Translations under genes and position numbers: made by a program | In this document: in pieces, positions 1 to 64,000 of the stretch | Numbering within the stretch: the first letter of the stretch is position 1 | Layout: the number at the start of each line of letters is the position of its first letter | Notes under the pieces: generated by a model | Seen by the model: the letters and a program-made list of their open reading frames with translations, nothing else | Told to the model about the DNA's origin: nothing | Databases searched by the model: none | Assembly: GCF_021533215.1 (NCBI RefSeq) | Contig: NZ_JAJNKA010000001.1 | Span: 434,001 to 498,000, forward strand | Reading direction: 5' to 3' | DNA from: Portibacter lacus | GTDB lineage: Bacteria > Bacteroidota > Bacteroidia > Chitinophagales > Saprospiraceae | Length of the DNA stretch: 64,000 nt

Positions 1-627
1 TATCATCACCGCTTGCGCAATGTCTGTAGGTAAGCCACGAATAGCTATTCTTTCGCCACTTTGCAGATTAGACTTAATTAATCCGCCATCTTTTTCAACG
101 ATGATGATTTCATTTTCATTGATAAAAGCCATGCTCCACGGTTTCTTTAATCCCTCTAGTATAACCTCTTTCACAGGGTGGGGCTTGGCTTCTTGTGGCG
201 TTTTTGGAATAGGAATGGCATCGGTACATTTGCTTACAATTTTCCAGTCGGTACCTATTTTCTTCAGCAACAATAGATCGTAGTATCGTCTTGAAAAAGA
301 AGGGATATCCACTTCTAGTTTCGCATAAGCAACATTTTCTACCACATCTAGCGAAATGAGTGTGCTGAATCGTTGATTTTGTTGTCCACGTCGTCCATTG
401 TTATAAAGCGAAGCATATTTTTCCACGGAGTAAACCATGAGGGTATCTGCATCATTATACAGAAACATATTTGTTCCAGGTAAAAACGCATTAAGTATCT
501 TTTCAGGATAGTTGTAAGTTGTACCTTCTATGAAGTCATTTATGGGCTGATACACGCCCTCATTTTTATCATCTTGAGCGATAGAATAGCATGGTATGAT
601 CAATAGCAAAACAAAAATTCTTAACAT
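1..627 (-). CDS. Secreted PQQ-dependent sugar dehydrogenase-like protein with N-terminal lumazine-binding-like domain (partial)
   Basis: Open reading frame of 209 codons with its ATG at 627-625, running off the left edge, so the C-terminus is missing. Residues 1-19 are a signal peptide ending SIAQ. Residues ~24-135 resemble the NTF2-fold putative lumazine-binding family seen in Bacteroidota (IEGTTYNYPEKILNAF, then ...DWKIVSKC). From ~145 the sequence changes to the opening blade of the glucose/sorbosone dehydrogenase propeller (LKKPWSMAFINENEIIIVEK, like the usual PWxMAFLPDG). The fusion would be an exported protein with a small alpha+beta domain before a PQQ-type six-bladed propeller. Catalytic residues lie outside the window, so enzyme activity is unproven. 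Confidence 0.7.
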   Translation of the reverse strand, partial: MLRIFVLLLIIPCYSIAQDDKNEGVYQPINDFIEGTTYNYPEKILNAFLPGTNMFLYNDADTLMVYSVEKYASLYNNGRRGQQNQRFSTLISLDVVENVAYAKLEVDIPSFSRRYYDLLLLKKIGTDWKIVSKCTDAIPIPKTPQEAKPHPVKEVILEGLKKPWSMAFINENEIIIVEKDGGLIKSNLQSGERIAIRGLPTDIAQAVMI

Positions 628-720
628 CTTTAATTTTTATTTCAATATTAGTTGAATTTCCAGAAACCTCGTTAGAATAAAGGTTTGAAGGAGTGCAGGA
701 TGATCATTTGGGAGTAAAAA

Positions 721-1758
721 CTAGGCCGTTTGCATGTTTTTCTTGAATTGTGCTGGAGTTAGGCCAGAGATTTTTTTGAATGCTGAGAAGAAAGAAGATT
801 TAGAATTAAAGCCTGCTTCATACCCGATTCCTTCTAATGAAAGGTCCGACCTCAGGTGAATCAATTTCATGGCTTCGTTAACACGCATTTCGTTTACAAA
901 ATTGGAAAACCCATGGAGATATTCTTCATTCAGAAGCCGTGAAACCATATTCCTGTTTAATTCTACCGCGTCAGCTAAGTCATTTAATTTCAATTTTGGA
1001 TTCAGATACAACTTCTCCTCTTCCATTTTAGATTTGATCTTAAGTAACAATTGATCTGCATGATCAATAGGCTCAGCTGCTGCTTTCGTTTTTATGCCTA
1101 TTTCGCCTTTGTTCAGTACAACATTGACCATCATATAATAAAAGAAAATAGTGAAGGCAATGGCTCCCCAGATGTAGGTGAACCCATGAATAAATAAAGC
1201 GCACTGGAAGGTAATGGTGATAAAAAGCACTGCAATCGTAACGACGAATAGTGGAGATTTAATAAGATTCCGAATGCCTTCCGATTTGTATTGCTTCATT
1301 AATACACTGAAACCTTGCAAGGCACCTAACACCACAAAGACACTCCACACGCCATAGATGTAATAAATGTAATATCCATTCCAGATTTCTGGGTGATCTC
1401 GATAAGGAAAGATGAATCCACCGATAATAATAATGCTGCTCAATATGCTGATGAGAACGATGTCTTTTTTCCTGAAAGTAGTCGCCTTATTGACGAACGA
1501 TTTTACATAAAAGTAGAACATGGGGCCGATAAAAATACAGGCCGTTAATCCGATCTGTAGAATGAGGCGATCCACGGAATGATCAAAGTAATAAAATACG
1601 GACTTCCCAATTCTAAAACTCAAAGCCACCAACAAAGCACCTAAGTAGAATTGTTGCGGTAAGTTTCTTCTTTTGACCATCAAGAAAAGACCCACTAAAA
1701 GTCCATTAACGACTCCGATACTTGCGAAAAGGAAAAGAAGTGAAATCCAAATATTCAT
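721..1758 (-). CDS. Membrane-bound AraC-family transcriptional regulator (7TM + HTH)
   Basis: A 345-residue protein. Residues 1-220 form about seven hydrophobic segments, beginning MNIWISLLFLFASIGVVNG, and residues ~245-342 form an AraC/XylS double helix-turn-helix ending with the signature region GYEAGFNSKSSFFSAFKK and GLTPAQFKK. This architecture is common in Bacteroidota, where the membrane half is thought to sense a ligand or membrane state and the C-terminal domain binds DNA in the cytoplasm. It is transcribed toward the PQQ gene, with about 90 bp between them. No effector can be named. The target could be the divergent or neighbouring secreted-protein genes, but no operator was recognised. 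Confidence 0.85.
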   Translation of the reverse strand: MNIWISLLFLFASIGVVNGLLVGLFLMVKRRNLPQQFYLGALLVALSFRIGKSVFYYFDHSVDRLILQIGLTACIFIGPMFYFYVKSFVNKATTFRKKDIVLISILSSIIIIGGFIFPYRDHPEIWNGYYIYYIYGVWSVFVVLGALQGFSVLMKQYKSEGIRNLIKSPLFVVTIAVLFITITFQCALFIHGFTYIWGAIAFTIFFYYMMVNVVLNKGEIGIKTKAAAEPIDHADQLLLKIKSKMEEEKLYLNPKLKLNDLADAVELNRNMVSRLLNEEYLHGFSNFVNEMRVNEAMKLIHLRSDLSLEGIGYEAGFNSKSSFFSAFKKISGLTPAQFKKNMQTA

Positions 1759-1805
1759 TTGATCAAAAATTCGAAATAAAGTTAAGGTATTTTTTTGTGT
1801 TTAAT

Positions 1806-2327
1806 TTAAGCTTTTACTTTTGCAGCCATCAACTTATTCCAGTTTTTATGTCTCATTTTGTACGAATAAACTAAAAAGTAAGATAGAAATGATGTTAATA
1901 CACCGGCATATAATATTACAGAATCTGTATAGGAAATTTCCTTTTCGTTTATTTTCTTAAAGGTCAATGTATGGTCCCATACTTTGCAAATGTTATTTTT
2001 TTCTTCGGTTTTGATCTCGGTTTTCAGCATATCAATATGAAGCACTTTTATATGATGAACTCCCCAGATATTAAATAAGCCGAAAGGTTTTATGATTAAT
2101 TCATAATTGAAACCTTCTTCCCAGAGAGGAGAGTCTATATTTTCCTTGACAAATGTAATCTTAGCAAGTGGTTTAACAATCTTTAAGGTATTAGCTTTGA
2201 TTAATTCTTGGGTGAAAAAATTGTCCAAATCAACATTGAAGTTACTCGTTATGGAAACAACTTTAGCTGACACTTCCACATTCTTGTATGTTACCACTGT
2301 ATTTTCTATACTCGAAAACTGTTTCAT
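1806..2327 (-). CDS. SRPBCC-like small protein
   Basis: A 173-residue protein without a signal peptide. It has a loose SRPBCC/START-like pattern: an N-terminal strand-rich half, then WDHTLTFKKINEKEISYTDS followed by a long hydrophobic helix (VILYAGVLTSFLSYFLVYSY) and a basic end RHKNW. Such an ending is seen in ligand-binding SRPBCC (polyketide-cyclase-like) proteins. The start lies only 2 bp after the stop of the gene at 2330-2731, so the two are co-transcribed and may act together or be diverged paralogues. No catalytic residues are recognisable, and the family assignment is an inference from pattern and neighbour. Confidence 0.5.
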   Translation of the reverse strand: MKQFSSIENTVVTYKNVEVSAKVVSITSNFNVDLDNFFTQELIKANTLKIVKPLAKITFVKENIDSPLWEEGFNYELIIKPFGLFNIWGVHHIKVLHIDMLKTEIKTEEKNNICKVWDHTLTFKKINEKEISYTDSVILYAGVLTSFLSYFLVYSYKMRHKNWNKLMAAKVKA

Positions 2328-2329
2328 TC

Positions 2330-2731
2330 CTACAAAGCTCCGATATTTTCAAATAATAAGGTGTGTTGTTCTCTGAATACTTTCTGCATCATGGTTTTGA
2401 TGGGCAATATTGAGTTGAAAGATAAGGCTTCATTAACAACGGTCATGTTGTTTTCAGCGGTCAATGTAAAGGACATTTCAACTTTAGTAAGTTTCATAAC
2501 GACGGCACGCATAATGACAGTTTGATTCGTTACCTCTTTTTCTACGCTTACTGGATACTTAAAAGAAAAAGGGATGAACCCGAATTTTAAAGTTTCGTAG
2601 ACCAAGTATTTATTCCCTTCTAGGTGATCTATTTTACGGATTACAGGATGCACCTCCACAAATTTCTGCATATTTGTTAAGTAGTCAAAAACGATCTCAA
2701 GCGGTTTATCTACCTTAAAGAATAAGTTCAT
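2330..2731 (-). CDS. SRPBCC family protein
   Basis: A 133-residue cytosolic protein with the classic SRPBCC opening: a short strand, then PLEIVFDYLTNMQKFVEVHP, which is the helix-loop that begins polyketide-cyclase/START-like folds, followed by HLEGNKYLVYETLKFGFIPF and a C-terminal long helix. The length is normal for a single-domain SRPBCC protein, a fold with a deep hydrophobic ligand cavity. It is first in a two-gene unit with the gene at 1806-2327 (2 bp gap). No ligand can be predicted. Confidence 0.7.
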   Translation of the reverse strand: MNLFFKVDKPLEIVFDYLTNMQKFVEVHPVIRKIDHLEGNKYLVYETLKFGFIPFSFKYPVSVEKEVTNQTVIMRAVVMKLTKVEMSFTLTAENNMTVVNEALSFNSILPIKTMMQKVFREQHTLLFENIGAL

Positions 2732-2780
2732 ATTTTGGTTTTAGGTCAATTTTTAAATACTAGTATCTTCATAAAAGTAC

Positions 2781-4415
2781 TTATTGCTTGACAACTTTAT
2801 AAATTACGTCCTGTTTCGTCACAGCATTATAAGCTTTTATAAAGTAAGAACCACTTGGAAATTGGGATATATCAATCTGATTACTTGTTAATTTTTGTTG
2901 CAGTATTTGTCTTCCCTTGAAATCAATAATCTTTACCGAATAATTATTGAAATCTGAAAGGTCTAAATGGATAAGACCATTTGTTGGATTGGGATAAATA
3001 TTGATCTCATCACCTAATTCGATGATTTCTTTTAATGCGCTTGTAGTCGTGAATTCATAACACCCGATATCTACATGTTCTCCTTGAGGTCTGGGAATAT
3101 TATTTAAATCAAACATGGGCGCAACAGCGTCTTCTCCGCTATCGATTAAGCTGCTACTTGCTAATAAGTGGAAATCAATATGATCTACATCTACAAAATG
3201 ATCACTGTATTCGGTAATGCTATTAAGGACAACATTACTTCCTAATTCGCCGTCTACCGTGAATTTGTTAGCTACATTATTCTTTACGATACACCCAGAA
3301 CTAGGTCTTTCATCTTTATGATCGGCGATCATAATCCACGAGCCACCTGGTGCCAGTTCAGGACTTGGGTCTAGGATGGTATTGTTAATAATCATGCAAT
3401 CTTTCGCGCCTAATAAAGTGATTCCATGCCAGTGGTTAACGATGATTAAGTTGTTCTCGATGATCCAGTTATTATACATCCCATCGAAACATCCGATACC
3501 TTGCAATGGCCCGGATAAAGGTTGATCAGGATTCTCCTGATTGATGATGGTATTTCCTCGTACGATATTGTGATCTACCACATATCCATTCGTTGTGAAA
3601 GATTGAATACCATCATCATGATTATCATCAACATTGTAACAATTCTTGATTAGATTCCCTTGGAAAAGGCCATACGATCCAAGTATTCTTAACCCGTCGC
3701 CTGAAAAATTGACAATAGAATTGTTAACGACATTAATATGATCTCCAACAGCAGAAATTCCCATGTCAACATTCCGCACTTCATTATTGATCACATTAAT
3801 AGAATCGCCCTTCGCATATATTCCATTACTTACTTTAGTGAGCCAATCATCTGCTACTTCCCAAGGGGCATCTGCACTGACCACTTCACAATTGTAAATT
3901 TCTATATCTTTCGCTGGTCCATGAAAGTTGTGGGATTCAAAAAATACGAGGTTCGAATTGATGAAGTTTCCATAGGGCTCGGAGCTAACTTTTAGATTTT
4001 CGAACTTCCATTTGGAACCTGATTGAATATGCAGTTGCTCAAGGACAGGTTGCTCATTTTCACCTCCCATAACTGTTATATAGTCCAAGTTGCTGTAATT
4101 TCTAATGAATATATTTCCGTGGAGTCCGGATTTTAGGAGGAGTGTATCTCCAGCTTTTACTGGAGCGCCGTTGTTTTTCACGCTTAGAGAACTCGTCAGC
4201 GCGTCATAGGGGAGGGAAGTGTATTCGTAAGATTCGATGAGCTGATGATCAATGACTTCCGCTAGTGTAGACCATGGCGAATCAGGAGAGCCATCATTGT
4301 CCATGCTTCCGATGCTTGGATCAATGTAAAAAATGGCACTATTGCAGATTGTAGGAACAAGGCAAAAGTATATAATGCAGCTTGTGAGCATTATAATATG
4401 GAATGGGTTCTTCAT
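2781..4415 (-). CDS. Secreted right-handed beta-helix protein with T9SS sorting domain
   Basis: A 544-residue protein with an N-terminal hydrophobic export signal (residues 1-27). From ~90 to 440 it has short repeating Asn-rich turns typical of parallel beta-helices (NVVNNSIVNF, GLFQGNLIKNC, NWIIENNLIIVNHWHGI, DCMIINNTILD). The last ~75 residues form a type A T9SS sorting domain: INIYPNPTNGLIHLDL, then VKIIDFKGRQIL and GSYFIKAYN. It is therefore expected to be exported and anchored on or released from the cell surface. The fold is shared by many polysaccharide lyases and surface proteins. No catalytic site was recognised, so an enzyme role is possible but not shown. It is divergent from the esterase at 4606. 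Confidence 0.8.
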   Translation of the reverse strand: MKNPFHIIMLTSCIIYFCLVPTICNSAIFYIDPSIGSMDNDGSPDSPWSTLAEVIDHQLIESYEYTSLPYDALTSSLSVKNNGAPVKAGDTLLLKSGLHGNIFIRNYSNLDYITVMGGENEQPVLEQLHIQSGSKWKFENLKVSSEPYGNFINSNLVFFESHNFHGPAKDIEIYNCEVVSADAPWEVADDWLTKVSNGIYAKGDSINVINNEVRNVDMGISAVGDHINVVNNSIVNFSGDGLRILGSYGLFQGNLIKNCYNVDDNHDDGIQSFTTNGYVVDHNIVRGNTIINQENPDQPLSGPLQGIGCFDGMYNNWIIENNLIIVNHWHGITLLGAKDCMIINNTILDPSPELAPGGSWIMIADHKDERPSSGCIVKNNVANKFTVDGELGSNVVLNSITEYSDHFVDVDHIDFHLLASSSLIDSGEDAVAPMFDLNNIPRPQGEHVDIGCYEFTTTSALKEIIELGDEINIYPNPTNGLIHLDLSDFNNYSVKIIDFKGRQILQQKLTSNQIDISQFPSGSYFIKAYNAVTKQDVIYKVVKQ

Positions 4416-4605
4416 GTGGTATCTTCTTTTAACACTACCAAAGCTAAAGAATTGAGAATAGATTCTTCCTGCTTAAATTAGATTTAATAAATTTTCGTCG
4501 CAGTGCGTATTTTTATTAATTTAGAATCAAATTAGAAAAATCCTCTCGTTCTTCAGGTTTAGGACGATTGGTCAATTTTTCGAAATTTGTAAATACCCCA
4601 AAACT

Positions 4606-6147
4606 ATGCCCCTAAAGTTAGCTTTCATAATTCTGTCTGCCATTCTTCTGTCTTCTGTTATCTGTAATCGTATTAATGCTCAGATTCCTGGCAGATACCA
4701 TCAAGAAGTATTTGCTAATGTCACAGAAACCAATAATATTCAATTTAGCACAGCGGTTCCTCAGCCAATAAATGAATGGGATATACAATCACTTTTATCT
4801 GGAGGTCTTCCATTAAATGTTAAAGAGTACGATACGGAAAATGTTAATTTGAAAATGGATATTTTCGAACCGAGTGGTGATGTTTCTGAAAAAAGACCAT
4901 TGATAATTATCTGTTTTGGTGGAGGTTTCTTGAGTGGGAGTAGAGATTACTGGAGCATGAGATTGCTGGCTCAGGGCTTTGCTAGAATGGGTTATGTGAC
5001 TGCTAGTATCGATTATCGACTAGGAATGAATATTTATGATAAAGATCTAGGGGCAAGGTCAGTGTATCGAGCTGTTCAAGATAGTAGGTCTGCTGTTCGA
5101 TATTTCAAAGCGCATGCTGCGGAGTATAATATTGACATAGAGAATATTTTTATAGGAGGACATAGTGCTGGAGCATTTGTAGCACTCCACAATGTATACT
5201 TAGATAAAGATTCAGAAAGACCATTCCCTACTAGAGGAGGAACGCAGGATGGAAATGCCTACCCAGATCTGGGTTGCTTGGACTGTGTAGGAGATAACTT
5301 ATCATTTAGTGGAAGAGCAAAAGGAGTATTCAGTCTGGCTGGTGCTGTAGGTGCATTGTCTTATATAGAACATGCTCAAGAATCTCCTCCGATTATGTTT
5401 CATAGCTCTGATGATGGAACAGTCCCATATGGAACTGGGAAGCCATTTTCAGACTTAGCCTCCATAATTATTGGAGAAGATTTTCCGGTTGTGCATGGTA
5501 GTTCTATTATTGCTAAGCGTTGCGATACCCTAGGGCTGGAATATGAATTTAATGCCTACACGAATCGCGGACATAGCGTTCATGAAAATGGAAGCGTGGC
5601 ATTGCATTCGGATATCATCCCGAAAATAAGCAATTGGCTGTATACTAAATATTTAAAACCCGAAGACGTTTCTTTAGAAGGTTATGCCGATATCTGCCCC
5701 GATGATTTATTCCAATCTTATTCACTCAGTAATTCCGCCATTAAATATTTTGATTGGCAGATAACAGATGGTACAATTGTAAATGGAAGTACGACTGATG
5801 CGAGCATTACTGTAGAGTGGAATCCAGAAGGCAGCAATCATAAAGTAGAACTAGTTCCCTACACCGAAAATGGAAGTGAAGGAGATAAGCAAACTTTTTC
5901 CGTAGCGATTCATGATGGATCTATGAATCAGTGGATCGGAAATGGTGGAGAGTGGGGCGATGCAAATAATTGGTCTAATGGATATATCCCTTTGCCATGT
6001 GAGCATGTAGTCTTTGAAGAAAAGAATACCGTAACGGAAATAAATCTACCGCCCAATGTTAGTGTATCATTGCTTTCTCTGATGCTAGGAAACAATATCA
6101 TTTTAAATATTCCAGAAGGCACATCTTTGAAAGTCAGCAACCAATAG
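4606..6147 (+). CDS. Secreted alpha/beta hydrolase (carboxylesterase-like)
   Basis: A 513-residue protein. Residues 1-25 are a signal peptide ending INAQ. Residues ~80-350 form an alpha/beta-hydrolase core: an oxyanion-hole loop FGGGFLSG at 104-111, the nucleophile elbow GGHSAGAF with Ser187, an acid loop HSSDDGTVPYG, and the histidine in NRGHSVHE. Residues ~355-430 resemble a PKD-like beta-sandwich. The end has a W.G..GEWGDANNWSNG segment like those preceding sorting domains in Bacteroidota proteins, but no T9SS tail follows before the stop. It lies upstream of the GH16 gene on the same strand (88 bp gap) and may de-esterify the same polysaccharide. That link is inferred. Confidence 0.82.
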   Translation: MPLKLAFIILSAILLSSVICNRINAQIPGRYHQEVFANVTETNNIQFSTAVPQPINEWDIQSLLSGGLPLNVKEYDTENVNLKMDIFEPSGDVSEKRPLIIICFGGGFLSGSRDYWSMRLLAQGFARMGYVTASIDYRLGMNIYDKDLGARSVYRAVQDSRSAVRYFKAHAAEYNIDIENIFIGGHSAGAFVALHNVYLDKDSERPFPTRGGTQDGNAYPDLGCLDCVGDNLSFSGRAKGVFSLAGAVGALSYIEHAQESPPIMFHSSDDGTVPYGTGKPFSDLASIIIGEDFPVVHGSSIIAKRCDTLGLEYEFNAYTNRGHSVHENGSVALHSDIIPKISNWLYTKYLKPEDVSLEGYADICPDDLFQSYSLSNSAIKYFDWQITDGTIVNGSTTDASITVEWNPEGSNHKVELVPYTENGSEGDKQTFSVAIHDGSMNQWIGNGGEWGDANNWSNGYIPLPCEHVVFEEKNTVTEINLPPNVSVSLLSLMLGNNIILNIPEGTSLKVSNQ

Positions 6148-6235
6148 CCCATTATTGAATTAATGTTAATTATATTTATCGCTTGGTTTATCTAAATTAA
6201 GGCATTAACTAGATAAAACCTCAAATGGGTGAACT

Positions 6236-7225
6236 ATGATAAAAACAGCATTGCCATTTATATTACTTCTAATTTGTACACTAACATTTGCACAAAAGCC
6301 CTACAAGGGTGCTGAAGTCTTTTCGAAGGACAAGGTTTTGTATGGCAAATTTGAAATGAACATGAAAATGATAAAAGGGAGTGGCATGTTGTCCACCTTT
6401 TATACGATCGAACAAGGTGACAATGATTACTGGGCGGAGCTTGATATTGAAGTACTTGGTAAAGATAATGCCCAAGTCATGTCCACTAATATATTCACAG
6501 ACAACGAAAGTGGAGGCCTAGATCAAAGTGTAGAGGAAATTCACGTGGATTATTCATTAGCCGATACGTTTCACACTTTTACTTTAGAATGGACTCCAGA
6601 TTATATTGCATGGTTCATCGATGGGGTAGAACATAGGAGAGAAACGGGAGATGTGGTTAATCATATGACGGTACCTCAAGGGTATCGATTCAACTCATGG
6701 GTATCTTGTTCTCCAGGTTGGGTAGGAGATATCGATAGAGATGCAATGCCAAGTTATCAATACGTCGAATGGCTAGAATATTCTAGTTATGATACGGCTA
6801 CACAGGAATTTACCTTAGAATGGCGTGACGATTTTGATAATTTTAATTCTTCACGATGGGCGAAAGCGGAATGGACATTTTATTGTAACGAAGTTGATTT
6901 TGCGAAAGAAAACGCTTTTATTGAAGATGGTAGATTGGTTCTGGCAATCACTGATCCCAGTGCCCCTTCAAGTATTTTGGAAGAACCGATCCAGGATTAT
7001 TTTACTACAAGGTATAATGCAGCAAGTGATGAAATCTTAGTTAATAGCTTAGAAAACGGTAAGTATAAAATTCAACTTTTTGATACAAGTGGTAAGCTTG
7101 TGATCGCAAAGCAAACTGATCAGTCCTACTTTTCTATTTCTTGTTCTAATATCCAAAGCGGTTTATACATCATCAGCATCAATCATAATGGCAAATGGTT
7201 TAGCCAGAAGATATTTGTTAATTGA
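6236..7225 (+). CDS. Circularly permuted GH16 beta-glucanase (Fibrobacter lichenase type), secreted
   Basis: A 329-residue protein with a signal peptide (1-20, ...LTFAQ). Residues 22-185 hold the GH16 catalytic half, with the signature WAELDIEVLG: E68 as nucleophile, D70 as helper and E72 as acid/base. Residues 191-240 (FTLEWRDDFDNFNSSRWAKA ... NAFIEDGRLVLAITD) are the strand block that normally comes before the catalytic half. The order is thus swapped, as in the naturally permuted Fibrobacter succinogenes 1,3-1,4-beta-glucanase, to which both blocks look closely similar. Residues ~262-329 resemble a T9SS-type tail (KIQLFDTSGKL, SGLYIISINHNG), although the usual YPNP start is missing. Expected substrate: mixed-linkage or related beta-glucan. 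Confidence 0.88.
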   Translation: MIKTALPFILLLICTLTFAQKPYKGAEVFSKDKVLYGKFEMNMKMIKGSGMLSTFYTIEQGDNDYWAELDIEVLGKDNAQVMSTNIFTDNESGGLDQSVEEIHVDYSLADTFHTFTLEWTPDYIAWFIDGVEHRRETGDVVNHMTVPQGYRFNSWVSCSPGWVGDIDRDAMPSYQYVEWLEYSSYDTATQEFTLEWRDDFDNFNSSRWAKAEWTFYCNEVDFAKENAFIEDGRLVLAITDPSAPSSILEEPIQDYFTTRYNAASDEILVNSLENGKYKIQLFDTSGKLVIAKQTDQSYFSISCSNIQSGLYIISINHNGKWFSQKIFVN

Positions 7226-7258
7226 TCTAAGCCAGAAAAGGAAATATCCAATAAAAAA

Positions 7259-7286
7259 AGTGGGCAAAATTTAAATTTTACCCACT
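7259..7286. terminator. Bidirectional intrinsic terminator between gh16 and murQ
   Basis: A 28-base near-perfect palindrome: AGTGGG, an AT core, then CCCACT, with one mismatched pair. A run of A precedes it and an AT-rich stretch follows. It sits 33 bp after the stop of the plus-strand glucanase and 37 bp after the stop of minus-strand murQ, as expected for a shared terminator. Confidence 0.75.
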
Positions 7287-7323
7287 AATATTTATTTCTT
7301 AAAAGTTAATTATAATCTAAGAA

Positions 7324-8127
7324 CTAAGAATGCTTTTCAGCTGCAGCTCTTACGCTACCATGTTCCATCAGTGCTTTATTAGCTGCCTCGTATCCTAGAC
7401 CTGTTAGTTTCATCACCATTTTAGTGCCTCGGTCTATTAATTTAGAATTGGACAATTGCATATCCACCATCTTATTATCGACTACTCTTCCAAGTTTAAT
7501 CATGACAGATGTACTGATCATGTTTAAGGCCAATTTCTGAGCAGTACCCGACTTCATTCGCGTACTTCCAGTTACAAATTCTGGTCCTACTTGAATAACT
7601 ATTGGAAAGTCAGCATGATTGATGATCGGTGCACCTGGATTACACACGATACAACCTGTTGCAATACCTCTTTCTTGACATGCACGTAATCCACCAATAA
7701 CATATGGTGTTGTTCCAGAAGCTGCGATTCCTACTACGGTATCTAATTCTGTGATTTGGAATTCATCAAGATCTCGGATGGCTTGTTCAAGATCATCTTC
7801 TGCATCTTCTACTGATTTTCTAATCGCGGTATCTCCACCAGCTATAATTCCAACTACCCAGTCAAAAGGCACTCCAAATGTAGGTGGGCATTCTGACGCA
7901 TCAAGAACACCTAGCCTTCCTGATGTTCCAGCACCGATATAAAATAGTCGACCGCCTTCAGCCATTTTAGGAACGATGCTGTCAACAAGTTTTCCTATTG
8001 CTGGAATTTGTTTTTCAACAGCTAGTGCAACTTTTTGATCCTCTTTGTTCATGTTCGTAAGAATCTCAGAAGTTGTCATTTTATCCAGATGCCTATATAT
8101 AGAGTCTGTTTCTGTAATTTTATTCAT
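7324..8127 (-). CDS. murQ: N-acetylmuramic acid 6-phosphate etherase
   Basis: A 267-residue SIS-domain lyase that cleaves the lactyl ether of MurNAc-6-phosphate, giving GlcNAc-6-phosphate and lactate in peptidoglycan recycling. Diagnostic stretches are GAGTSGRLGVLDASECPPTF (sugar-phosphate loop and conserved Glu), IAGGDTAIRKSVEDAEDD, AASGTTPYVIGGL and TGSTRMKSGTAQK. It lies in the cytoplasm. Its start overlaps the end of the upstream symporter gene by 8 bp, which implies translational coupling and suggests that the transporter supplies MurNAc or a related amino sugar. The length is slightly short for the family (~270-300). Confidence 0.95.
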   Translation of the reverse strand: MNKITETDSIYRHLDKMTTSEILTNMNKEDQKVALAVEKQIPAIGKLVDSIVPKMAEGGRLFYIGAGTSGRLGVLDASECPPTFGVPFDWVVGIIAGGDTAIRKSVEDAEDDLEQAIRDLDEFQITELDTVVGIAASGTTPYVIGGLRACQERGIATGCIVCNPGAPIINHADFPIVIQVGPEFVTGSTRMKSGTAQKLALNMISTSVMIKLGRVVDNKMVDMQLSNSKLIDRGTKMVMKLTGLGYEAANKALMEHGSVRAAAEKHS

Positions 8128-9601
8128 TTTTCTTTGATATGATTAATAATCCTATTATGGTAAATAAGGCATTCAGCCCTAAAATTGTGTTTCCAAATTT
8201 AAACCCGCCGAATAAATCAGCAGAATAGTAGTCAATGATGAATGTTAGGAGTGGGGCTATTAAACATACAGGTATGGTCCATTGATCCATAATCTTTCGT
8301 TTAGATACAATTCCAAATGTGAAAAGCCCTAGGATAGGTCCGTAGGTATACCCTGCAGCTTTGAAAAGTTTATTGATTATGGCGTCATCGTTTAACGCAT
8401 TGACAATTAAAATAATAAAGAAGATCAGGAGGCTGAAACCAACATGAACCATCATTCTTGTTCTTTTTTGCTGCTTTTCCGAATGCCCTCGTTGATCATA
8501 TTTTAGAATGTCAATGTAGAACGAAGTGGTTAGAGAAGTAAGCGCTGAATCGGCACTTGAGTAGGCAGCTGCAATTAAACCCAGCACAAATAGAATTCCT
8601 ATATAGGGTGATAAGTGATTCAAGGCAATCAGTGGATATAACTGATCTGTTCTCGATGGAATTTCGATTCCTTGATTTGCAGCAAACATATATAATAACG
8701 CTCCTAACGCTAGAAATAATAAATTGGCAAATATTAAAACAATACTAAAGCTCAATACATTTTTCTGAGCGGAAGGTAGATCTTTGCAAGTCAGGTTTTT
8801 CTGCATCATATCTTGATCCAATCCAGTCATCGCAGTTGCTATTAAAGCACCAGAAAGGAATTGCTTGAAAAAGTTGTTCGGGTCATTCCAGCCATCTTCG
8901 AAAAAGAACATTTGGCTATAGGCACTTTCTTTAACCATAGAAAAGGTATCAATAATTCCAGTAGATCCTAGGGCATTTCCGATTGCATAAATGGTCAGAA
9001 ATACAGCAGCCAACATACATACCGTCTGAAGGGTATCCGTTATCACGATTGTTTTGATTCCACCTTGAAAGGTGTAAACCCAGATTAATACAATGGCTAT
9101 CATGACGGTAAGAAAGAAAGGTATACCGAAACTGTCCATGACGATTTTTTGGAAAACAATAGCAACTAAGAAAAGTCTAAGTGAAGCACCAACTACACGC
9201 GAAAGCAGGAAGTATAGTGATCCTACGAAATAAGAGAACTTGCCAAACCGATCATTCAGATATGTATAAATCGTTGTAAGTCCCATCCGATAATAGATCG
9301 GCATCAGCACTAAAGCGATGATGGCATAGCCCACCATATACCCATACACCATCTGCATGTAGGAAAAAGCGGTATTAGTACCGCCAGCACCAACTGCACC
9401 GGGAATAGAGATGAAGGTTACTCCTGATAGCGATGCACCGATCATCCCGAAGGCGACCAGAAACCAAGGAGATTTCTTATCTGCATTAAAGAATGTCTGA
9501 TTGTCAGCACCTCTACTTGTGAAATAAGAGATGCCTAAGAGCAACCCAAAGTAGAGGAATATAATGATGATAATTGTTGTAGGACTGATGATTTGTTCCA
9601 A
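8120..9601 (-). CDS. Sodium:solute symporter (SSS family)
   Basis: A 493-residue inner-membrane protein with about 13 hydrophobic helices. It has SSS hallmarks: GASLSGVTFISIPG near residue 55, the FQGGIKTIVITDTLQ loop, and AAAYSSADSALTSLTTSFYID at ~345-365, which matches the conserved sodium-site region. It would import a small solute with Na+. Overlap with murQ points to N-acetylmuramic acid or another amino sugar (inference). The chosen start is a TTG at 9601-9599; no ATG precedes the first helix. Confidence 0.88.
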   Translation of the reverse strand: MEQIISPTTIIIIIFLYFGLLLGISYFTSRGADNQTFFNADKKSPWFLVAFGMIGASLSGVTFISIPGAVGAGGTNTAFSYMQMVYGYMVGYAIIALVLMPIYYRMGLTTIYTYLNDRFGKFSYFVGSLYFLLSRVVGASLRLFLVAIVFQKIVMDSFGIPFFLTVMIAIVLIWVYTFQGGIKTIVITDTLQTVCMLAAVFLTIYAIGNALGSTGIIDTFSMVKESAYSQMFFFEDGWNDPNNFFKQFLSGALIATAMTGLDQDMMQKNLTCKDLPSAQKNVLSFSIVLIFANLLFLALGALLYMFAANQGIEIPSRTDQLYPLIALNHLSPYIGILFVLGLIAAAYSSADSALTSLTTSFYIDILKYDQRGHSEKQQKRTRMMVHVGFSLLIFFIILIVNALNDDAIINKLFKAAGYTYGPILGLFTFGIVSKRKIMDQWTIPVCLIAPLLTFIIDYYSADLFGGFKFGNTILGLNALFTIIGLLIISKKNE

Positions 9602-9685
9602 TGGTGTTTAATTTTGCGATGAAAGTAAGAAGAAAATTTTTAATCAGACATTGACTTCAAATCTTTTCCTATTTTCGAGCCGATT

Positions 9686-10528
9686 ATGAAAGAGAAAGGA
9701 TTTCTTGTAGTTATTCTTGCTGCATGCATAGCAGGGTTCGGTGGAATATTCATCAATAATATATCGATGGGTTCTACTGCTATTGCTTGGATGAGAACAA
9801 CGGTGCCTACGGTTTTGCTTGGAAGTATTTTACTTTTTCAAGGAGTGAAACTTTTTCAAGGCAATTTTAAAATGCTTTTGAACCTTTCATTTTGGAGCAC
9901 TTTGAGAATTTTCTTATTTATAATGGCGTATACTTTTACGAGTATCGGGAATGCCGTTGTCGTATTTTATACCTATCCGATATTTACCTTGCTTTTCGCC
10001 TATAAAATGCTGGATGAACACATATCGAAACGGCAAATAGGGCTAATTCTGTTAGCATTTGTTGGACTAGTTGTGATTTATGCCAATAAAACTTTTTCTT
10101 TTGCGGACCAAGATTTTCTTGGAATGCTTTCAGCGTTAGCGGCTGCGATCATTTTCGCCTATATCGTAATCTTGATGAAGAAGATGAGTGATGGTTATGG
10201 AAGAGTGGAGATTTTATTTTATCAGAATTTTATCGGAGTCATTCTATTCTTGCCCTTCTTCATGATGGATCTACCGAATGTAAGTCTGCCGAATCTTGGT
10301 TTTGGAGTAGCTTACGGTATTGTGATCGGAGTGGTGGTCTATTATTTATTCTTGTATGGATTAAAGAGAATGAAAGCATCTATTGCATCTGCTCTAATGT
10401 ATGTGGAGATTCCATCTACCATCTTTTTCGGCTGGTTAATTCTAGATGAAACGTTATCGATCAATTTCTTAATTGGAGCAGTTATGATCGTCATATCCAG
10501 TGTATTGCTTAAGACTGGGAAGGCATAA
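9686..10528 (+). CDS. EamA/DMT-family permease
   Basis: A 280-residue integral membrane protein with ten predicted helices in two EamA repeats (about 5-135 and 145-275). The half-repeat motif FYTYPIFTLLFAYKMLDE is echoed by MYVEIPSTIFFGWLILDE in the second half, the typical end-of-repeat pattern for drug/metabolite transporters. It probably exports a metabolite or amino acid; the substrate is unknown. It stands alone, divergent from the symporter-murQ pair, and ends at a bidirectional terminator. Confidence 0.88.
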   Translation: MKEKGFLVVILAACIAGFGGIFINNISMGSTAIAWMRTTVPTVLLGSILLFQGVKLFQGNFKMLLNLSFWSTLRIFLFIMAYTFTSIGNAVVVFYTYPIFTLLFAYKMLDEHISKRQIGLILLAFVGLVVIYANKTFSFADQDFLGMLSALAAAIIFAYIVILMKKMSDGYGRVEILFYQNFIGVILFLPFFMMDLPNVSLPNLGFGVAYGIVIGVVVYYLFLYGLKRMKASIASALMYVEIPSTIFFGWLILDETLSINFLIGAVMIVISSVLLKTGKA

Positions 10529-10530
10529 AA

Positions 10531-10554
10531 AAAGCAAGTCCGAAGACTTGCTTT
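10531..10554. terminator. Bidirectional intrinsic terminator
   Basis: A perfect 10-bp stem, AAAGCAAGTC and GACTTGCTTT, around a CGAA tetraloop, preceded by seven A and followed by a T-rich stretch. It lies between the converging stops of the permease (10528) and the M56 gene (10563) and can serve both. Confidence 0.85.
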
Positions 10555-10562
10555 CTAATAAT

Positions 10563-12161
10563 CTATTTAAAATCTTTCTTTTTATTGTAAAGTTTCTGTA
10601 GCAACTGTTTATTCCACTTGACTTCTTTTTCTGTCAATTTATGAGCGCCACTTTTATGATTAGCAAGCTCACTTTCCACATGCTTAATCAGTTTGTTCAA
10701 CTCATCTAATGTCTCTGGAGCTCTAGGTGGCGGTGGCGGAGGTGGCAATTCGCTTGGTGCATTTACTGCCGTCGGGGCACTTGGTGGCGGTGGTGGCGCT
10801 TTTGCAGTTTCCGGAGCTTTTGGCGGCGGTGGCGGTGGCGGCAAAGTTGATTTTTCTGCTTTTGTAGCCGCTTTAGGAGCCATAGGAGCCATCGGCGGTG
10901 GTGGAGGAGGTGGAATACTTTCTCCGGTATACCAAGTACTCATATTATTTCCGTCATCTAACTTAATGCCTCTATACTTTTTACCATTGGCATGTGCTTC
11001 CGTTTTTATTTTTAACAAACCCTGTGGAGCCTTCAGTTTTCTCATGAATAACTCTTTCTTCTCCTCGGTGTATATTATTTCAGGAAGAGATTTTCCTTCT
11101 AACATTTTGCCGTTCACCCTGAAAGAAAGTTGATCCATATCCATTAAGGAAATCTTCTTTAGTAAAGTGTGCATATTGGCTGGCGATATGGGTTGATCCA
11201 TATTATTGTAATAAAATTGAACATTTGAGTTCGTTTTGCCATCTACTTCCACAATAAGATTAGAAGTACTTTTAGCTGTAATGGTGGATTTTGAATCCTT
11301 ATTTACCTGTGCATAGGTTTTCTCACATGCTATAAATGAGAGTAATGCAAACAAAGGCAAAACCATTAATTTTTTCGCCCATAAGAGTGGACCGCTCCTT
11401 GATTTCTGTAACATCATCATACGTTTTTTAATAATTGAATAATCGAAACCACTGGCCAGTGTGTTTGCTTTATTTTTATAAATCTGGTTAAAGATTAGTA
11501 GTTTATATTTTTTCAGATCTCTATTTTTCGAATAAGCATCAGCATAATATTCATGATTCTGTGTGATTAATCTTTTGTGCCAATAGAATAAGGGATTAAA
11601 CCAAAATACAATCAATAAGAGTTCTGAGATCAAGACATCAATGCTATGATATGCATCTGCATGTCGTTTTTCATGTTCTAGGATTTCTGGGGCTGCATAC
11701 TTGGGAAGGAAAATGTAATGAAAGAAACTAAATGGAATACTGTTTTTGCCTTCTGTAACAATTTTATAGCTATTGATTTTTTCAAACTTTGCTTTCTTGC
11801 AACGATTGATCAAATTATACAGGTTTTTATTAAACTTGATAAACATACCGATGAAGCCAAGACTGTACAAAACGAATAAGGCGATAGACCAATTTATCTT
11901 TAGAGAACTGATATTAGTTCCTAGGTTTTTTTCTGTAAATACGTCATTGTAGCCATAAGCTAATGTTTGTTCTGGAAGAATGAATTCTGCCCATTCTATA
12001 GATACGGCATAAGTAATGAATGGGCTTATCAGACTAATTGCTAAGGCGCTTAATAAATAAACACGATTAAAAACAAATGCTTTTTCCTTTTCAAGAAACA
12101 CCTTGTAAAAAAGGATGAGTACAAATAGTACTGCGCTGGATTTTAATAGATATAGCATCAT
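10563..12161 (-). CDS. BlaR1-type M56 family metallopeptidase with proline-rich extension
   Basis: A 532-residue protein with four N-terminal membrane helices. The cytoplasm-facing zinc-peptidase site is HEKRH at 163-167, with a third-ligand region HEYYAD at 203-208. A further membrane helix at ~262-285 is followed by an extracytoplasmic tail. Residues ~415-480 are very proline-rich (PPPPPPPMAPMAPK, PPPPPPPKAPE and similar), and the end is charged. Such proteins cleave the BlaI repressor encoded just upstream (4-bp overlap), relieving repression. The beta-lactam-sensing penicillin-binding domain of staphylococcal BlaR1 is not present, so the signal is unknown. Confidence 0.88.
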   Translation of the reverse strand: MMLYLLKSSAVLFVLILFYKVFLEKEKAFVFNRVYLLSALAISLISPFITYAVSIEWAEFILPEQTLAYGYNDVFTEKNLGTNISSLKINWSIALFVLYSLGFIGMFIKFNKNLYNLINRCKKAKFEKINSYKIVTEGKNSIPFSFFHYIFLPKYAAPEILEHEKRHADAYHSIDVLISELLLIVFWFNPLFYWHKRLITQNHEYYADAYSKNRDLKKYKLLIFNQIYKNKANTLASGFDYSIIKKRMMMLQKSRSGPLLWAKKLMVLPLFALLSFIACEKTYAQVNKDSKSTITAKSTSNLIVEVDGKTNSNVQFYYNNMDQPISPANMHTLLKKISLMDMDQLSFRVNGKMLEGKSLPEIIYTEEKKELFMRKLKAPQGLLKIKTEAHANGKKYRGIKLDDGNNMSTWYTGESIPPPPPPPMAPMAPKAATKAEKSTLPPPPPPPKAPETAKAPPPPPSAPTAVNAPSELPPPPPPPRAPETLDELNKLIKHVESELANHKSGAHKLTEKEVKWNKQLLQKLYNKKKDFK

Positions 12162-12526
12162 TGCTTTTTCTTTTTAATTTCTTCATTGATCAATTTTTGA
12201 ATCTCTTCTAATTCAGAGATGCTTAAATCGGTCTCTTTGGTGAAGAAGGAAGCAAACTGCGTTGAAGAATTGTTAAAGAAGGTATTTTTGAATTCTTTAA
12301 ATTTCTTTCCGAAATAGTTCTTTTTAGCAACGGTAGGAATATACTTTCTTGCGTTGCCTATTGTTTCATACTTAATCATTTCCTTATCTGTCATGCGCTT
12401 GAGCAAAGTAGAAACTGTGGTCTTAGCTGGCTTAGGTTCAGGGAGTACATCTAATATATCTTTCATGAAAGCTCCATTTTGCTTCCATAATATCTTCATA
12501 ATTTTCTCTTCTGCTTTAGATAACAT
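12158..12526 (-). CDS. BlaI/MecI-type penicillinase repressor family regulator
   Basis: A 122-residue winged-helix repressor: LSKAEEKIMKILWKQNGAFM, then KTTVSTLLKRMTDKEMIKYE, the recognition helix and wing of the BlaI family, with a C-terminal dimerisation part ending in a lysine tail. It is expected to bind TACA..TGTA operators as a dimer and to repress its own operon. Its stop overlaps the start of the M56 peptidase by 4 bp, forming the usual repressor-protease pair. Two matching operators lie directly upstream. Confidence 0.93.
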   Translation of the reverse strand: MLSKAEEKIMKILWKQNGAFMKDILDVLPEPKPAKTTVSTLLKRMTDKEMIKYETIGNARKYIPTVAKKNYFGKKFKEFKNTFFNNSSTQFASFFTKETDLSISELEEIQKLINEEIKKKKQ

Positions 12527-12529
12527 ATT

Positions 12530-12584
12530 CTATGTTTGTAGATCGTGTACTACAAATGTAGAACAAGTATTTCGATTTTGCAAA
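12530..12584 (-). promoter_or_regulatory. blaI-blaR1 promoter with two BlaI-type operators
   Basis: Reading the minus strand, a -33 TTTG (12584-12581) is followed by a 20-bp spacer and a -7 TACATTTG (12560-12553), a full match to the Bacteroidota consensus TTTG-N19-21-TAnnTTTG. The -7 box lies inside a perfect dyad CTACAAATGTAG (12550-12561), and a second dyad-like box CTATGTTTGTAG occupies 12530-12541. The centres are 20 bp apart, about two helical turns. This arrangement fits autorepression by BlaI dimers covering the promoter and start site. Confidence 0.75.
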
Positions 12585-12610
12585 TTTTATTTTTTTTTAA
12601 GTTAAACTTC

Positions 12611-12639
12611 TGATGTTATCACTTAGAGTGATGACGTCA
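12611..12639. repeat. Hairpin-forming inverted repeat
   Basis: A 13-bp stem, TGATGTTATCACT with AGTGATGACGTCA, closed by a TAG loop; the two mismatches are G-U compatible if the plus strand is transcribed. It is the first of several hairpins in the 640-bp gene-free region after the blaI promoter. No T-run follows, so it does not look like a terminator. Confidence 0.55.
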
Positions 12640-12669
12640 TTGCTTCAATAAAATACTTACGCTGGAAAA

Positions 12670-12700
12670 GATCTGACATCGCTGTGAGCGCTGTCAGATC
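12670..12700. repeat. Hairpin-forming inverted repeat
   Basis: The arms GATCTGACATCGCT and AGCGCTGTCAGATC form a 14-bp stem with one mismatch and a 3-base loop. It lies in the same gene-free region as the repeats that follow. No uridine run follows on either strand. Confidence 0.6.
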
Positions 12701-12722
12701 GATATTTCTAATATCATGTTGA

Positions 12723-13030
12723 TAAAGCTAAAGAGTAGTATTTATCGGCTAAGCCTCGAAAAACATTCATAGCCTCACTAAATGTGAGACCATGAGTTTT
12801 TCGCTTGAAAAGAATGAATTCATAGCCTGAACTTCCGTCAGCCTATGAATATCCTGGTTATAAAGCTAAAGAGTAGTATTTATTGGTTAAGCCTCGAAAA
12901 ACATTCATAGCCTCCGCTAGTAATCGGACAAGTCCTAAATGTGAGACCATGAGTTTTTCGCTTGAAAAGAATGAATTCATAGCCTCCGCTAGTAATGGGG
13001 AAAGTCCTAGATGTGTGATCATGAGTTTTT
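12723..13030. repeat. Direct repeat block with internal hairpins
   Basis: A unit beginning TAAAGCTAAAGAGTAG occurs at 12723 and again at 12861 (period 138 bp). Both copies run through AAGCCTCGAAAAACATTC and end near GAATGAATTCATAGCC. A shorter ~55-base sub-unit from TTCATAGCCTCCGC to GAGTTTTT is at 12904-12958 and 12976-13030, and in a shortened form at 12767-12801. In the short form CGAAAAAC..CATAGCCTCAC pairs with GTGAGACCATGAGTTTTTCG across a five-base loop. No open reading frame of note overlaps it. It could be a dispersed repetitive element or a structured RNA. The flanks 12585-12610 and 13031-13166 show nothing clear. Confidence 0.7.
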
Positions 13031-13166
13031 TTACTATTCCATAAATCCAAATAATACAGCCTTCTCTACGAATAATCGACCAGCCTCCCCGAACAGTAGT
13101 CTAGTAAAATATTGACCTAAAAACCCTTCATATTTGAATCATCAATCATCTTAAAAAATAATAGTT

Positions 13167-13889
13167 ATGAAAAATTTAATAGGAATTTTAGCGCTTTTAC
13201 TAATGAATACTCTTGTATTCGGAAACACGGATAACAATGTAAAGCCAGAACTTAAAGTTATGGCGAAATCTGGATTGAAACTGAGATTAAGCCCGAATCT
13301 AGACTCTCCAGTTCTGGATGTTATTCAATACGGAGAATCAGTTACACAGACAGACGATTTTGTACCGAGTTTGGAGAAATTCAACGTGAACTGGGTGAAG
13401 GGATCATGGATAAAAGTGAATTATAATAATCAAGTGGGTTTTATTTTCGATGGGTTTGTGAGTGAATTATCTGTTCCATCAGAAGCGCTTGAATTTGCTT
13501 CTACCATAAACGAAATCAGTCAGGCAGTCTACAATTATAGTTTTCACAAATATCCATGGATTGCGACAGATACACTTACAGATAATGAAATGGCACTTAC
13601 GACACTAAGTATATTAGGGGAAACAGAGCTTTTCGTTCACGATTCTGAATACATGTCTAAAGTGGAAGCTACGATCCCTAATGTTCGAATTATGGATGTC
13701 TACCACCTAGTAGAAAGTATGATGGATACCCGAGCTGCCAGATCTGCTCTTAAAGAAAGTACGATGTTTTTCTCAGATGCTTCAGGTGAAGTGAATAAAA
13801 TAAAAATATCAGGCGGTCAGATTACCATTAAGATTTTAGATAATGGAAGCGTAAAACTTTCATGTAAGACGATACATGAAGGTTGCTAA
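13167..13889 (+). CDS. Secreted SH3-domain protein
   Basis: A 240-residue protein with a signal peptide (1-19, ...NTLVFG). Residues ~29-100 look like a bacterial SH3 domain: MAKSGLKLRLSPNLDSPVLD, then SWIKVNYNNQVGFIFDGFVS. These domains often bind peptidoglycan or other envelope partners. Residues 105-240 match no family I recognise. The last part is strand-rich (KIKISGGQITIKILDNGSVK) and the final residues EGC include a cysteine. It stands alone, downstream of the repeat block, and ends before a clear terminator. Confidence 0.65.
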   Translation: MKNLIGILALLLMNTLVFGNTDNNVKPELKVMAKSGLKLRLSPNLDSPVLDVIQYGESVTQTDDFVPSLEKFNVNWVKGSWIKVNYNNQVGFIFDGFVSELSVPSEALEFASTINEISQAVYNYSFHKYPWIATDTLTDNEMALTTLSILGETELFVHDSEYMSKVEATIPNVRIMDVYHLVESMMDTRAARSALKESTMFFSDASGEVNKIKISGGQITIKILDNGSVKLSCKTIHEGC

Positions 13890-13927
13890 GAAATAAACCA
13901 GATTTTTTGCTCTATGTAGATTTTTTT

Positions 13928-13965
13928 AAAAAAGTGTCTTCTAAAAGTAGGAGACATTTTTTTTT
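13928..13965 (+). terminator. Intrinsic terminator after the SH3 protein gene
   Basis: The stem TGTCTTCT / AGGAGACA has one G-U pair and a six-base loop, extended by A-rich and T-rich flanks, then a run of nine T. It starts about 40 bp after the stop of the SH3-domain gene. Confidence 0.75.
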
Positions 13966-14097
13966 GAACCAAACCGAAGTTTCCTTGTTTCACGTACATT
14001 AATTATGCAATTTGCTAAAGAAGTTATATTATTTGTTTGGTGGACGATAATTAGCGAAAGTTTGTTCTTTCTTTTTTAGAATATATTTCTTAACTTG

Positions 14098-14904
14098 ATG
14101 TCAAACTCTGATATGAAACACTTTTTCCTAACAATCCTAGTGGCTTTCTTCACTGTTTCTATGGTGGGGCAAGTGACCTTTCAGCCGAAGTCATATGATG
14201 GAGATGTCAAAGGCGTAGTGTACAGTACAGAGAAGACCGTCGACTTGCGCCTCTATCCTAATGGATGGGCAGTCGCCTATAATACTGGTAACATAGTCAG
14301 TTATAATAAGACTAAGTATTATCATTTCGAGTTAGGGAAACATGCAGATCCAAGAGAGAAATTACAAAGTAGACCTTATAATCTAAGCTTTGTCCGAGGT
14401 GCAGGTTCATTTGCTTATGGGAAAATTAATTCTTTCTATAGTGCAAGAGTAGGTATGGGACGATTGAAATATGTTTCAGAAAAAGCTAAAAGAAAAGGAA
14501 TTGCAGTTGGTTTTAATTATGAAGTAGGCCCAGCACTCGGTTTCTTAAAACCTTATTATCTAGAAGTATATGTAGATGATGGCGAATTAGCTGGTTTTAG
14601 TACAGAACCTATCAAATATTCAGAAGAAACTGCAGCTGTATTTTTAGATCAAGGGTCTATCGCAAACGAAGGTAGATTTGTGGAAGGACTTCTTGAAACA
14701 AAATTAATTCCTGGAATTCAAGGAAAAATTGGGGTACATTTTGATGCTGGTGCATTCGACGAATACGTTAAGGCGATTGAAGTTGGAGCGATGGCTGAAG
14801 TGTATTCTAGAAGAATTCCACTGATGGCTCCGACAGACAATCACTCAGATAAGCCGTTTTTTTTCAATCTTTATGTAAATTTGCATTTCGGTAAACGAAA
14901 TTAA
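14098..14904 (+). CDS. Outer-membrane beta-barrel-like protein upstream of lipA
   Basis: About 268 residues. A second ATG at 14113 would give the most compact signal peptide (MKHFFLTILVAFFTVSMVGQ). The body has alternating amphipathic strands rich in Tyr and Gly (YYHFELGKHADPREKLQS, GFNYEVGPALGF, GKIGVHFDAGAF) and ends in a strand with a terminal basic pair (FFFNLYVNLHFGKRN), a pattern consistent with a small outer-membrane barrel. The family name is unknown to me. The stop is 11 bp before the lipA start, so the two are probably co-transcribed, although no functional link to lipoate is evident. Confidence 0.65.
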   Translation: MSNSDMKHFFLTILVAFFTVSMVGQVTFQPKSYDGDVKGVVYSTEKTVDLRLYPNGWAVAYNTGNIVSYNKTKYYHFELGKHADPREKLQSRPYNLSFVRGAGSFAYGKINSFYSARVGMGRLKYVSEKAKRKGIAVGFNYEVGPALGFLKPYYLEVYVDDGELAGFSTEPIKYSEETAAVFLDQGSIANEGRFVEGLLETKLIPGIQGKIGVHFDAGAFDEYVKAIEVGAMAEVYSRRIPLMAPTDNHSDKPFFFNLYVNLHFGKRN

Positions 14905-14915
14905 AAGCAAATTAG

Positions 14916-15788
14916 TTGATAGAATTACCTATAGTCGAAGCGAAAGAGAGAAGGGAGAAAAAACCTTCTTGGTTAAGAGTTAAATTGCCCACAGGCGAAA
15001 AATTCAAAAATGTAAGATCGTTAGTAGATAAGTATGATTTACATACTATCTGCCAGTCTGGAAATTGCCCAAATATGGGTGAATGCTGGGGTGCAGGTAC
15101 GGCTACTTTTATGATCTTAGGTGATACTTGTACAAGAGGATGTTCCTTCTGTGCAGTAAAAACCGGTCGCCCACCTTCTTATGATGAAGACGAGCCACGT
15201 AGAGTTGCAGAAGCCATTACTTTAATGCAAGTAAAGCATGCGGTAATTACCTCTGTTAATAGAGATGAGCTGAAAGACCGAGGTGCAGAAATTTGGTATC
15301 AGACGGTTAAGCAAGTCAAGGAATCTTCCCCTACCACTACGATTGAAACTTTAATTCCGGACGTGAAAGCAAACTGGGATGCACTAGCTCGTATGATCGA
15401 GTATGGACAAGAAGTGGTTTCGCATAACATGGAAACAGTAGAAAGCTTATATCGGAAAGTAAGACCACAGGCAAAGTATAATAGAAGTCTAGAACAGATT
15501 GCTAGAACGAAGGCAGCTGGACTTAGAACTAAGTCTGGGGTTATGGTTGGTTTAGGAGAGACGAAAGAAGAGATGTATAAAGTGATGGATGACTTAGTCG
15601 CGAATGGATGTGATGTGCTTACAATAGGTCAATATTTACAACCTACGAAAATGCACTTAGCTGTAGCAGAATATGTACATCCTGATGTATTCGCGCACTA
15701 TAAAGAAGTAGGACTCAATAAAGGATTTGATTTTGTAGAAAGTGGACCACTAGTAAGAAGTAGTTACCACGCTGAAAGACACTTGTAA
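14916..15788 (+). CDS. lipA: Lipoyl synthase
   Basis: A 290-residue radical SAM enzyme that inserts two sulfurs into octanoyl groups on carrier proteins, completing lipoate for pyruvate and 2-oxoglutarate dehydrogenases. It has both iron-sulfur sites: the auxiliary cluster motif [12 protein letters not shown] (C46, C51, C57) and the radical SAM motif CTRGCSFC (C72, C76, C79). It also has [14 protein letters not shown] and the C-terminal serine region VRSSYHAE. The start is a TTG at 14916, chosen because it places the N-terminus at the usual distance from the first cysteine motif. The length is normal. Confidence 0.96.
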
Positions 15789-15890
15789 AGAAAGATTTTT
15801 AAAATATAATGAGGGATCTTCAGTATTAAAAAATATGATCTTAAATCCTTTGTAATCAATAGATTAAGTATTATCTTAATACAAAAGAAA

Positions 15891-15926
15891 ACCCCGTTTT
15901 TTACGTTGGAAGCGGAAAAACGGGGT
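15891..15926. terminator. Terminator-like hairpin in front of the transposase remnant
   Basis: ACCCCGTTTTT and AAAAACGGGGT form an 11-bp perfect stem around a 14-base loop. It may end lipA transcription 103 bp downstream. It may instead belong to the insertion sequence, since IS elements often carry such a hairpin to block incoming transcription. Confidence 0.55.
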
Positions 15927-15945
15927 AATCTTAAAAACTATTAAG

Positions 15946-16452
15946 ATGAAAGTACACCGAATTTCTGAATTTCAAGCAAGAATTGACTTTCCAAATTTTG
16001 ATTCACATTTTGAAAAGCATTTAGAGGGCTTTGAACAAAGTCCACTTGGACAAATTCACAAAGCTTTGCCTTGGCAAGAATTAATCCGTGAATTTGATAT
16101 CAAAGAATTCCGAAAAGGTCCAGATTGTATATTCTGTCCTAAGGGTAAATTAGCCATGATGTTTCTAAAGAATTATTCTGGCCATTCTGATAAAAAGCTT
16201 ATAGATTTTAAACCCAAAGGAAGACCAGGTAGACATAAGGAGCATAAAAGTCAACTTTCCAAGATGATCACTAAAGAAAGAGCAAGTCGATTAGAAGGTA
16301 GTTTTGGAACAGATAAAGAGTACTATCTTCTGAATAAAATCAAAGCACGAAATAAGGAGACAGAAATCTTGTGGATTTTTATAGGCATCCACACCTCCAA
16401 TGCGCTAATTATTGGTCGTTGAATGGCGAAAGCAATTAAAATTGCAGCCTAA
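15946..16452 (+). pseudogene. Degraded transposase (IS remnant)
   Basis: A 158-codon frame (15946-16422) starts with a transposase-like N-terminus (MKVHRISEFQARIDFPNFDS, FEKHLEGFEQSPLG). It then jumps after FLKNYSGHSDKKLIDF to a C-terminal-like part (ASRLEGSFGTDKEYYLLNKI, ETEILWIFIGIHTSNALIIG). The central catalytic region of a full transposase (several hundred residues) is missing, so an internal deletion is likely. After the TGA at 16420-16422 the same frame continues ATG GCG AAA GCA ATT AAA ATT GCA GCC TAA, a likely original C-terminus cut off by a nonsense codon. I place it with the large transposase types common in Bacteroidota from memory; the IS family is uncertain. Confidence 0.65.
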
Positions 16453-16510
16453 CCAAGTTATTAGACTATATCATTTACTCTAAAATCCGCCTTGAAAGAA
16501 GGGCGTTAAG

Positions 16511-16665
16511 AAATTGATTCCCGAGTGTAAGCAAAAAGAGCAAATAACTGTCTGACGACCGAAGGAAGGAGTTTTATTTGCCGCGGGAGGCAGAAGCAAT
16601 TTTAGACTTTCTTTCACAGCGGTGATCTTTTGTTTCTTTTGCATGGCTGGCAAAAGAAAGACGAG
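16511..16665. repeat. Likely dispersed intergenic repeat
   Basis: A gene-free stretch, from ATTGATTCCCGAGTG through GACCGAAGGAAGGAG and CCGCGGGAGGCAGAAGC to CAGCGGTGATCTTTTG, ends with an inverted repeat TTTCTTTTGC (16633-16642) / GCAAAAGAAA (16650-16659). Its wording and base content differ from nearby DNA and resemble a repeat I have seen between genes of many Bacteroidota. It directly follows the transposase remnant. The rest of 16453-16821 holds no gene I can support. Confidence 0.5.
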
Positions 16666-16821
16666 CTAAGTTGCGCTTCTTCTGAATATCCCTAATGAAT
16701 AGGGAAGATGATTTAATTCGTCTTTCCCATTTTATTTTTTGGGATTGCTTATGCAGTTCTAAAACAACCTTCCATTCGGCTTACTTGTTCTTTAAGGGAG
16801 TATGGATTGAGGGACCATATA

Positions 16822-17229
16822 CTACCTCGTTTTAATATTAATTACGCCTTCTGATCCACGTACACCATAAAAGGCAACATCGCCCGGATCCTTTAGTACT
16901 TCTATGTATTCTAGTTTTGTACCGGAAACCAGAACATAAGTATCTGCAAAACTATACATTTGCTTACCATCTACAAAAAAGGCAACTTTAGACTCGCCTT
17001 TATTTTGAGATCTTATAAAAACTTGAGCTGACCTACCTTGGCCATTGATTCTTACACCTGAAAACTTTCTCAAATGGCCTACCAAATCGACTGAGGGCTC
17101 AGGATTCATCATTCTGTTTCCCTTAATCCTACTTTTTAGTTGATCATCAGAAGAATTTGTAGTATTAGAGGTTGTGCTGCAAGACGTAATAATCCATGTA
17201 AAGCATATAAAAAGTAGCCATTTATTCAT
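16822..17229 (-). CDS. Orphan TonB-plug-domain lipoprotein
   Basis: A 135-residue protein with a lipoprotein signal (…IITSC, Cys17). The rest is a TonB-dependent receptor plug alone: VRINGQGRSAQVFIRSQNKG, AFFVDGKQMYSFAD, KLEYIEVLKDPGDVAFYGVR, GSEGVINIKTR. These match the VDGVPL / IEVLKDASATAIYG / RGANGVIIITTK blocks of SusC plugs, but no barrel follows. It overlaps the upstream FG-GAP gene by 8 bp and is the last gene of the SusCD locus. It could dock in or regulate a SusC-type barrel, or bind TonB-independent partners at the outer membrane. That role is speculative. Confidence 0.75.
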   Translation of the reverse strand: MNKWLLFICFTWIITSCSTTSNTTNSSDDQLKSRIKGNRMMNPEPSVDLVGHLRKFSGVRINGQGRSAQVFIRSQNKGESKVAFFVDGKQMYSFADTYVLVSGTKLEYIEVLKDPGDVAFYGVRGSEGVINIKTR

Positions 17230-20200
17230 ATCCGATTATTTTTAAACTTTCATTGTTTCGCGCAATAACAAACATTTCTTTATCCTGAATAAGTATTGGT
17301 TTTATTTTTCTTGATTCACCTTTTATGGTTAATCCAGGTAAGTCTGCATATTCAAATTGCCCATTTCCTTCATTAATTAAAATTGAACCAAAATTTGCAT
17401 CGTTTCTACCTAGCTGGATATTATTACCATAGAAGTTTCCAACAAGAATAACATCCAATTTGCCATCGTTGTTAATGTCTTTTACGATGCCACTTTTCAT
17501 TGAGCTATATTGTATTTCATTAGGTAGTTGATGACTTTTGAATGTCATATCTCCTTGATTTTCAAGATAAACACTTTTATAGAAAGATGCCGTTAATATT
17601 TCAGAATTTTCCGTATTTACTAAATCTTCGATACTGGTTTTTGCAAAATCAGCAGCATGTAAATACTTCTTCTTTAAAAACGGTATTTGTGTTTGTAATT
17701 CGATCTTATTTGCAAATGGGATTTCTTTTCCATCATGTGAATAAGTAATGATTTGTTCTCTGCTACCATTATCATCAAAATCTGAAACAAACATTTTGAT
17801 GCTTTGACCATTCCATCTTGTATTCTCTCCAGAATTGAGTGCAATGATATCTTCATCACCATCATTGTCAAAGTCTGCCGTAATTAGCCCATTCCACCAA
17901 CCATTATTTTCTGAAACTGGAGATGTAGTAATTTTTCCTCCTGAAAAATTAAGCCGATCTATTGCACCCCATTCGTATGCAATGATTAAGTTTTCATGAT
18001 CTAACCATATGGCATCTTTTACCATTCCTTTTATTTCAACATTTGCAATAGGAGTAAATTTCCCTTTTCCATCATTCTGCACTAAATAAGAGTTGGGTTT
18101 TTTGCCATATTGCCATGGTTCAGATCTTGCTCCTAGAAAAATGTCCGGGTACCCATCTTTATTAAAGTCAGCTACAGAAAGAACTTTCCCATTGATATGA
18201 ATGTCAGAAAATGCTGAATCATCCTTTTTGAAGGTTCCATTTTCTGATTGTAAATATAGACGGGGCATAGTATATTCACTAGCGTTTCTGTACTCGCTTC
18301 CACCGCTTAAAACAAGTAAATCATTTATTCCATCCTTATTGAAGTCTAGAATTAAAGCATCTGTATCTTCATAAACAGAATCAGCTTCTATGGCAGGTAG
18401 TATTGTCTCTATAAATAAACCAGAAGGAGTTTGTAGTAAAGTTTTCGCCTTGTTTTTCTTAGAGGAGCCAAGGAATATATCATCTAATCCATCTTTATTC
18501 AAATCCCCAACAGCTAATGCGGGACCCTCTGACGCAGATGTTAGTGGAATTAGTGGTTCTCGGTCGAATTCATTGAATGCATTTTCAATATGGTAAATTT
18601 CTAAGTCTATAGAATCCGTATAATCATAGAATTCAAGATCTATAGATTCTTCTTTTATAAGATCACTAGTAAATGTGGGTAATTTTTCTTTGTAGATAAC
18701 TGTAAGATTTCCTGTACTTTCTGCTGTTAAAGATTCGTAAGTTTGGTCGGGCCATATAACTAGTATTTCATCGCCAGATTCTATGCTTGCTAGTAAAGGT
18801 TCTTCCACGCTTGATAGAAACCCATGAGTTGGCATCTTTTCAAAGAATTGCATGTTTCCGTTTTGACGCGTGATATAAACTTTAGCTCCTATTGCATTCG
18901 GATTATCCTTGCTACCCTTCATGATGATTTTACGGAGAGGATTGGATAGTTGATTATTTTTATAAATGAAAGCTTCGTCGTTAATATTATTCGTCACAAT
19001 GTCATAATCTCCATCGTTGTCTAAATCGGCGTAAATAGCACCATTAGAATAACTAACTTTGTTTCCTGTTATATGATGGTTTACTTTTGAAAAAGTAACA
19101 TCACCATTATTAAAAAACATTTGGTTTTCTAACTTAATTTCTGGAATAGACGCAAGTAAATCTACATCACTCGATTCTAAAGTTCCCTTTTCTGATTTCT
19201 GCTGTACTTGATGGCTGCTAATAAAGTTGATGTAATCGATATCATTCATTCTTTTCGGGATCCCATTCGAAACAAACAGGTCTTTTAAGCCATCGTTGTT
19301 ATAATCTGCTAGAAGTGGAGACCAAGACCAATCTGTAGCATGAATTCCTGCAAACATGGCAACTTCTGAAAAGGTACCGTTTCGATTGTTTAACTGTAGC
19401 GTATTACGTGCATATTGATGATTGTATCCAAATCTTAGTTTATAGTTGAACGTGTTAAGTGGATCGTCACCTTCAGAACGTCTTAGTATTTCAGGATCGA
19501 AAGGTAGCATATCTAGGCTGATGATATCTTGGAATCCATCATTATTGACATCTGCAATATCCACTCCCATCGAAAACCTAGAAGTATGCATGATCTGATT
19601 AGTGATGTCTTCTTTAAAAGTTCCGTCTTTCTGGTTGATATATAAGTAATCATTTTCGTGAAAATCATTGCCAATGTATATGTCTGGATAACCATCTTTA
19701 TTGATATCTGAAACAGCAATACCTAGTCCATATCCAATTTCATTCGAATGAATTAAGGATTGTTTAGTGACATTAGAATAGGTACCATTTATATTTTCAA
19801 AAAATTGATCACCAGCAGTGGGGTGCATTCTCCCAATAAAATTAGCTCGCGGTGCAAATGCATTATTATTATGAATAGTGTGGTTAAGGAGAAACATATC
19901 TAGATCACCATCTAAGTCATAATCGAAGAAGGAGGATTGAGTGGAGAATCCAGAAAAATTTAGTCCGTATTTTGCTGACTCTTCTTTGTAAATCGGAATG
20001 CCATTTTTAATCTCTTGGCAAATGTATAATTTGTTAAAGCCCTTATTGCTTCTGAAATCTCCTAATTCACAAACATATATGTCTAGTAGACCATCCGAAT
20101 TGATATCAACAACTGAAACGCCTGTAGACCATGTGTTAACCAAATTAGGAAAAGAAGTGTCAGTGGTTTTAATAAAGGAGAAGTCACCTTGATTCAAGTA

Positions 20201-20449
20201 TATTTCGTTCTGAACTTGATTCCCACTAAAGAATAAGTCTATCAGGCCATCATTGTTGAAATCTCCAGCTGCAATGCCTCCTCCATTATAGAAATACATA
20301 TAATCAAGTATATTCATTTCAGGTGTTTGGGAAAGCTTATTGTTAAAATCAACACCAACTTGACTGCCCTCTAATAGTTCAAAGAAGTCTGGATCTTGCG
20401 AACAAGAAATGAAACTGAATAGGGTAAGAAAAAGAATTATTTGTTTCAA
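17222..20449 (-). CDS. FG-GAP/VCBS repeat lipoprotein with ASPIC/UnbV domain (CRTAC1-like)
   Basis: A 1075-residue lipoprotein (lipobox ...FSFISC, Cys16). It has many calcium-binding FG-GAP blades in two groups, about residues 45-500 and 640-1050 (DFNNDGLIDLFF, DINSDGLLDIYV, DYDLDGDLDMFL, DINKDGYPDIYIGNDF). Between them, at ~512-580, is an ASPIC/UnbV segment (NAIGAKVYITRQNG ... GDEILVIWPD). Two seven-bladed propellers are the likely fold. Such proteins are usually encoded with SusC/SusD in marine Bacteroidota and are thought to be surface-exposed. It is a paralogue of the protein at 20446-23715 and overlaps its stop by 4 bp. Confidence 0.88.
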   Translation of the reverse strand: MKQIILFLTLFSFISCSQDPDFFELLEGSQVGVDFNNKLSQTPEMNILDYMYFYNGGGIAAGDFNNDGLIDLFFSGNQVQNEIYLNQGDFSFIKTTDTSFPNLVNTWSTGVSVVDINSDGLLDIYVCELGDFRSNKGFNKLYICQEIKNGIPIYKEESAKYGLNFSGFSTQSSFFDYDLDGDLDMFLLNHTIHNNNAFAPRANFIGRMHPTAGDQFFENINGTYSNVTKQSLIHSNEIGYGLGIAVSDINKDGYPDIYIGNDFHENDYLYINQKDGTFKEDITNQIMHTSRFSMGVDIADVNNDGFQDIISLDMLPFDPEILRRSEGDDPLNTFNYKLRFGYNHQYARNTLQLNNRNGTFSEVAMFAGIHATDWSWSPLLADYNNDGLKDLFVSNGIPKRMNDIDYINFISSHQVQQKSEKGTLESSDVDLLASIPEIKLENQMFFNNGDVTFSKVNHHITGNKVSYSNGAIYADLDNDGDYDIVTNNINDEAFIYKNNQLSNPLRKIIMKGSKDNPNAIGAKVYITRQNGNMQFFEKMPTHGFLSSVEEPLLASIESGDEILVIWPDQTYESLTAESTGNLTVIYKEKLPTFTSDLIKEESIDLEFYDYTDSIDLEIYHIENAFNEFDREPLIPLTSASEGPALAVGDLNKDGLDDIFLGSSKKNKAKTLLQTPSGLFIETILPAIEADSVYEDTDALILDFNKDGINDLLVLSGGSEYRNASEYTMPRLYLQSENGTFKKDDSAFSDIHINGKVLSVADFNKDGYPDIFLGARSEPWQYGKKPNSYLVQNDGKGKFTPIANVEIKGMVKDAIWLDHENLIIAYEWGAIDRLNFSGGKITTSPVSENNGWWNGLITADFDNDGDEDIIALNSGENTRWNGQSIKMFVSDFDDNGSREQIITYSHDGKEIPFANKIELQTQIPFLKKKYLHAADFAKTSIEDLVNTENSEILTASFYKSVYLENQGDMTFKSHQLPNEIQYSSMKSGIVKDINNDGKLDVILVGNFYGNNIQLGRNDANFGSILINEGNGQFEYADLPGLTIKGESRKIKPILIQDKEMFVIARNNESLKIIGYE

Positions 20450-23400
20450 TTTTCTGGAATTTTATATGACCGAGGTTTTTGATTGTTAATACCTATTACT
20501 AGCTTATCGTCTATTACATCCATTGATCTTATAACTCCCCTTATCCCTAGATTACCTACATATTGGAAGTGTCCATTGCCATTATTTTTGTAAATATCAC
20601 CTCTACTTGCATCTAACATTGAGAATTGAGGAAGTAGGAAGTGGTTATTCCCCCCAGTTATTAATTCCTTGCTTCCATCATGATCAAAATCTTTAAATTT
20701 AATGACATTGATATTTGATATTTGGGCTGGAGAAGGTAGACTAACAATTGTAAAATCACCATTTCCATTATTAATTGCAATAATGGATTCAAGAAAGTTA
20801 ATTTGCTTTATAGAAGAAGTTTTTAAAATCTCAGGAGGGAAAAGTTCATGAATTGATTTTTCTGCGTAATCTACATGATGTAAATTTTGTTTTTTTAACA
20901 TTGGAATTTGCTCTAATAGATCATTTTTCATATAAATGGGCTTATCTTTTCCATCTACACTTCTTGTTATAATTTTCTCAATTGATCCATTATTATCAAA
21001 GTCATTAATCCAAATTAATAACGGATGAAGGGAGTCTGCTTTCAGTGCAAAATTTAATCCCATATTTCCAAAAGCTAAATCTAAATCTCCATCATTATCT
21101 ACATCCTCAGCTTCTACATCCTGCCATAAACCAGAAAAACCAGATAAGTTCGAGTCTTTGATGTCAAATGTACGTCCATTATAGGATAAAATCTTAGGTG
21201 ACATCCATTCACCTACAAGAACAAGTTCTTTATTTTCATCACCCATAATATCCACCCATACAGCATCTGTTATCATTCCTGCAAGTGCTAACTCAGGTGC
21301 TAATTTATTCGTTACATCTATGAATCCGCCTCTTTGATTATTCATATAAATAAAGCTTCCAGGACTAAGTCCATAGGCTCCAGGAGTAGATCGACTCCCA
21401 ACGAAAAGATCTAGGTAACCATCACCATTGAAATCATGGCTTTTAATGCATGCGGTATTAAACGCATTAGGCGGTATAGCATTGTAACTATAGTCAAAAA
21501 CACCATTGTTGTTTATGTAAAGTCGGTCAATGAATGCTTTGTTTTGGAACTGGACATTATTACCTCCTGAACCGACTATTAAATCGAGATCACCATCATT
21601 ATCTATATCCACAAACTCCGCAGCAGTATCTTCATAGGCTTGAAATCTATTCCAGAAATCTGTCTGTACTGATTCGAATCCATTACTATTAGAAAAATAT
21701 AGTTGAGCTGTGGAATTATGAGCGCTACCTAGAAAGATATCTAATTTGCCATCTCCATTAATATCACCTGTTGCAGAGCATGGTCCTTCCTTCGAAAGCT
21801 GCATAGGTATATTTCTTTCAAAGTAAAAATCAACGAAATCGTCTTCCTTATGCGCTTCGAAATTATTGTCGATTTCAGCTAGAAATGGTTCTGAATTTTT
21901 CTTAGAAGAAATCTCTGACCTCTTTTCTTTTTGAATTTCTATTTTATTGTATTCGTTAACTTTCCAGTCGATAACTGACTGACTAGAGCCATCTGGCCAG
22001 AAAACATGGATAGAATCTATATCGTTTCCATTTCCTAGTCCAAAATTCAATCGTTTATCAACGGACGATTGAAATCCTCTCGCAGGCATTACCATCTTAG
22101 TGTAGATATTATCACCTGAATACAGATTAACTTTTGAACCAATGGCATCCACGTTAGTGTCTTCACCAATCAATTGAAAGGCAATAAAGTCCTGTTTACT
22201 GTTATTTCTATATAAAAGTGCTTTTTGATTTACATTGTTGATGACAAGATCTAAGTCTCCATCATTATCAAAGTCACCATAAGCTGCTCCATTAGAGAAG
22301 GTTTTTTCACTTAGTCCCCATTGGTCTGAATAATCGCTGAACTGGTTATTTCCAAAATTTCGAAAAATTTTATTTTCAAGTGGAACAGATGGCATTTTAT
22401 TAATGATTGTCTCAATTTCTTCTTTTTCTCCTGTAAGGGCTTGTTTTTGTATGATGTCGTTAGCAAAAAAGTCAATAAAATCCTGGTCAATTACATCTTT
22501 GTAAATACCATTACAAACCAGTATATCGGTATTTCCGTCATTGTCTGCATCCATAAAAAGTGAACCCCAACTCCAATCTGTTGCTTCTACACCTGCAAAA
22601 TTTGAAATTTCTACAAACTCCCCATTACCTTTATTTAGTTGCAAAGTATTTTGCATGAATTGATTATAGAAACCTTGATTGGACTTAAGAGTGCGGAGGT
22701 CAATGTTGTCAAACGTCGTAGTCTGCTTCAGACGGCTGTCCTGTTTTGGTAACATATCTGTCACAAACAATTCCACGGAACCATCATTATTAATATCGCC
22801 AAAATCAGCACCCATAGAAGAATGAGAAATATGATCTATTTTTTCTTCTAACGATTCAGTGTAAGTGCCATTTTTATTATTGATGTACAGATAGTCTCTC
22901 TCGAAAAAGTCATTACAAACATAAATATCTAGGAATTTGTCATCATTGACATCCATAACCATAACGCCTAAGCCAAAACCAATTAAGCTGCCATAAATAC
23001 CAGCTTCTTTGCTTACGTCTGTAAACGTTCCACCCTCATTTCGAAGTAGCTTATCTCCACCGCCTTTAAGAAAATCTTTTACTGGCCAGTCTTCTGATCT
23101 TAGCGCTCTTTTGTTATTATAGTTTAATGTATTAACAGGAATGAAGCTATTGTTTAAAATATATGCGTCAAGATCTCCATCATTATCATAATCAAAGAAG
23201 GAGCAATGAGTTGTATATCCACCATCATCTAGACCATAAATGGCAGCCTCGTCTATAAAAGTATTGTCACCTTGATTGATTAAAAGAGTGTTTTTAGAAT
23301 CAGCATTTTCTCTTTGCCCAGCGTTGCAGACATAAATATCAAGAAGACCGTCATTGTTAATATCAACCATTGTAACTCCTGTGGACCATTTGTTTTTCAC

Positions 23401-23715
23401 CTCTGTTCCTGAGCTTTCTGAAATATCTTCAAAATTAAAATTTCCTTTATTTATGTAAAGTTTATTTGATCCAAGATTTGACGAAAAATAAATATCTGCT
23501 AGTCCATCATTATTTACATCTCCCACAGCCACGCCGCCCCCATTATAAAAATTTCTATATGTGAAAATGTTAAATTCTTCTGTATTATAAATCTCGTTGA
23601 TGAATGAAATAGAAGAATTTTCGGAATCTATTTTTTCAAAAAGCTTGGCTATAGGAGTTTCCTTATTACAAGATATAAGAAGAAGTAAAGCTCCGATAAG
23701 CGATAGTTTGTTCAT
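20446..23715 (-). CDS. FG-GAP/VCBS repeat lipoprotein with ASPIC/UnbV domain (CRTAC1-like)
   Basis: A 1089-residue lipoprotein (…LLLISC, Cys16) with the same layout as its neighbour. FG-GAP blades come first (DVNNDGLADIYF, DINNDGLLDIYVCN, DYDNDGDLDAYIL, DVNDDKFLDIYVCNDF), an ASPIC/UnbV segment lies at ~518-595 (DAIGSKVNLYSGDN, DSIHVFWPDGSS), and a second propeller follows to the end. The Asp/Asn-rich loops should bind Ca2+. It starts 80 bp after the susD stop, with a terminator in that gap, and its stop overlaps the next gene in an ATGA-type junction. It probably works at the cell surface with SusCD; the ligand is unknown. Confidence 0.88.
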   Translation of the reverse strand: MNKLSLIGALLLLISCNKETPIAKLFEKIDSENSSISFINEIYNTEEFNIFTYRNFYNGGGVAVGDVNNDGLADIYFSSNLGSNKLYINKGNFNFEDISESSGTEVKNKWSTGVTMVDINNDGLLDIYVCNAGQRENADSKNTLLINQGDNTFIDEAAIYGLDDGGYTTHCSFFDYDNDGDLDAYILNNSFIPVNTLNYNNKRALRSEDWPVKDFLKGGGDKLLRNEGGTFTDVSKEAGIYGSLIGFGLGVMVMDVNDDKFLDIYVCNDFFERDYLYINNKNGTYTESLEEKIDHISHSSMGADFGDINNDGSVELFVTDMLPKQDSRLKQTTTFDNIDLRTLKSNQGFYNQFMQNTLQLNKGNGEFVEISNFAGVEATDWSWGSLFMDADNDGNTDILVCNGIYKDVIDQDFIDFFANDIIQKQALTGEKEEIETIINKMPSVPLENKIFRNFGNNQFSDYSDQWGLSEKTFSNGAAYGDFDNDGDLDLVINNVNQKALLYRNNSKQDFIAFQLIGEDTNVDAIGSKVNLYSGDNIYTKMVMPARGFQSSVDKRLNFGLGNGNDIDSIHVFWPDGSSQSVIDWKVNEYNKIEIQKEKRSEISSKKNSEPFLAEIDNNFEAHKEDDFVDFYFERNIPMQLSKEGPCSATGDINGDGKLDIFLGSAHNSTAQLYFSNSNGFESVQTDFWNRFQAYEDTAAEFVDIDNDGDLDLIVGSGGNNVQFQNKAFIDRLYINNNGVFDYSYNAIPPNAFNTACIKSHDFNGDGYLDLFVGSRSTPGAYGLSPGSFIYMNNQRGGFIDVTNKLAPELALAGMITDAVWVDIMGDENKELVLVGEWMSPKILSYNGRTFDIKDSNLSGFSGLWQDVEAEDVDNDGDLDLAFGNMGLNFALKADSLHPLLIWINDFDNNGSIEKIITRSVDGKDKPIYMKNDLLEQIPMLKKQNLHHVDYAEKSIHELFPPEILKTSSIKQINFLESIIAINNGNGDFTIVSLPSPAQISNINVIKFKDFDHDGSKELITGGNNHFLLPQFSMLDASRGDIYKNNGNGHFQYVGNLGIRGVIRSMDVIDDKLVIGINNQKPRSYKIPEN

Positions 23716-23725
23716 GAGATGTTTT

Positions 23726-23761
23726 TAATAAAAAATAGGCTGTCCATATTGCACAGCCTAT
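23726..23761 (-). terminator. Intrinsic terminator or attenuator between susD and the FG-GAP genes
   Basis: On the minus strand ATAGGCTGT and ACAGCCTAT form a perfect 9-bp stem with a 9-base loop, followed by a U-rich tract. It lies 34 bp after the susD stop and about 20 bp before the next start. Partial read-through would give high susCD and lower downstream expression. Confidence 0.75.
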
Positions 23762-23794
23762 ATTATCATAATTAAACTTAAAAATTTGCAGAGA

Positions 23795-25294
23795 TTAATA
23801 GCCTGCGTTTTGTTCCAAATTTGGATTTGAAGCTAAAGCAGTAGAAGGTATAGGGAATAGTACCCTGTTCGCATCTGTAACTGTTTTGAAAGACCACTCA
23901 TTAGTGAATGTTCCGAAACGAATTTGGTCTGTTCTTCTGTATCCTTCCCAGTATGTTTCTCTTCCCAATTCATCGAGAAGTGAATTATCATCAATACTTG
24001 ATATTGTATTAGCACCTCTGATGGTTCTTAATTCATTAATCATATCAAGAGCTGATTTGTCGCTAGTTCCTCCTCTATAAATGGCTTCAGCTTTCATTAA
24101 ATGAGCACTTCCATATCTCATGAAAATATATTCTCCAGCATCTGCTGGGTGGTATTTAATTGCACGGATACCTTTTTCCGTTGCTGCACCTGCTAGTGGT
24201 ACATCAGGAGTGAAAATTAAAGGAGCTTGAGATCTTGTATCGATCAAAATATTCCCATCATTATCATATTGTTGTCCAGCTAAAAAGCCTTTGCCAATTC
24301 CACCAAATTCTGATCCGTCTAATTTAGGATCTTGTGATTTTCTCGAATCACCATCTTCAAATTTAGAATAAAAGTCTGCTAGTGTAGTAAAGCCATTCCA
24401 ACCAGATGGGTTTTGGCTATAATGTAAAGTCATCATCCATCTGTTTTGGGCAGAACCTTCAGCAGATGTAAGAATGATTTCAGGAGATGGATTAGCAGTG
24501 AAAATGTTAAAATAATCACTATCCAAGTCGTAACCTTCTGCTTTGATCAGGTCTACATATTCTATTACTTTATTCATATCAGCGACATCAAAAGTATACG
24601 GACCCGCTGGATCTGCAGCTTTATATACGCCAGCATTTAAGTGAAGTTTAGCAAGTAAGAAATATGCTGAAGCTTTTGAAGCTCTAGAGTTTGTTGCAGA
24701 TGGGCCTGTAGATGGTAGGTTAGCAATAGCAGATTCTAGGTCACTTTTGATAAAATCATAAGCTTCAGATCTTGTTAAAACTTTAGGATCTACATCTGGT
24801 CCTTCTGTTACTTCTCTGAATGGTACTTGTCCAAAGAAATCCATTGCATGATAAGTGAAAAAAGCTCTTAAGAACTTAGCTTCAGCTTCTTGCTGAGCAT
24901 CTGGTCCTGAAGCAATAATTTCATTCGTTTTATAGGCATTACCATGAAGGCTATTCCATGCTCCTAAAACGGAAGTATGTGTAGCATCCCAGTTATGCGC
25001 ATGCAATGTTCTCCAGACACCGTTGTCACCCCAATCCACACCTCTTGTAGGTGGGATCATTTCATCAGAAGTATGCGTTCCAAGTGCATACATATTGTTC
25101 TGATCCGTAAAAGCAGCAAAATCTTTATATGAAGAATTAAGTAATTCGTCAGGATCTCCTGGGATAAATCCAGCTGATCCTCCTTCTTTCACAATTGAAT
25201 CTGTAGGGTTAACGCTTAAGTCTGTGCAGGATTGCAAAGAAATAAATGACCCAACAATTATGAATGATAAAATATATTTGAAATTTAACATCAT
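23795..25294 (-). CDS. SusD/RagB-family nutrient-binding outer-membrane lipoprotein
   Basis: A 499-residue lipoprotein (lipobox ...ISLQSC, Cys23). It has the SusD pattern: an early NPTDS motif, NEIIASGPDAQQEAEAKFLR and AFFTYHAMDFFGQVPF (TPR-like helices), NLPSTGPSATNSRASKASAY, and a C-terminal block from FMRYGSAHLMKAEAIYRGG to ELGRETYWEGYRRTDQIRFG, ending near NPNLEQNAGY. It caps the SusC transporter on the cell surface and helps capture the substrate. It starts 22 bp after the susC stop. No CAZyme lies beside it, so the ligand need not be a glycan. Confidence 0.95.
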   Translation of the reverse strand: MMLNFKYILSFIIVGSFISLQSCTDLSVNPTDSIVKEGGSAGFIPGDPDELLNSSYKDFAAFTDQNNMYALGTHTSDEMIPPTRGVDWGDNGVWRTLHAHNWDATHTSVLGAWNSLHGNAYKTNEIIASGPDAQQEAEAKFLRAFFTYHAMDFFGQVPFREVTEGPDVDPKVLTRSEAYDFIKSDLESAIANLPSTGPSATNSRASKASAYFLLAKLHLNAGVYKAADPAGPYTFDVADMNKVIEYVDLIKAEGYDLDSDYFNIFTANPSPEIILTSAEGSAQNRWMMTLHYSQNPSGWNGFTTLADFYSKFEDGDSRKSQDPKLDGSEFGGIGKGFLAGQQYDNDGNILIDTRSQAPLIFTPDVPLAGAATEKGIRAIKYHPADAGEYIFMRYGSAHLMKAEAIYRGGTSDKSALDMINELRTIRGANTISSIDDNSLLDELGRETYWEGYRRTDQIRFGTFTNEWSFKTVTDANRVLFPIPSTALASNPNLEQNAGY

Positions 25295-25316
25295 TATATT
25301 TTTTTTAATTTTTTTA

Positions 25317-28313
25317 TTAAAAACCTACGTTTAGACCGAAGGTTAATGTTTTAGCTCTCGGATATGCCGTGTAGTCAATTCCAACTGAAGGAATTCCGTT
25401 TAAACTTTTGTTCGTATCTACTTCCGGATCTTGTCCGCTGTAGTTAGTGAAAAGTAAAAGGTTCTGACCAGTTGCAAAAAGTCTCAAATTTGTAAATCTA
25501 GAATTTGGCATATTGAAAGTGTAGCCAAGATTCATATTCTGTAATCTTACGTAAGAACCATTTTCTAAGAATCTCGTACTTACGTCAGGAGCATTTAAGT
25601 TTGACTCTCCATTTCCTACAACATCCTTAGTTACGTTTCTACCATTCGCTAAAGAACCAGCAGTAAAGAAAGCATTCGCTGTGTTGCTGTATATGGAATG
25701 ACCAAATTGACCGTTAAAGAAGAAGCTAAAATCTAAGTTTCCGAAAGAGAAACTGTTAGTTAATCCAAGGCTAAGTGTTGGAATAGGCTGAGCTCCAGTA
25801 AATACTTGCTTATCACCTTCTCCGCCATACACAGAAATTCCATTGTCATCATAACCGTCAAATTCTCTAAGGAAAAAAGCATAGAGTGGTTGACCTTCTT
25901 GAATTCTTTGTGCGAAAGCGCCAGTTAATCCCTGTCCGTTTATTCCTCCTGTATCATTAATACCATCGTAGTTTTCTATCGTATTGATATTGTTTGCAAT
26001 ATTAAAGTTAATATCCCATCCAAATTTCTTTTGGTCAATTGCTACAAAATTTAATGCTAGTTCTATTCCTTTATTGATAATATCAGCATCCAGATTCTCC
26101 CATCGGAATGGCTGAGGAGATGGCTGAGCAGCAACGATCTGAAGTAATAAATCATTCGTTGTTTTTTGATATAAATCAAAAGATCCGGATAATCTATTGT
26201 TCAAAAATCCAAAGTCTAATCCTAAGTTTAATTGTGAAGTCGTTTCCCATTTTAAATCATTATTTGCAAACGAAACTGCATTTAAACCACCACCATTTAC
26301 ATCTCCACCTTCATTAATGTCCCAGTTGCTGTAACGAGAACGAGGTTGGAATAAGTTGTAAGGGATTTCTTGGTTTCCAGTTACACCATATCCGACTCTT
26401 AAACCTAGGTCAGAAAACATGTCTGGAATGAAACTTTCATCAATTAATCTCCATTTGAAAGCAATAGAAGGGAAAACTCCGTACTTCTGATTATCTCCAA
26501 ATCTCGTAGAACCATCAGCTCTAACTGTTGCAGTAATGATGTATTTGTCGTAGAATCCAAAATTAACTCTAGAAAAGTAAGACTGTAACTCATCTGTTGT
26601 ATTATTAGAGTTAGTAGGTACAATTGCATTATTGTTCCCTATATCAGCACTTGCCATATTGTTAATCATGATCAAAGGATCAGACGTATTAAAGTTAGTT
26701 AACTCAAAACCCTTAGAGTAATAGTTAAATCGTTGGTATGAGTAACCAGCTAAACCTGAGAAACTAACATTACCGAAATCTTGACTATAGTTTATGTAGT
26801 TTTCCCATAATAAATCATTTATCTGGATATCGTTAAGGTATAATCTTCCTTTGTCAATAATTCCTGCAGCATTCAGGTCTTTAGAGAAAGCACTGCTTCT
26901 TGATGAAAATGATCTATCAAAACCAACCAACGTTTTAAAAGAAAGGTTATCTGTAAATGCATATTGTGCGCTTACATTTCCTAATCCTCTTAATGTATTT
27001 GTATAATCTTCTGAAAGTTCTAAAATGGCAACCGGATTGTATTCTGTTTGACTTGGTTGAACCAATTCGCCTTGTGCATCCCTTACAGGAACTGTTGGGT
27101 TAAGTTTTAGTGCGTTACCCATTAAGTCACCTCTAAATCCAGAGTTGTCTGTTATAGGAACATTATCATCTGTAGTTTGTGCTAATGTAATCTGTGAAGC
27201 GATCGTTAATCTATCATCTAGAAATTTTTGTTCGGCATTGAATCTACCAGTGAATCTGGTAAACCCAGATTCTTTGATGATCCCTTCTTGGTCGTGGTAT
27301 CCTAAAGACAAACGATAGTTACCTGCTGAGGTCATACCACCGAAAGCGACATTGTGGCTTTGTGTAATTCCAGTACGAAGTATTTCATCCTGCCAATCTG
27401 TATCTGCACCACCATCTAAAGATGCTGCAGCAGCTGCTCCATTAAAATCAGTATATGCAGCTAAAAATTCATCTGCATTCAATAAGTCATACTTTTTAGT
27501 GATTGCACTAAATCCAAGATTAAAAGAGTAATCAACAGTGTTAGCTTGTTGACTTCCTTTTTTTGTAGTAATAATTACTACTCCATTAGCACCTCTAGAC
27601 CCATAAATTGCTGTAGCTGAAGCATCTTTTAAAATATCTATGCTTGCAATATCATTCGGGTTTAAAAAATTAAGAGGATTTCTTGCAGATGAAGAACCTA
27701 GACCTGAGTCATTTCCTCCTGCAGTGGATTGGGAGCCATTTAATGGAACACCATCGACAACAAATAATGGGTTATTTCCATTTCTAATAGATCCAGCACC
27801 TCTTATTCGGATGCTTGATCCAGCTCCAGGCTCACCACTTGCAGTGGTAATTTGTACACCGGCTGCTCGTCCTTGTATTAATTGTTCTGGGGAAGTTACA
27901 ACGCCTTTGTTGAAATCTTCTTCCGTAACATTTACAACAGCTCCTGTTGCATCAGACTTTCTAACGGTTCCATATCCTACTACAACTATTTCGTCTAGGA
28001 TTTCACCAGCTGAAAGCGCAATGTTTACAACGTCCCCTGTAATAGGTGCTAACTGGTCTGTAAAACCAGTATACGTGAAAGTTAAAGATACAGCATCTTC
28101 AGGGACTCCTAAAGAATACTTCCCATCAATGTCAGTGATGGTTCCAATTGAAGATCCAGTAACGATAACATTGGCACCTATTAAAGCTTCACCAGTTTCT
28201 GCATCAGTAACTAAACCAGTTATGGTTCTTTGAGCAGATAAGCTGAATGAAATAATAAGTCCAAGGAAAATCGTCAAAAGAGACTTCCTTAAGTGAGAGT
28301 TCATTTTTTCCAT
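25317..28313 (-). CDS. SusC/RagA-family TonB-linked outer-membrane transporter
   Basis: A 998-residue protein. The signal peptide (~1-27) is followed by a carboxypeptidase-D-like domain (~28-112: ITGLVTDAETGEALIGANVI), a TonB-box-like linker (DEIVVVGYGT), a plug (~120-250, with VDGVPLNGS, ILKDASATAIYGSRGANGVV and IITTKKG), and a 22-strand barrel to the C-terminus. It imports a substrate across the outer membrane with SusD using TonB energy. This is a standard-length SusC without an extra N-terminal signalling domain, so an anti-sigma partnership is unlikely. The promoter is probably in the long gap upstream. Confidence 0.96.
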   Translation of the reverse strand: MEKMNSHLRKSLLTIFLGLIISFSLSAQRTITGLVTDAETGEALIGANVIVTGSSIGTITDIDGKYSLGVPEDAVSLTFTYTGFTDQLAPITGDVVNIALSAGEILDEIVVVGYGTVRKSDATGAVVNVTEEDFNKGVVTSPEQLIQGRAAGVQITTASGEPGAGSSIRIRGAGSIRNGNNPLFVVDGVPLNGSQSTAGGNDSGLGSSSARNPLNFLNPNDIASIDILKDASATAIYGSRGANGVVIITTKKGSQQANTVDYSFNLGFSAITKKYDLLNADEFLAAYTDFNGAAAAASLDGGADTDWQDEILRTGITQSHNVAFGGMTSAGNYRLSLGYHDQEGIIKESGFTRFTGRFNAEQKFLDDRLTIASQITLAQTTDDNVPITDNSGFRGDLMGNALKLNPTVPVRDAQGELVQPSQTEYNPVAILELSEDYTNTLRGLGNVSAQYAFTDNLSFKTLVGFDRSFSSRSSAFSKDLNAAGIIDKGRLYLNDIQINDLLWENYINYSQDFGNVSFSGLAGYSYQRFNYYSKGFELTNFNTSDPLIMINNMASADIGNNNAIVPTNSNNTTDELQSYFSRVNFGFYDKYIITATVRADGSTRFGDNQKYGVFPSIAFKWRLIDESFIPDMFSDLGLRVGYGVTGNQEIPYNLFQPRSRYSNWDINEGGDVNGGGLNAVSFANNDLKWETTSQLNLGLDFGFLNNRLSGSFDLYQKTTNDLLLQIVAAQPSPQPFRWENLDADIINKGIELALNFVAIDQKKFGWDINFNIANNINTIENYDGINDTGGINGQGLTGAFAQRIQEGQPLYAFFLREFDGYDDNGISVYGGEGDKQVFTGAQPIPTLSLGLTNSFSFGNLDFSFFFNGQFGHSIYSNTANAFFTAGSLANGRNVTKDVVGNGESNLNAPDVSTRFLENGSYVRLQNMNLGYTFNMPNSRFTNLRLFATGQNLLLFTNYSGQDPEVDTNKSLNGIPSVGIDYTAYPRAKTLTFGLNVGF

Positions 28314-28831
28314 ACTTTAAATTATTCTTAAATAAAATTTACAAAAACACATTTGTTTTAATCCAAACAAACTTAATACAAGCTACTTGGTATTCCGTTC
28401 GTTTGATTACTTTTTTTGGTTGTTTGGTAAAGGGTGTTAATGGCTCTATTTAATTGTAAAGTTTTGATATTCAGTATGTAATATCGGTATGGTGTGTTTT
28501 TTTGTAATAGGTTTGTTATAGCATAAAACAGAATTTAATAGTTAATGAAGTAATGAATGTGATACAAAATATTACATTTTTAGTAAATACTGATATAATA
28601 AAACGACTTTATTGTAAAATCAGTGTAATATTTCAAATAGGTGATATTGTAATAGGTCGTTTCTTCCATTTTATCTTCATTGTTGGAAACATAGATATAA
28701 TCTGATTGTGAAATACTATGAAAAATTATTGATCATTATTGGAGAGATGTACTTACAAAATCTATTTTTTCAACTTTAATATTGGCTACAAATGTGAATC
28801 ACTTGCAACGAGATACTACTAGATGAATTAT
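28314..28831 (-). promoter_or_regulatory. AT-rich control region upstream of susC
   Basis: The 518 bp hold no gene. Near susC, CAAACTTA at 28368-28375 is TAAGTTTG on the minus strand, a consensus -7 box about 55 bp before the ATG; I see no good -33 partner. Further up are nested inverted repeats: AAATATTACA (28567-28576) with TGTAATATTT (28624-28633), and AAACGAC (28601-28607) with GTCGTTT (28656-28662). They are candidate regulator sites, possibly for the membrane-anchored regulator encoded at 30399-31082. Confidence 0.45.
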
Positions 28832-30397
28832 TTAGAACTGTTTTATAAGAAAAGGTAAAATGGAAAGTAAGGTTGAAATGATAACTGCTATCGCTAATTT
28901 GATTATAAATTTTGAAGGTCTGTAGATTGCAAATTTGAAATTAAGTTGCTTATCATGATTTGTATCTGAAGTTTGAGTAAGTAGCCCCACTTGGTATAAT
29001 ATTATGCTTATTAGAAATATAAAACCTGCTAAAATGGTAAAATGAATAGAAATAATTTCATAAAACTGAAGGATAAATAGAATTAAGCTACTTAGGTGCC
29101 CTCCGATTAATGTAAATAATGCAACTTTTTGGTTACCTCTAGAAGAAAATATTCCAAAAAATAGTATACATACTAATGGAGGAGTTAAATAGGTAAGCAC
29201 TGTTTGTGCATAAGCCCATATACCGTTAGAATGATCAATAATAGGTGTCCAGGCTAGCGAAATAAACATGATTAAGCACACGGTTATTCTCCCAATAAAG
29301 ACTAATCGTCGGTTACTTAACTTAGGAAATTTCGGCTTTATGAAATCATAGACTATTAGCGTTGCAGATGAATTTATGGAGGAGTCAATAGAAGATATCA
29401 TTGCAGCTAATAATCCAGCTAGAATCAAACCGATAACACCATTAGGAATTAATTCTTTAATGATGATAGCGTAAAGGTCTTGAGACTTCGATACTTCTGG
29501 GAAAACATGAATAGCCATTATGCCTGGTAGAATAATGACAAATAGTATGGATAATTTAAGAAATGCTCCAAAAAAAATTCCGTATTGTGCTTGTTTTAGG
29601 TTCCTCGCTGAAATGATTCGCTGCACGATAACTTGATCTGTGCACCAATAATAAAACCCCAAAATTGGTAAGCCTGTTACTAAGCCAAGCCACGGCAAAT
29701 AACCGTTATCGATTGGGTTAACCATTTTGAAATGGTCGGTTGGCGTAGATTTTATTACAGAAATAAATGAAAAATCATGTTGGGCAAACAATGCAAAACA
29801 GATGATAATTGATATCATTAGAAAAAGAATTGCTTGGAAAAAATCGGTATATACTACAGCACTCATTCCGCCAAACGCAGTATAAGCAGAAGAAAAGATG
29901 GCAACAGCAACTGAGGCCTGCCAAACGGATACTTCAGGAATGAATAAATTAATTAAAACGGCCCCTGCAAATAACGGTCCAGCGATATGCACTGTAGAAC
30001 TGATGATTAAACTTACTATCGAGAAATATTTTTGGACGATTCGGCCATACCTCTTGTTAAAGTACTCCGGGACAGTATTAATCTTGTTCTTAAGGTATAT
30101 AGGAGCAATAAAAACTGCTAAAACAATAAGAACAAGTGAAGCTACCCATTCGTATGATGATGATGAAACTCCATATAAGTATGCGTCAGCAGTAAGGCCA
30201 AGCATGGTCAATGTCGAAATATTGGAAGCTAGAATCGAAAATCCTATTATTGGCCAATTCAAGCTTCTTCCTGCAAAGTATAACTGTTCAGGATTAGGGT
30301 TTCTGCTACTTACAGAATACCCAATTGTTCCTACAAAGACAAAAAAGAGTAGTATGATAAAATAATCACTATAATTTATGCTGATTGTGCTTTCCAT
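28832..30397 (-). CDS. Sodium:solute symporter (SSS family)
   Basis: A 521-residue inner-membrane transporter with about 14 helices. It has YFAGRSLNWPIIGFSILASN and STLTMLGLTADAY near the start, TAFGGMSAVVYTDFFQ at the conserved loop, and AAMISSIDSSINSSATLIVYD matching the Na+-site helix. It probably carries across the inner membrane the compound brought in by SusCD, replacing the MFS or ABC importer of other loci (inference). It begins 1 bp after the stop of the regulator gene, so the two are one transcription unit. Confidence 0.88.
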   Translation of the reverse strand: MESTISINYSDYFIILLFFVFVGTIGYSVSSRNPNPEQLYFAGRSLNWPIIGFSILASNISTLTMLGLTADAYLYGVSSSSYEWVASLVLIVLAVFIAPIYLKNKINTVPEYFNKRYGRIVQKYFSIVSLIISSTVHIAGPLFAGAVLINLFIPEVSVWQASVAVAIFSSAYTAFGGMSAVVYTDFFQAILFLMISIIICFALFAQHDFSFISVIKSTPTDHFKMVNPIDNGYLPWLGLVTGLPILGFYYWCTDQVIVQRIISARNLKQAQYGIFFGAFLKLSILFVIILPGIMAIHVFPEVSKSQDLYAIIIKELIPNGVIGLILAGLLAAMISSIDSSINSSATLIVYDFIKPKFPKLSNRRLVFIGRITVCLIMFISLAWTPIIDHSNGIWAYAQTVLTYLTPPLVCILFFGIFSSRGNQKVALFTLIGGHLSSLILFILQFYEIISIHFTILAGFIFLISIILYQVGLLTQTSDTNHDKQLNFKFAIYRPSKFIIKLAIAVIISTLLSILPFLIKQF

Positions 30398-30398
30398 T

Positions 30399-31082
30399 CT
30401 AAAAATCTTGGATGAATTCCTTCAAGTCTGTTTCTGATTCTAATTTCATTTTCTTCTTCATCCTGACTCGGGAAATTTGAACGCTAGTTGGATTGATGTT
30501 GAGTAACCTTGCTATTTCTTTCGTGTTCATTCTCATCTTGATAAATGCACAGTGACGTAAATCATTCTCAGTTAATTTGGGAAATCTAGTTTTCATTCGG
30601 TAGAAAAAATCAGAATGCAGCTGCTCGAATTGAATTTTGAAATCTTTCCAGTTATCATCGATGGACAGATTCGTTTTTATAATTCTCCTTATTTTATTAG
30701 ATGAAGTCTTTACTTTCCCCTCAGCTTCAGTATGTATAAATTTTAACTCTTCATCTATTCTATTGAGTACTTCATATTGTTGATTAATTAAAAGTGTATT
30801 TGAAACAAGTTCTTTTATTTTATGATCTCGTTCTTGTTCTAATCGCATTGATTTCTCTTTCTCAGCAAGCTCAGCAAGTTGAATTTTCTCATTTGCAATT
30901 TTAATATTATTTAGATTTAGGTTTGTAACTACTAAAGCTTGTTCTGTTTCTTTTTGCTTAAGTATAGAAGAAGTTAATTTTTTAGAATAAAAAAACATTG
31001 CTAAGTAAAATATAACCGTTGCAAGAAAAATAAGTACAATGGTGAATTGATAAATAAGTGTTGTATTGTCAATTATAAGCAC
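30399..31082 (-). CDS. Membrane-anchored LuxR-type HTH regulator without sensor domain
   Basis: A 227-residue protein with one transmembrane helix (~10-33, YQFTIVLIFLATVIFYLAMF) and a charged coiled coil (~35-110, KQKETEQ ... ELAEKEKSMRLEQERD). The C-terminal LuxR/GerE-like HTH (~165-227) contains LTENDLRHCAFIKMRMNTKE, IARLLNINPTSVQISRVRMK. It looks like the C-terminal half of Bacteroidota propeller- or TPR-linked regulators with the large periplasmic sensor absent. The start is GTG at 31082. It is followed after 1 bp by the symporter gene and lies between SusCD and the haloperoxidase, so it probably controls this locus. Confidence 0.78.
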   Translation of the reverse strand: MLIIDNTTLIYQFTIVLIFLATVIFYLAMFFYSKKLTSSILKQKETEQALVVTNLNLNNIKIANEKIQLAELAEKEKSMRLEQERDHKIKELVSNTLLINQQYEVLNRIDEELKFIHTEAEGKVKTSSNKIRRIIKTNLSIDDNWKDFKIQFEQLHSDFFYRMKTRFPKLTENDLRHCAFIKMRMNTKEIARLLNINPTSVQISRVRMKKKMKLESETDLKEFIQDF

Positions 31083-31159
31083 AATTCTGGATTATCATTA
31101 GGCAATATCGATATGCAGGTACTTCTTTCAGGACGAACGATTCGAAATAGTTTATACAT
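31073..31159 (-). CDS. Possible 28-codon leader peptide
   Basis: ATG at 31159-31157, preceded by an AAGGAA purine-rich site at good distance, opens MYKLFRIVRPERSTCISILP followed by NDNPELCL and a TAA at 31075-31073. The stop overlaps the GTG start of the regulator (31082) by 10 bp, which would allow translational coupling. No homology is recognised, and chance cannot be excluded at this length. Confidence 0.3.
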   Translation of the reverse strand: MYKLFRIVRPERSTCISILPNDNPELCL

Positions 31160-31236
31160 TTTTATTCCTTATAATTATATTATAAAATATGATTGATTAA
31201 AAAAATGGACATCATTTAAAATGATATCCTATAATG

Positions 31237-31265
31237 AGTGATCTTAAGCTCTTTATGAGATCACT
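31237..31265. repeat. Inverted repeat between haloperoxidase and regulator genes
   Basis: AGTGATCT and AGATCACT form a perfect 8-bp stem (extendable by a few pairs) with a 13-base loop, 110 bp past the haloperoxidase stop. A second dyad, GGACATCAT / ATGATATCC, lies just to its left. There is no T-run on the minus strand, so either an operator or a weak terminator is possible. Confidence 0.4.
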
Positions 31266-31374
31266 TATCTTTTCCTCTTTAATTTTTATTAGCTAGTATT
31301 TATGTGAGTATTTCACGTTAATACCTAAGTTTTTCATATTTTATAGCACAATATCATAAGGCTATAATGATGTG

Positions 31375-32697
31375 CTATATTTCTAGTTTTTTTACAATGA
31401 AATTTCCTACTTTCTCTCCTTGTTCTACACCATAATCAATTGCAGGCCGATAATGTATTCCACCGTATAGTCTACTAATAGCAGCTTCTTCTGATGCAGC
31501 TTTAAATGATTCAAATGACCGAATAGGTAAACCATATTGTAACTCCGTATCATCTTCAAATGCAAAATTTTCACCAAATATATCTGTTAAGACAACAGCT
31601 GCAGCACGGGAAATAACAGAGTGTCCACTAGTGTGTTCTGGAAATGGTGGTGTCTGTAGAATAGGTAACCAGTTTTCGTCAAAGTGTTCATTGATCACTG
31701 TTTCAGGTCTAATAAGTTTCGAACGGTACTTTTCATCCCAGCAACTTATAAAACCGTCAAACAAAGCTATAGAACATATTGCGTATGCTTCGAAGGTTTT
31801 TTCAAAACTTAAATTAGATTTTTCTGAAGCTATTTTAGTTATTCCAATCCAATGCCCACCAGGTGTTATTTTTTTAGTCGCGAACATTACATGACCAGTC
31901 TGATTCATTTTGTAAGGATTGCAATCCCAGAAATTAGCAATTTCTGTCATTTCTTTATCCGCTTTTGCTACGGCATCATACACTTCCATCATTTCAATGT
32001 AAAATTTAGATCCTTTAGTAAGGTCAAATTTTGTAGGTGGTTTTGGAATAAATTGTGTTGCCGAATCGAGAACCATTGTTCTGATTTTGTTCCAGTGTGG
32101 TTCTATGCTTGATAAGTATGCTGGAGGTGTTGGTTTCCATGTACCAGCCTCATAATCTACAGTATATTTAGGAAATGACCTAGTTTCTTTATAATTATCC
32201 GTACTTGACCATTTTAAAATCGCATCAGAAACTTTTTTTCCATACGCCAATGAGTTTTCTTTAACTTCTTTAGGGAATCCTTTAGTATCTAATTCTTTAA
32301 TGAAATTGGTATGAAAGTTATGAAGTGAGTCTTCTGAAAAGATAAGCGCTTTGCTAACTAAGTGAAATGCTTGAAGTGACGCTAAATGGAATGATATCTT
32401 TTTATCTGAGTCTGGCTCAGGAATTTTGGATAATCCATTCAATCTACCAGCAAAACTCTGTAGGTTTGGATCAAGATGCCTAATAACTTCGTACCCTGCT
32501 ATACTTGGATAAACATAATTCCGTGCAGCAACTGGTGGTGAGAAAATATCGTGAACGATGACATCCGTAAGTTGCTCCATATAATCATTAACAATACTTG
32601 CATCACTTACAAGTTCATCATAATTTTCAATTTCTTGTTGGCACGCTCCTAGTAATAATAAAAGGAAAAAGGAGGTCACTATTAAATTTCGCATCAT
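31375..32697 (-). CDS. Vanadium-dependent haloperoxidase / PAP2-like lipoprotein
   Basis: A 440-residue lipoprotein (…LLLLGAC, Cys19). The C-terminal half has the PAP2/vanadate pocket: PETVINEHFDENWLPIL, then PPFPEHTSGHSVISRAAAVV (SGH motif) and SRLYGGIHYRPAIDYG (the SRxxxGxHxxxD motif with the histidine that would ligate vanadate). Bacteroidota proteins of this form usually occur beside SusCD and FG-GAP/ASPIC proteins, as here. It may oxidise halides or act as a phosphatase; the sequence does not settle this. It would act in the periplasm or on the outer membrane. Confidence 0.82.
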   Translation of the reverse strand: MMRNLIVTSFFLLLLLGACQQEIENYDELVSDASIVNDYMEQLTDVIVHDIFSPPVAARNYVYPSIAGYEVIRHLDPNLQSFAGRLNGLSKIPEPDSDKKISFHLASLQAFHLVSKALIFSEDSLHNFHTNFIKELDTKGFPKEVKENSLAYGKKVSDAILKWSSTDNYKETRSFPKYTVDYEAGTWKPTPPAYLSSIEPHWNKIRTMVLDSATQFIPKPPTKFDLTKGSKFYIEMMEVYDAVAKADKEMTEIANFWDCNPYKMNQTGHVMFATKKITPGGHWIGITKIASEKSNLSFEKTFEAYAICSIALFDGFISCWDEKYRSKLIRPETVINEHFDENWLPILQTPPFPEHTSGHSVISRAAAVVLTDIFGENFAFEDDTELQYGLPIRSFESFKAASEEAAISRLYGGIHYRPAIDYGVEQGEKVGNFIVKKLEI

Positions 32698-32866
32698 TTA
32701 GTAAATCTAATTAAAATAGAGCGAAAAGATAAAGTGGATTGTAATTCAAATGTCATTTTATATAGTCTTGTATGAGTTCGTTGTCTTAGGAATCTTACTT
32801 ACAATTTAATAAAACTTAAATTATTTCTAATAATTTTTAAAGCACAATCAATATTTTATATTTTTC

Positions 32867-35641
32867 TTACTCCTTTAAAAATTGCCTCAATACATATTGT
32901 AATATGCCTCCATGCTTTAGATATTCAATTTCAATTTCTGAGTCTAATCTAACAATGACTTGGAACTGAATTTCGGAACCATCTTCTTTTTTTGCAGTAA
33001 CATTTAATTTCTTTCCTGGACTTAATCCAGCTTCGATGCCTGTAATGTTGATGACCTCTTGACCAGATAGTCCCAATGTAGTTGCATCGTTACCGTCCAA
33101 GAATTCTAAGGGTATTACTCCCAGTCCAACCAAGTTAGACCTATGAATTCTCTCGTAAGAACTTGCAATAACTGCTCTTACACCAAGAAGACTAGTACCT
33201 TTTGCTGCCCAATCTCTCGAAGAGCCTGATCCGTATTCTGCCCCAGCAATAACAATTAAAGGTGTGCCACTTTCTTGATACTTCATAGAGGCATCGTATA
33301 CGGTCATTTCTTTATTTTCCGGAAAATAAGTGGTGTAGCCTCCAGACTTGCTAGCTATTTGGTTGTTAATTCTAACATTGGCAAATGTTCCTCTCATCAT
33401 TACTTCGTGATTTCCACGTCTTGATCCATAAGAATTAAACATGCTTGGTTCAATTCCAAGATCTACTAAATACTGCCCTGCTGGGCTAGTTGATGAAAAA
33501 GATCCAGCTGGTGAAATATGATCAGTTGTTACAGATTCACCTAGTTTCAGTAGAACTCTTGCATCTTTTATATCCATGAGAGGTTCAGGATGCTCGCTTA
33601 TATCTTTGAAAAAAGGTATTTGCTTAATGTAACTAGAATCTTCTCTCCAGGCATAGTCTAGGCCTTTCGGAGCTGGTAGATTCTGCCATTGTTCTTCACC
33701 ATCAAAAATTACACTATACTCTTTAGCATAGTCTTCCTTAGAGGTTGCGCTTGTGATCACTTCTTGAATTTCGGCTTGAGTAGGCCAGATATCTCTTAGG
33801 AATACATCTTGACCATTCGAATCTGTAGTCAGTGGCTCGTTCATTAAATCTATATCTACGCGACCAGCAATTGCATAAGCCACGACTAGCATAGGAGATG
33901 CAAGAAAATTCATTTGGATCTTAGGATGTATTCTTGCTTCGAAATTTCTATTTCCACTCAGTACGGACGCAACCACTAGTTCACTTTGGTCGATAGCTTT
34001 ATCGATATGTGAAGGCAGTGGTCCAGAATTACCGATACAAGTTGTGCAACCGTAACCTACTACATGAAACCTGAGCGCTTCGAGATCTTTGAGTAACCCA
34101 GATCTTCTTAGATAGTCAGTTACCACCTTAGAACCTGGCGCCAAGGAAGTTTTAACCCAAGGCTTAGCATCAAGTCCTTTCTCTATCGCTTTTCGTGCAA
34201 CAAGTCCAGCACCTATCATGACGGATGGATTCGAAGTATTGGTACACGAAGTAATAGCAGCAACGACAATGGAGCCATCACTGAGAATATATTCCTGATT
34301 ATCTTTCTTAAGTCGGACAGATTTTAATTTGTTATCTTCTACGATAACCTCTACGTTATCGTGCTCATCTCCTCTAAATTTTTTATTTCTTGCGGTACCT
34401 GAGCCACCTTCTGAATACCAAGCCTCTCGTTCTTCTAAAGGTACATAATCTCTACCATGAACTTCGCTCAGCAAAGATCCGAACTTAGATTTCAAATCTT
34501 TAACTAGTATTTTATCTTGTGGTCTTTTAGGTCCAGAAACGGTGGGCTCCAGTTTGTTTAGATCTACTTTGATGACATCTGAATACTCTATTTCTTCCTT
34601 GCCTGTCCTCCATAGAAGGTTGGTTCGGCAATAGTTTTCTACAAGTTTTAGTTGACGTTCATCTCTGTTAGTTTTCTCCATGTAGCTTATGGTCTGATCA
34701 TCTATAGGAAAGTATGTTACGGTACAACCGAACTCTGGAGACATATTAGAAATAGTTGCTCGATCGGGAACAGATAAGTGATCTAATCCTGCTCCGAATA
34801 CTTCCACAAAATCACCGACTACACCATAGACTCTTAATTTTTGCGTAATCTCGAGCACCATGTCTGTGGCCGTAATACCTTCTGGTAGTCTTCCGAGTAA
34901 TTCTAGTCCAATAACTTTCGGTGAAGAAAAGTAAATAGGCTGACCTAGTAATGCCGCTTCCGCTTCTATACCACCCACACCCCAACCAACAACACCTATC
35001 CCATTAACCATAGGAGTGTGAGAATCGGTTCCGACAAGTGTATCGGGGAATGCCCAGCCTTCTCTATTGATAACGCCCTTAGCAAGATATTCTAAATTGA
35101 CCTGATGACATATTCCCATTCCAGGAGGCACTACGGTGAAATTATCAAAGGCAGATTGCGCCCATTTTAGTAATTCGTACCGTTCACCATTCCTTTTATA
35201 TTCAAATTCTACGTTCTTCTTATAAGCATAATCAGTTCCAAAAAAATCAACCTGCACGGAATGGTCGATAACCAAATCAACAGGAACTTTCGGATTGATC
35301 TTCGAACCATCTTTTCCTTTTTTGATGGCTTCTGATCGAATGGCTGCAATATCCACCACTGCTGGTACACCAGTAAAATCCTGCATTAACACTCTAGCTG
35401 GTTTATAAGGGACGGATAAGTCGTTTCCTTTTGGATTCCAGTTAATTAAGTTCTGAATATGCTCATCATTTACCATGAAACCATCATAATTTCTAAGCGC
35501 ATTCTCCAGTAAGATTTTGATAGAAAAAGGCAGCTTTTTGATTTGAGGGTACTTTTCTGCAACTTTTCCAAGGTGGATAATTTGTAGGTCCCCATTACCA
35601 GTTTCTAATGTTGCTTTAAAAGTATTTTGGTCAATTTTCAT
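32867..35641 (-). CDS. acnA: Aconitate hydratase A
   Basis: A 924-residue AcnA/IRP-type aconitase that interconverts citrate and isocitrate in the TCA cycle. It has the [4Fe-4S] ligands in SCTNTSNPSVMIGAGL and YGCTTCIGNSGPLP, the substrate loops GTDSHTPMVNGIGVVGWGVG and LLKLGESVTTDHISPAG, and the swivel-domain signature GAEYGSGSSRDWAAKG. The frame extends 15 codons further to 35686, but the ATG at 35641 gives the family's usual start (MKIDQNTFKATLETGNGD). It is monocistronic, between the haloperoxidase and a DUF5655 gene. Confidence 0.96.
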   Translation of the reverse strand: MKIDQNTFKATLETGNGDLQIIHLGKVAEKYPQIKKLPFSIKILLENALRNYDGFMVNDEHIQNLINWNPKGNDLSVPYKPARVLMQDFTGVPAVVDIAAIRSEAIKKGKDGSKINPKVPVDLVIDHSVQVDFFGTDYAYKKNVEFEYKRNGERYELLKWAQSAFDNFTVVPPGMGICHQVNLEYLAKGVINREGWAFPDTLVGTDSHTPMVNGIGVVGWGVGGIEAEAALLGQPIYFSSPKVIGLELLGRLPEGITATDMVLEITQKLRVYGVVGDFVEVFGAGLDHLSVPDRATISNMSPEFGCTVTYFPIDDQTISYMEKTNRDERQLKLVENYCRTNLLWRTGKEEIEYSDVIKVDLNKLEPTVSGPKRPQDKILVKDLKSKFGSLLSEVHGRDYVPLEEREAWYSEGGSGTARNKKFRGDEHDNVEVIVEDNKLKSVRLKKDNQEYILSDGSIVVAAITSCTNTSNPSVMIGAGLVARKAIEKGLDAKPWVKTSLAPGSKVVTDYLRRSGLLKDLEALRFHVVGYGCTTCIGNSGPLPSHIDKAIDQSELVVASVLSGNRNFEARIHPKIQMNFLASPMLVVAYAIAGRVDIDLMNEPLTTDSNGQDVFLRDIWPTQAEIQEVITSATSKEDYAKEYSVIFDGEEQWQNLPAPKGLDYAWREDSSYIKQIPFFKDISEHPEPLMDIKDARVLLKLGESVTTDHISPAGSFSSTSPAGQYLVDLGIEPSMFNSYGSRRGNHEVMMRGTFANVRINNQIASKSGGYTTYFPENKEMTVYDASMKYQESGTPLIVIAGAEYGSGSSRDWAAKGTSLLGVRAVIASSYERIHRSNLVGLGVIPLEFLDGNDATTLGLSGQEVINITGIEAGLSPGKKLNVTAKKEDGSEIQFQVIVRLDSEIEIEYLKHGGILQYVLRQFLKE

Positions 35642-35833
35642 GATTACGAATTTTAAGAATGAACATTCTAATGATAGATTTCTCACTTCACAAATGAAGG
35701 TTCTATGATATAGAAGAGAAGAATATTGGTATACTACTAAGATAGCAGTTTTGCTTTAAATATAAAAGCCCTAGTTAATAACAACTGTTAGTATTAGTGG
35801 AAAAAGGCTAGACATGTTCGGGCTTGATATAAT

Positions 35834-36238
35834 TTATTTTAAACCATGATTATAACCCTTCTTAAGTAACTGAATGACTTCATCATCCACTTCGAATTCG
35901 TCTTTTACCCTAATGTGATGATAGAACTTCTTCCCATATTCTCCGACTTTATGAAACTTCGCACTTTTCAGCGGTTCATGATAGTAGAATTTAAGGTCTA
36001 AAACTTTAGACATTGGCCTAAGAATTAGGAAGGCTTTCTTGTTAGTGAAAATGACGGTATTAACGGAAGCGCCGATACTTATATCTCCAAATTCGAAGAC
36101 ATCGACAAGTATTTTATCAAAAGCGAGTATCAAGTCTTCTGGTTTTCCTTCGAATAGATCATCGATAGATTTAGTAGTACAATAGTGAGATTGATTGTCG
36201 TGCTTGAATCGGCGCTCGCATTTAGGACATGTCCACAT
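35834..36238 (-). CDS. DUF5655-like protein with N-terminal zinc ribbon
   Basis: A 134-residue cytosolic protein. The N-terminus WTCPKCERRFKHDNQSHYC has CxxC...HxxxxC spacing of a small zinc finger. Residues ~25-130 match the DUF5655 pattern (FEGKPEDLILAFDKILVDVF, NTVIFTNKKAFLILRPMSKV, HHIRVKDEFEVDDEVIQLLK). The function is unknown; related domains occur in DNA-associated proteins. It begins 10 bp after the SGNH lipoprotein stop, suggesting co-transcription. Confidence 0.75.
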   Translation of the reverse strand: MWTCPKCERRFKHDNQSHYCTTKSIDDLFEGKPEDLILAFDKILVDVFEFGDISIGASVNTVIFTNKKAFLILRPMSKVLDLKFYYHEPLKSAKFHKVGEYGKKFYHHIRVKDEFEVDDEVIQLLKKGYNHGLK

Positions 36239-36248
36239 AAATATGATG

Positions 36249-36971
36249 TTATTCGAATACTATGTTATTCAGAACAGGAAGGATTCTCTCCACCCATTGA
36301 CCATAAGATTTTCCTGACGGGTGTAATTGATCACCGGCCAGCAGACTTAGATCAGATGCAGCATTCTGAGTTAAATCAGTAATGTATACATACGGAGCAC
36401 CTCGCTCTTTTGCTACTTTCTCTTTATAGTCGTTGTATTCTTTTATTTCACGAGCTATTTTGTCTTTATTAGAATTTCCAGCAAATGGTGTGACACTATA
36501 ATCAGGAATAGAAACGACAATCACTTTGGATGCATCTCCGTTCAGTAAAGAAGTAGCGCGATCCATTAATTCATTAAACTCAGTTTTGAAAAGCTCGAAA
36601 TCTTTCCCTTGGTATTGATTGTTCACGCCGATCAGTAGGGTGATGAAATCATAGTCACCAGCAACAAGATTTTCCTTATCCATTGCATTCAGTAAATCTC
36701 GAGTGGTCCATCCAGTTTTAGCAATGATTTTGTATTTTCCTAATTCATGAGGTTCGGTTAATTCAGAGTGAATCAACTGATAGGGAAAGCGTTCTTTTTC
36801 TCCGACACTTTCTCCGATCGTATAACTGTCACCTAGCGCTAAGTAATTCACAGCGGAAGCGTTTTCTTCCATTGATTCTTTTTCTTCTTCTTTCTCTGTT
36901 TCATTATCCATAAGCCCACCGCAGCCTGTTAACAATAATATAAATAAAAGGGATTTGATCATGTTCATCAT
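36249..36971 (-). CDS. SGNH/GDSL-family lipoprotein hydrolase
   Basis: A 240-residue lipoprotein (…LLLTGC, Cys17) with an acidic linker. The catalytic blocks of SGNH esterases are all present: block I ALGDSYTIG (Ser), a Gly in block II, block III LLIGVNNQY (Asn), and block V AGDQLHPSGKSY (Asp and His). It probably removes acyl or acetyl groups from an envelope or external substrate in the periplasm. It is first of a two-gene unit with the DUF5655 gene and diverges from the esterase at 37179. Confidence 0.88.
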   Translation of the reverse strand: MMNMIKSLLFILLLTGCGGLMDNETEKEEEKESMEENASAVNYLALGDSYTIGESVGEKERFPYQLIHSELTEPHELGKYKIIAKTGWTTRDLLNAMDKENLVAGDYDFITLLIGVNNQYQGKDFELFKTEFNELMDRATSLLNGDASKVIVVSIPDYSVTPFAGNSNKDKIAREIKEYNDYKEKVAKERGAPYVYITDLTQNAASDLSLLAGDQLHPSGKSYGQWVERILPVLNNIVFE

Positions 36972-36999
36972 TTAACTTTACATATATACGAGTATAAAT

Positions 37000-37030
37000 G
37001 GAAAAGTCGCTGTAATTCAGCGACTTTTCC
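37000..37030. repeat. Perfect 13-bp inverted repeat in a divergent intergenic region
   Basis: GGAAAAGTCGCTG and CAGCGACTTTTCC are exact complements around a TAATT loop. The element lies 29 bp upstream of the SGNH gene start and about 150 bp before the divergent esterase start. It has terminator-like A and T tracts within the stem, but no gene ends here. Confidence 0.65.
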
Positions 37031-37178
37031 GAATGTTATAAGCGTATGGTTCTTAATATTATTATTCATCCTGAACATTGTGTCTGAAAGAAAAGGCATT
37101 ATTAAAGCGAAACGCTCTATGAATTTCAATTGAAATAAATGCACTATCTTTCCTTCTACATTTTAACATTAAAGTCAT

Positions 37179-38024
37179 ATGAAGCCAATATTGTTCAGTA
37201 AATTTCTTTTATGGTTTTGTATGTGGTTATCATTCACTACGGCAACTGGTCAGAATACACCATCTCAAGTAAGAGCATCGACAGCTGCTAGCAATGTCAT
37301 CGTTCTAGATACGGTCTTTACCATTGATGGTCTAGATCGGAGTAGAAAGGTGAGGCTTTACCTACCTATGGATTATGATGTTTCGACCAAGAATTATCCT
37401 GTATTGTACATGCATGATGGTCAGAATTTATTTGATGATGTTACATCCTATGTAGGAGAGTGGGGAGTCGATGAAATCTTGAATAAAATGAAATTGGACT
37501 TGATTGTCGTTGGAATCGATAACGGACAAGGAGATCGGATGCATGAAATGGGTCCTTGGGATCACGAAAAATATGGAGTATCAGAAGCAAGAGAATACCT
37601 ATCCTTTATTCTCAATCAAGTGAAACCATACATTGACCAAAATTATAGGACTAAAGGAGATCGAGAGAATACTGCAATGATGGGAAGTTCTATGGGTGGG
37701 CTCGTGTCTCATTATGCTCAATATTCATTTCCTGATGTAATTGGTAAAGTGGGGATTTTCTCACCGTCCTATTGGTACGCTGATGAAATTTATACATTGA
37801 CCGAAGAAAAACCGGTACTTAAAGATACTAAACTATATATCATCGTGGGAAGTAAAGAGGGCAATAATATGGTGAAGCCTGCTGTGGAAATGTACGAATT
37901 GATTAAGAAAAGCGGACATCCTGAAAAGAATATTTTCTTTGCCAATGTGGAAGGAGGAACACATAGTGAGACTTTCTGGAAGCAAGAACTAGAAGATGCA
38001 TTAAGATGGCTATATTCAAAATAA
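37179..38024 (+). CDS. Secreted esterase of the esterase D / enterochelin esterase-like family
   Basis: A 281-residue protein with a signal peptide (~1-24, ...TTATGQ). Its alpha/beta-hydrolase fold belongs to the putative esterase family: YPVLYMHDGQNLFDD (oxyanion region), GIDNGQGDRMHEMGPWDHEK, the nucleophile elbow MGSSMGGLVSHYAQYSFP (Ser in GSSMGG), VGSKEGNN for the acid region, and GGTHSETFW with the catalytic His. Related enzymes hydrolyse acyl or feruloyl esters or siderophore esters; the substrate here is unknown. It sits 73 bp upstream of the DUF1080 gene. Confidence 0.87.
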   Translation: MKPILFSKFLLWFCMWLSFTTATGQNTPSQVRASTAASNVIVLDTVFTIDGLDRSRKVRLYLPMDYDVSTKNYPVLYMHDGQNLFDDVTSYVGEWGVDEILNKMKLDLIVVGIDNGQGDRMHEMGPWDHEKYGVSEAREYLSFILNQVKPYIDQNYRTKGDRENTAMMGSSMGGLVSHYAQYSFPDVIGKVGIFSPSYWYADEIYTLTEEKPVLKDTKLYIIVGSKEGNNMVKPAVEMYELIKKSGHPEKNIFFANVEGGTHSETFWKQELEDALRWLYSK

Positions 38025-38097
38025 ATAATTGAAACTCAACTAAAATTTTGTGAAGAAACAAATAACAAGTAGCTTGGGCCTTATAATACGAAAGAAT

Positions 38098-38796
38098 ATG
38101 CAGTTTAAATTTTTAATAGTAGCAATTATAACGATATGTACATTCAGCTTATCAGCTCAAAATGCAGATGAAGGATTTGTATCTCTTTTTAACGGAACAT
38201 CCCTGGATGGATGGACGGCAACAGAAGAAAATGCATCCTCCTTTTTAGTGGAAGATGGAAAGTTAGTTGCTCGAGGAGGAAAAGCACACTTGTTTTATAC
38301 AGGGTCTGTGGGCGATGCCAATTTTAAAGATTTTGAATTGAAGATGAGAATTATGACGAATGAGAAGTCTAATTCAGGTGTATACTTTCAAACGGCTTAC
38401 CAGAAGTCGGGCTGGCCAGCTAAAGGTTTCGAAGCACAAGTAAATTCTAGACATTCTGATCCGAGGAAAACCGGTAGTCTTTATAATATTGTCAATATGT
38501 GGGCACCTGAAGCTGTAGTGGAACCTTTCTTGGTAAAAGTGGATGAAAAAGGGGAGATATTTATGCTTCGAGAAAGTGCACCTTCTACAGATGGCGAGTG
38601 GTTTGATTACTACATAAAAGTAGTAGGGAATAGAATAGTGATCAAAGTAAACGGTGTTATAACAGTGGATTGGACTCAGCCTAAAGATTGGGAAATGGGT
38701 GGAAGAAGAATAGGAGAGGGAACTGTAGGAATTCAAGCACACGATCCTACGTGTGAGGTTTACTATAAAGATATACAGATTAAGATATTAGATTAA
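38098..38796 (+). CDS. Secreted DUF1080 (3-keto-disaccharide hydrolase-like) protein
   Basis: About 232 residues from the ATG at 38098; an upstream GTG at 38050 would add 16 residues before the signal peptide and is less likely. After the signal peptide (...SLSAQ) the whole protein is one DUF1080 domain: FVSLFNGTSLDGWTATEEN, DFELKMRIMTNEKSNSGVYF, GFEAQVN, WFDYYIKVVGNRIVIKVNG, and a final VGIQAHDPTCEVYYKDIQIK. This concanavalin-like fold includes 3-keto-glycoside hydrolases. It probably acts in the periplasm on sugars. No oxidoreductase partner is nearby. Confidence 0.88.
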   Translation: MQFKFLIVAIITICTFSLSAQNADEGFVSLFNGTSLDGWTATEENASSFLVEDGKLVARGGKAHLFYTGSVGDANFKDFELKMRIMTNEKSNSGVYFQTAYQKSGWPAKGFEAQVNSRHSDPRKTGSLYNIVNMWAPEAVVEPFLVKVDEKGEIFMLRESAPSTDGEWFDYYIKVVGNRIVIKVNGVITVDWTQPKDWEMGGRRIGEGTVGIQAHDPTCEVYYKDIQIKILD

Positions 38797-38807
38797 CTCG
38801 GAAAGTT

Positions 38808-39251
38808 CTATCTTTTTTTCTTGAAAAAGTCAGACATCATGGCTGAGCATTCTTCGTGTTTTATTCCGAATGCAAGCTTGGTTTTTGGATGGAGTAATTC
38901 TCGGCCTATTCTCGTGAATCCAGCTTTATCATCCGTAGCGCCATAGACAATTTTTCCTATTTGCGCCCATCTTAGTGCTCCAGCACACATGACACATGGT
39001 TCTAGTGTTATGTAGATCGTACAATCTTGTAGGTATTTTGCGCCAAGATAAGAACTGGCGGAAGTAATGCCGATCATTTCAGCGTGGGCTGTTACATCTT
39101 TTAGGATTTCTGTTTGATTATGAGATCTAGCAATGATCCGTTGTTGGCTAACGATTACTGCACCTACAGGCACTTCGTCTTTTTCCATAGCGATTTCAGC
39201 TTCAGCTATGGCTTGTTTCATAAAATAGTTGTCATCGAAAACTTGAATCAT
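38808..39251 (-). CDS. tadA: tRNA-specific adenosine deaminase
   Basis: A 147-residue zinc deaminase that converts A34 to inosine in tRNA-Arg(ACG). The catalytic zinc motifs are TAHAEMIGI (HAE, proton-shuttling Glu) and EPCVMCAGALRWAQIG (PCxxC); GATDDKAGFTRIG follows. The ATG at 39251 lies five bases after a TACCTTTG box on the minus strand (39264-39257), so the transcript may have almost no leader. It converges with the DUF1080 gene (11 bp between stops). Confidence 0.94.
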   Translation of the reverse strand: MIQVFDDNYFMKQAIAEAEIAMEKDEVPVGAVIVSQQRIIARSHNQTEILKDVTAHAEMIGITSASSYLGAKYLQDCTIYITLEPCVMCAGALRWAQIGKIVYGATDDKAGFTRIGRELLHPKTKLAFGIKHEECSAMMSDFFKKKR

Positions 39252-39256
39252 GCTTG

Positions 39257-39264
39257 CAAAGGTA
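39257..39264 (-). promoter_or_regulatory. tadA -7 promoter box
   Basis: TACCTTTG on the minus strand matches TAnnTTTG and lies five bases upstream of the tadA ATG. No convincing -33 TTTG was found. Confidence 0.45.
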
Positions 39265-39468
39265 AATTTGAAATTGAAAATATAAAGATAGGTAAAAGAA
39301 AAAGTAATGCTTAGTGTGAAGTGATTTAATACTAAGTACTCGAGTTAGGAATGCTTAACTATGGTGATACGCCTTATAATTAGGTTGTTTCGTATGCATC
39401 AAAATGATGTCTTTTAGAAAAAAAATAAAATTTAATGTCCAATTAGTTTCATAAAAAAATCTTAAGAT

Positions 39469-39476
39469 TATCTTTG
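39469..39476 (+). promoter_or_regulatory. guaB -7 promoter box
   Basis: TATCTTTG matches the TAnnTTTG consensus and ends three bases before the guaB ATG, implying a leaderless or nearly leaderless transcript. No clear -33 element. Confidence 0.5.
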
Positions 39477-39479
39477 CGC

Positions 39480-40961
39480 ATGGAACGAAATAATAGCACC
39501 ACCAAATTCTTGCAGGAAAGTCTAACCTTTGACGACGTACTTTTAATCCCTGCTTACTCAGAAGTTTTACCAAGAGATGTAGAAATTAAATCAAAGCTAA
39601 CGCGTGATATTACCATTAATGTGCCTATTGTATCGGCAGCGATGGATACGGTTACGGAATATAGATTAGCGATTGCCATTGCTCGTCAAGGAGGAATCGG
39701 AATGATTCATAAGAACATGTCGATCGAGGCTCAGACGGATCAAGTGAGGAAAGTGAAAAGGTCTGAAAGTGGAATGATCATCGATCCAGTGACACTTGGT
39801 CCTGACGCGAAGATAGGTGAAGCTCAGCAGTTAATGGCTACCTATAAGATAGGCGGAATACCGATAGTAAATAATGATCAGAAATTAGTTGGTATTCTGA
39901 CCAATAGAGATCTTCGATTTGAAAAACAGATGGGGATTAAGGTCAGCGATATTATGACTAAGGAGAATTTAATTACCGCTCCAGTCGGAACAACGCTAGA
40001 TCAAGCAAAAGACATTTTACAGCAATTCAAAATTGAAAAACTACCAGTTGTAGATCAGAATAATATACTAATGGGTCTGATTACCTATAAGGATATTTTA
40101 AAATTGACCGATTATCCTAATTCTATAAAGGATTCATATGGTCGATTAATGGTAGGAGCTGCAGTAGGTGTAACGGCTGATATGCATGATAGGATTCAAG
40201 CATTAAGAAGTGTAAGTGTAGATGTTATAACAATAGATACTGCACACGGTCATTCTATAGGAGTTCTAAATGCAGTAAAAGAAGTAAAACAAACGTATCC
40301 AGACTTACAAGTTATCGGAGGGAATGTCGCCACTGGATCTGGTGCGAAAGCGTTAGTAGATGCAGGAGCAGATGGTGTGAAAGTAGGTGTAGGTCCAGGT
40401 AGTATCTGTACCACCAGAATCGTAGCTGGTGTAGGAGTGCCGCAATTAACAGCGATATATAATGCTGCGGAAGCGATAAAAGGAAGTGGAGTTCCGATCA
40501 TCGGTGATGGAGGAATCAGATATACTGGAGATATTGCTAAAGCGATTGTTGCTGGCGCATCTACCATCATGGGAGGTTCACTTTTTGCGGGTGTAGAAGA
40601 AGCGCCAGGCGAAACGGTTATTTACGAAGGAAGAAAGTTTAAGATTTATAGAGGAATGGGATCTATAGGAGCTATGGAATTAGGATCTAAAGATCGTTAC
40701 TTTCAGGATGTAGAAGATGATATCAAAAAATTGGTTCCAGAAGGTATAGAGGGGCGAGTTTCTTATAAAGGATACTTAGAAGAAGTGATGGTTCAGTACA
40801 TCGGTGGATTAAGAGCTGGAATGGGATATTGTGGTGCTAGAACGATAGAAGATCTACAAAAAGCACAATTTTCACAGATATCCAATGCTGGAATTATAGA
40901 ATCGCATCCACATAATATTACCATTACTAAGGAAGCTCCTAATTATAGCAAGCGAAGTTAG
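39480..40961 (+). CDS. guaB: IMP dehydrogenase
   Basis: About 493 residues. It oxidises IMP to XMP with NAD+, the committed step to guanine nucleotides. It has [15 protein letters not shown] at the start, two CBS domains (~100-215: [34 protein letters not shown]), and the catalytic loop [17 protein letters not shown] with the active cysteine. Also seen are [15 protein letters not shown], the flap region [11 protein letters not shown] and MGYCGARTI. The ATG at 39480 is preferred over a TTG six bases earlier. The 3-methyladenine glycosylase gene begins immediately after the stop, so the two form an operon. Confidence 0.97.
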
Positions 40962-41582
40962 ATGGTGTTGCCACGCAGTTTTTATGAAGGTGAAGATATT
41001 TTAGAGATTAGTAAATCTTTACTGGGTAAGAAACTGTGCTCGGATATAGGAGGTCAATTCACATCTGGAATAATTGTCGAAACGGAAGCTTATAAAGCGC
41101 CTGAAGATAAAGCAAGTCACGCATTTGGGAATAAAGTCACTCCCCGAACGGTTACCATGTTTAGTCCTCCGGGAACAGGTTATATCTATATCATTTATGG
41201 GATGTATCATTTATTCAATGTGATCACAGGGCCAGAAGGTACCGCGCATTGTATACTCATAAGGGCCGTGGAACCACTAGATGGTCAAGATGTAATGCTT
41301 GAAAGACGGGGAAAACCTTCGATGATCAAAGCAGTGACCAATGGTCCAGGAAAATTTAGTATTGCAATGGGTATGCATAAGAAATATGATGCAACGGATC
41401 TAACAATTTCTAGTGATATCTGGATAGAAACTGGCTGGCCTGAGTTATCTGAAGAGGAGATTCTTGTAGGACCTCGGGTAGGAATGTCTACGGCTGAAGA
41501 ATGTTCTAACTGGCCATACAGGTTTAGAGTAAAAGGAAATAAGTGGACGAGCAAACCTGACAAGGTGTGGTATGATTTATAA
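40962..41582 (+). CDS. mpg: DNA-3-methyladenine glycosylase (AAG/Mpg family)
   Basis: A 206-residue base-excision repair enzyme that removes alkylated purines. It has LPRSFYEGEDILEISKSLLG at the start, the catalytic region GIIVETEAYKAPEDKASHAF (active Glu), GTGYIYIIYGMYHLFNVITG (DNA-intercalating Tyr), CILIRAVEPLDG, NGPGKFSIAMG and a terminal FRVKGNKWTSK. The length is normal. The ATG starts on the base after the guaB stop, so translation is likely coupled. The pairing with guaB has no obvious functional reason. Confidence 0.94.
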   Translation: MVLPRSFYEGEDILEISKSLLGKKLCSDIGGQFTSGIIVETEAYKAPEDKASHAFGNKVTPRTVTMFSPPGTGYIYIIYGMYHLFNVITGPEGTAHCILIRAVEPLDGQDVMLERRGKPSMIKAVTNGPGKFSIAMGMHKKYDATDLTISSDIWIETGWPELSEEEILVGPRVGMSTAEECSNWPYRFRVKGNKWTSKPDKVWYDL

Positions 41583-41689
41583 CAGCCAGTAAGGGGGAAA
41601 GCTGCAAGTTTTTGTCTGACTTGTAAGAATATGTTTCTTATTAATCCGAATTATTTTAACATTTCAATAGTTTGGAGAACATATTTGAG

Positions 41690-41697
41690 TACATTTG
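41690..41697 (+). promoter_or_regulatory. Candidate -7 box for the IPTL-CTERM FG-GAP gene
   Basis: TACATTTG matches TAnnTTTG, 33 bases before the ATG at 41730. A TTTG lies upstream at 41671, but the 15-base spacer is shorter than usual. Confidence 0.4.
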
Positions 41698-41729
41698 AAG
41701 AGTAATGAGTGCAAAACAAAAATAAACCA

Positions 41730-43088
41730 ATGGAATTTATCCCCAAAAATAACTTTTCCAATCTTATCCGTTCGTATAAAAAGCAAATTTCTAAGCTTAA
41801 AAAAAGCATTGAGAGTGGGCGTTTTACGAATTGGTCTTATCAGAAAAAACAATATCTTATCTCCCGGATTTTACATTTACTTAGATTGTTAAGATCTAGA
41901 GGTGTTAAAGTTGCAGGTAGCTTAGGAATAGCATTATTAGCAAGTCTTTCTACAAATGCACAGTTTGAATTTCCGATAACAGGGGACTGTGATGCAAGTG
42001 CTTTTGATGAAATAGAATTGATCCCTTTCCCTCCAAGTGAAGGGGATGGTGGAGAATTTAATTTATACGCAAGATATCCTCTTGCAGGAGATTTAGACAA
42101 TGATGGAGATGAAGATCTTATAGTTATTTCTTATGTTGAATCTGAAGGATATTATCTACAATATTTTGAGAATGATGAAGGCGAATTTATAGAATTAGAA
42201 GGTGAAGACAATCCATTAGCAATCTTTAATGAAGATTTTTCAGATGGTGGGATACCACCATTTTTCAATTTTGCTTTAGGAGATGCGAACAATAATGGCA
42301 GACTGGATTTAGTGCTAGGTGCTGAAAAAGGTGAGGTGATTTGTTATGCCAATACTGAAGTTGGATTCGTAGTACCTGAGGATAAAAACCTTGAGATGGT
42401 AAGCGAAAATGGAATTTCCTATGTTGCTTTTGCTAATATAGATGATGATTGTGAAGATGAGATGCTCATCATTCCTAACATTATTTTTGGCGGAGGAAAT
42501 GAAGGAGAACCTGAATCCGAAGTAACAATTTTTGACCTTGTAGATGGGTCATATGTGGAAAGTGAGGCGATGGTCGCCATGTTTGAGAACATACCTTTTG
42601 GAGAAGGACCTTTCAGTGTTCCTTATTTTGTAGATTTAAATGGTGACGGCTTAGATGAATTGATTCTTGGTAATGAAGAAGAGGAAGAGGCGTTGTTAAT
42701 AAGTTTATTTACGAAATTAGATGGTACTTATGTTGAAGTGGATGATGAAGAAAACCCTTTCTTTGGATATGATTTTAATGAGGAAGAAGGGGAAGGATTT
42801 GCGTTGCCAATTTTTAATTTTGGTGATTTAGATGGTGATGGTAACCTCAATATGTACCTAGGACTAAAGTCCGAATCTGCAGAAATAAGTGAAGAAGTGT
42901 TCTGTTTTGATACCGCTACAGAAATTGCTCCAGCATGTGTGAATCCAGGACCTGGAGATGCCGTACCTACATTAAGCGAGTGGGGATTGATTATACTAAG
43001 TTTAATTTTCTTAATATTTGGGATCGTTGGTATTAAAGAAAGAAATGCGAGAGCTTTGCTGGGACTAGCTCCCCAAAAGGAGGTTTAA
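41730..43088 (+). CDS. Surface FG-GAP protein with IPTL-CTERM anchor
   Basis: About 452 residues from ATG 41730; a GTG at 41709 would add seven. The N-terminus is unusual: some 58 polar, basic residues (SNLIRSYKKQISKLKKSIES ... LHLLRLLRSRG) come before the hydrophobic export segment VAGSLGIALLASLSTNAQ. The mature part is very acidic and has about five FG-GAP calcium-loop repeats (DLDNDGDEDLIV, DANNNGRLDLVLG, DLNGDGLDELILG, DLDGDGNLNMYLG). It ends VPTLSEWGLIILSLIFLIFG plus a basic tail, the IPTL-CTERM sorting signal (TM helix after a PTLSEWG motif). It converges with the GNAT gene. Confidence 0.82.
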   Translation: MEFIPKNNFSNLIRSYKKQISKLKKSIESGRFTNWSYQKKQYLISRILHLLRLLRSRGVKVAGSLGIALLASLSTNAQFEFPITGDCDASAFDEIELIPFPPSEGDGGEFNLYARYPLAGDLDNDGDEDLIVISYVESEGYYLQYFENDEGEFIELEGEDNPLAIFNEDFSDGGIPPFFNFALGDANNNGRLDLVLGAEKGEVICYANTEVGFVVPEDKNLEMVSENGISYVAFANIDDDCEDEMLIIPNIIFGGGNEGEPESEVTIFDLVDGSYVESEAMVAMFENIPFGEGPFSVPYFVDLNGDGLDELILGNEEEEEALLISLFTKLDGTYVEVDDEENPFFGYDFNEEEGEGFALPIFNFGDLDGDGNLNMYLGLKSESAEISEEVFCFDTATEIAPACVNPGPGDAVPTLSEWGLIILSLIFLIFGIVGIKERNARALLGLAPQKEV

Positions 43089-43097
43089 ACAGCTTCT

Positions 43098-44093
43098 TTA
43101 TTCAATTTTCTTTTGTCTTGATAGTAATTCATACTGATTTGTCTTTCCACCTGCGAAATGCTTATTGACTAAGTTTAGCATGATCTTGTTGTGTTTTTCA
43201 ACCATGAAAATCACTTGTGCACCTAGTTTTCTCCTTCTACTTGCTTCCGCCATTAACGCCATACCTTGTCCTTTCGCTTTATCTGGATGGACGTAAAGGG
43301 TAGTCGCTTGTACAATATCTTTTTGCAATAAGTGACAAATCAGCCAACCGACCACTTCATCTCCTTTCTTAAGCAGAAGACTAGAATGAGGCAAAACCAT
43401 TTTTGTCATCTGAAATGGGTTCAGGGTAGCCGGAACTTTTCCTTGCCAATCTTCTCTAATTAAAGTCTCTTTGAGTTGAGTAAAACTCGACTCATTCCAT
43501 GCTTCTACGGAATAAGGTGCCGAAATAACAGCATTCTTAAACCAATCTTTCTCGAATTGGGTATTGATATCAGGAAGCGTGAAATAATATAAAAGTAGTT
43601 TGCTTTCTGACCATCCCGTTTTATCGAGCAATTGCTCCCATTCTGCTATCGATTGCCAATACGTTCTATATTGCAGAGAAATAGTTTTGAGCTTGAGCAA
43701 TTCACTCATTTTGTATGTGGCTTCCATTAAACGGCTACCATATTCTTGATGTCTATGGTTTGGATGAACAACGAAACTGATCATTTCTGCTTGTTCTTTA
43801 GATTTCAGGGAAAGAATCGTTGCTCCGTAAAACATCTTGTCAGCTTCGCTTGAAGAGCATAATACTAGTAGTTTATCGGCTTTAATTTTGCCTATTTTTT
43901 CTTGGTCTTCTATAGATGGAAAAGACATGCCTTTGAATAGGCTGATGACTGTTTTCTTGTTTCCGTACCAAAAATGAAATTGTTCTTTTGATGGACGATC
44001 TAAAACTTTAAAATTTTTATTGATCACTTCGAAAAATGGCGCAAATTGATCAATGTTTGAGTTTTGGGACATAGAATATGAAATTTGGAGCAT
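43098..44093 (-). CDS. Protein with two GNAT acetyltransferase domains
   Basis: A 331-residue cytosolic protein with two GNAT modules. The first (~60-170) contains MISFVVHPNHRHQEYGSRLM, and the second (~185-320) contains ATTLYVHPDKAKGQGMALMA. Both are the beta4-alpha3 acetyl-CoA pyrophosphate-binding signature (R/Q-x-x-G-x-G/A), though the second lacks the usual arginine. One domain may be catalytic and the other regulatory, as in several bacterial tandem GNATs. The substrate is unknown. A second ATG at 44072 is an equally likely start. Confidence 0.75.
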   Translation of the reverse strand: MLQISYSMSQNSNIDQFAPFFEVINKNFKVLDRPSKEQFHFWYGNKKTVISLFKGMSFPSIEDQEKIGKIKADKLLVLCSSSEADKMFYGATILSLKSKEQAEMISFVVHPNHRHQEYGSRLMEATYKMSELLKLKTISLQYRTYWQSIAEWEQLLDKTGWSESKLLLYYFTLPDINTQFEKDWFKNAVISAPYSVEAWNESSFTQLKETLIREDWQGKVPATLNPFQMTKMVLPHSSLLLKKGDEVVGWLICHLLQKDIVQATTLYVHPDKAKGQGMALMAEASRRRKLGAQVIFMVEKHNKIMLNLVNKHFAGGKTNQYELLSRQKKIE

Positions 44094-44240
44094 TTATAAT
44101 TTGAAAATGTAATATCAAACATTCTTATGAAACGACCTAGAATAGAGCAATTTACTTCTTCGGAAGAGCAAATGGTATATAGTATCAATATTTATTTGCC
44201 ATTAGGAAAGAGGTTATAGCATTTGTTGAATTTCCTTTCT

Positions 44241-44248
44241 TAATTTTG
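44241..44248 (+). promoter_or_regulatory. rlmI -7 promoter box
   Basis: TAATTTTG matches TAnnTTTG and lies four bases before the ATG of the methyltransferase gene, suggesting a nearly leaderless message. Confidence 0.5.
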
Positions 44249-44252
44249 CAGC

Positions 44253-45425
44253 ATGAATCCAATAGTAAAGATAAAGAACGATAGAATAGCCTCTATAAAA
44301 AGAAAGCATCCATGGATATTTTCAAGAGGAGTAATAGATTATGATCATTGTGAAGAAGGAGATATTGTAGAAATACAGTCTCAGAAAGGTGACTTTCAAG
44401 CGATCGGGTATTTCCAAGAAGGAAGTATTATGCTAAGGATTCTAAGTTTTGAAAAGATCGAAATCGATCAGAAGTTTTGGGATGACTTGATACTGAAAGC
44501 TATTAATTTAAGGAAGTCATTGAATCTACCTTCTGATGAAACAAATGCTTTTCGATTATTTCACGGAGAAGGAGACGGAGCTTCTGGCTTAATCATAGAT
44601 CGATACAATAATGCGGTTGTTATTCAGTGTCATACAACTGGAATTCACCGCCAAATTGACCTTATAAAAAAATCTATAGAGAAGCATCTTCCAGAAATTT
44701 CTATCATATACGATAAAAGTAAAAATGTACTACCTGATCCTTATTCTAGAAGTGTAGAAGATGAATTTCTCAAAGGGGAGAGCAATGCTGTGCAAATTCT
44801 AGAAAACGGACATAAATTCCAGATTGAATTAATCGAAAGTCAGAAAACTGGATTTTTTCTAGATCAGCGAGATAACAGAAAATTGCTTGGAGAATTTGCA
44901 AAAGGCAAATCAGTTCTGAATCTGTATTGCTATACTGGAGGATTTTCCATCTACGCGCTGAATAATTCTGCAAAAGCAGTATGCTCCATAGATTCTTCTA
45001 AAAAGGCGATTGCAATGCTTAATGAAAATGTAGCATTAACAGGGAAGTCGTCTATTCATGAATCCCTCACGGAAGATGTTAATCAATACCTGAAGCAAAT
45101 CAAGGACGACGAATATGATATTATCGTTGTAGATCCACCTGCATTTGCTAAGAATCAGCGGAAGAAACACAATGCTGTACAAGCATATAAAAGAGTGAAT
45201 AAAGCTGCAATCGATAAAGTTAAGAAAGGCGGAATGATTTTTACTTTTTCATGCTCTCAAGTGATCGATGTTCAGTTGTTTCAGGATACGATTACAGCAG
45301 CTGCTATAGAATCGGGTCGTGATTGTCAGATATTATATAGGATGTCACAAGGTGCTGATCATCCTGTGAATATTTTTCATCCAGAAGGCAAGTACTTAAA
45401 GGGACTTGTTCTAAAAGTTCAATAA
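44253..45425 (+). CDS. rlmI: 23S rRNA (cytosine-C5)-methyltransferase, RlmI-type
   Basis: A 390-residue class I SAM-dependent RNA methyltransferase. The N-terminal PUA domain (~1-75) has RIASIKRKHPWIFSRGVIDY, and the fold then has an EEHUD-like domain (~80-180). The Rossmann catalytic domain (~190-390) shows GFFLDQRDNRKLLGEFAKGK, LNLYCYTGGFSIYA (motif I), DIIVVDPPAFAKNQRKK (motif IV) and FTFSCSQ (motif VI with the catalytic cysteine). By family it should methylate C1962 of 23S rRNA. The length matches E. coli RlmI (396). It stands alone. Confidence 0.9.
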   Translation: MNPIVKIKNDRIASIKRKHPWIFSRGVIDYDHCEEGDIVEIQSQKGDFQAIGYFQEGSIMLRILSFEKIEIDQKFWDDLILKAINLRKSLNLPSDETNAFRLFHGEGDGASGLIIDRYNNAVVIQCHTTGIHRQIDLIKKSIEKHLPEISIIYDKSKNVLPDPYSRSVEDEFLKGESNAVQILENGHKFQIELIESQKTGFFLDQRDNRKLLGEFAKGKSVLNLYCYTGGFSIYALNNSAKAVCSIDSSKKAIAMLNENVALTGKSSIHESLTEDVNQYLKQIKDDEYDIIVVDPPAFAKNQRKKHNAVQAYKRVNKAAIDKVKKGGMIFTFSCSQVIDVQLFQDTITAAAIESGRDCQILYRMSQGADHPVNIFHPEGKYLKGLVLKVQ

Positions 45426-45426
45426 G

Positions 45427-45543
45427 CTAAAAGAGTGTTTTAATAAATATTCCTATCAAGTAAATGACTGGAATAATAGAAATACAGCAGATGCATTTCA
45501 CTGGGCTAAGCTTGGCTGGGCTATTCATAATTTCTTGATTCAT
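45427..45543 (-). CDS. Possible small membrane protein (38 residues)
   Basis: ATG at 45543-45541 and TAG at 45429-45427. The peptide starts MNQEIMNSPAKLSPVKCICC and continues through a hydrophobic helix ISIIPVIYLIGIFIKTLF to the stop. Small proteins with a short polar head, a CxCC cluster and one helix are plausible inner-membrane peptides. It fills the gap after rlmI, with the stops 1 bp apart in convergent orientation. No other gene was seen in 45544-45726. Confidence 0.45.
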   Translation of the reverse strand: MNQEIMNSPAKLSPVKCICCISIIPVIYLIGIFIKTLF

Positions 45544-45726
45544 TGGTTGTTATAAATATATGGCAAAAAAATCAACATGTCAATACATGATCATATATTC
45601 ATGCGTTAAATTTTTTTATTTTTTCTAGAAGGTTAAGCATTAAGTCAATAGAGGTAAGACATATTGCTTATGATCTATAAGAATGCGCCGTTGAGATTAG
45701 TTGGAAAATTATATTATTTTTATTGA

Positions 45727-46212
45727 ATGAAAAAAGGCTTATTCGTAACGCTACTACTGACAATTTTTATTTCTCCTGTCATTTTTTATTCTTGCAAGCC
45801 TGGTCAAGCAGCCACTGATAATTCTCCAGAGAAATTATCTGGTCCTCAGATTTTATTTATTTCATATAAATATAATGGTGAGGACTTTCAGTTAGAAAGT
45901 AAAACGGTAACGGCTGGCAAGTTTAAGTCTAGACCTCAGCATGATGAAACTAAGGTCAATGGTGATCTTATTCTGGTACAGTTAAACAAAGATAAATTGG
46001 TCTTAGACGGAATGCATATTCCTAATCCGCGGATAAGAGTCGTAGAATATGCTGATGAAAGTGGCATGATGCAAAAGAAGACGGTAGAAGTTGAAAATGC
46101 AGAATTTACCGCTCGGATCAATCTGCATTCAGATACGAAGTTTATCATGGTTAAGGAATATAATGATGCCTCCACCGAACTTTTAATAATGAACATCACT
46201 GAACTGGATTAA
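45727..46212 (+). CDS. Lipoprotein of unknown function paired with the M64 peptidase
   Basis: A 161-residue protein with an export signal and a lipobox-like site (…FYSCKPG, Cys23). The rest is strand-rich (PQILFISYKYNGEDFQLESK, RIRVVEYADESGMMQKKT, DASTELLIMNITELD) and matches no family I know. Its stop lies 2 bp before the M64 peptidase start, so the two are co-expressed and the lipoprotein may assist or inhibit the peptidase in the periplasm. That is inference from position only. Confidence 0.65.
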   Translation: MKKGLFVTLLLTIFISPVIFYSCKPGQAATDNSPEKLSGPQILFISYKYNGEDFQLESKTVTAGKFKSRPQHDETKVNGDLILVQLNKDKLVLDGMHIPNPRIRVVEYADESGMMQKKTVEVENAEFTARINLHSDTKFIMVKEYNDASTELLIMNITELD

Positions 46213-46214
46213 CG

Positions 46215-47603
46215 ATGAAAAACATATTCACACTCCTTCTAATAATTTGTTGCTTCTACAGCATTAATGCTCAAGTATTTGATGTAGATACCATTTTGTA
46301 CAATGGAGATAGTGATAAGCATATTAATTTTGTCATTTTAAGTGATGGTTATCAGGAAAGTGAGTTGGATAAATTTGTTGTAGATGCCATAAATGCTTCG
46401 AATGCGCTTTTTGCTAAAGAACCTTTTGAAAACTACAAAAACTATTTTAATGTATTCGCCATTAAAGTGCCTTCTAATGAAAGCGGGGCGAGTCATCCTG
46501 GAAATGCCAGTGATGTCAGTGAGCCGGCTCATGTGATAAAAGAAGTTGATAATTACTTCGGGTCGACCTTTGATGCTTTTGGAATTCACAGATTGTTGGT
46601 TCCGAGTAATTCAACCAAAATATTCAATGTTTTAGCATCTAATTTTCCTACGTATGATCAAGTAATCGTCTTAGTAAATTCTAACTTTTACGGTGGAAGT
46701 GGCGGTGTTTTCGCTACCTCATCTTTGCATGTTTCTGCTAATGAAATTGTAATTCATGAGATCGGCCATTCCTTCGCAAGCCTTATCGATGAATATTATG
46801 CAGGAGATCAATATGCAAGAGAAGGAATTAATATGACAGCAATTACAGATCCAAGTCAAGTGAAATGGAAGAATTGGCTAGATTATAAAAACGTTGGTAT
46901 CTATCAGCACTGTTGCAGTGGAAATGCTGAGAACTGGTATCGACCACATGAAAATTGCTTAATGAGAGCACTTGGTAAGCCGTTTTGTCCAGTCTGCATA
47001 GAAGGGATCATTGAGAATATACATATTATTGTTTCTCCGATCTTGAGTTATTTTCCAGAAGAGCAAGATGTTCTGGGAGGTGAGTTACCGCTTACTTTTA
47101 AAGTTGATTTAATAAAACCGGATCCTAATTCCCTAGCTGTAAGCTGGGCGCTGAATGGAGTGCTCTTAGATTCAGTAGAGGATACATTAATGGTAACTGC
47201 TGATGATCTTGTGGAAGGAAGTAACGAATTATTAGTAAGCATCGAAGATCAGTCGCCATTACAAAGAATAGATGGGCACGAAGCTGTGCATTTAGAATTT
47301 GTATTATGGGAAATAAATAATGGTGTTTCTGGGACGTATATCAATACTGCATACGAAAAGATTGCTTTAACAGTATATCCAAATCCTGCACAGGACTACC
47401 TATACATCAGTAATAATTATGACCTGGATAAGGGCATAACAGTAGAACTTTTAGACGCTTGGGGCAGTAAAATTGACTTTGTTCAAATAAAAGACAAGGG
47501 ATCTAGTGTTCTAGATATCCACAGCCTTCTACCAGGCACCTATTTTGTGCGATTTAAGGTAAATAATCAGCATATTGGTGTCAAGAAGATGGTTAAGTTG
47601 TAG
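46215..47603 (+). CDS. Secreted M64 (IgA-peptidase family) metallopeptidase with T9SS tail
   Basis: A 462-residue protein with a signal peptide (~1-19, ...SINAQ). The catalytic domain (~20-265) has the M64 pattern NFVILSDGYQESELDKFVVD, FAIKVPSNESGASHPG, and the zinc site VIHEIGHSFASLIDEYYAGD (HExxH with downstream LxDEY). DNA for CCSGNAENWYRPHENCLMRA follows. A beta-sandwich at ~270-375 precedes a T9SS type A domain (LTVYPNPAQDYLYIS, VELLDAWGSK, PGTYFVRFKVNNQ). It is expected on the cell surface as a protease, with the true target unknown. Confidence 0.88.
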   Translation: MKNIFTLLLIICCFYSINAQVFDVDTILYNGDSDKHINFVILSDGYQESELDKFVVDAINASNALFAKEPFENYKNYFNVFAIKVPSNESGASHPGNASDVSEPAHVIKEVDNYFGSTFDAFGIHRLLVPSNSTKIFNVLASNFPTYDQVIVLVNSNFYGGSGGVFATSSLHVSANEIVIHEIGHSFASLIDEYYAGDQYAREGINMTAITDPSQVKWKNWLDYKNVGIYQHCCSGNAENWYRPHENCLMRALGKPFCPVCIEGIIENIHIIVSPILSYFPEEQDVLGGELPLTFKVDLIKPDPNSLAVSWALNGVLLDSVEDTLMVTADDLVEGSNELLVSIEDQSPLQRIDGHEAVHLEFVLWEINNGVSGTYINTAYEKIALTVYPNPAQDYLYISNNYDLDKGITVELLDAWGSKIDFVQIKDKGSSVLDIHSLLPGTYFVRFKVNNQHIGVKKMVKL

Positions 47604-47706
47604 GATGAATTGAATACTGACGTTGTTTCATCCGTTTGGCGAAAAGATCCATAAGTTAACACTTGTACCAAGCGAACAGGTATTCAAAAAGTCATGTGCT
47701 TAATAT

Positions 47707-49368
47707 CTATTCAGAAAAAGCAATTCTTTTTTGTTTCAAAGACACGATCCCAAAAATCAGCATCAGTAATGATAATAGAATGATTCCCCATTGTGACATC
47801 GTAGGAATAGCGCTAGCTATCAAAGGACAGTCTTCGGCCGTAGGGGCAAGTGCCATTTCGCTAACCATTGCTGGTGTTACAGCATAGTTGTATATATTAA
47901 GCATTCTAACACATCCACTTTCATCTTCGTCTCCATCATCCTTGAAAAAGATAAAGCTCGCAGGGTTGAATCCTATATTTTCGTCATCACTTATGGTCTC
48001 GTATAAAACACCGTTAACATACAATACAAATTCATAATTGGAGTAAGTAAGAACAACATGATAGTATTCTGAAGTTGAGGTAAATACAGCAGGATTGGTT
48101 TCAGAATAATCATAAAATGTTAACTCATCCTCATCTGTGTACAAACCTTCATCTAAACTACCGTTAGAGAAGTCAATAATTCTTTGATATCCTGAATATT
48201 GATCAAATTTAAAATACAATTCTATAGAATATTCATTGCATATATCTAGGGCATCGGTTGAGTAAGACAAGCCGTCTTCATTGCCAAAGCAATAGACTGT
48301 TTCATCCATCAATAATGCTTCGCTATTATAAGTTCCAGTAGAACCAACAACATCAAATGACCCATTTCTACACAAATCTTCTAAGGTATTATCAAAGTTA
48401 ACTGAGAATTTATTAGGCTCAGCATCACAAGGAGCAGGTGAAAAAGCACAAGCACTAAAAGTAGTTTCAGCCCCAATAGGCCGGAAATTAGCCTCTCCTA
48501 TCTCAAACTCAAAGTCAGGATCATTTTCAATTCCACCTCTATCATCTACTACAAAGTATATTGTTTCCCCAGGAGTAAGTCCTGATAAGAATATTCTTTC
48601 ATGATTATCATGTTCTGTATTATCTTCATCTTGACAATCATCACTTAATAGAACTAAATCATCGCAAGTACCTGAAAAAGCTTTTATCTCTGTATCTGTA
48701 ATATTTCCTGGTGCGGAAGTGGTAAATATGATAATACCATTTTCGGGAACGATGGCTTGAAACCAAACTCCACGATCTGCACATTCATCAGATTCTCCCT
48801 CACCATTACCTGTAGATCCATCAAATGTGAAAATTTGTAATTCACACGAAGCCCCAACATTTAGAGGGGTTGCAGTAGCACATATATCTGATGGGATTTG
48901 TATGGAAGCGGGATCATAAGTACAAACCCCAAAGGTTCCACTTTCACCTCTATCATCTACTAAGAAATACAAAGTATCTCCAGATAGTAATCCTGAAAAT
49001 TCTATTTCTTCATGATTTTCATATCCAGAATTATCATCATCTTGGCAATCTTCACTCATAAGTATAAGGTTGTCACAAGTGCCCTGAAATACCTTTATTT
49101 CCGTATCATCATTTGTTCCTATATTGGTAGTTGAAAAGTGAATGCTTCCAGATGCTGGAATAACTACTGCAAACCAAACACCTACATCATCGCATTCATC
49201 TGGGTCACCAGTATTTCCAGAAAAGCTAAATATTTCTGAGTTGCAATCTGTATCAACTTCTAAGAAAACCGCACCTGAACAGACATCATAGGCATCTTGT
49301 GCAAGTGAAATAGTCGGAAAGAAAAAGAGTAAAAAATTGAATAGGATAAAAATTGAAAATGATTTCAT
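47707..49368 (-). CDS. Surface protein: two PPC-like domains, LamG-like domain, IPTL-CTERM anchor
   Basis: A 553-residue protein with a signal peptide (~1-23, ...SLAQ). Two tandem ~130-residue repeats (~25-150 and ~158-290) share VCSGAVFL / ICATATPL starts, GVWFAVVIP / GVWFQAIVP, DTEIKVFQGTCDNL / DTEIKAFSGTCDDL and YFLVDDRG / YFVVDDRG, like pre-peptidase C-terminal or related beta-sandwiches. A LamG/concanavalin-like domain (~320-500: YSIELYFKFDQYSGYQRIID, YHVVLTYSNYEFVLYVNG) follows. The end AIPTMSQWGIILLSLLMLIF with a basic tail is an IPTL-CTERM signal. It probably binds glycans or adheres; no catalytic motif is visible. Confidence 0.8.
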   Translation of the reverse strand: MKSFSIFILFNFLLFFFPTISLAQDAYDVCSGAVFLEVDTDCNSEIFSFSGNTGDPDECDDVGVWFAVVIPASGSIHFSTTNIGTNDDTEIKVFQGTCDNLILMSEDCQDDDNSGYENHEEIEFSGLLSGDTLYFLVDDRGESGTFGVCTYDPASIQIPSDICATATPLNVGASCELQIFTFDGSTGNGEGESDECADRGVWFQAIVPENGIIIFTTSAPGNITDTEIKAFSGTCDDLVLLSDDCQDEDNTEHDNHERIFLSGLTPGETIYFVVDDRGGIENDPDFEFEIGEANFRPIGAETTFSACAFSPAPCDAEPNKFSVNFDNTLEDLCRNGSFDVVGSTGTYNSEALLMDETVYCFGNEDGLSYSTDALDICNEYSIELYFKFDQYSGYQRIIDFSNGSLDEGLYTDEDELTFYDYSETNPAVFTSTSEYYHVVLTYSNYEFVLYVNGVLYETISDDENIGFNPASFIFFKDDGDEDESGCVRMLNIYNYAVTPAMVSEMALAPTAEDCPLIASAIPTMSQWGIILLSLLMLIFGIVSLKQKRIAFSE

Positions 49369-49631
49369 TCAGTTTTTGGGATTGAGGTTATTGAAATTAA
49401 AGCCTAAATGTAACAATATGTAGTTAAAGTATGGCTATATGCCTTAGTATTTAATTGTTTATTATAACCTATAGAAAGAAAGGTGCTAAAAGCAAATTGG
49501 GACAGCGTGTTTCTTTTGTAAATTATAGATCATTAAAATTGAACATTAAATATTGACTTTTAGAAAATTAAACTTTGCACACTACTTGAAAATAGTTAAG
49601 CTTTAAGTAAAGGTCATCCATTCAAATTTCT

Positions 49632-49639
49632 TACATTTG
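49632..49639 (+). promoter_or_regulatory. purH operon -7 promoter box
   Basis: TACATTTG matches TAnnTTTG about 33 bp upstream of the TTG start of purH, in the 304-bp divergent gap. No clear -33. The remainder of 49369-49672 shows no gene or strong structure. Confidence 0.45.
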
Positions 49640-49672
49640 CGCATCTTTTATAAAATAAACTAAGCTGAGACT

Positions 49673-51193
49673 TTGAAGAAGATTAATTCTGCACTAATTT
49701 CCGTCTACCATAAAGATGGACTCGAACCGATTATAGAAGCTTTTAAGAAAAACAATGTAACCATTTATTCGACTGGCGGCACTCAAGAATTTATAGAAAA
49801 ACTGGGTGTGAAAGTAGAACGAGTAGAGGATCTAACGAGCTATCCATCCATATTAGATGGTAGAGTTAAGACCCTTCACCCGAAGGTTTTCGGAGGAATC
49901 TTAGCAAGAAGAGAAGAAGATCATTTAGGTCAATTAGCGGAGTACGATATTCCAGAAATAGACTGTGTGATTGTGGACTTGTATCCATTCGAAGAAACGG
50001 TGAAGAGTACAAATGATGAAAATACCATCATTGAGAAAATAGATATCGGAGGAATTTCATTGATCAGAGCAGCAGGAAAGAACTATAAAGATGTAGTTGT
50101 CGTTCCATCTGTAGAAGATTATGCATACTTCGTTGAATGTATGGAAGAGCATCAAGGTGCTACGACCTTAGCTCAGCGAAAAGAATTAGCACGAAGATCA
50201 TTTAAAGTGAGCTCTAACTATGATGTAGCCATTTTTAATTACTTCGATGAAGAGTCAGATGATATCACTTTCAAGCAGTCGATTCACCAATCTCAACAAC
50301 TTAGATATGGAGAAAATCCACACCAACAAGGAATCTACTTTGGGGAGTTGAACAATATGTTCGAGAAAAGTGGCGATAAAGAATTATCCTATAATAACCT
50401 CGTAGACGTAGATGCTGCTGTGAATTTAATGGCAGAATTCAAAGACGATGCGCCTACTTTCGCAGTACTTAAGCATACGAATCCTTGTGGCGTTGCAACT
50501 CGACCAACTATATTAGAAGCATGGAAAGGTGCACTTGCAGGAGATCCTGTTTCGGCTTTTGGTGGAATACTCATCAGCAATACAACGGTAGATTTAGCAA
50601 CAGCTGAAGAAATTAACAAGATTTTTTACGAAGTACTTATTGCGCCAGACTTTACGGCAGAAGCAAGAGAACTTCTCAGTAAGAAAAAGAAAAGAATCCT
50701 CCTGAAAATTAATGAATGGCATACGCATAAAAAGTCATTCAAGTCACTACTTAATGGTGTGATTATGCAGGATACAGATATGAAAAGTGCGGAAAAATTG
50801 ACCTTCGAAACGAAGACCGATAAAGCACCAACAGAAGCTCAGATTAAAGATCTGAAATTCGCTAACAAATGTGTAAAGCACTTAAAGTCTAATACTATCG
50901 TTTTAGCAAGGGATGGACAACTCCTAGGAATGGGCTGTGGTCAGACTTCTAGAGTGGATGCATGCAGACAAGCAATTGCTAAAGCGCAGAACTTTGGATT
51001 TGACTTAGAAGGTTCAGTGATGGCATCAGATGCTTTTTTCCCATTTCCAGATTGTGTGGAAATAGCAAGTGAAGCAGGGATTAAAGCTGTTGTACAGCCA
51101 GGCGGATCGATTAAAGATCAATTAAGCATAGATGAGTGTAACAAAAGAGGAGTATCTATGGTATTTACCGGCACTAGACATTTTAAGCATTAA
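49673..51193 (+). CDS. purH: Bifunctional AICAR formyltransferase / IMP cyclohydrolase
   Basis: A 506-residue enzyme of the last two purine steps, AICAR to FAICAR to IMP. The N-terminal MGS-like cyclohydrolase domain (~1-150) shows ALISVYHKDGLEPII, IYSTGGTQEFI, LDGRVKTLHPKVFGGILARR and DLYPFEETV. The C-terminal transformylase domain shows RYGENPHQQGIYFG, VLKHTNPCGVA with the catalytic Lys-His, GDPVSAFGGIL, LGMGCGQTSRVDA and ASDAFFPFPDCVEIA. The start is a TTG at 49673, giving the standard N-terminus. coaX begins 6 bp after the stop. The product IMP is the substrate of GuaB encoded at 39480. Confidence 0.97.
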   Translation: MKKINSALISVYHKDGLEPIIEAFKKNNVTIYSTGGTQEFIEKLGVKVERVEDLTSYPSILDGRVKTLHPKVFGGILARREEDHLGQLAEYDIPEIDCVIVDLYPFEETVKSTNDENTIIEKIDIGGISLIRAAGKNYKDVVVVPSVEDYAYFVECMEEHQGATTLAQRKELARRSFKVSSNYDVAIFNYFDEESDDITFKQSIHQSQQLRYGENPHQQGIYFGELNNMFEKSGDKELSYNNLVDVDAAVNLMAEFKDDAPTFAVLKHTNPCGVATRPTILEAWKGALAGDPVSAFGGILISNTTVDLATAEEINKIFYEVLIAPDFTAEARELLSKKKKRILLKINEWHTHKKSFKSLLNGVIMQDTDMKSAEKLTFETKTDKAPTEAQIKDLKFANKCVKHLKSNTIVLARDGQLLGMGCGQTSRVDACRQAIAKAQNFGFDLEGSVMASDAFFPFPDCVEIASEAGIKAVVQPGGSIKDQLSIDECNKRGVSMVFTGTRHFKH

Positions 51194-51199
51194 CAAATT

Positions 51200-51922
51200 G
51201 TGAATCTTTGCATAGATATAGGAAATTCATTTGCTAAACTTGCAATTGTAGATAACAATAAGGTTCTACATAAAGATGTAGTCCAGAAAATATATGTTTC
51301 TCTTATCAAAGAGATAAAGAAAAAATATGACTTTGAAAAAGTGATTGTCGGAGCGAGTGGGAAGCTACCAAAGTCGATAATGCACCACTTAGACCGGAAT
51401 TATCATCTACTCGTATTAAATACCAGTACGAAGTTGCCGATTGAAATTGGATATAAAACACCTGATACATTGGGGAGAGATCGAATAGCAGCTGTAGTTG
51501 GTGCTAATGCACTCGAACCAGAATTAGATCACTGTGTTATAGATATCGGTACTTGTATAACATTCGATGTTATTTTGAAGTCAAAATTATTTGTTGGTGG
51601 AAATATTAGTCCCGGAGTGGAATTAAGATTAAAGTCAATGAATGATTATACGGCTAGGCTACCGCTAGTAAAACGTGGCAGTTTAGATCAATTATTAGGA
51701 GAAACAACAGAAGAAGCGCTTCAAAATGGAGCAACTATAGGTACACTTTTGGAAATTGAATCGTTTATAGAAAGAATTAAGCAGAAGTATAAAGGTATTC
51801 GAACTACTTTAACAGGTGGAGATGCTGATTTTTTTGCAAAGAAATTTGATTCTGATATATTTGTAAATCCAAATTTGGTCCTTATAGGATTAAATGAAAT
51901 AATGAATTTTAATGTACAATAA
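51200..51922 (+). CDS. coaX: Type III pantothenate kinase
   Basis: A 240-residue kinase that phosphorylates pantothenate in the first step of coenzyme A synthesis. It has the ASKHA-fold phosphate loop NLCIDIGNSFAKLAIV, TPDTLGRDRIAAVVGAN, the catalytic-Asp region CVIDIGTCITFDVI, and GGNISPGVELRLKSMNDYTA followed by LPLV and ATIGTLLEIESFI. Start GTG at 51200. It overlaps the next gene by 11 bp and follows purH by 6 bp, in one operon. It needs a monovalent cation like other CoaX proteins (family knowledge). Confidence 0.95.
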   Translation: MNLCIDIGNSFAKLAIVDNNKVLHKDVVQKIYVSLIKEIKKKYDFEKVIVGASGKLPKSIMHHLDRNYHLLVLNTSTKLPIEIGYKTPDTLGRDRIAAVVGANALEPELDHCVIDIGTCITFDVILKSKLFVGGNISPGVELRLKSMNDYTARLPLVKRGSLDQLLGETTEEALQNGATIGTLLEIESFIERIKQKYKGIRTTLTGGDADFFAKKFDSDIFVNPNLVLIGLNEIMNFNVQ

Positions 51923-53237
51923 AATAAAATATCTATTGATATGCAGTGTGTTATTGCCTTTTATGGCTGGAGCACAGCAAGTAGATAACTCACCATTTTC
52001 TAGCTTCGGAATAGGTAATCTTCATTCAGATGACCTAGCATTTTACCAAGGGTTCGGTGGTCTAGGTGCTTCTTACATAGATCCTTTTCATATTAATATC
52101 AAAAACCCGGCGAGTTATGCATTTTTAAACTCAGCGGCCTATGAAATGGGCGTAAGTGCAAGGTACCAGCAAACTAGTGACGGAGAGAATAAAAATTTAG
52201 GTTGGCATGGGAATCTAGATTATCTAGTGTTAGGTTTTCCCTTAAGAAATCCGATTAACGCATCTCTGGATCCAATAAAAAGAGACTGGAAATTTGGAAT
52301 GAGTTTGTTTCTTAAGCCTCATTCGACGGTCGGTTACAACATCAGTACGATACAGAACGATTCGAATCTGGGGAGTTATCAAAATAATTTCGAAGGATAT
52401 GGCGGTACCTATAAAATGATGTGGGGGAATGCTGCGAAGTATAAATCTTTCAGTTTTGGTGCTAATGTTGGGTACTTATTCGGGAATATTAATTTCAATG
52501 AGAATATTTATTTCGAAGATGACATCTATACTTTTGAAAATAGATATGCTATTGACTACAATGTAAATGGATTCATCTGGGATGCAGGAATGATATACAG
52601 TTGGTTTATCAATAAGGATGCCTATGAAAAAGATAAGAGTGTAAAAACTAAAGTGTTGAATATTGGTGTCTATGGTAATTCTGCACAGAAGTTTTATTCT
52701 ATTAATGATGTTACCAAAGAAAGCCTTTATACTTCTCTTACTTTGACGGATACACTAGTTTCTGATTTAGGCGTAAAAGGAGAAGGAACTTTGCCTGCAG
52801 AGTTAGGATTCGGAGCAACTTATTACGGTGATAACAAGTATGTAATTGGGTTCAATTACGAATACGGAGCTTGGAGCCAATACAGAAATTCTGTAAGAAA
52901 TGAAACTTTAATGGATTCTTGGAAGTTAACATTAGGAGGGTCATACCGTCCCGATGTGAAATCATTCAATAATTACTTTAAAAGAATTGCCTATAAATTC
53001 GGCGTATTCTACCAAAAGGATCCTCAAGTCATTGACAATATTCAAATAACTGATACTGGAATTAACCTCGGCGCAAGCTTTCCATTTTATTATCAGCGAA
53101 AAATTTCTCATATTAACGCTGCTTTTAGATTTGGAGTTAAAGGAACAGGGACACCTATTCAAGAAAGATATGGAAAAGTTACACTTGGATTCACGTTCAA
53201 TGATGATCAGTGGTTTATTAAAAGAAAATACAATTAA
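51912..53237 (+). CDS. Outer-membrane beta-barrel protein
   Basis: A 441-residue protein with a signal peptide (~1-20, ...FMAGAQ). It opens DNSPFSSFGIGNLHSDDLAF and NIKNPASYAFLNSAAYEMGV, the Gly/Asn-rich hatch-like N-terminus of Bacteroidota FadL/OmpP1-like barrels. Many amphipathic strands follow (KFGMSLFLKPHSTVGYNIST, SFGANVGYLFGNINFN, GFGATYYGDNKYVIGFNYEY), and the last strand is VTLGFTFNDDQWFIKRKYN. It may transport hydrophobic compounds. It overlaps coaX by 11 bp and is followed by a TPR protein, an arrangement I believe recurs in this phylum. Confidence 0.78.
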   Translation: MYNKIKYLLICSVLLPFMAGAQQVDNSPFSSFGIGNLHSDDLAFYQGFGGLGASYIDPFHINIKNPASYAFLNSAAYEMGVSARYQQTSDGENKNLGWHGNLDYLVLGFPLRNPINASLDPIKRDWKFGMSLFLKPHSTVGYNISTIQNDSNLGSYQNNFEGYGGTYKMMWGNAAKYKSFSFGANVGYLFGNINFNENIYFEDDIYTFENRYAIDYNVNGFIWDAGMIYSWFINKDAYEKDKSVKTKVLNIGVYGNSAQKFYSINDVTKESLYTSLTLTDTLVSDLGVKGEGTLPAELGFGATYYGDNKYVIGFNYEYGAWSQYRNSVRNETLMDSWKLTLGGSYRPDVKSFNNYFKRIAYKFGVFYQKDPQVIDNIQITDTGINLGASFPFYYQRKISHINAAFRFGVKGTGTPIQERYGKVTLGFTFNDDQWFIKRKYN

Positions 53238-53269
53238 GACAATAATTTTTGCGAAACTTAAACAAAGTG

Positions 53270-54685
53270 ATGATGTTTAGAAATGCTATTTTAACACTTA
53301 TAATGATTGCATTTACATTTGCAGGTGTAAATGCTCAATGCGAAACCTGGATAGGTTCGTCTCAGAAAGATGCGGCTGAAAATGCGCACTCGATCTATAG
53401 AGCGGCCCTTAAAACTGATGATTTTAAAATTGCTTTTGAAAATTGGCAAATAGCTTATGGTATTGCTCCTGCAGCAGATGGGCTTAGAGATTTTCATTAT
53501 ACAGATGGTATAAAATTATATAAACAGTTATACAAAGCTGAGACAGACGAAGCGCAGAAAAAAGAATATGCGGCTAAAATTTTAGAGCTTTATGATCAAG
53601 CAATCGAATGCTATAGAAACAAAGCCATTAAGCTAAAATGTGATGCTTCTGAAGATTGCTATTCTAATAGAATCTCATACTTACAAGGGAGAAAAGGTTA
53701 CGATATGTATTATGAGTTAAGACAACCATATACTACGAATATTGCAGTCTTAGAAGAAGCGATAGAAACAGGTGGAAATAATGTAGAATATACAGTATTA
53801 ACACCACTTGGTTATATGATCGTTGATCAGTACATTGCTGAAAAAGTAGATGCTGAGAAAGCAAGAGCAGTTCATAAACTTCTAAATGAAATTGCTGAAT
53901 ATAATGTTGTTAATAGTGATAAATATGGTGCTTACTACCAGCAAGCTATCGATGCAGTAAATGGAAAATTTGCACAAATCGAAAGAAGTATTTTCGATTG
54001 TGATTACTTCCTAGAAAAATTAAGACCAGAATATGAGGAGGATCCAGACAACATCGAGAATGTTAAAGATCTATACAATGAATTGAAAAGAAGAGGTTGT
54101 GCAGATGACCTTCCGATTATGATGGAGATGAAGGAGAAGTATGAGGTTTGGGCTGCTAAAGTAAATGCAGAAAAGAAAGCTGAATTCGAAGCAAATAATC
54201 CAGCAATCATGGCTAAGAAGTTATATGATGATGGTGACTTCCAAGGAGCACTTGATAAATATGACGAAGCTTTAGCTAATGAAGAGGATATGGACAAGAA
54301 AGCAACGTATCACTTCGCTAAATCTTCTATCTTATATAGAAAAATGAAAAAATATGCGGCTGCAAGAGCAGAAGCTAGAAAGGCTGCAGAAGCTAGACCA
54401 AACTGGGGGCGACCTTATATGTTAATCGGAGATATGTACGGAGCAACTGCAAGAACATGTGGAGATTCTTGGAATCAGAGATTAGCGATTATCGCAGCTA
54501 TAGAAAAGTATGGATATGCTAAATCAATAGATCCAGAAGTAGAAGAAGATGCTAAGTCAAGAATGAGTAAGTATTATGCTTCTCTTCCATCTCAAGAGGA
54601 AGCATTTATGAGAAAAGTAAAAAAAGGAGATAGAGTAAATGTAGGTTGCTGGATCGGTGAGACAGTTGCTGTTAACTTTAGATAA
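53270..54685 (+). CDS. Secreted tetratricopeptide-repeat protein
   Basis: About 471 residues from ATG 53270; a TTG at 53249 could add seven residues. After the signal peptide (...TFAGVNAQ) the protein is helical, with TPR-like pairs: KDAAENAHSIYRAALKTDDF, AAKILELYDQAIECYRNKAI, and near the C-terminus AKKLYDDGDFQGALDKYDEA, TYHFAKSSILYRKMKKYAAA, RPNWGRPYMLIGDMYGATAR. TPR proteins scaffold complexes in the envelope. It begins 32 bp after the barrel gene and ends at a strong terminator, so it closes the purH-coaX operon. A partner role with the barrel is likely but unproven. Confidence 0.82.
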   Translation: MMFRNAILTLIMIAFTFAGVNAQCETWIGSSQKDAAENAHSIYRAALKTDDFKIAFENWQIAYGIAPAADGLRDFHYTDGIKLYKQLYKAETDEAQKKEYAAKILELYDQAIECYRNKAIKLKCDASEDCYSNRISYLQGRKGYDMYYELRQPYTTNIAVLEEAIETGGNNVEYTVLTPLGYMIVDQYIAEKVDAEKARAVHKLLNEIAEYNVVNSDKYGAYYQQAIDAVNGKFAQIERSIFDCDYFLEKLRPEYEEDPDNIENVKDLYNELKRRGCADDLPIMMEMKEKYEVWAAKVNAEKKAEFEANNPAIMAKKLYDDGDFQGALDKYDEALANEEDMDKKATYHFAKSSILYRKMKKYAAARAEARKAAEARPNWGRPYMLIGDMYGATARTCGDSWNQRLAIIAAIEKYGYAKSIDPEVEEDAKSRMSKYYASLPSQEEAFMRKVKKGDRVNVGCWIGETVAVNFR

Positions 54686-54710
54686 GACATTACTTAATCG
54701 AAAATATACG

Positions 54711-54743
54711 AAGGGTGGTTTCCATAGGAAGCTGCCCTTTTTT
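54711..54743 (+). terminator. Intrinsic terminator of the purH-coaX-OMP-TPR operon
   Basis: AAGGGTGGTTTCC pairs with GGAAGCTGCCCTT across an ATA loop over 13 bp, including three G-U pairs, followed by six T. It lies 26 bp after the TPR gene stop. Confidence 0.88.
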
Positions 54744-55033
54744 ATTGCTCTCAATTGTTTCTTTAGAATCAAGCTAGGTTATTTACGATTATAAAAGCTA
54801 GCGCTATCCTTTTAGTTGTTTAGGTATGACGCAAAACGATCTGTGAAACAATGATCATGGAATAGCTTTATATCATTAAAGAGAATAGAAATAGGGTGGC
54901 CTTGCTTTTGATGAATAAGGAAGTTATGAGTGATCTTATTTGCGAAAGGAAGATAGTGGCTGAAAAGCTCTGAAATGCGGTAAAAATGCAAAGAAAAGAA
55001 TACTTTATTGGTAAAATGATCATTTGGCAAAAG
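54744..55033. other. Gene-free gap with no clear feature
   Basis: The 290 bp between two convergent terminators hold a 72-codon minus-strand frame (54812-55030) rich in Phe and His, but it has no recognisable domain or leader. I see nothing I can support as a gene here. Confidence 0.4.
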
Positions 55034-55075
55034 AAAAAAATCTCAGCTGACATAAATGACTTTGTCAGCTGAGAT
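55034..55075 (-). terminator. Intrinsic terminator of the prx-clpS-aat-amidase run
   Basis: ATCTCAGCTGACA and TGTCAGCTGAGAT form a perfect 13-bp stem around a 10-base loop. Reading the minus strand, it is followed by seven U. It starts 15 bp after the stop of the PD40-like gene and ends the ~7.8-kb minus-strand gene run. Confidence 0.9.
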
Positions 55076-55090
55076 AGTATTTATTTGTAC

Positions 55091-55852
55091 TTATAGATTA
55101 ATTAAATATACATCATTTTCTGGTGTACTAAATATTAATTTTGTACCATTTTGATTTACGGATGGATACAAAGGAATTAAATCAGTTTTCTGAGTTAATT
55201 CTTTTCTTGTATTATCCTTAATGTTTTCTATGAAAATTTCCGATGATTCGTACTGGTATCCGTCATCTTCGATCATTGCATATACGATCTCATCATCATT
55301 CACCCACGAAGGAAATTCCGCTCCCTTGATTTCTTTAATAATATTTCCTTCTAGATCAGAAACATAACTTCCTAGTCCAGTTGCTCTAAATATTATTTTA
55401 GACTTATCAGGAGAAAGCGAAACATTAATGTAATCCTGCTCTCCTATAGGTTGAATTACATTTTTACTACCATTATTCATAATGACAATAGATCGAAGAT
55501 CACTAGCATGCCAAGCAGAAATGCCTTTGGTTTTGTTTCCTAGACTACTTTGCTTTCCAGATTTTAGACTTACAGCATATTCCTTCTTATCATCTTTGAC
55601 AATAACATTTTGTCCATCGATAACAAAAAGACTTGATTGCCCAGCAATTAACCTGTCCGCTGTTGCTTCGATATCGAAAGATCTAATTTCCTTAGTTACA
55701 GAATTATAAATAACCGTTTTACCATCTTTAGCAAACTGGGTATTATGTCCTTTTATGCCAAGTAATTGTGGATTACTACTTTGTGCAATTCCACTACCTG
55801 CCTGAAAAATAAAGCAGATCAATAACGAGTATAAAATATATATATTCTTCAT
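55091..55852 (-). CDS. Secreted PD40/WD40-like beta-propeller protein
   Basis: A 253-residue protein with a signal peptide (MKNIYILYSLLICFIF... AQ). The mature part has short propeller blades like those of TolB/DPP-type PD40 repeats (GKTVIYNSVTKEIRSFDI, SLSPDKSKIIFRATGLGSYV, PSWVNDDEIVYAMIEDDGYQ, SVNQNGTKLIFSTPENDVYL). It is a paralogue of the lipoprotein at 60514-61398 (shared PSWVNDDE / PSWINDNE and IEDDG / IKDDG stretches) but lacks the lipid anchor. Its first ~30 residues nearly match those of the upstream gene. It is last in the operon, 11 bp after the upstream stop. Confidence 0.75.
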   Translation of the reverse strand: MKNIYILYSLLICFIFQAGSGIAQSSNPQLLGIKGHNTQFAKDGKTVIYNSVTKEIRSFDIEATADRLIAGQSSLFVIDGQNVIVKDDKKEYAVSLKSGKQSSLGNKTKGISAWHASDLRSIVIMNNGSKNVIQPIGEQDYINVSLSPDKSKIIFRATGLGSYVSDLEGNIIKEIKGAEFPSWVNDDEIVYAMIEDDGYQYESSEIFIENIKDNTRKELTQKTDLIPLYPSVNQNGTKLIFSTPENDVYLINL

Positions 55853-55863
55853 TCTTAAATTCT

Positions 55864-58242
55864 TTATAACTTGATAAATTGTAATGTTTCTATATTCCTG
55901 TCAGTAGCAACAGAGATAATATATGTACCAGTAGGCCATTCTTCTGAAGGAATGCTGATAGACGTTTTATTAGATGATAACTGTACTTCATCATTAAGCA
56001 TCACTTTACCATCGATACTAACGACTCTTAATTGTGCTTGACCCTGAATGTTGTTTAATGAGGTCAATGTCAAGTTAGAAGTAGATGTACTTGGGTTAGG
56101 ATAGACTAACAATTGAACATCATTAGAAAGCGCTAGTTCTTCTGTTCCTACAACATCTTGTCCTATTTCGAAATAGATTAATATTTGTCTTAGTAGATCT
56201 TCTTGATCTGCAAGAGGTGCTGATTCAATAGTAATCCCTGTTGTAATAACTCCTCCTTCTTCCGTTCCTTCTGGAAATAATCCTTTATATCCTATAGCAG
56301 CAGTTCCTCCAGGTGCAGCATAATTCATAAGTGCAGTTGCTCCTTCTGATGGATTGAATGCATCTGGGTAATCTTCCACATAAATTGTCCCAAATTGAAC
56401 TACAACTCCTGCAAACACAGTGGAGTCAATTCCAGTTGCTGGTGAGAAACTAGCATCTCCATCTTCTGCATATGCTGCTTTTAGATATTCATTGATAAAT
56501 GCTTTATCGTCTAAACTTCCTTTATTATCAAGATCCCAACCTAATTCTGAACCTGAAACAACTAATTTTCCACCATTTTGAAGGTAGCTTTTTATGTAGC
56601 CTTGTTCTGCAGTAGTTAATGTTTCGTCCACTGTAGACTCATCTCCTAAGAACCATATGACTAAGTCGAACTGGTTTAGGACAGTTGAGTCTTCAGCAAT
56701 CTTCTCATTTGCCATTGAGCTGATATCTAAGTCTTGTGAGTTTCTTAAACCCATTAAATAACCCGTAACAAAATCGTGCGTTGCTTCGCTGTAAGATCCT
56801 GATGTTCTGTCGAAACCATCTACGATTAATACTTTTTCATTTTCACTATTGCTAGCTCTTGAATACGTATCTCCGAAACCACTTTCTGCACCTGTCACGG
56901 AAACAGCAGCCAATCTAAAGTGATGAACTGGTCCTTCTGGAACATCCACAAAATCACTTTGCGAAGCTATCGATACCTCAGTTATGTCTAATGTCAATGT
57001 GGTCTCGTCAGCAGCCAATGCCCACGAATTCAATGAATCATTCGTCGCATAATAAAGTCTATATCCACCGAAAGATGGTTCTGGATTAGCCAACCAACTT
57101 GCATATACGCCATCGCCACCTTCTACCGTCTGAATAGAAGTTAATTGTGGATCTGAAGGAGCACTTACATGTTGTACTATTTCAAAGTAGTCTAAAATTT
57201 TACTTAATAAAGCTTCTTGATCTTCTACAAGAGCAGTCTCTAACGTAATACCCATTGTAATCACTCCACCTTCTACTGTACCTTCAGGAAATAATCCTCT
57301 GTATCCTACAGCTGCATTTCCTCCTGGAGCATTATACTTAAGAAGCGCGGTTGCTCCTTCTGCAGGTGTGAATTCATCTGGATAATCTTCTACATAAGTT
57401 ACACCAAATGGAATTTCTAAACCTTCAAAAATAGTAGAGTCAATTCCAGATGCAGGTGTGAAACTAATATCTCCATCTCCTGCATAAATTGCTTTTAGAT
57501 ATTGATTGATAAATGCTTTATCGTCTTCACTTCCTTTATTTTCAAGATCCCAACCTAATTCTGAACCAGAAACAACTAATTTACCTCCATTATTTAGGTA
57601 AGCCTTAACGTATCCTTGTTCTGCAGTAGAAAACGTTTCGTCTACTGTAGAATTATCACCTAAGAACCACACAACTAAGTCATACTGACTAAGAATCGTT
57701 GAATCTTCTGCAATTTTATCATGTGACAAAGAGCTAATATCTAAATTTTGAGAGTTTCTTAAACCTATTAAGTAACCCGTCACAAAATCGTGTGAAGCTT
57801 CTTTATACGATCCGGAAATTCTATCAAAACCATCGACAATTAAAACTTTATCATTGCCACTAAAGCTTGATTTTGAATAAGTGTCACTAATATCACTTTC
57901 TTCTCCAGTGCCAGAAACAGCAACCAATCTAAAGTGATAAACAGTAGTATCTGGAACATCCACGAAATCGCTCTGTGAAGCAATTGAAATTTCTGTCTGA
58001 TCAGATGTCAATGTTGTTTCATCAGCAGCTAAAGCCCACGAATTCAAAGAATCATTCGTCGCATAGTAAAGTCTATATCCTACAGCAGTTGTATCAGAAC
58101 CTACCCAGCTTGCGTAAACTCCATCATTGTCCTCGACCGTTTGAATAGAAGTTAATTGTGGACTACCTGTTTGTGCTAAGGCACTACCTGCCTGAAAAAT
58201 AAAGCAGATGATTAAGGTGAATAATATGTTTATGTTTTTCAT
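55864..58242 (-). CDS. Secreted protein with two FnIII + glutamine-amidotransferase-like modules and T9SS tail
   Basis: A 792-residue protein from the ATG at 58242; an upstream in-frame start at 58299 would overlap the previous gene and push the signal peptide inward. After the signal peptide (1-24) come two copies of a ~335-residue module (27-359 and 362-697). Each is a fibronectin-III-like part (QLTSIQTV..GDGVYASWLA, FGGYRLYYATND) and an alpha/beta part (KVLIVDGFDR, HDFVTGYL, DLVVWFLGD.STVDE, EQGYVKAYLNNGGKLVVSGS, EGGVITMGITLE) resembling ThuA/class I glutamine-amidotransferase folds. The T9SS tail (VYPNPSTSTSNL, GTYIISVATDRN) fills 705-792. No enzymatic Cys/His is evident. Co-transcribed with the amidase. 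Confidence 0.82.
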   Translation of the reverse strand: MKNINILFTLIICFIFQAGSALAQTGSPQLTSIQTVEDNDGVYASWVGSDTTAVGYRLYYATNDSLNSWALAADETTLTSDQTEISIASQSDFVDVPDTTVYHFRLVAVSGTGEESDISDTYSKSSFSGNDKVLIVDGFDRISGSYKEASHDFVTGYLIGLRNSQNLDISSLSHDKIAEDSTILSQYDLVVWFLGDNSTVDETFSTAEQGYVKAYLNNGGKLVVSGSELGWDLENKGSEDDKAFINQYLKAIYAGDGDISFTPASGIDSTIFEGLEIPFGVTYVEDYPDEFTPAEGATALLKYNAPGGNAAVGYRGLFPEGTVEGGVITMGITLETALVEDQEALLSKILDYFEIVQHVSAPSDPQLTSIQTVEGGDGVYASWLANPEPSFGGYRLYYATNDSLNSWALAADETTLTLDITEVSIASQSDFVDVPEGPVHHFRLAAVSVTGAESGFGDTYSRASNSENEKVLIVDGFDRTSGSYSEATHDFVTGYLMGLRNSQDLDISSMANEKIAEDSTVLNQFDLVIWFLGDESTVDETLTTAEQGYIKSYLQNGGKLVVSGSELGWDLDNKGSLDDKAFINEYLKAAYAEDGDASFSPATGIDSTVFAGVVVQFGTIYVEDYPDAFNPSEGATALMNYAAPGGTAAIGYKGLFPEGTEEGGVITTGITIESAPLADQEDLLRQILIYFEIGQDVVGTEELALSNDVQLLVYPNPSTSTSNLTLTSLNNIQGQAQLRVVSIDGKVMLNDEVQLSSNKTSISIPSEEWPTGTYIISVATDRNIETLQFIKL

Positions 58243-58252
58243 TCTTGTGTTG

Positions 58253-60508
58253 TTATAATTTGATAAATAATAATGTGTTAATATCGTTTTCACTTGCAAC
58301 GGATAAGAAATATGTACCCGCTGGCCATTGTTCTGAAGGAAGTGCTATTGTTCTGCTATTTGAATTCATATGGATGCTTTTGTTAAGTATGATTTCACCA
58401 TTGATGTTAACTGCAGTCAATTGAACTTGATCCAGAATAGTATTTGGTGAGGTCAATGTTAAAATTGCCCCATTTGAGCTTGGGTTAGGTTTTACCGCTA
58501 AGTCAACGTTGTGAGATAACGCTAAGTCATCAGTTGAAACAACGTCCTCTCCTATACCGAAGTATATTAAAATTTGTCCTAGTAGATCTTCTTGATCTTC
58601 GACCAAAGCAGATTCTAAGGTAATTCCCATAGTAACAACTCCGCCTGCTGTAGTTCCTTCTGGAAATACGCCTTTGTACCCAACTGCTGCAGTTCCTCCT
58701 GGATCTTTGTACTTCATTAGCGCTGTTGCTCCCTCAACAGGATTAAATTCATCTGGATAATCTTCTACATAGATTAACCCAAACTGAACCAATACACCTT
58801 CAAAAACAGTCGAATCAATACCAGTGGCTGGTGTGTAGTCTACAGAACCGTCTCCAGCATAATCTACCTTTAAGTAATCATTGACAAATGCTTTATCATC
58901 TTCACTTCCTTTATTGTCAAGATCCCAACCTATTTCTGAACCGGATGCAACTAAATGACCTCCATTGTTTAAGTAACTCTTAATATAACCTTGTTCTTTA
59001 GTTGAAAATGTTTCGTCTACTGTAGAATCATCTCCTACGAACCATACAATTAAATCATATTGGTTTAAGATCGTAGAATCTTCAGCAACCTTTTCGTTTT
59101 CCATGGAACTGATATCAAGTTCTTGTGAATTTCTTAAGCCTATCAAATAACCTGTCACAAAATTGTGAGTGGTTTCCTTATAAGAACCAGAGATTCTATC
59201 AAAACCATCAATAATTAAAACTTTAGGTCCATCATTATTACTTGACTTAGAATAAATATCACCGTATCCACTTTCTTCACCAGTAACAGAAACACCTACT
59301 AATCTAAAGTGATTAACCGGCCCTTCAGGAACGTCTACGAAATCAGCTTGGTTAGCTATAGATATTTCAGTTGTCTCAATAGTCAATGTACTTTCATCAG
59401 CAGCTAGTGCCCATGTATCCATATCGTCATTCGTCGCATAATAAAGTCTATATCCACCGAAAGTAGTTTCTGGGTTAGCCAGCCAGCTTGCGTATACACC
59501 GTCTCCGTCTGCTACAGTTTGAATAGAAGTTAAATGTGGATCTGAAGGAGGATTACCAAATCTGATCAAGGTTACATCTGCTTCTGTATATTCTCCTTTC
59601 TTAACAGTTATGGTTAATTCTTGTGTATCATAATCAGTTTTTTCTACGATCACATCATAATCACCAGGAGCTATTGAATCAAAGAAGTAAAATCCATTTT
59701 TAAACTGGTCTGTTGTATACGTTTTCTCATCGTCAGTTCCCGCATTAAACGTTACCTGTACATCATTAAGCGGATTGCCTTGTGAATCTGTCACAGCACC
59801 ACCCAATTCTCCCGTAGGAAGACTATCCTTTTCGAAATATTGCAAGAATGATTTAGTTAAGCCATAAGCAGCTCCTAATCGGTAATGCGTATTCATCAGT
59901 CTTCGTCCTTCATTGATATTAGAATGAAATGAAGCTTCAGATAATGTTCCTGGCATATTTAATCCGTTCAAAACACCTAGTCCGTTAGTAAATCCTGTGA
60001 ATGGGATATCAGCTCTATAAGATGTAGACTTTGTCTTCATGTACTTGTACAATTCTACAGACATGTACTCGCCCATTACTAAAGATTCTGGAAAATCTGC
60101 AGTTCCGTCTTCTGGTCCTGGATATAGAATTAGTGTGTAATTGATATCAGGATTACTAAATCCATTCGTGTGGAAAGAGTGAAAGTAATCAGCGTTAAAT
60201 GCATTTCCTACTTGAACGCGATCCGCAAGCGAAGGATCTCTATCTTCCGCATCTGGATCGTTTGTTGTTCTAGTAACTTTAACTTCTGCACCCAGATTCT
60301 TGAGTAGCCTTTCCATATGTAAAACAGCATCCCAGTTAGCGTCAGACTCGTAGTATAGTGTGTCTATCCCTAATTCTGTTTCTCTATCATTACTATCGTG
60401 TCCTCCATGTCCTGGATCTAGACAAATCCTAGTTCCTTCTAACTGGGCAGACAAGGAGGTGCAAACCCCAGCAAGAATAATTACTAAATAAAGTTTAAAA
60501 AGTTTCAT
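58253..60508 (-). CDS. Secreted N-acetylmuramoyl-L-alanine amidase with FnIII/GATase-like module and T9SS tail
   Basis: A 751-residue protein with a signal peptide (1-21). Residues 25-222 are an Amidase_3 zinc domain: ICLDPGHGGHDSND (first His), VKVTRTTNDPDAEDRDPSLA, DYFHSFHTNGFSN (second His region), and the terminal SEASFHSN with the catalytic Glu191. Residues ~233-314 form a carboxypeptidase-like regulatory domain (GGAVTDSQGNPLNDVQVTFN). Residues ~322-655 are one copy of the module found twice in the next gene. Residues ~665-751 form a T9SS domain (VKPNPSSNGAILTL, GTYFLSVASEND). It should cleave the peptide stem from glycan strands of peptidoglycan, outside the cell. Confidence 0.88.
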   Translation of the reverse strand: MKLFKLYLVIILAGVCTSLSAQLEGTRICLDPGHGGHDSNDRETELGIDTLYYESDANWDAVLHMERLLKNLGAEVKVTRTTNDPDAEDRDPSLADRVQVGNAFNADYFHSFHTNGFSNPDINYTLILYPGPEDGTADFPESLVMGEYMSVELYKYMKTKSTSYRADIPFTGFTNGLGVLNGLNMPGTLSEASFHSNINEGRRLMNTHYRLGAAYGLTKSFLQYFEKDSLPTGELGGAVTDSQGNPLNDVQVTFNAGTDDEKTYTTDQFKNGFYFFDSIAPGDYDVIVEKTDYDTQELTITVKKGEYTEADVTLIRFGNPPSDPHLTSIQTVADGDGVYASWLANPETTFGGYRLYYATNDDMDTWALAADESTLTIETTEISIANQADFVDVPEGPVNHFRLVGVSVTGEESGYGDIYSKSSNNDGPKVLIIDGFDRISGSYKETTHNFVTGYLIGLRNSQELDISSMENEKVAEDSTILNQYDLIVWFVGDDSTVDETFSTKEQGYIKSYLNNGGHLVASGSEIGWDLDNKGSEDDKAFVNDYLKVDYAGDGSVDYTPATGIDSTVFEGVLVQFGLIYVEDYPDEFNPVEGATALMKYKDPGGTAAVGYKGVFPEGTTAGGVVTMGITLESALVEDQEDLLGQILIYFGIGEDVVSTDDLALSHNVDLAVKPNPSSNGAILTLTSPNTILDQVQLTAVNINGEIILNKSIHMNSNSRTIALPSEQWPAGTYFLSVASENDINTLLFIKL

Positions 60509-60513
60509 AGTTG

Positions 60514-61398
60514 TTAATTTTTGGAAATTAAAATAATTTTACCGTCAGGAGTGTTTGCAATAACTTGATCTCCTTCACTATTTGATTTTGGATTTTCAAG
60601 GATTCCCTTAAATTCAGAACTTATTCGGTATTCTTTTTGTGTGCTTATATTTTTAATAAAGATTTCTCCTCCGGTCGTTTTCATACCGTCATCTTTAATT
60701 TTAGCATAAAGGATTTCATTATCATTAATCCAAGACGGTTTATCTAGATCGCCTAGGTTATGAGTTAGTTTCCCATCGAGGTCTACTATAAAACCACCTT
60801 TGCCAGATACTTCTAAGAGTATATTTTCCCCATTTGGTGAGACAGTTGCGTTAACGATGTTTTTATAACCTGCAGGAGATATAGATTTAATAACTTTTCC
60901 ATTTTTATAAAGGTCGATCGAATTAAGATCACTTGCTACAACCGCTACTGGTCCACTACTTGCTTTACTTGCGTAAGCTTTAAGCGATCCACCTTCTACG
61001 TCCGCAAGGACATTTGACTTCTTGCTATTAAGGTCGATAGACTCATATGAAGTTGTCTTTGATTTTACTTCGTATAGGATACTTTCATCTTTAATTTGAG
61101 GATTATATCCTGCACCTCTTGCAGTGGTTAATTCTGTTTTGCTTTGATCTTTAAGATTATAAAGATAGAGACCTTGGTAGTTTGAAGTTGAAAAAATGAT
61201 TTCATTTCCAGAAGGAAGAAAAGCGGGATAATAACCGATTTCTTTTAATTCTGATACCTTAACATTCTCCCAATCAGATGATGGATCTGTTGTAGTTGTC
61301 TCGGGGGTTTCTGCTGGATTTGCAATGTTTGAATTGTCTTTCTGTTTAGGACTACAGCTGATAATCCCAAAGATGAGTAAGGCTAAAATATATCGCAT
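60514..61398 (-). CDS. PD40/WD40-like beta-propeller lipoprotein
   Basis: A 294-residue lipoprotein (…IFGIISC, Cys15) with a Thr/Pro-rich linker, then propeller-like repeats (FLPSGNEIIFSTSNYQGLYL, KDESILYEVKSKTTSYESID, VSPNGENILLEVSGKGGFIV, SWINDNEILYAKIKDDGMKT). It is anchored in the inner or outer membrane facing the periplasm and may bind a ligand or partner proteins. It sits 5 bp before the amidase gene and 23 bp after aat. A paralogue closes the operon at 55091. Confidence 0.78.
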   Translation of the reverse strand: MRYILALLIFGIISCSPKQKDNSNIANPAETPETTTTDPSSDWENVKVSELKEIGYYPAFLPSGNEIIFSTSNYQGLYLYNLKDQSKTELTTARGAGYNPQIKDESILYEVKSKTTSYESIDLNSKKSNVLADVEGGSLKAYASKASSGPVAVVASDLNSIDLYKNGKVIKSISPAGYKNIVNATVSPNGENILLEVSGKGGFIVDLDGKLTHNLGDLDKPSWINDNEILYAKIKDDGMKTTGGEIFIKNISTQKEYRISSEFKGILENPKSNSEGDQVIANTPDGKIILISKN

Positions 61399-61421
61399 GA
61401 TGTGTTATTTAAAGGACGCTT

Positions 61422-62111
61422 TTAAAGCCAGGAGGTCCATTTCCCTTTTAAATTCTCGAGTTTATAGTTTTCCGACAGTAGCTCCAAAAATACATTTCTT
61501 TTTAATTTTTTTGCACCTAAACGCTCTAAATGTTTAGTTTCTTGTTGGCAGTCTATTAAATTAAACCCTTTTGACTGCAGTATTTTGACCAAAGAAATAA
61601 AGCCAAATTTAGAAGCATTAGGAATAAGGGTAAACATGGATTCACCGAAAAACATCCTTCCTAGGGAGACGCCATATAAACCTCCAGCAAGTTTGCCATC
61701 AGACCACACTTCTACAGAATGAGCGAATCCAGCTTCATGTAACCTACAATAAGCATCGATCATTTCATTAGTGATCCAAGTGCCACCTTGACCTGCTCTT
61801 GGGATTCGAGAACATGCTATGATCACGTCCTTAAAATGCGTGTCTAAGGTGAGATCAAACTTTTTCTGATTAAAGTAGGGACGCATACTTTTGCTGACCT
61901 TGAGATCACCAGGAAATAAAACGAAACGCGGATTAGGAGACCACCAGAGTATGGGATCGTGTTCGTTATACCACGGGAAGATACCTTCCGAGTATGCCAT
62001 GATCAGCGTTTCTGGGTCTAGATTTCCGCCAATACCAAGTAAGCCCTGATCATCAGCTAAAGAAGGGTCCGGAAAAATAGGTTGTTCTTCCGAAATATGA
62101 AAAATAGGCAT
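61422..62111 (-). CDS. aat: Leucyl/phenylalanyl-tRNA--protein transferase
   Basis: A 229-residue enzyme that transfers Leu or Phe from tRNA to proteins starting with Lys or Arg, making them ClpS substrates. Family stretches include FPDPSLADDQGLLGIGGNLD, SEGIFPWYNEHDPILWWSPN, PRFVLFPGDLKVSKSMR, GTWITNEMIDAYCRLHEAGF, HSVEVWSDGKLAGGLYGVSL, GRMFFGESMFTLIPNASKFG and FNLIDCQQETKHLERLGAK. The length is normal. It starts 3 bp after the clpS stop, so the tagging enzyme and the recognin are made together. Confidence 0.95.
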   Translation of the reverse strand: MPIFHISEEQPIFPDPSLADDQGLLGIGGNLDPETLIMAYSEGIFPWYNEHDPILWWSPNPRFVLFPGDLKVSKSMRPYFNQKKFDLTLDTHFKDVIIACSRIPRAGQGGTWITNEMIDAYCRLHEAGFAHSVEVWSDGKLAGGLYGVSLGRMFFGESMFTLIPNASKFGFISLVKILQSKGFNLIDCQQETKHLERLGAKKLKRNVFLELLSENYKLENLKGKWTSWL

Positions 62112-62114
62112 GAT

Positions 62115-62423
62115 CTATTTTCTAGATCCTGCCATACTTTCGATTGCAGCAGAAAGACCTCTATCTATAAGAGCATCTTTCATCGGTTTTAATTTTTCGT
62201 ATTCACCTGTCTTAACAATAGCTTTTCCTTTAAAGTGTACCATTAAAGAAAGCTGTTCTGCTTGAGTGAAAGCGTGATTACATACTTGAATAAAAGATTC
62301 AATTACCCAGTCAAAGGTATTGAAGTCATCATTGTATACAATCAATTCGGAAAGATTACCGATGTCTGTAATTTCTTCGGCAATTTGAACCTCTTCCAGT
62401 TCTAAGGATTCGAAAATGTTCAT
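62115..62423 (-). CDS. clpS: ATP-dependent Clp protease adaptor ClpS
   Basis: A 102-residue protein. It has the ClpS core LIVYNDDFNTFDWVIESFIQ, with the conserved NDD/xF site that reads N-terminal Leu, Phe, Trp or Tyr. HAFTQAEQLSLMVHFKGKAI, VKTGEYEKLKPMKDALIDRG and LSAAIE complete the fold. A flexible acidic N-terminus precedes it, as is usual for delivery to ClpA/ClpC. It is immediately followed by aat (3 bp) and preceded by a peroxiredoxin gene (8 bp). The partner Clp ATPase is not in the window. Confidence 0.9.
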   Translation of the reverse strand: MNIFESLELEEVQIAEEITDIGNLSELIVYNDDFNTFDWVIESFIQVCNHAFTQAEQLSLMVHFKGKAIVKTGEYEKLKPMKDALIDRGLSAAIESMAGSRK

Positions 62424-62431
62424 AAGGGCAA

Positions 62432-62902
62432 TTAGTTTAGTTCAGTTAAAGTTTTTTTGACGTTGTCAAAATTAGGCTGTTCTCCAGCATTGTCTAATAC
62501 TTCAGCATATTTTACAATACCTTCTTTGTCTATTACAAATGCAGAACGTTTAGCTACTCCTTTCATTCCTAGTACGAATTCATCATAGTAAGAACCGTAT
62601 GCGCGGCACACTTCCTTATTGAAATCAGAAAGTAATTTAAAATTGTAACCTTGTTCTGTTTTGAATTTATCTAAAACCATCACCGTGTCAATTGATATAC
62701 CTAATACCTCAGCATTTAAATCATCATATTTGCTTTTCTCATCACGAATAGAACATAGTTCATTCGTACAAACACTAGTAAACGCCAAGGGAAAAAAAAG
62801 AATAATAACATTCTTTCCGTGGTAGTCACTGAGGCTTACCTTTTCCTTGTCTGACGAGTACAAAGAGAAATCGGGTGCTTTATCTCCTCGCTTAATTGTC
62901 AT
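62432..62902 (-). CDS. Peroxiredoxin (Bcp/AhpE-like)
   Basis: A 156-residue thiol peroxidase that reduces H2O2 and organic peroxides. The peroxidatic site FFPLAFTSVCTNELC has Cys45 in the PxxxT/SxxC motif, and Cys50 matches the resolving position of atypical 2-Cys Bcp enzymes. VLGISIDTVMVLDKFKTEQG and the GVAKRSAFVIDKEGIV block also fit the family. It is first of a tight minus-strand run continuing with clpS, with a TATTTTTG box about 30 bp upstream. Oxidative control of the operon is possible but not shown. Confidence 0.92.
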   Translation of the reverse strand: MTIKRGDKAPDFSLYSSDKEKVSLSDYHGKNVIILFFPLAFTSVCTNELCSIRDEKSKYDDLNAEVLGISIDTVMVLDKFKTEQGYNFKLLSDFNKEVCRAYGSYYDEFVLGMKGVAKRSAFVIDKEGIVKYAEVLDNAGEQPNFDNVKKTLTELN

Positions 62903-62932
62903 TGTAAGTTGTAATTAGTTTTAGAATCCGAT

Positions 62933-62940
62933 CAAAAATA
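62933..62940 (-). promoter_or_regulatory. Candidate -7 box for the prx-clpS-aat operon
   Basis: TATTTTTG on the minus strand matches TAnnTTTG, about 30 bp before the peroxiredoxin ATG. No clear -33 box. It is the only consensus match I found just upstream of this seven-gene run. Confidence 0.45.
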
Positions 62941-63039
62941 CTAGAAATACCTAAATATTGAAATTTATAATTAATAATTGAGCAGGAAGTTTACAAAAAA
63001 ATAGTGATCATTGTGAAGTCTTGCAAATGCATTAAAGTA

Positions 63040-63930
63040 GTGGATAAACAGAAAAGAGCATATTTAGAACTTCACTTAGCGGTGCTGCTGTTTGGGTTTA
63101 CAGCGATTTTGGGTGATTTAATGGACCTTCCTGCAATCGTTATTGTATGGTGGAGATTGTTAATTACATCCATCAGTTTTATTTTTATAATTAAATCCAT
63201 TCGCCACTTAGGTTCCTTTTCAAAAAATCAAATTCTTCGATTTATGGGAATAGGAATCATCACAAGTCTTCATTGGGTTCTTTTCTTTGCAGCCATCCAG
63301 TATTCTAACGCCTCCATTACATTAGTCGCGCTAGCATGTACTTCGTTTTTTGTCTCGTTGGTCGAGCCCATCATTATGAAAAGAAAATTTGAATGGATAG
63401 AAGTTGTGATTGGATTAATCATAGTTCCAGCCATGATTCTCATAGTGAATAATATAGAGGATGGTTATGTGATCGGTGTTTTTCTGGGACTACTATCAGC
63501 ATTTCTAGCAGCCATTTTTACGAGTCTAAACAAAAAATACATTGTGGACGGGAAGGAGCGTATCATCAGTTTTCTGGAGTTAGGTGGCGCATGGATCTTT
63601 CTTTCCTTGCTCTTGCCTATTTATCATATGTGGCAGCCGATAGAGGCATTCTGGCCAAGTAATATGGATTGGGTTTATCTTTTGATTCTGGCATTATTAT
63701 GCACTACATTGGCCTATGTAATGGCTATGAAAGCATTAAACTATATCAGTGCATTCGCTTCTGCATTAACGATCAATCTAGAACCAGTATACGGAATATT
63801 TCTGGCTGTTTTTTTATTGAAAGAGCACAAAGAACTTAACTTAGAATTCTACCTTGGTGTTGTAATTATCATTGCAGCAGTTACCATCTATCCTTTACTA
63901 ATGAGAAGGAGAAAAAGGAAATTAATATGA
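63040..63930 (+). CDS. EamA/DMT-family permease
   Basis: About 296 residues with ten transmembrane helices in two EamA repeats. The start is not certain: GTG codons at 63004, 63013 and 63040 are possible, and I prefer 63040 because it puts a short basic head (DKQKRAYLE) before the first helix. The second repeat contains FLGLLSAFLAAIFTSLNKKY and SAFASALTINLEPVYGIFLA followed by a basic tail RRRKRK. The substrate is unknown. It overlaps the next gene by 4 bp. It is divergent from the peroxiredoxin operon. Confidence 0.85.
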   Translation: MDKQKRAYLELHLAVLLFGFTAILGDLMDLPAIVIVWWRLLITSISFIFIIKSIRHLGSFSKNQILRFMGIGIITSLHWVLFFAAIQYSNASITLVALACTSFFVSLVEPIIMKRKFEWIEVVIGLIIVPAMILIVNNIEDGYVIGVFLGLLSAFLAAIFTSLNKKYIVDGKERIISFLELGGAWIFLSLLLPIYHMWQPIEAFWPSNMDWVYLLILALLCTTLAYVMAMKALNYISAFASALTINLEPVYGIFLAVFLLKEHKELNLEFYLGVVIIIAAVTIYPLLMRRRKRKLI

Positions 63931-64000
63931 ATGAAGAAGAATTATACGAATACTGTGTATCTAATGGAACAGACTTACCTTCTTACCTGAAAGAACTACG
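63927..64000 (+). CDS. Start of a possible O-methyltransferase (partial)
   Basis: ATG at 63927 overlaps the permease stop in an ATGA junction and opens a frame to the window edge: MNEEELYEYCVSNGTDLPSY then LKELR. An acidic helix with Tyr, a Pro-rich loop and LKEL resembles the beginning of class I SAM O-methyltransferases (family 3), but only 24 residues are visible. Confidence 0.4.
   Translation, partial: MNEEELYEYCVSNGTDLPSYLKEL

Follow-up and report, generated by a model that had tools for sequence, protein, structure and literature searches.

A probable secreted, naturally circularly permuted GH16 enzyme of Bacteroidota and the distribution of its domain order

Isolated cases usually serve to illustrate natural circular permutation, the Fibrobacter enzyme being a textbook instance; the F. 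succinogenes 1,3-1,4-β-D-glucanase was reportedly described by Tsai et al. in 2003 as a naturally circularly permuted jelly roll. A gene in the window, by which we mean the whole stretch of 64,000 nucleotides of Portibacter lacus DNA analyzed here, raises the question of whether the same rearrangement is present in Bacteroidota, whether the two halves of the GH16 domain changed places once or more often, and what the resulting enzyme acts on. A first-pass annotation had read the gene product as a glucanase in which the catalytic half precedes the strands that ordinarily open the fold, had likened it to the Fibrobacter enzyme but with a T9SS-like tail, and had regarded the topology as rare. Our analysis indicates that the protein is very probably a secreted, naturally circularly permuted GH16 endo-β-glucanase of Bacteroidota, the features of which are collected in Table 1.

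Table 1. Features of the permuted GH16 gene and its immediate surroundings (positions in the window; residues refer to the GH16 protein)
Feature	Position	Strand	Basis or remark
α/β hydrolase with BD-FAE-like esterase domain; possible partner	4606..6147	+	Pfam; 88 bp upstream of the GH16 gene
Probable permuted GH16 enzyme with T9SS tail; ORF, 329 aa	6236..7225	+	ORF list and profile matches
Putative signal peptide, residues 1–19	6236..6292	+	Read by eye
Catalytic half of the GH16 jelly roll, residues 20–185; second half in the canonical order	6293..6790	+	
Catalytic motif E68-L-D70-I-E72 (ExDxE), β-strand type without bulge	6437..6451	+	
Linker DTAT, residues 186–189, joining the ancestral C- and N-terminal strands	6791..6802	+	Split set on the alignment
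Block 190–240, ancestral N-terminal strands, C-terminal here	6803..6955	+	
T9SS type A sorting domain, residues 263–329	7022..7222	+	PF18962, TIGR04183
Terminator-like inverted repeat between the GH16 gene and the convergent MurQ gene	7259..7286	-	Consensus scan

The protein belongs to family GH16: it carries the ExDx(x)E motif, and residues 16–179 match positions 22–173 of the 175 in the Pfam profile PF00722 with 97.2 bits, above the curated cut-off of 22. The licheninase equivalog NF047856 (BglS, NCBIfam) is matched over model positions 78–236 of 237 with 105.7 bits, far below its cut-off of 300, partly because this model has the canonical order and a permuted protein cannot match the whole of it. 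The Pfam match likewise ends at residue 179, so that canonical-order family models see part of permuted enzymes.

Searches of PDB sequences with phmmer matched residues 20–241 in one collinear stretch to 1MVE, the natural permutant from F. succinogenes (E = 7.4e-54), which bears out the proposed likeness to that enzyme, and residues 29–240 in one stretch to 1CPM, an engineered permutant of the Bacillus lichenase (E = 2.5e-22). The canonical lichenase 3i4i was matched by residues 17–181 only (E = 2.9e-20). When the query was rotated, the 3i4i match rose from 75.9 to 89.7 bits and became full-length (7–215), canonical lichenases being matched over the N-terminal block too; the score against 1CPM fell from 82.7 to 73.2 bits, with a best stretch covering only 7–158 of the chain, and the match to 1MVE broke into two stretches. 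The same behavior was seen across 108 permuted domains, comprising the window protein, 74 loci from a genome scan and the members of two further groups, G2 (five) and G3 (28). All 108 scored higher in rotated than in native order against an HMM of 32 canonical sequences, by 10.2 to 36.2 bits (median 20), and median model coverage rose from 0.68 to 0.92; 28 of those 32 sequences were chosen using a rotated-order model, a mild bias, and their order was also read directly, the N-terminal block standing before the ExDx(x)E motif. Conversely, when the 32 canonical proteins were compared with a permuted-order HMM of 224 positions, the best stretch ended at position 170 or earlier.

An AlphaFold2 model calculated from an alignment of 46 sequences has a mean pLDDT of 92.3, with ten-residue means of 81–98 over the catalytic half and 95–98 over residues 190–239; its pTM of 0.73 we put down to the linker before the T9SS tail (pLDDT 62–67). 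Superposition of the predicted structure on GH16 structures with Foldseek matched the permutants over the whole domain (1zm1_B with TMt 0.90 over 232 columns, 1CPM with 0.87 over 225) and the canonical lichenase chains among the 50 matches listed over part of it (TMt 0.57–0.64 over 126–179 columns). In the model, the second block is predicted to complete the same jelly roll. The collinear match to 1MVE, the rotation tests and the structural comparison thus agree on the reversed order of the halves that had been proposed from the sequence, the boundaries of the blocks moving slightly from 22–185 and 191–240 to about 20–185 and 190–240. The block 190–240 matches the C-terminal block of 1MVE and is predicted not to form a separate domain, and residues 1–19, which read as a signal peptide, leave no room for the normal N-terminal strand ahead of residue 22; N-termini resembling that of the window protein precede the same domain start in its relatives. 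It is barely credible that the protein instead combines a normal GH16 half with an unrelated or duplicated C-terminal module, for although the Pfam match stops at 179 and no family passes its cut-off over 190–240, the rotation tests, the collinear alignment with a permutant of known structure, the Foldseek pattern and the absence of a canonical N-terminal block upstream of residue 20 all speak for a true permutation. At 75 loci, the open frame upstream of the domain, up to 60 residues, was inspected by eye for a fossil canonical N-terminal block and none was seen.

In a naturally permuted enzyme of this kind the chain would start in the loop before the second half of the GH16 jelly roll and first form the catalytic half; the strands found at the N-terminus of ordinary GH16 enzymes would then close the same sandwich at the C-terminal end. 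The tail, matched by Pfam over residues 263–328, scores 37.7 bits against PF18962 (cut-off 27) and 38.4 bits against TIGR04183 (cut-off 23), so the T9SS-like tail noticed earlier is borne out by two profiles. The genome of the window also encodes SprA (2146.9 bits) and GldL, and the protein therefore combines a type A sorting domain with T9SS machinery in the same genome, as expected of T9SS cargo; the tail would take the enzyme across the outer membrane. A T9SS tail was matched in 13 of the 46 alignment rows, which is the number of Bacteroidota rows given with tails, the remaining rows having been cut at the domain end, so that this count is no test of tail exclusivity.

Comparison with known enzymes places the window protein closest to the F. 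succinogenes glucanase (1MVE, 1ZM1, 2R49, 3H0O, 3HR9, 3AXD/3AXE), with which it shares 41% identity over the domain, the order of the halves, the domain start and the catalytic triad. It differs in its T9SS tail, in place of which the F. succinogenes loci carry Ser-rich ones, in a shorter loop before the catalytic motif, and at the equivalents of Q70, F40 and Y42. The canonical GH16_21 lichenases (1GBG, 2AYH, 1MAC, 3I4I) have the GH16 fold, the ExDxE motif and the W54 equivalent in common with it, but their halves stand in the opposite order, and the catalytic half alone is matched unless the query is rotated. Permuted GH16 proteins of Cellvibrio, Teredinibacter, Microbulbifer, Sorangium and Pelagicoccus fall, like the window protein, into a group that we call G1 and have the same order and domain start. 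Four gammaproteobacterial members that were scanned (L042, L066, L073, L086) carry CBM2, CBM10, CBM6 or CBM5_12 modules, which would fit activity on cell-wall glucans, and the two myxobacterial proteins scanned (L056, L062) have no further Pfam domain.

The retaining mechanism of GH16 and the roles of its catalytic residues are established for the family. E68, D70 and E72 align with E56, D58 and E60 of the F. succinogenes (Fs) enzyme, in a numbering for which we take E56 as the anchor and which agrees with PDB titles in the placement of V18, F40, E85 and W203. All 108 permuted domains have the E/D/E triad, as do the six canonical lichenases compared. By homology, the enzyme would use a retaining double-displacement mechanism with E68 as the nucleophile and E72 as the acid/base, and its substrate would be a β-glucan, most likely mixed-linkage β-1,3-1,4-glucan or a close relative. 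This substrate assignment, in which we have somewhat better than even confidence, is the weakest step of the explanation, because residues aligned with the cleft are changed in the window subclade, which comprises the proteins of the window, Algibacter, Tamlana and two MAGs (98/99 within G1). The positions concerned are Fs Q70, F40 and Y42, which we take to be functional cleft residues; their equivalents in the window protein are S83, Y56 and I58. Q70 is replaced in 5/5 members of the subclade (S/S/S/S/G), is Q in 70/70 other G1 domains, 28/28 G3 domains and 6/6 canonical lichenases (104/104), and is L (four) or Y (one) in G2. F40 is Y in three of the five and F in the other 70 G1 domains, all 28 of G3, all five of G2 and the six canonical lichenases; Y42 is represented by I, I, I, Y and M and is thus altered in four of the five.

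A feature of GH16_21 licheninases is a Phe platform at subsite -1, Phe-92 of 1GBG, according to PMC6827312, which gives as a further trait the strict cleavage of β-1,4 bonds adjoining a β-1,3 kink. Fs F40 corresponds to Phe-92 in our reading of the alignment, and the window protein has Y56 in its place; among the other residues named in that paper, Tyr-94 corresponds to I58 and is lost, and Trp-103 (W66) and Trp-192 (W162) are kept. The replacement of Q70 is a hint that substrate subsites differ. As judged from these alignments, the window subclade has probably undergone a change on the substrate side of its cleft and may have undergone one in the substrate itself. The term glucanase in the first-pass annotation rests on homology, and the differences of the subclade at positions aligned with the lichenase substrate cleft mean that licheninase specificity is not assured.

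Could the subclade, with the same fold and the same permutation, have left licheninase activity for another glycan, possibly one containing amino sugars, and feed GlcNAc/MurNAc catabolism? We regard this as unlikely, although several observations lend themselves to it besides the replacement of Q70 in all five members and the changes at F40 and Y42. Genes for MurQ and for a sodium/solute symporter lie downstream of the window gene and convergent with it. Algibacter has two permuted GH16 genes in tandem, and upstream of them, all in the same direction, genes for a GH20 enzyme, an esterase, a BglX-type GH3 enzyme, a GluP/NagP-like MFS carrier and NagB; the Tamlana genes read like those of Algibacter, with 91% identity for NagB. 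A ROK kinase, for which the best model is N-acetylglucosamine kinase (58.4 bits of a cut-off of 380), is encoded beside the copy of the Sphingobacteriia MAG. Flanks of at most 3 kb (1.5 kb at 33 loci) were compared across the 108 loci; within them, the Algibacter and Tamlana copies were the only ones with NagB nearby, and the copy of the Sphingobacteriia MAG was the only one with the ROK kinase.

Other observations tell against an amino-sugar substrate. The MurQ gene is convergent and lies behind a terminator-like repeat, which places it outside the operon of the GH16 gene; the consensus scan found two such repeats in positions 4400–7400 versus a mean of 1.6 in shuffles. The Algibacter GH3 enzyme is a BglX-type β-glucosidase (816.3 bits versus a cut-off of 666), which fits a β-glucan. 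The fifth locus (L153) has nothing of the amino-sugar kind, the scan there covering a penicillin-binding protein only. G2 also lacks Q70, so the change at this position is not specific to an amino-sugar neighborhood, and five loci are few and the control flanks short. The Algibacter and Tamlana neighborhood gives the amino-sugar hypothesis some color, the GH3 enzyme fitting β-glucan equally well, and we keep a β-glucan as the likelier substrate. In a relative of Fibrobacter (L077), a homolog of the esterase upstream of the window gene (33% over 274 aa) is encoded near the permuted GH16 gene.

The supposed rarity of the topology did not hold. A scan with the family alignment over one genome for each of 84,980 species returned 122 relatives, and the best 80 of these represent 75 distinct loci, so that at least 75 permuted loci occur in five phyla (Fibrobacterota 29, Pseudomonadota 26, Bacteroidota 13, Myxococcota 6, Verrucomicrobiota 1); since the scan patterns derive from this family and the best 80 were taken, these counts are lower bounds and not a census. 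At all 75 loci the query was matched from residue 1–5 to 221–225, in its permuted order; one locus with a stop codon inside the match (L040) was left out, which leaves 74. Within the class of the window, 9 of 395 genomes match nearly the whole query, four with G1 proteins (the window included) and five with G2 proteins. G2 (L010–L014) is a more distant type, with 29–32% identity and one member in the genus of the window; the one G2 protein scanned bears an AMPK1_CBM/CBM48-like module. G2 retains the catalytic triad, with N at the position of Fs W54 in 5/5 members and L or Y at that of Q70.

A draw of 395 genomes from the phylum contained 35 that match nearly the whole query, 33 of them in another class than that of the window. 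The 28 G3 loci (L116–L143) taken from these genomes, which at a guess belong to Ignavibacteria, all match the permuted model from position 1–4 to 225 of 226 and have frames of 591–672 aa, one scanned member having a malectin domain and a T9SS-type tail. Of 299 genomes drawn from the Algibacter family, none but those of Algibacter and Tamlana gave a match at E ≤ 1e-15; Aquimarina (L096), filed under Flavobacteriaceae, is missing from these hits, so that the draw shows no more than a sporadic occurrence of the gene. Tandem permuted copies were found at 13 of the 108 loci searched. Immediately upstream of the tailed copy, Algibacter (L036) and Tamlana (L037) have another permuted GH16 gene (2134-2889 and 2117-2875), which encodes a protein of 251 and 252 aa, respectively, without a T9SS tail. 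The genome of the window has five GH16 matches, of which the four others read as canonical in order. Three canonical-order GH16 domains (L016, L161, L162) have EIDIE or EIDVE near the C-terminal end of the frame and form a long branch of their own. Viral contigs gave 46 pattern matches with no relative among them, and phage records gave no match; 63 plasmid records match, none of them across 80% of the query at a single place, which means that plasmids showed no permuted copy.

Permuted GH16 is therefore spread more widely than the open-licence papers searched record, the Fibrobacter enzyme being already known. The title of the 2003 paper by Tsai et al. stands in the reference lists of PMC2395249, PMC2213659 and PMC4606783, and also in the table of Foldseek matches. 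Neither "permut" nor "Fibrobacter" occurs in the accessible main text of the paper on GH16 subfamilies (PMC6827312), the accessible part of PMC3079729 has no word on permutation, and we found no report of permuted GH16 outside Fibrobacter in the open-licence literature. The new elements are the breadth of permuted GH16, the question of how many swaps took place and the altered cleft residues of the window subclade. Permuted GH16 emerges as a lasting architecture in at least five phyla, with varied tails and, in some cases, binding modules. Dozens of natural permutants can now be compared with canonical enzymes of the same family, and it becomes possible to test whether there was one swap or more, whether the original order was ever restored and whether tandem copies provided the route.

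Trees were built with 57 of the 108 permuted domains, with 22 canonical rows in the quick tree. Five long-branched or distant sequences (L016, L018, L022, L028 and L113) were left out of the first careful tree; L016 was restored in the later two, in which GH16 proteins from plasmids served as further outgroups. G1 forms one group in all four trees, with uneven support (SH-aLRT 99 in the quick tree; 76/100, 93/73 and 100/98 in the careful trees). In the three careful free trees, a grouping of all permuted rows has bootstrap frequencies of 1%, 0% and 56%, and canonical ExDxE enzymes fall among the permuted groups in each. Taken at face value, the separation of the permuted groups in the free trees would mean either that the same loop was cut independently in several lineages or that the order was swapped back. 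A single origin of all permuted GH16 is nevertheless not rejected when the groups are held together (p-AU 0.269, 0.352 and 0.497), and in one careful tree (G1 93/73) the β-bulge outgroup joins next to G1, so the deep branches are not to be trusted. We think it rather improbable that the GH16 halves were swapped more than once or that canonical lichenases descend from a permuted ancestor.

The position of the cut bears on the same question. In G1, G2 and G3 alike, the domain begins a few residues ahead of one and the same G-A/G-E motif, just after an apparent signal peptide; the distance from the Met to this motif is 18–39 residues (median 26) in the 70 of 74 G1 loci measured, G2 and G3 being judged by eye. 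This common start speaks for one permutation event. It is no proof, since the engineered permutant 1CPM, cut at Phe59 of 2AYH according to PMC8513176, shows that the loop may tolerate a cut, and by our reading of the alignment this man-made protein is cut in the same loop as the window protein.

Within G1, the 10 Fibrobacterota rows group as a separate clade (99/99), and the 13 Bacteroidota rows are scattered, with four label changes over 42 rows; a tree with a single Bacteroidota clade within G1 has a log-likelihood 26.95 lower and is a borderline case (p-AU 0.0605). The patchy spread of the permuted architecture suggests transfer between lineages. A more specific scenario, in which the gene of the window was acquired directly from a Fibrobacterota lineage or the reverse, we consider distinctly improbable. 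A tree constrained to unite the window clade and Fibrobacterota does as well as the free one (p-AU 0.557, log-likelihood 2.05 higher), but the free tree keeps the two apart, with the Fibrobacterota rows in the clade of their own, and Bacteroidota supply all five of the rows closest to the window.

Several further observations concern the surroundings of the gene in the window. Base composition was considered as a signal of recent transfer and set aside, as the GC content of the GH16 gene (0.375) falls inside the range of 0.325-0.408 found in positions 1-16000. A short ORF at 15946-16422 resembles, by eye, the N-terminal part of a transposase and may belong to a decayed insertion element. Positions 17222-28313, some 10 kb away from the GH16 gene, look like a polysaccharide utilization locus, judged from N-termini: two large proteins are encoded at 17222-23715, followed by frames that read as SusD-like (23795-25294) and SusC-like (25317-28313).
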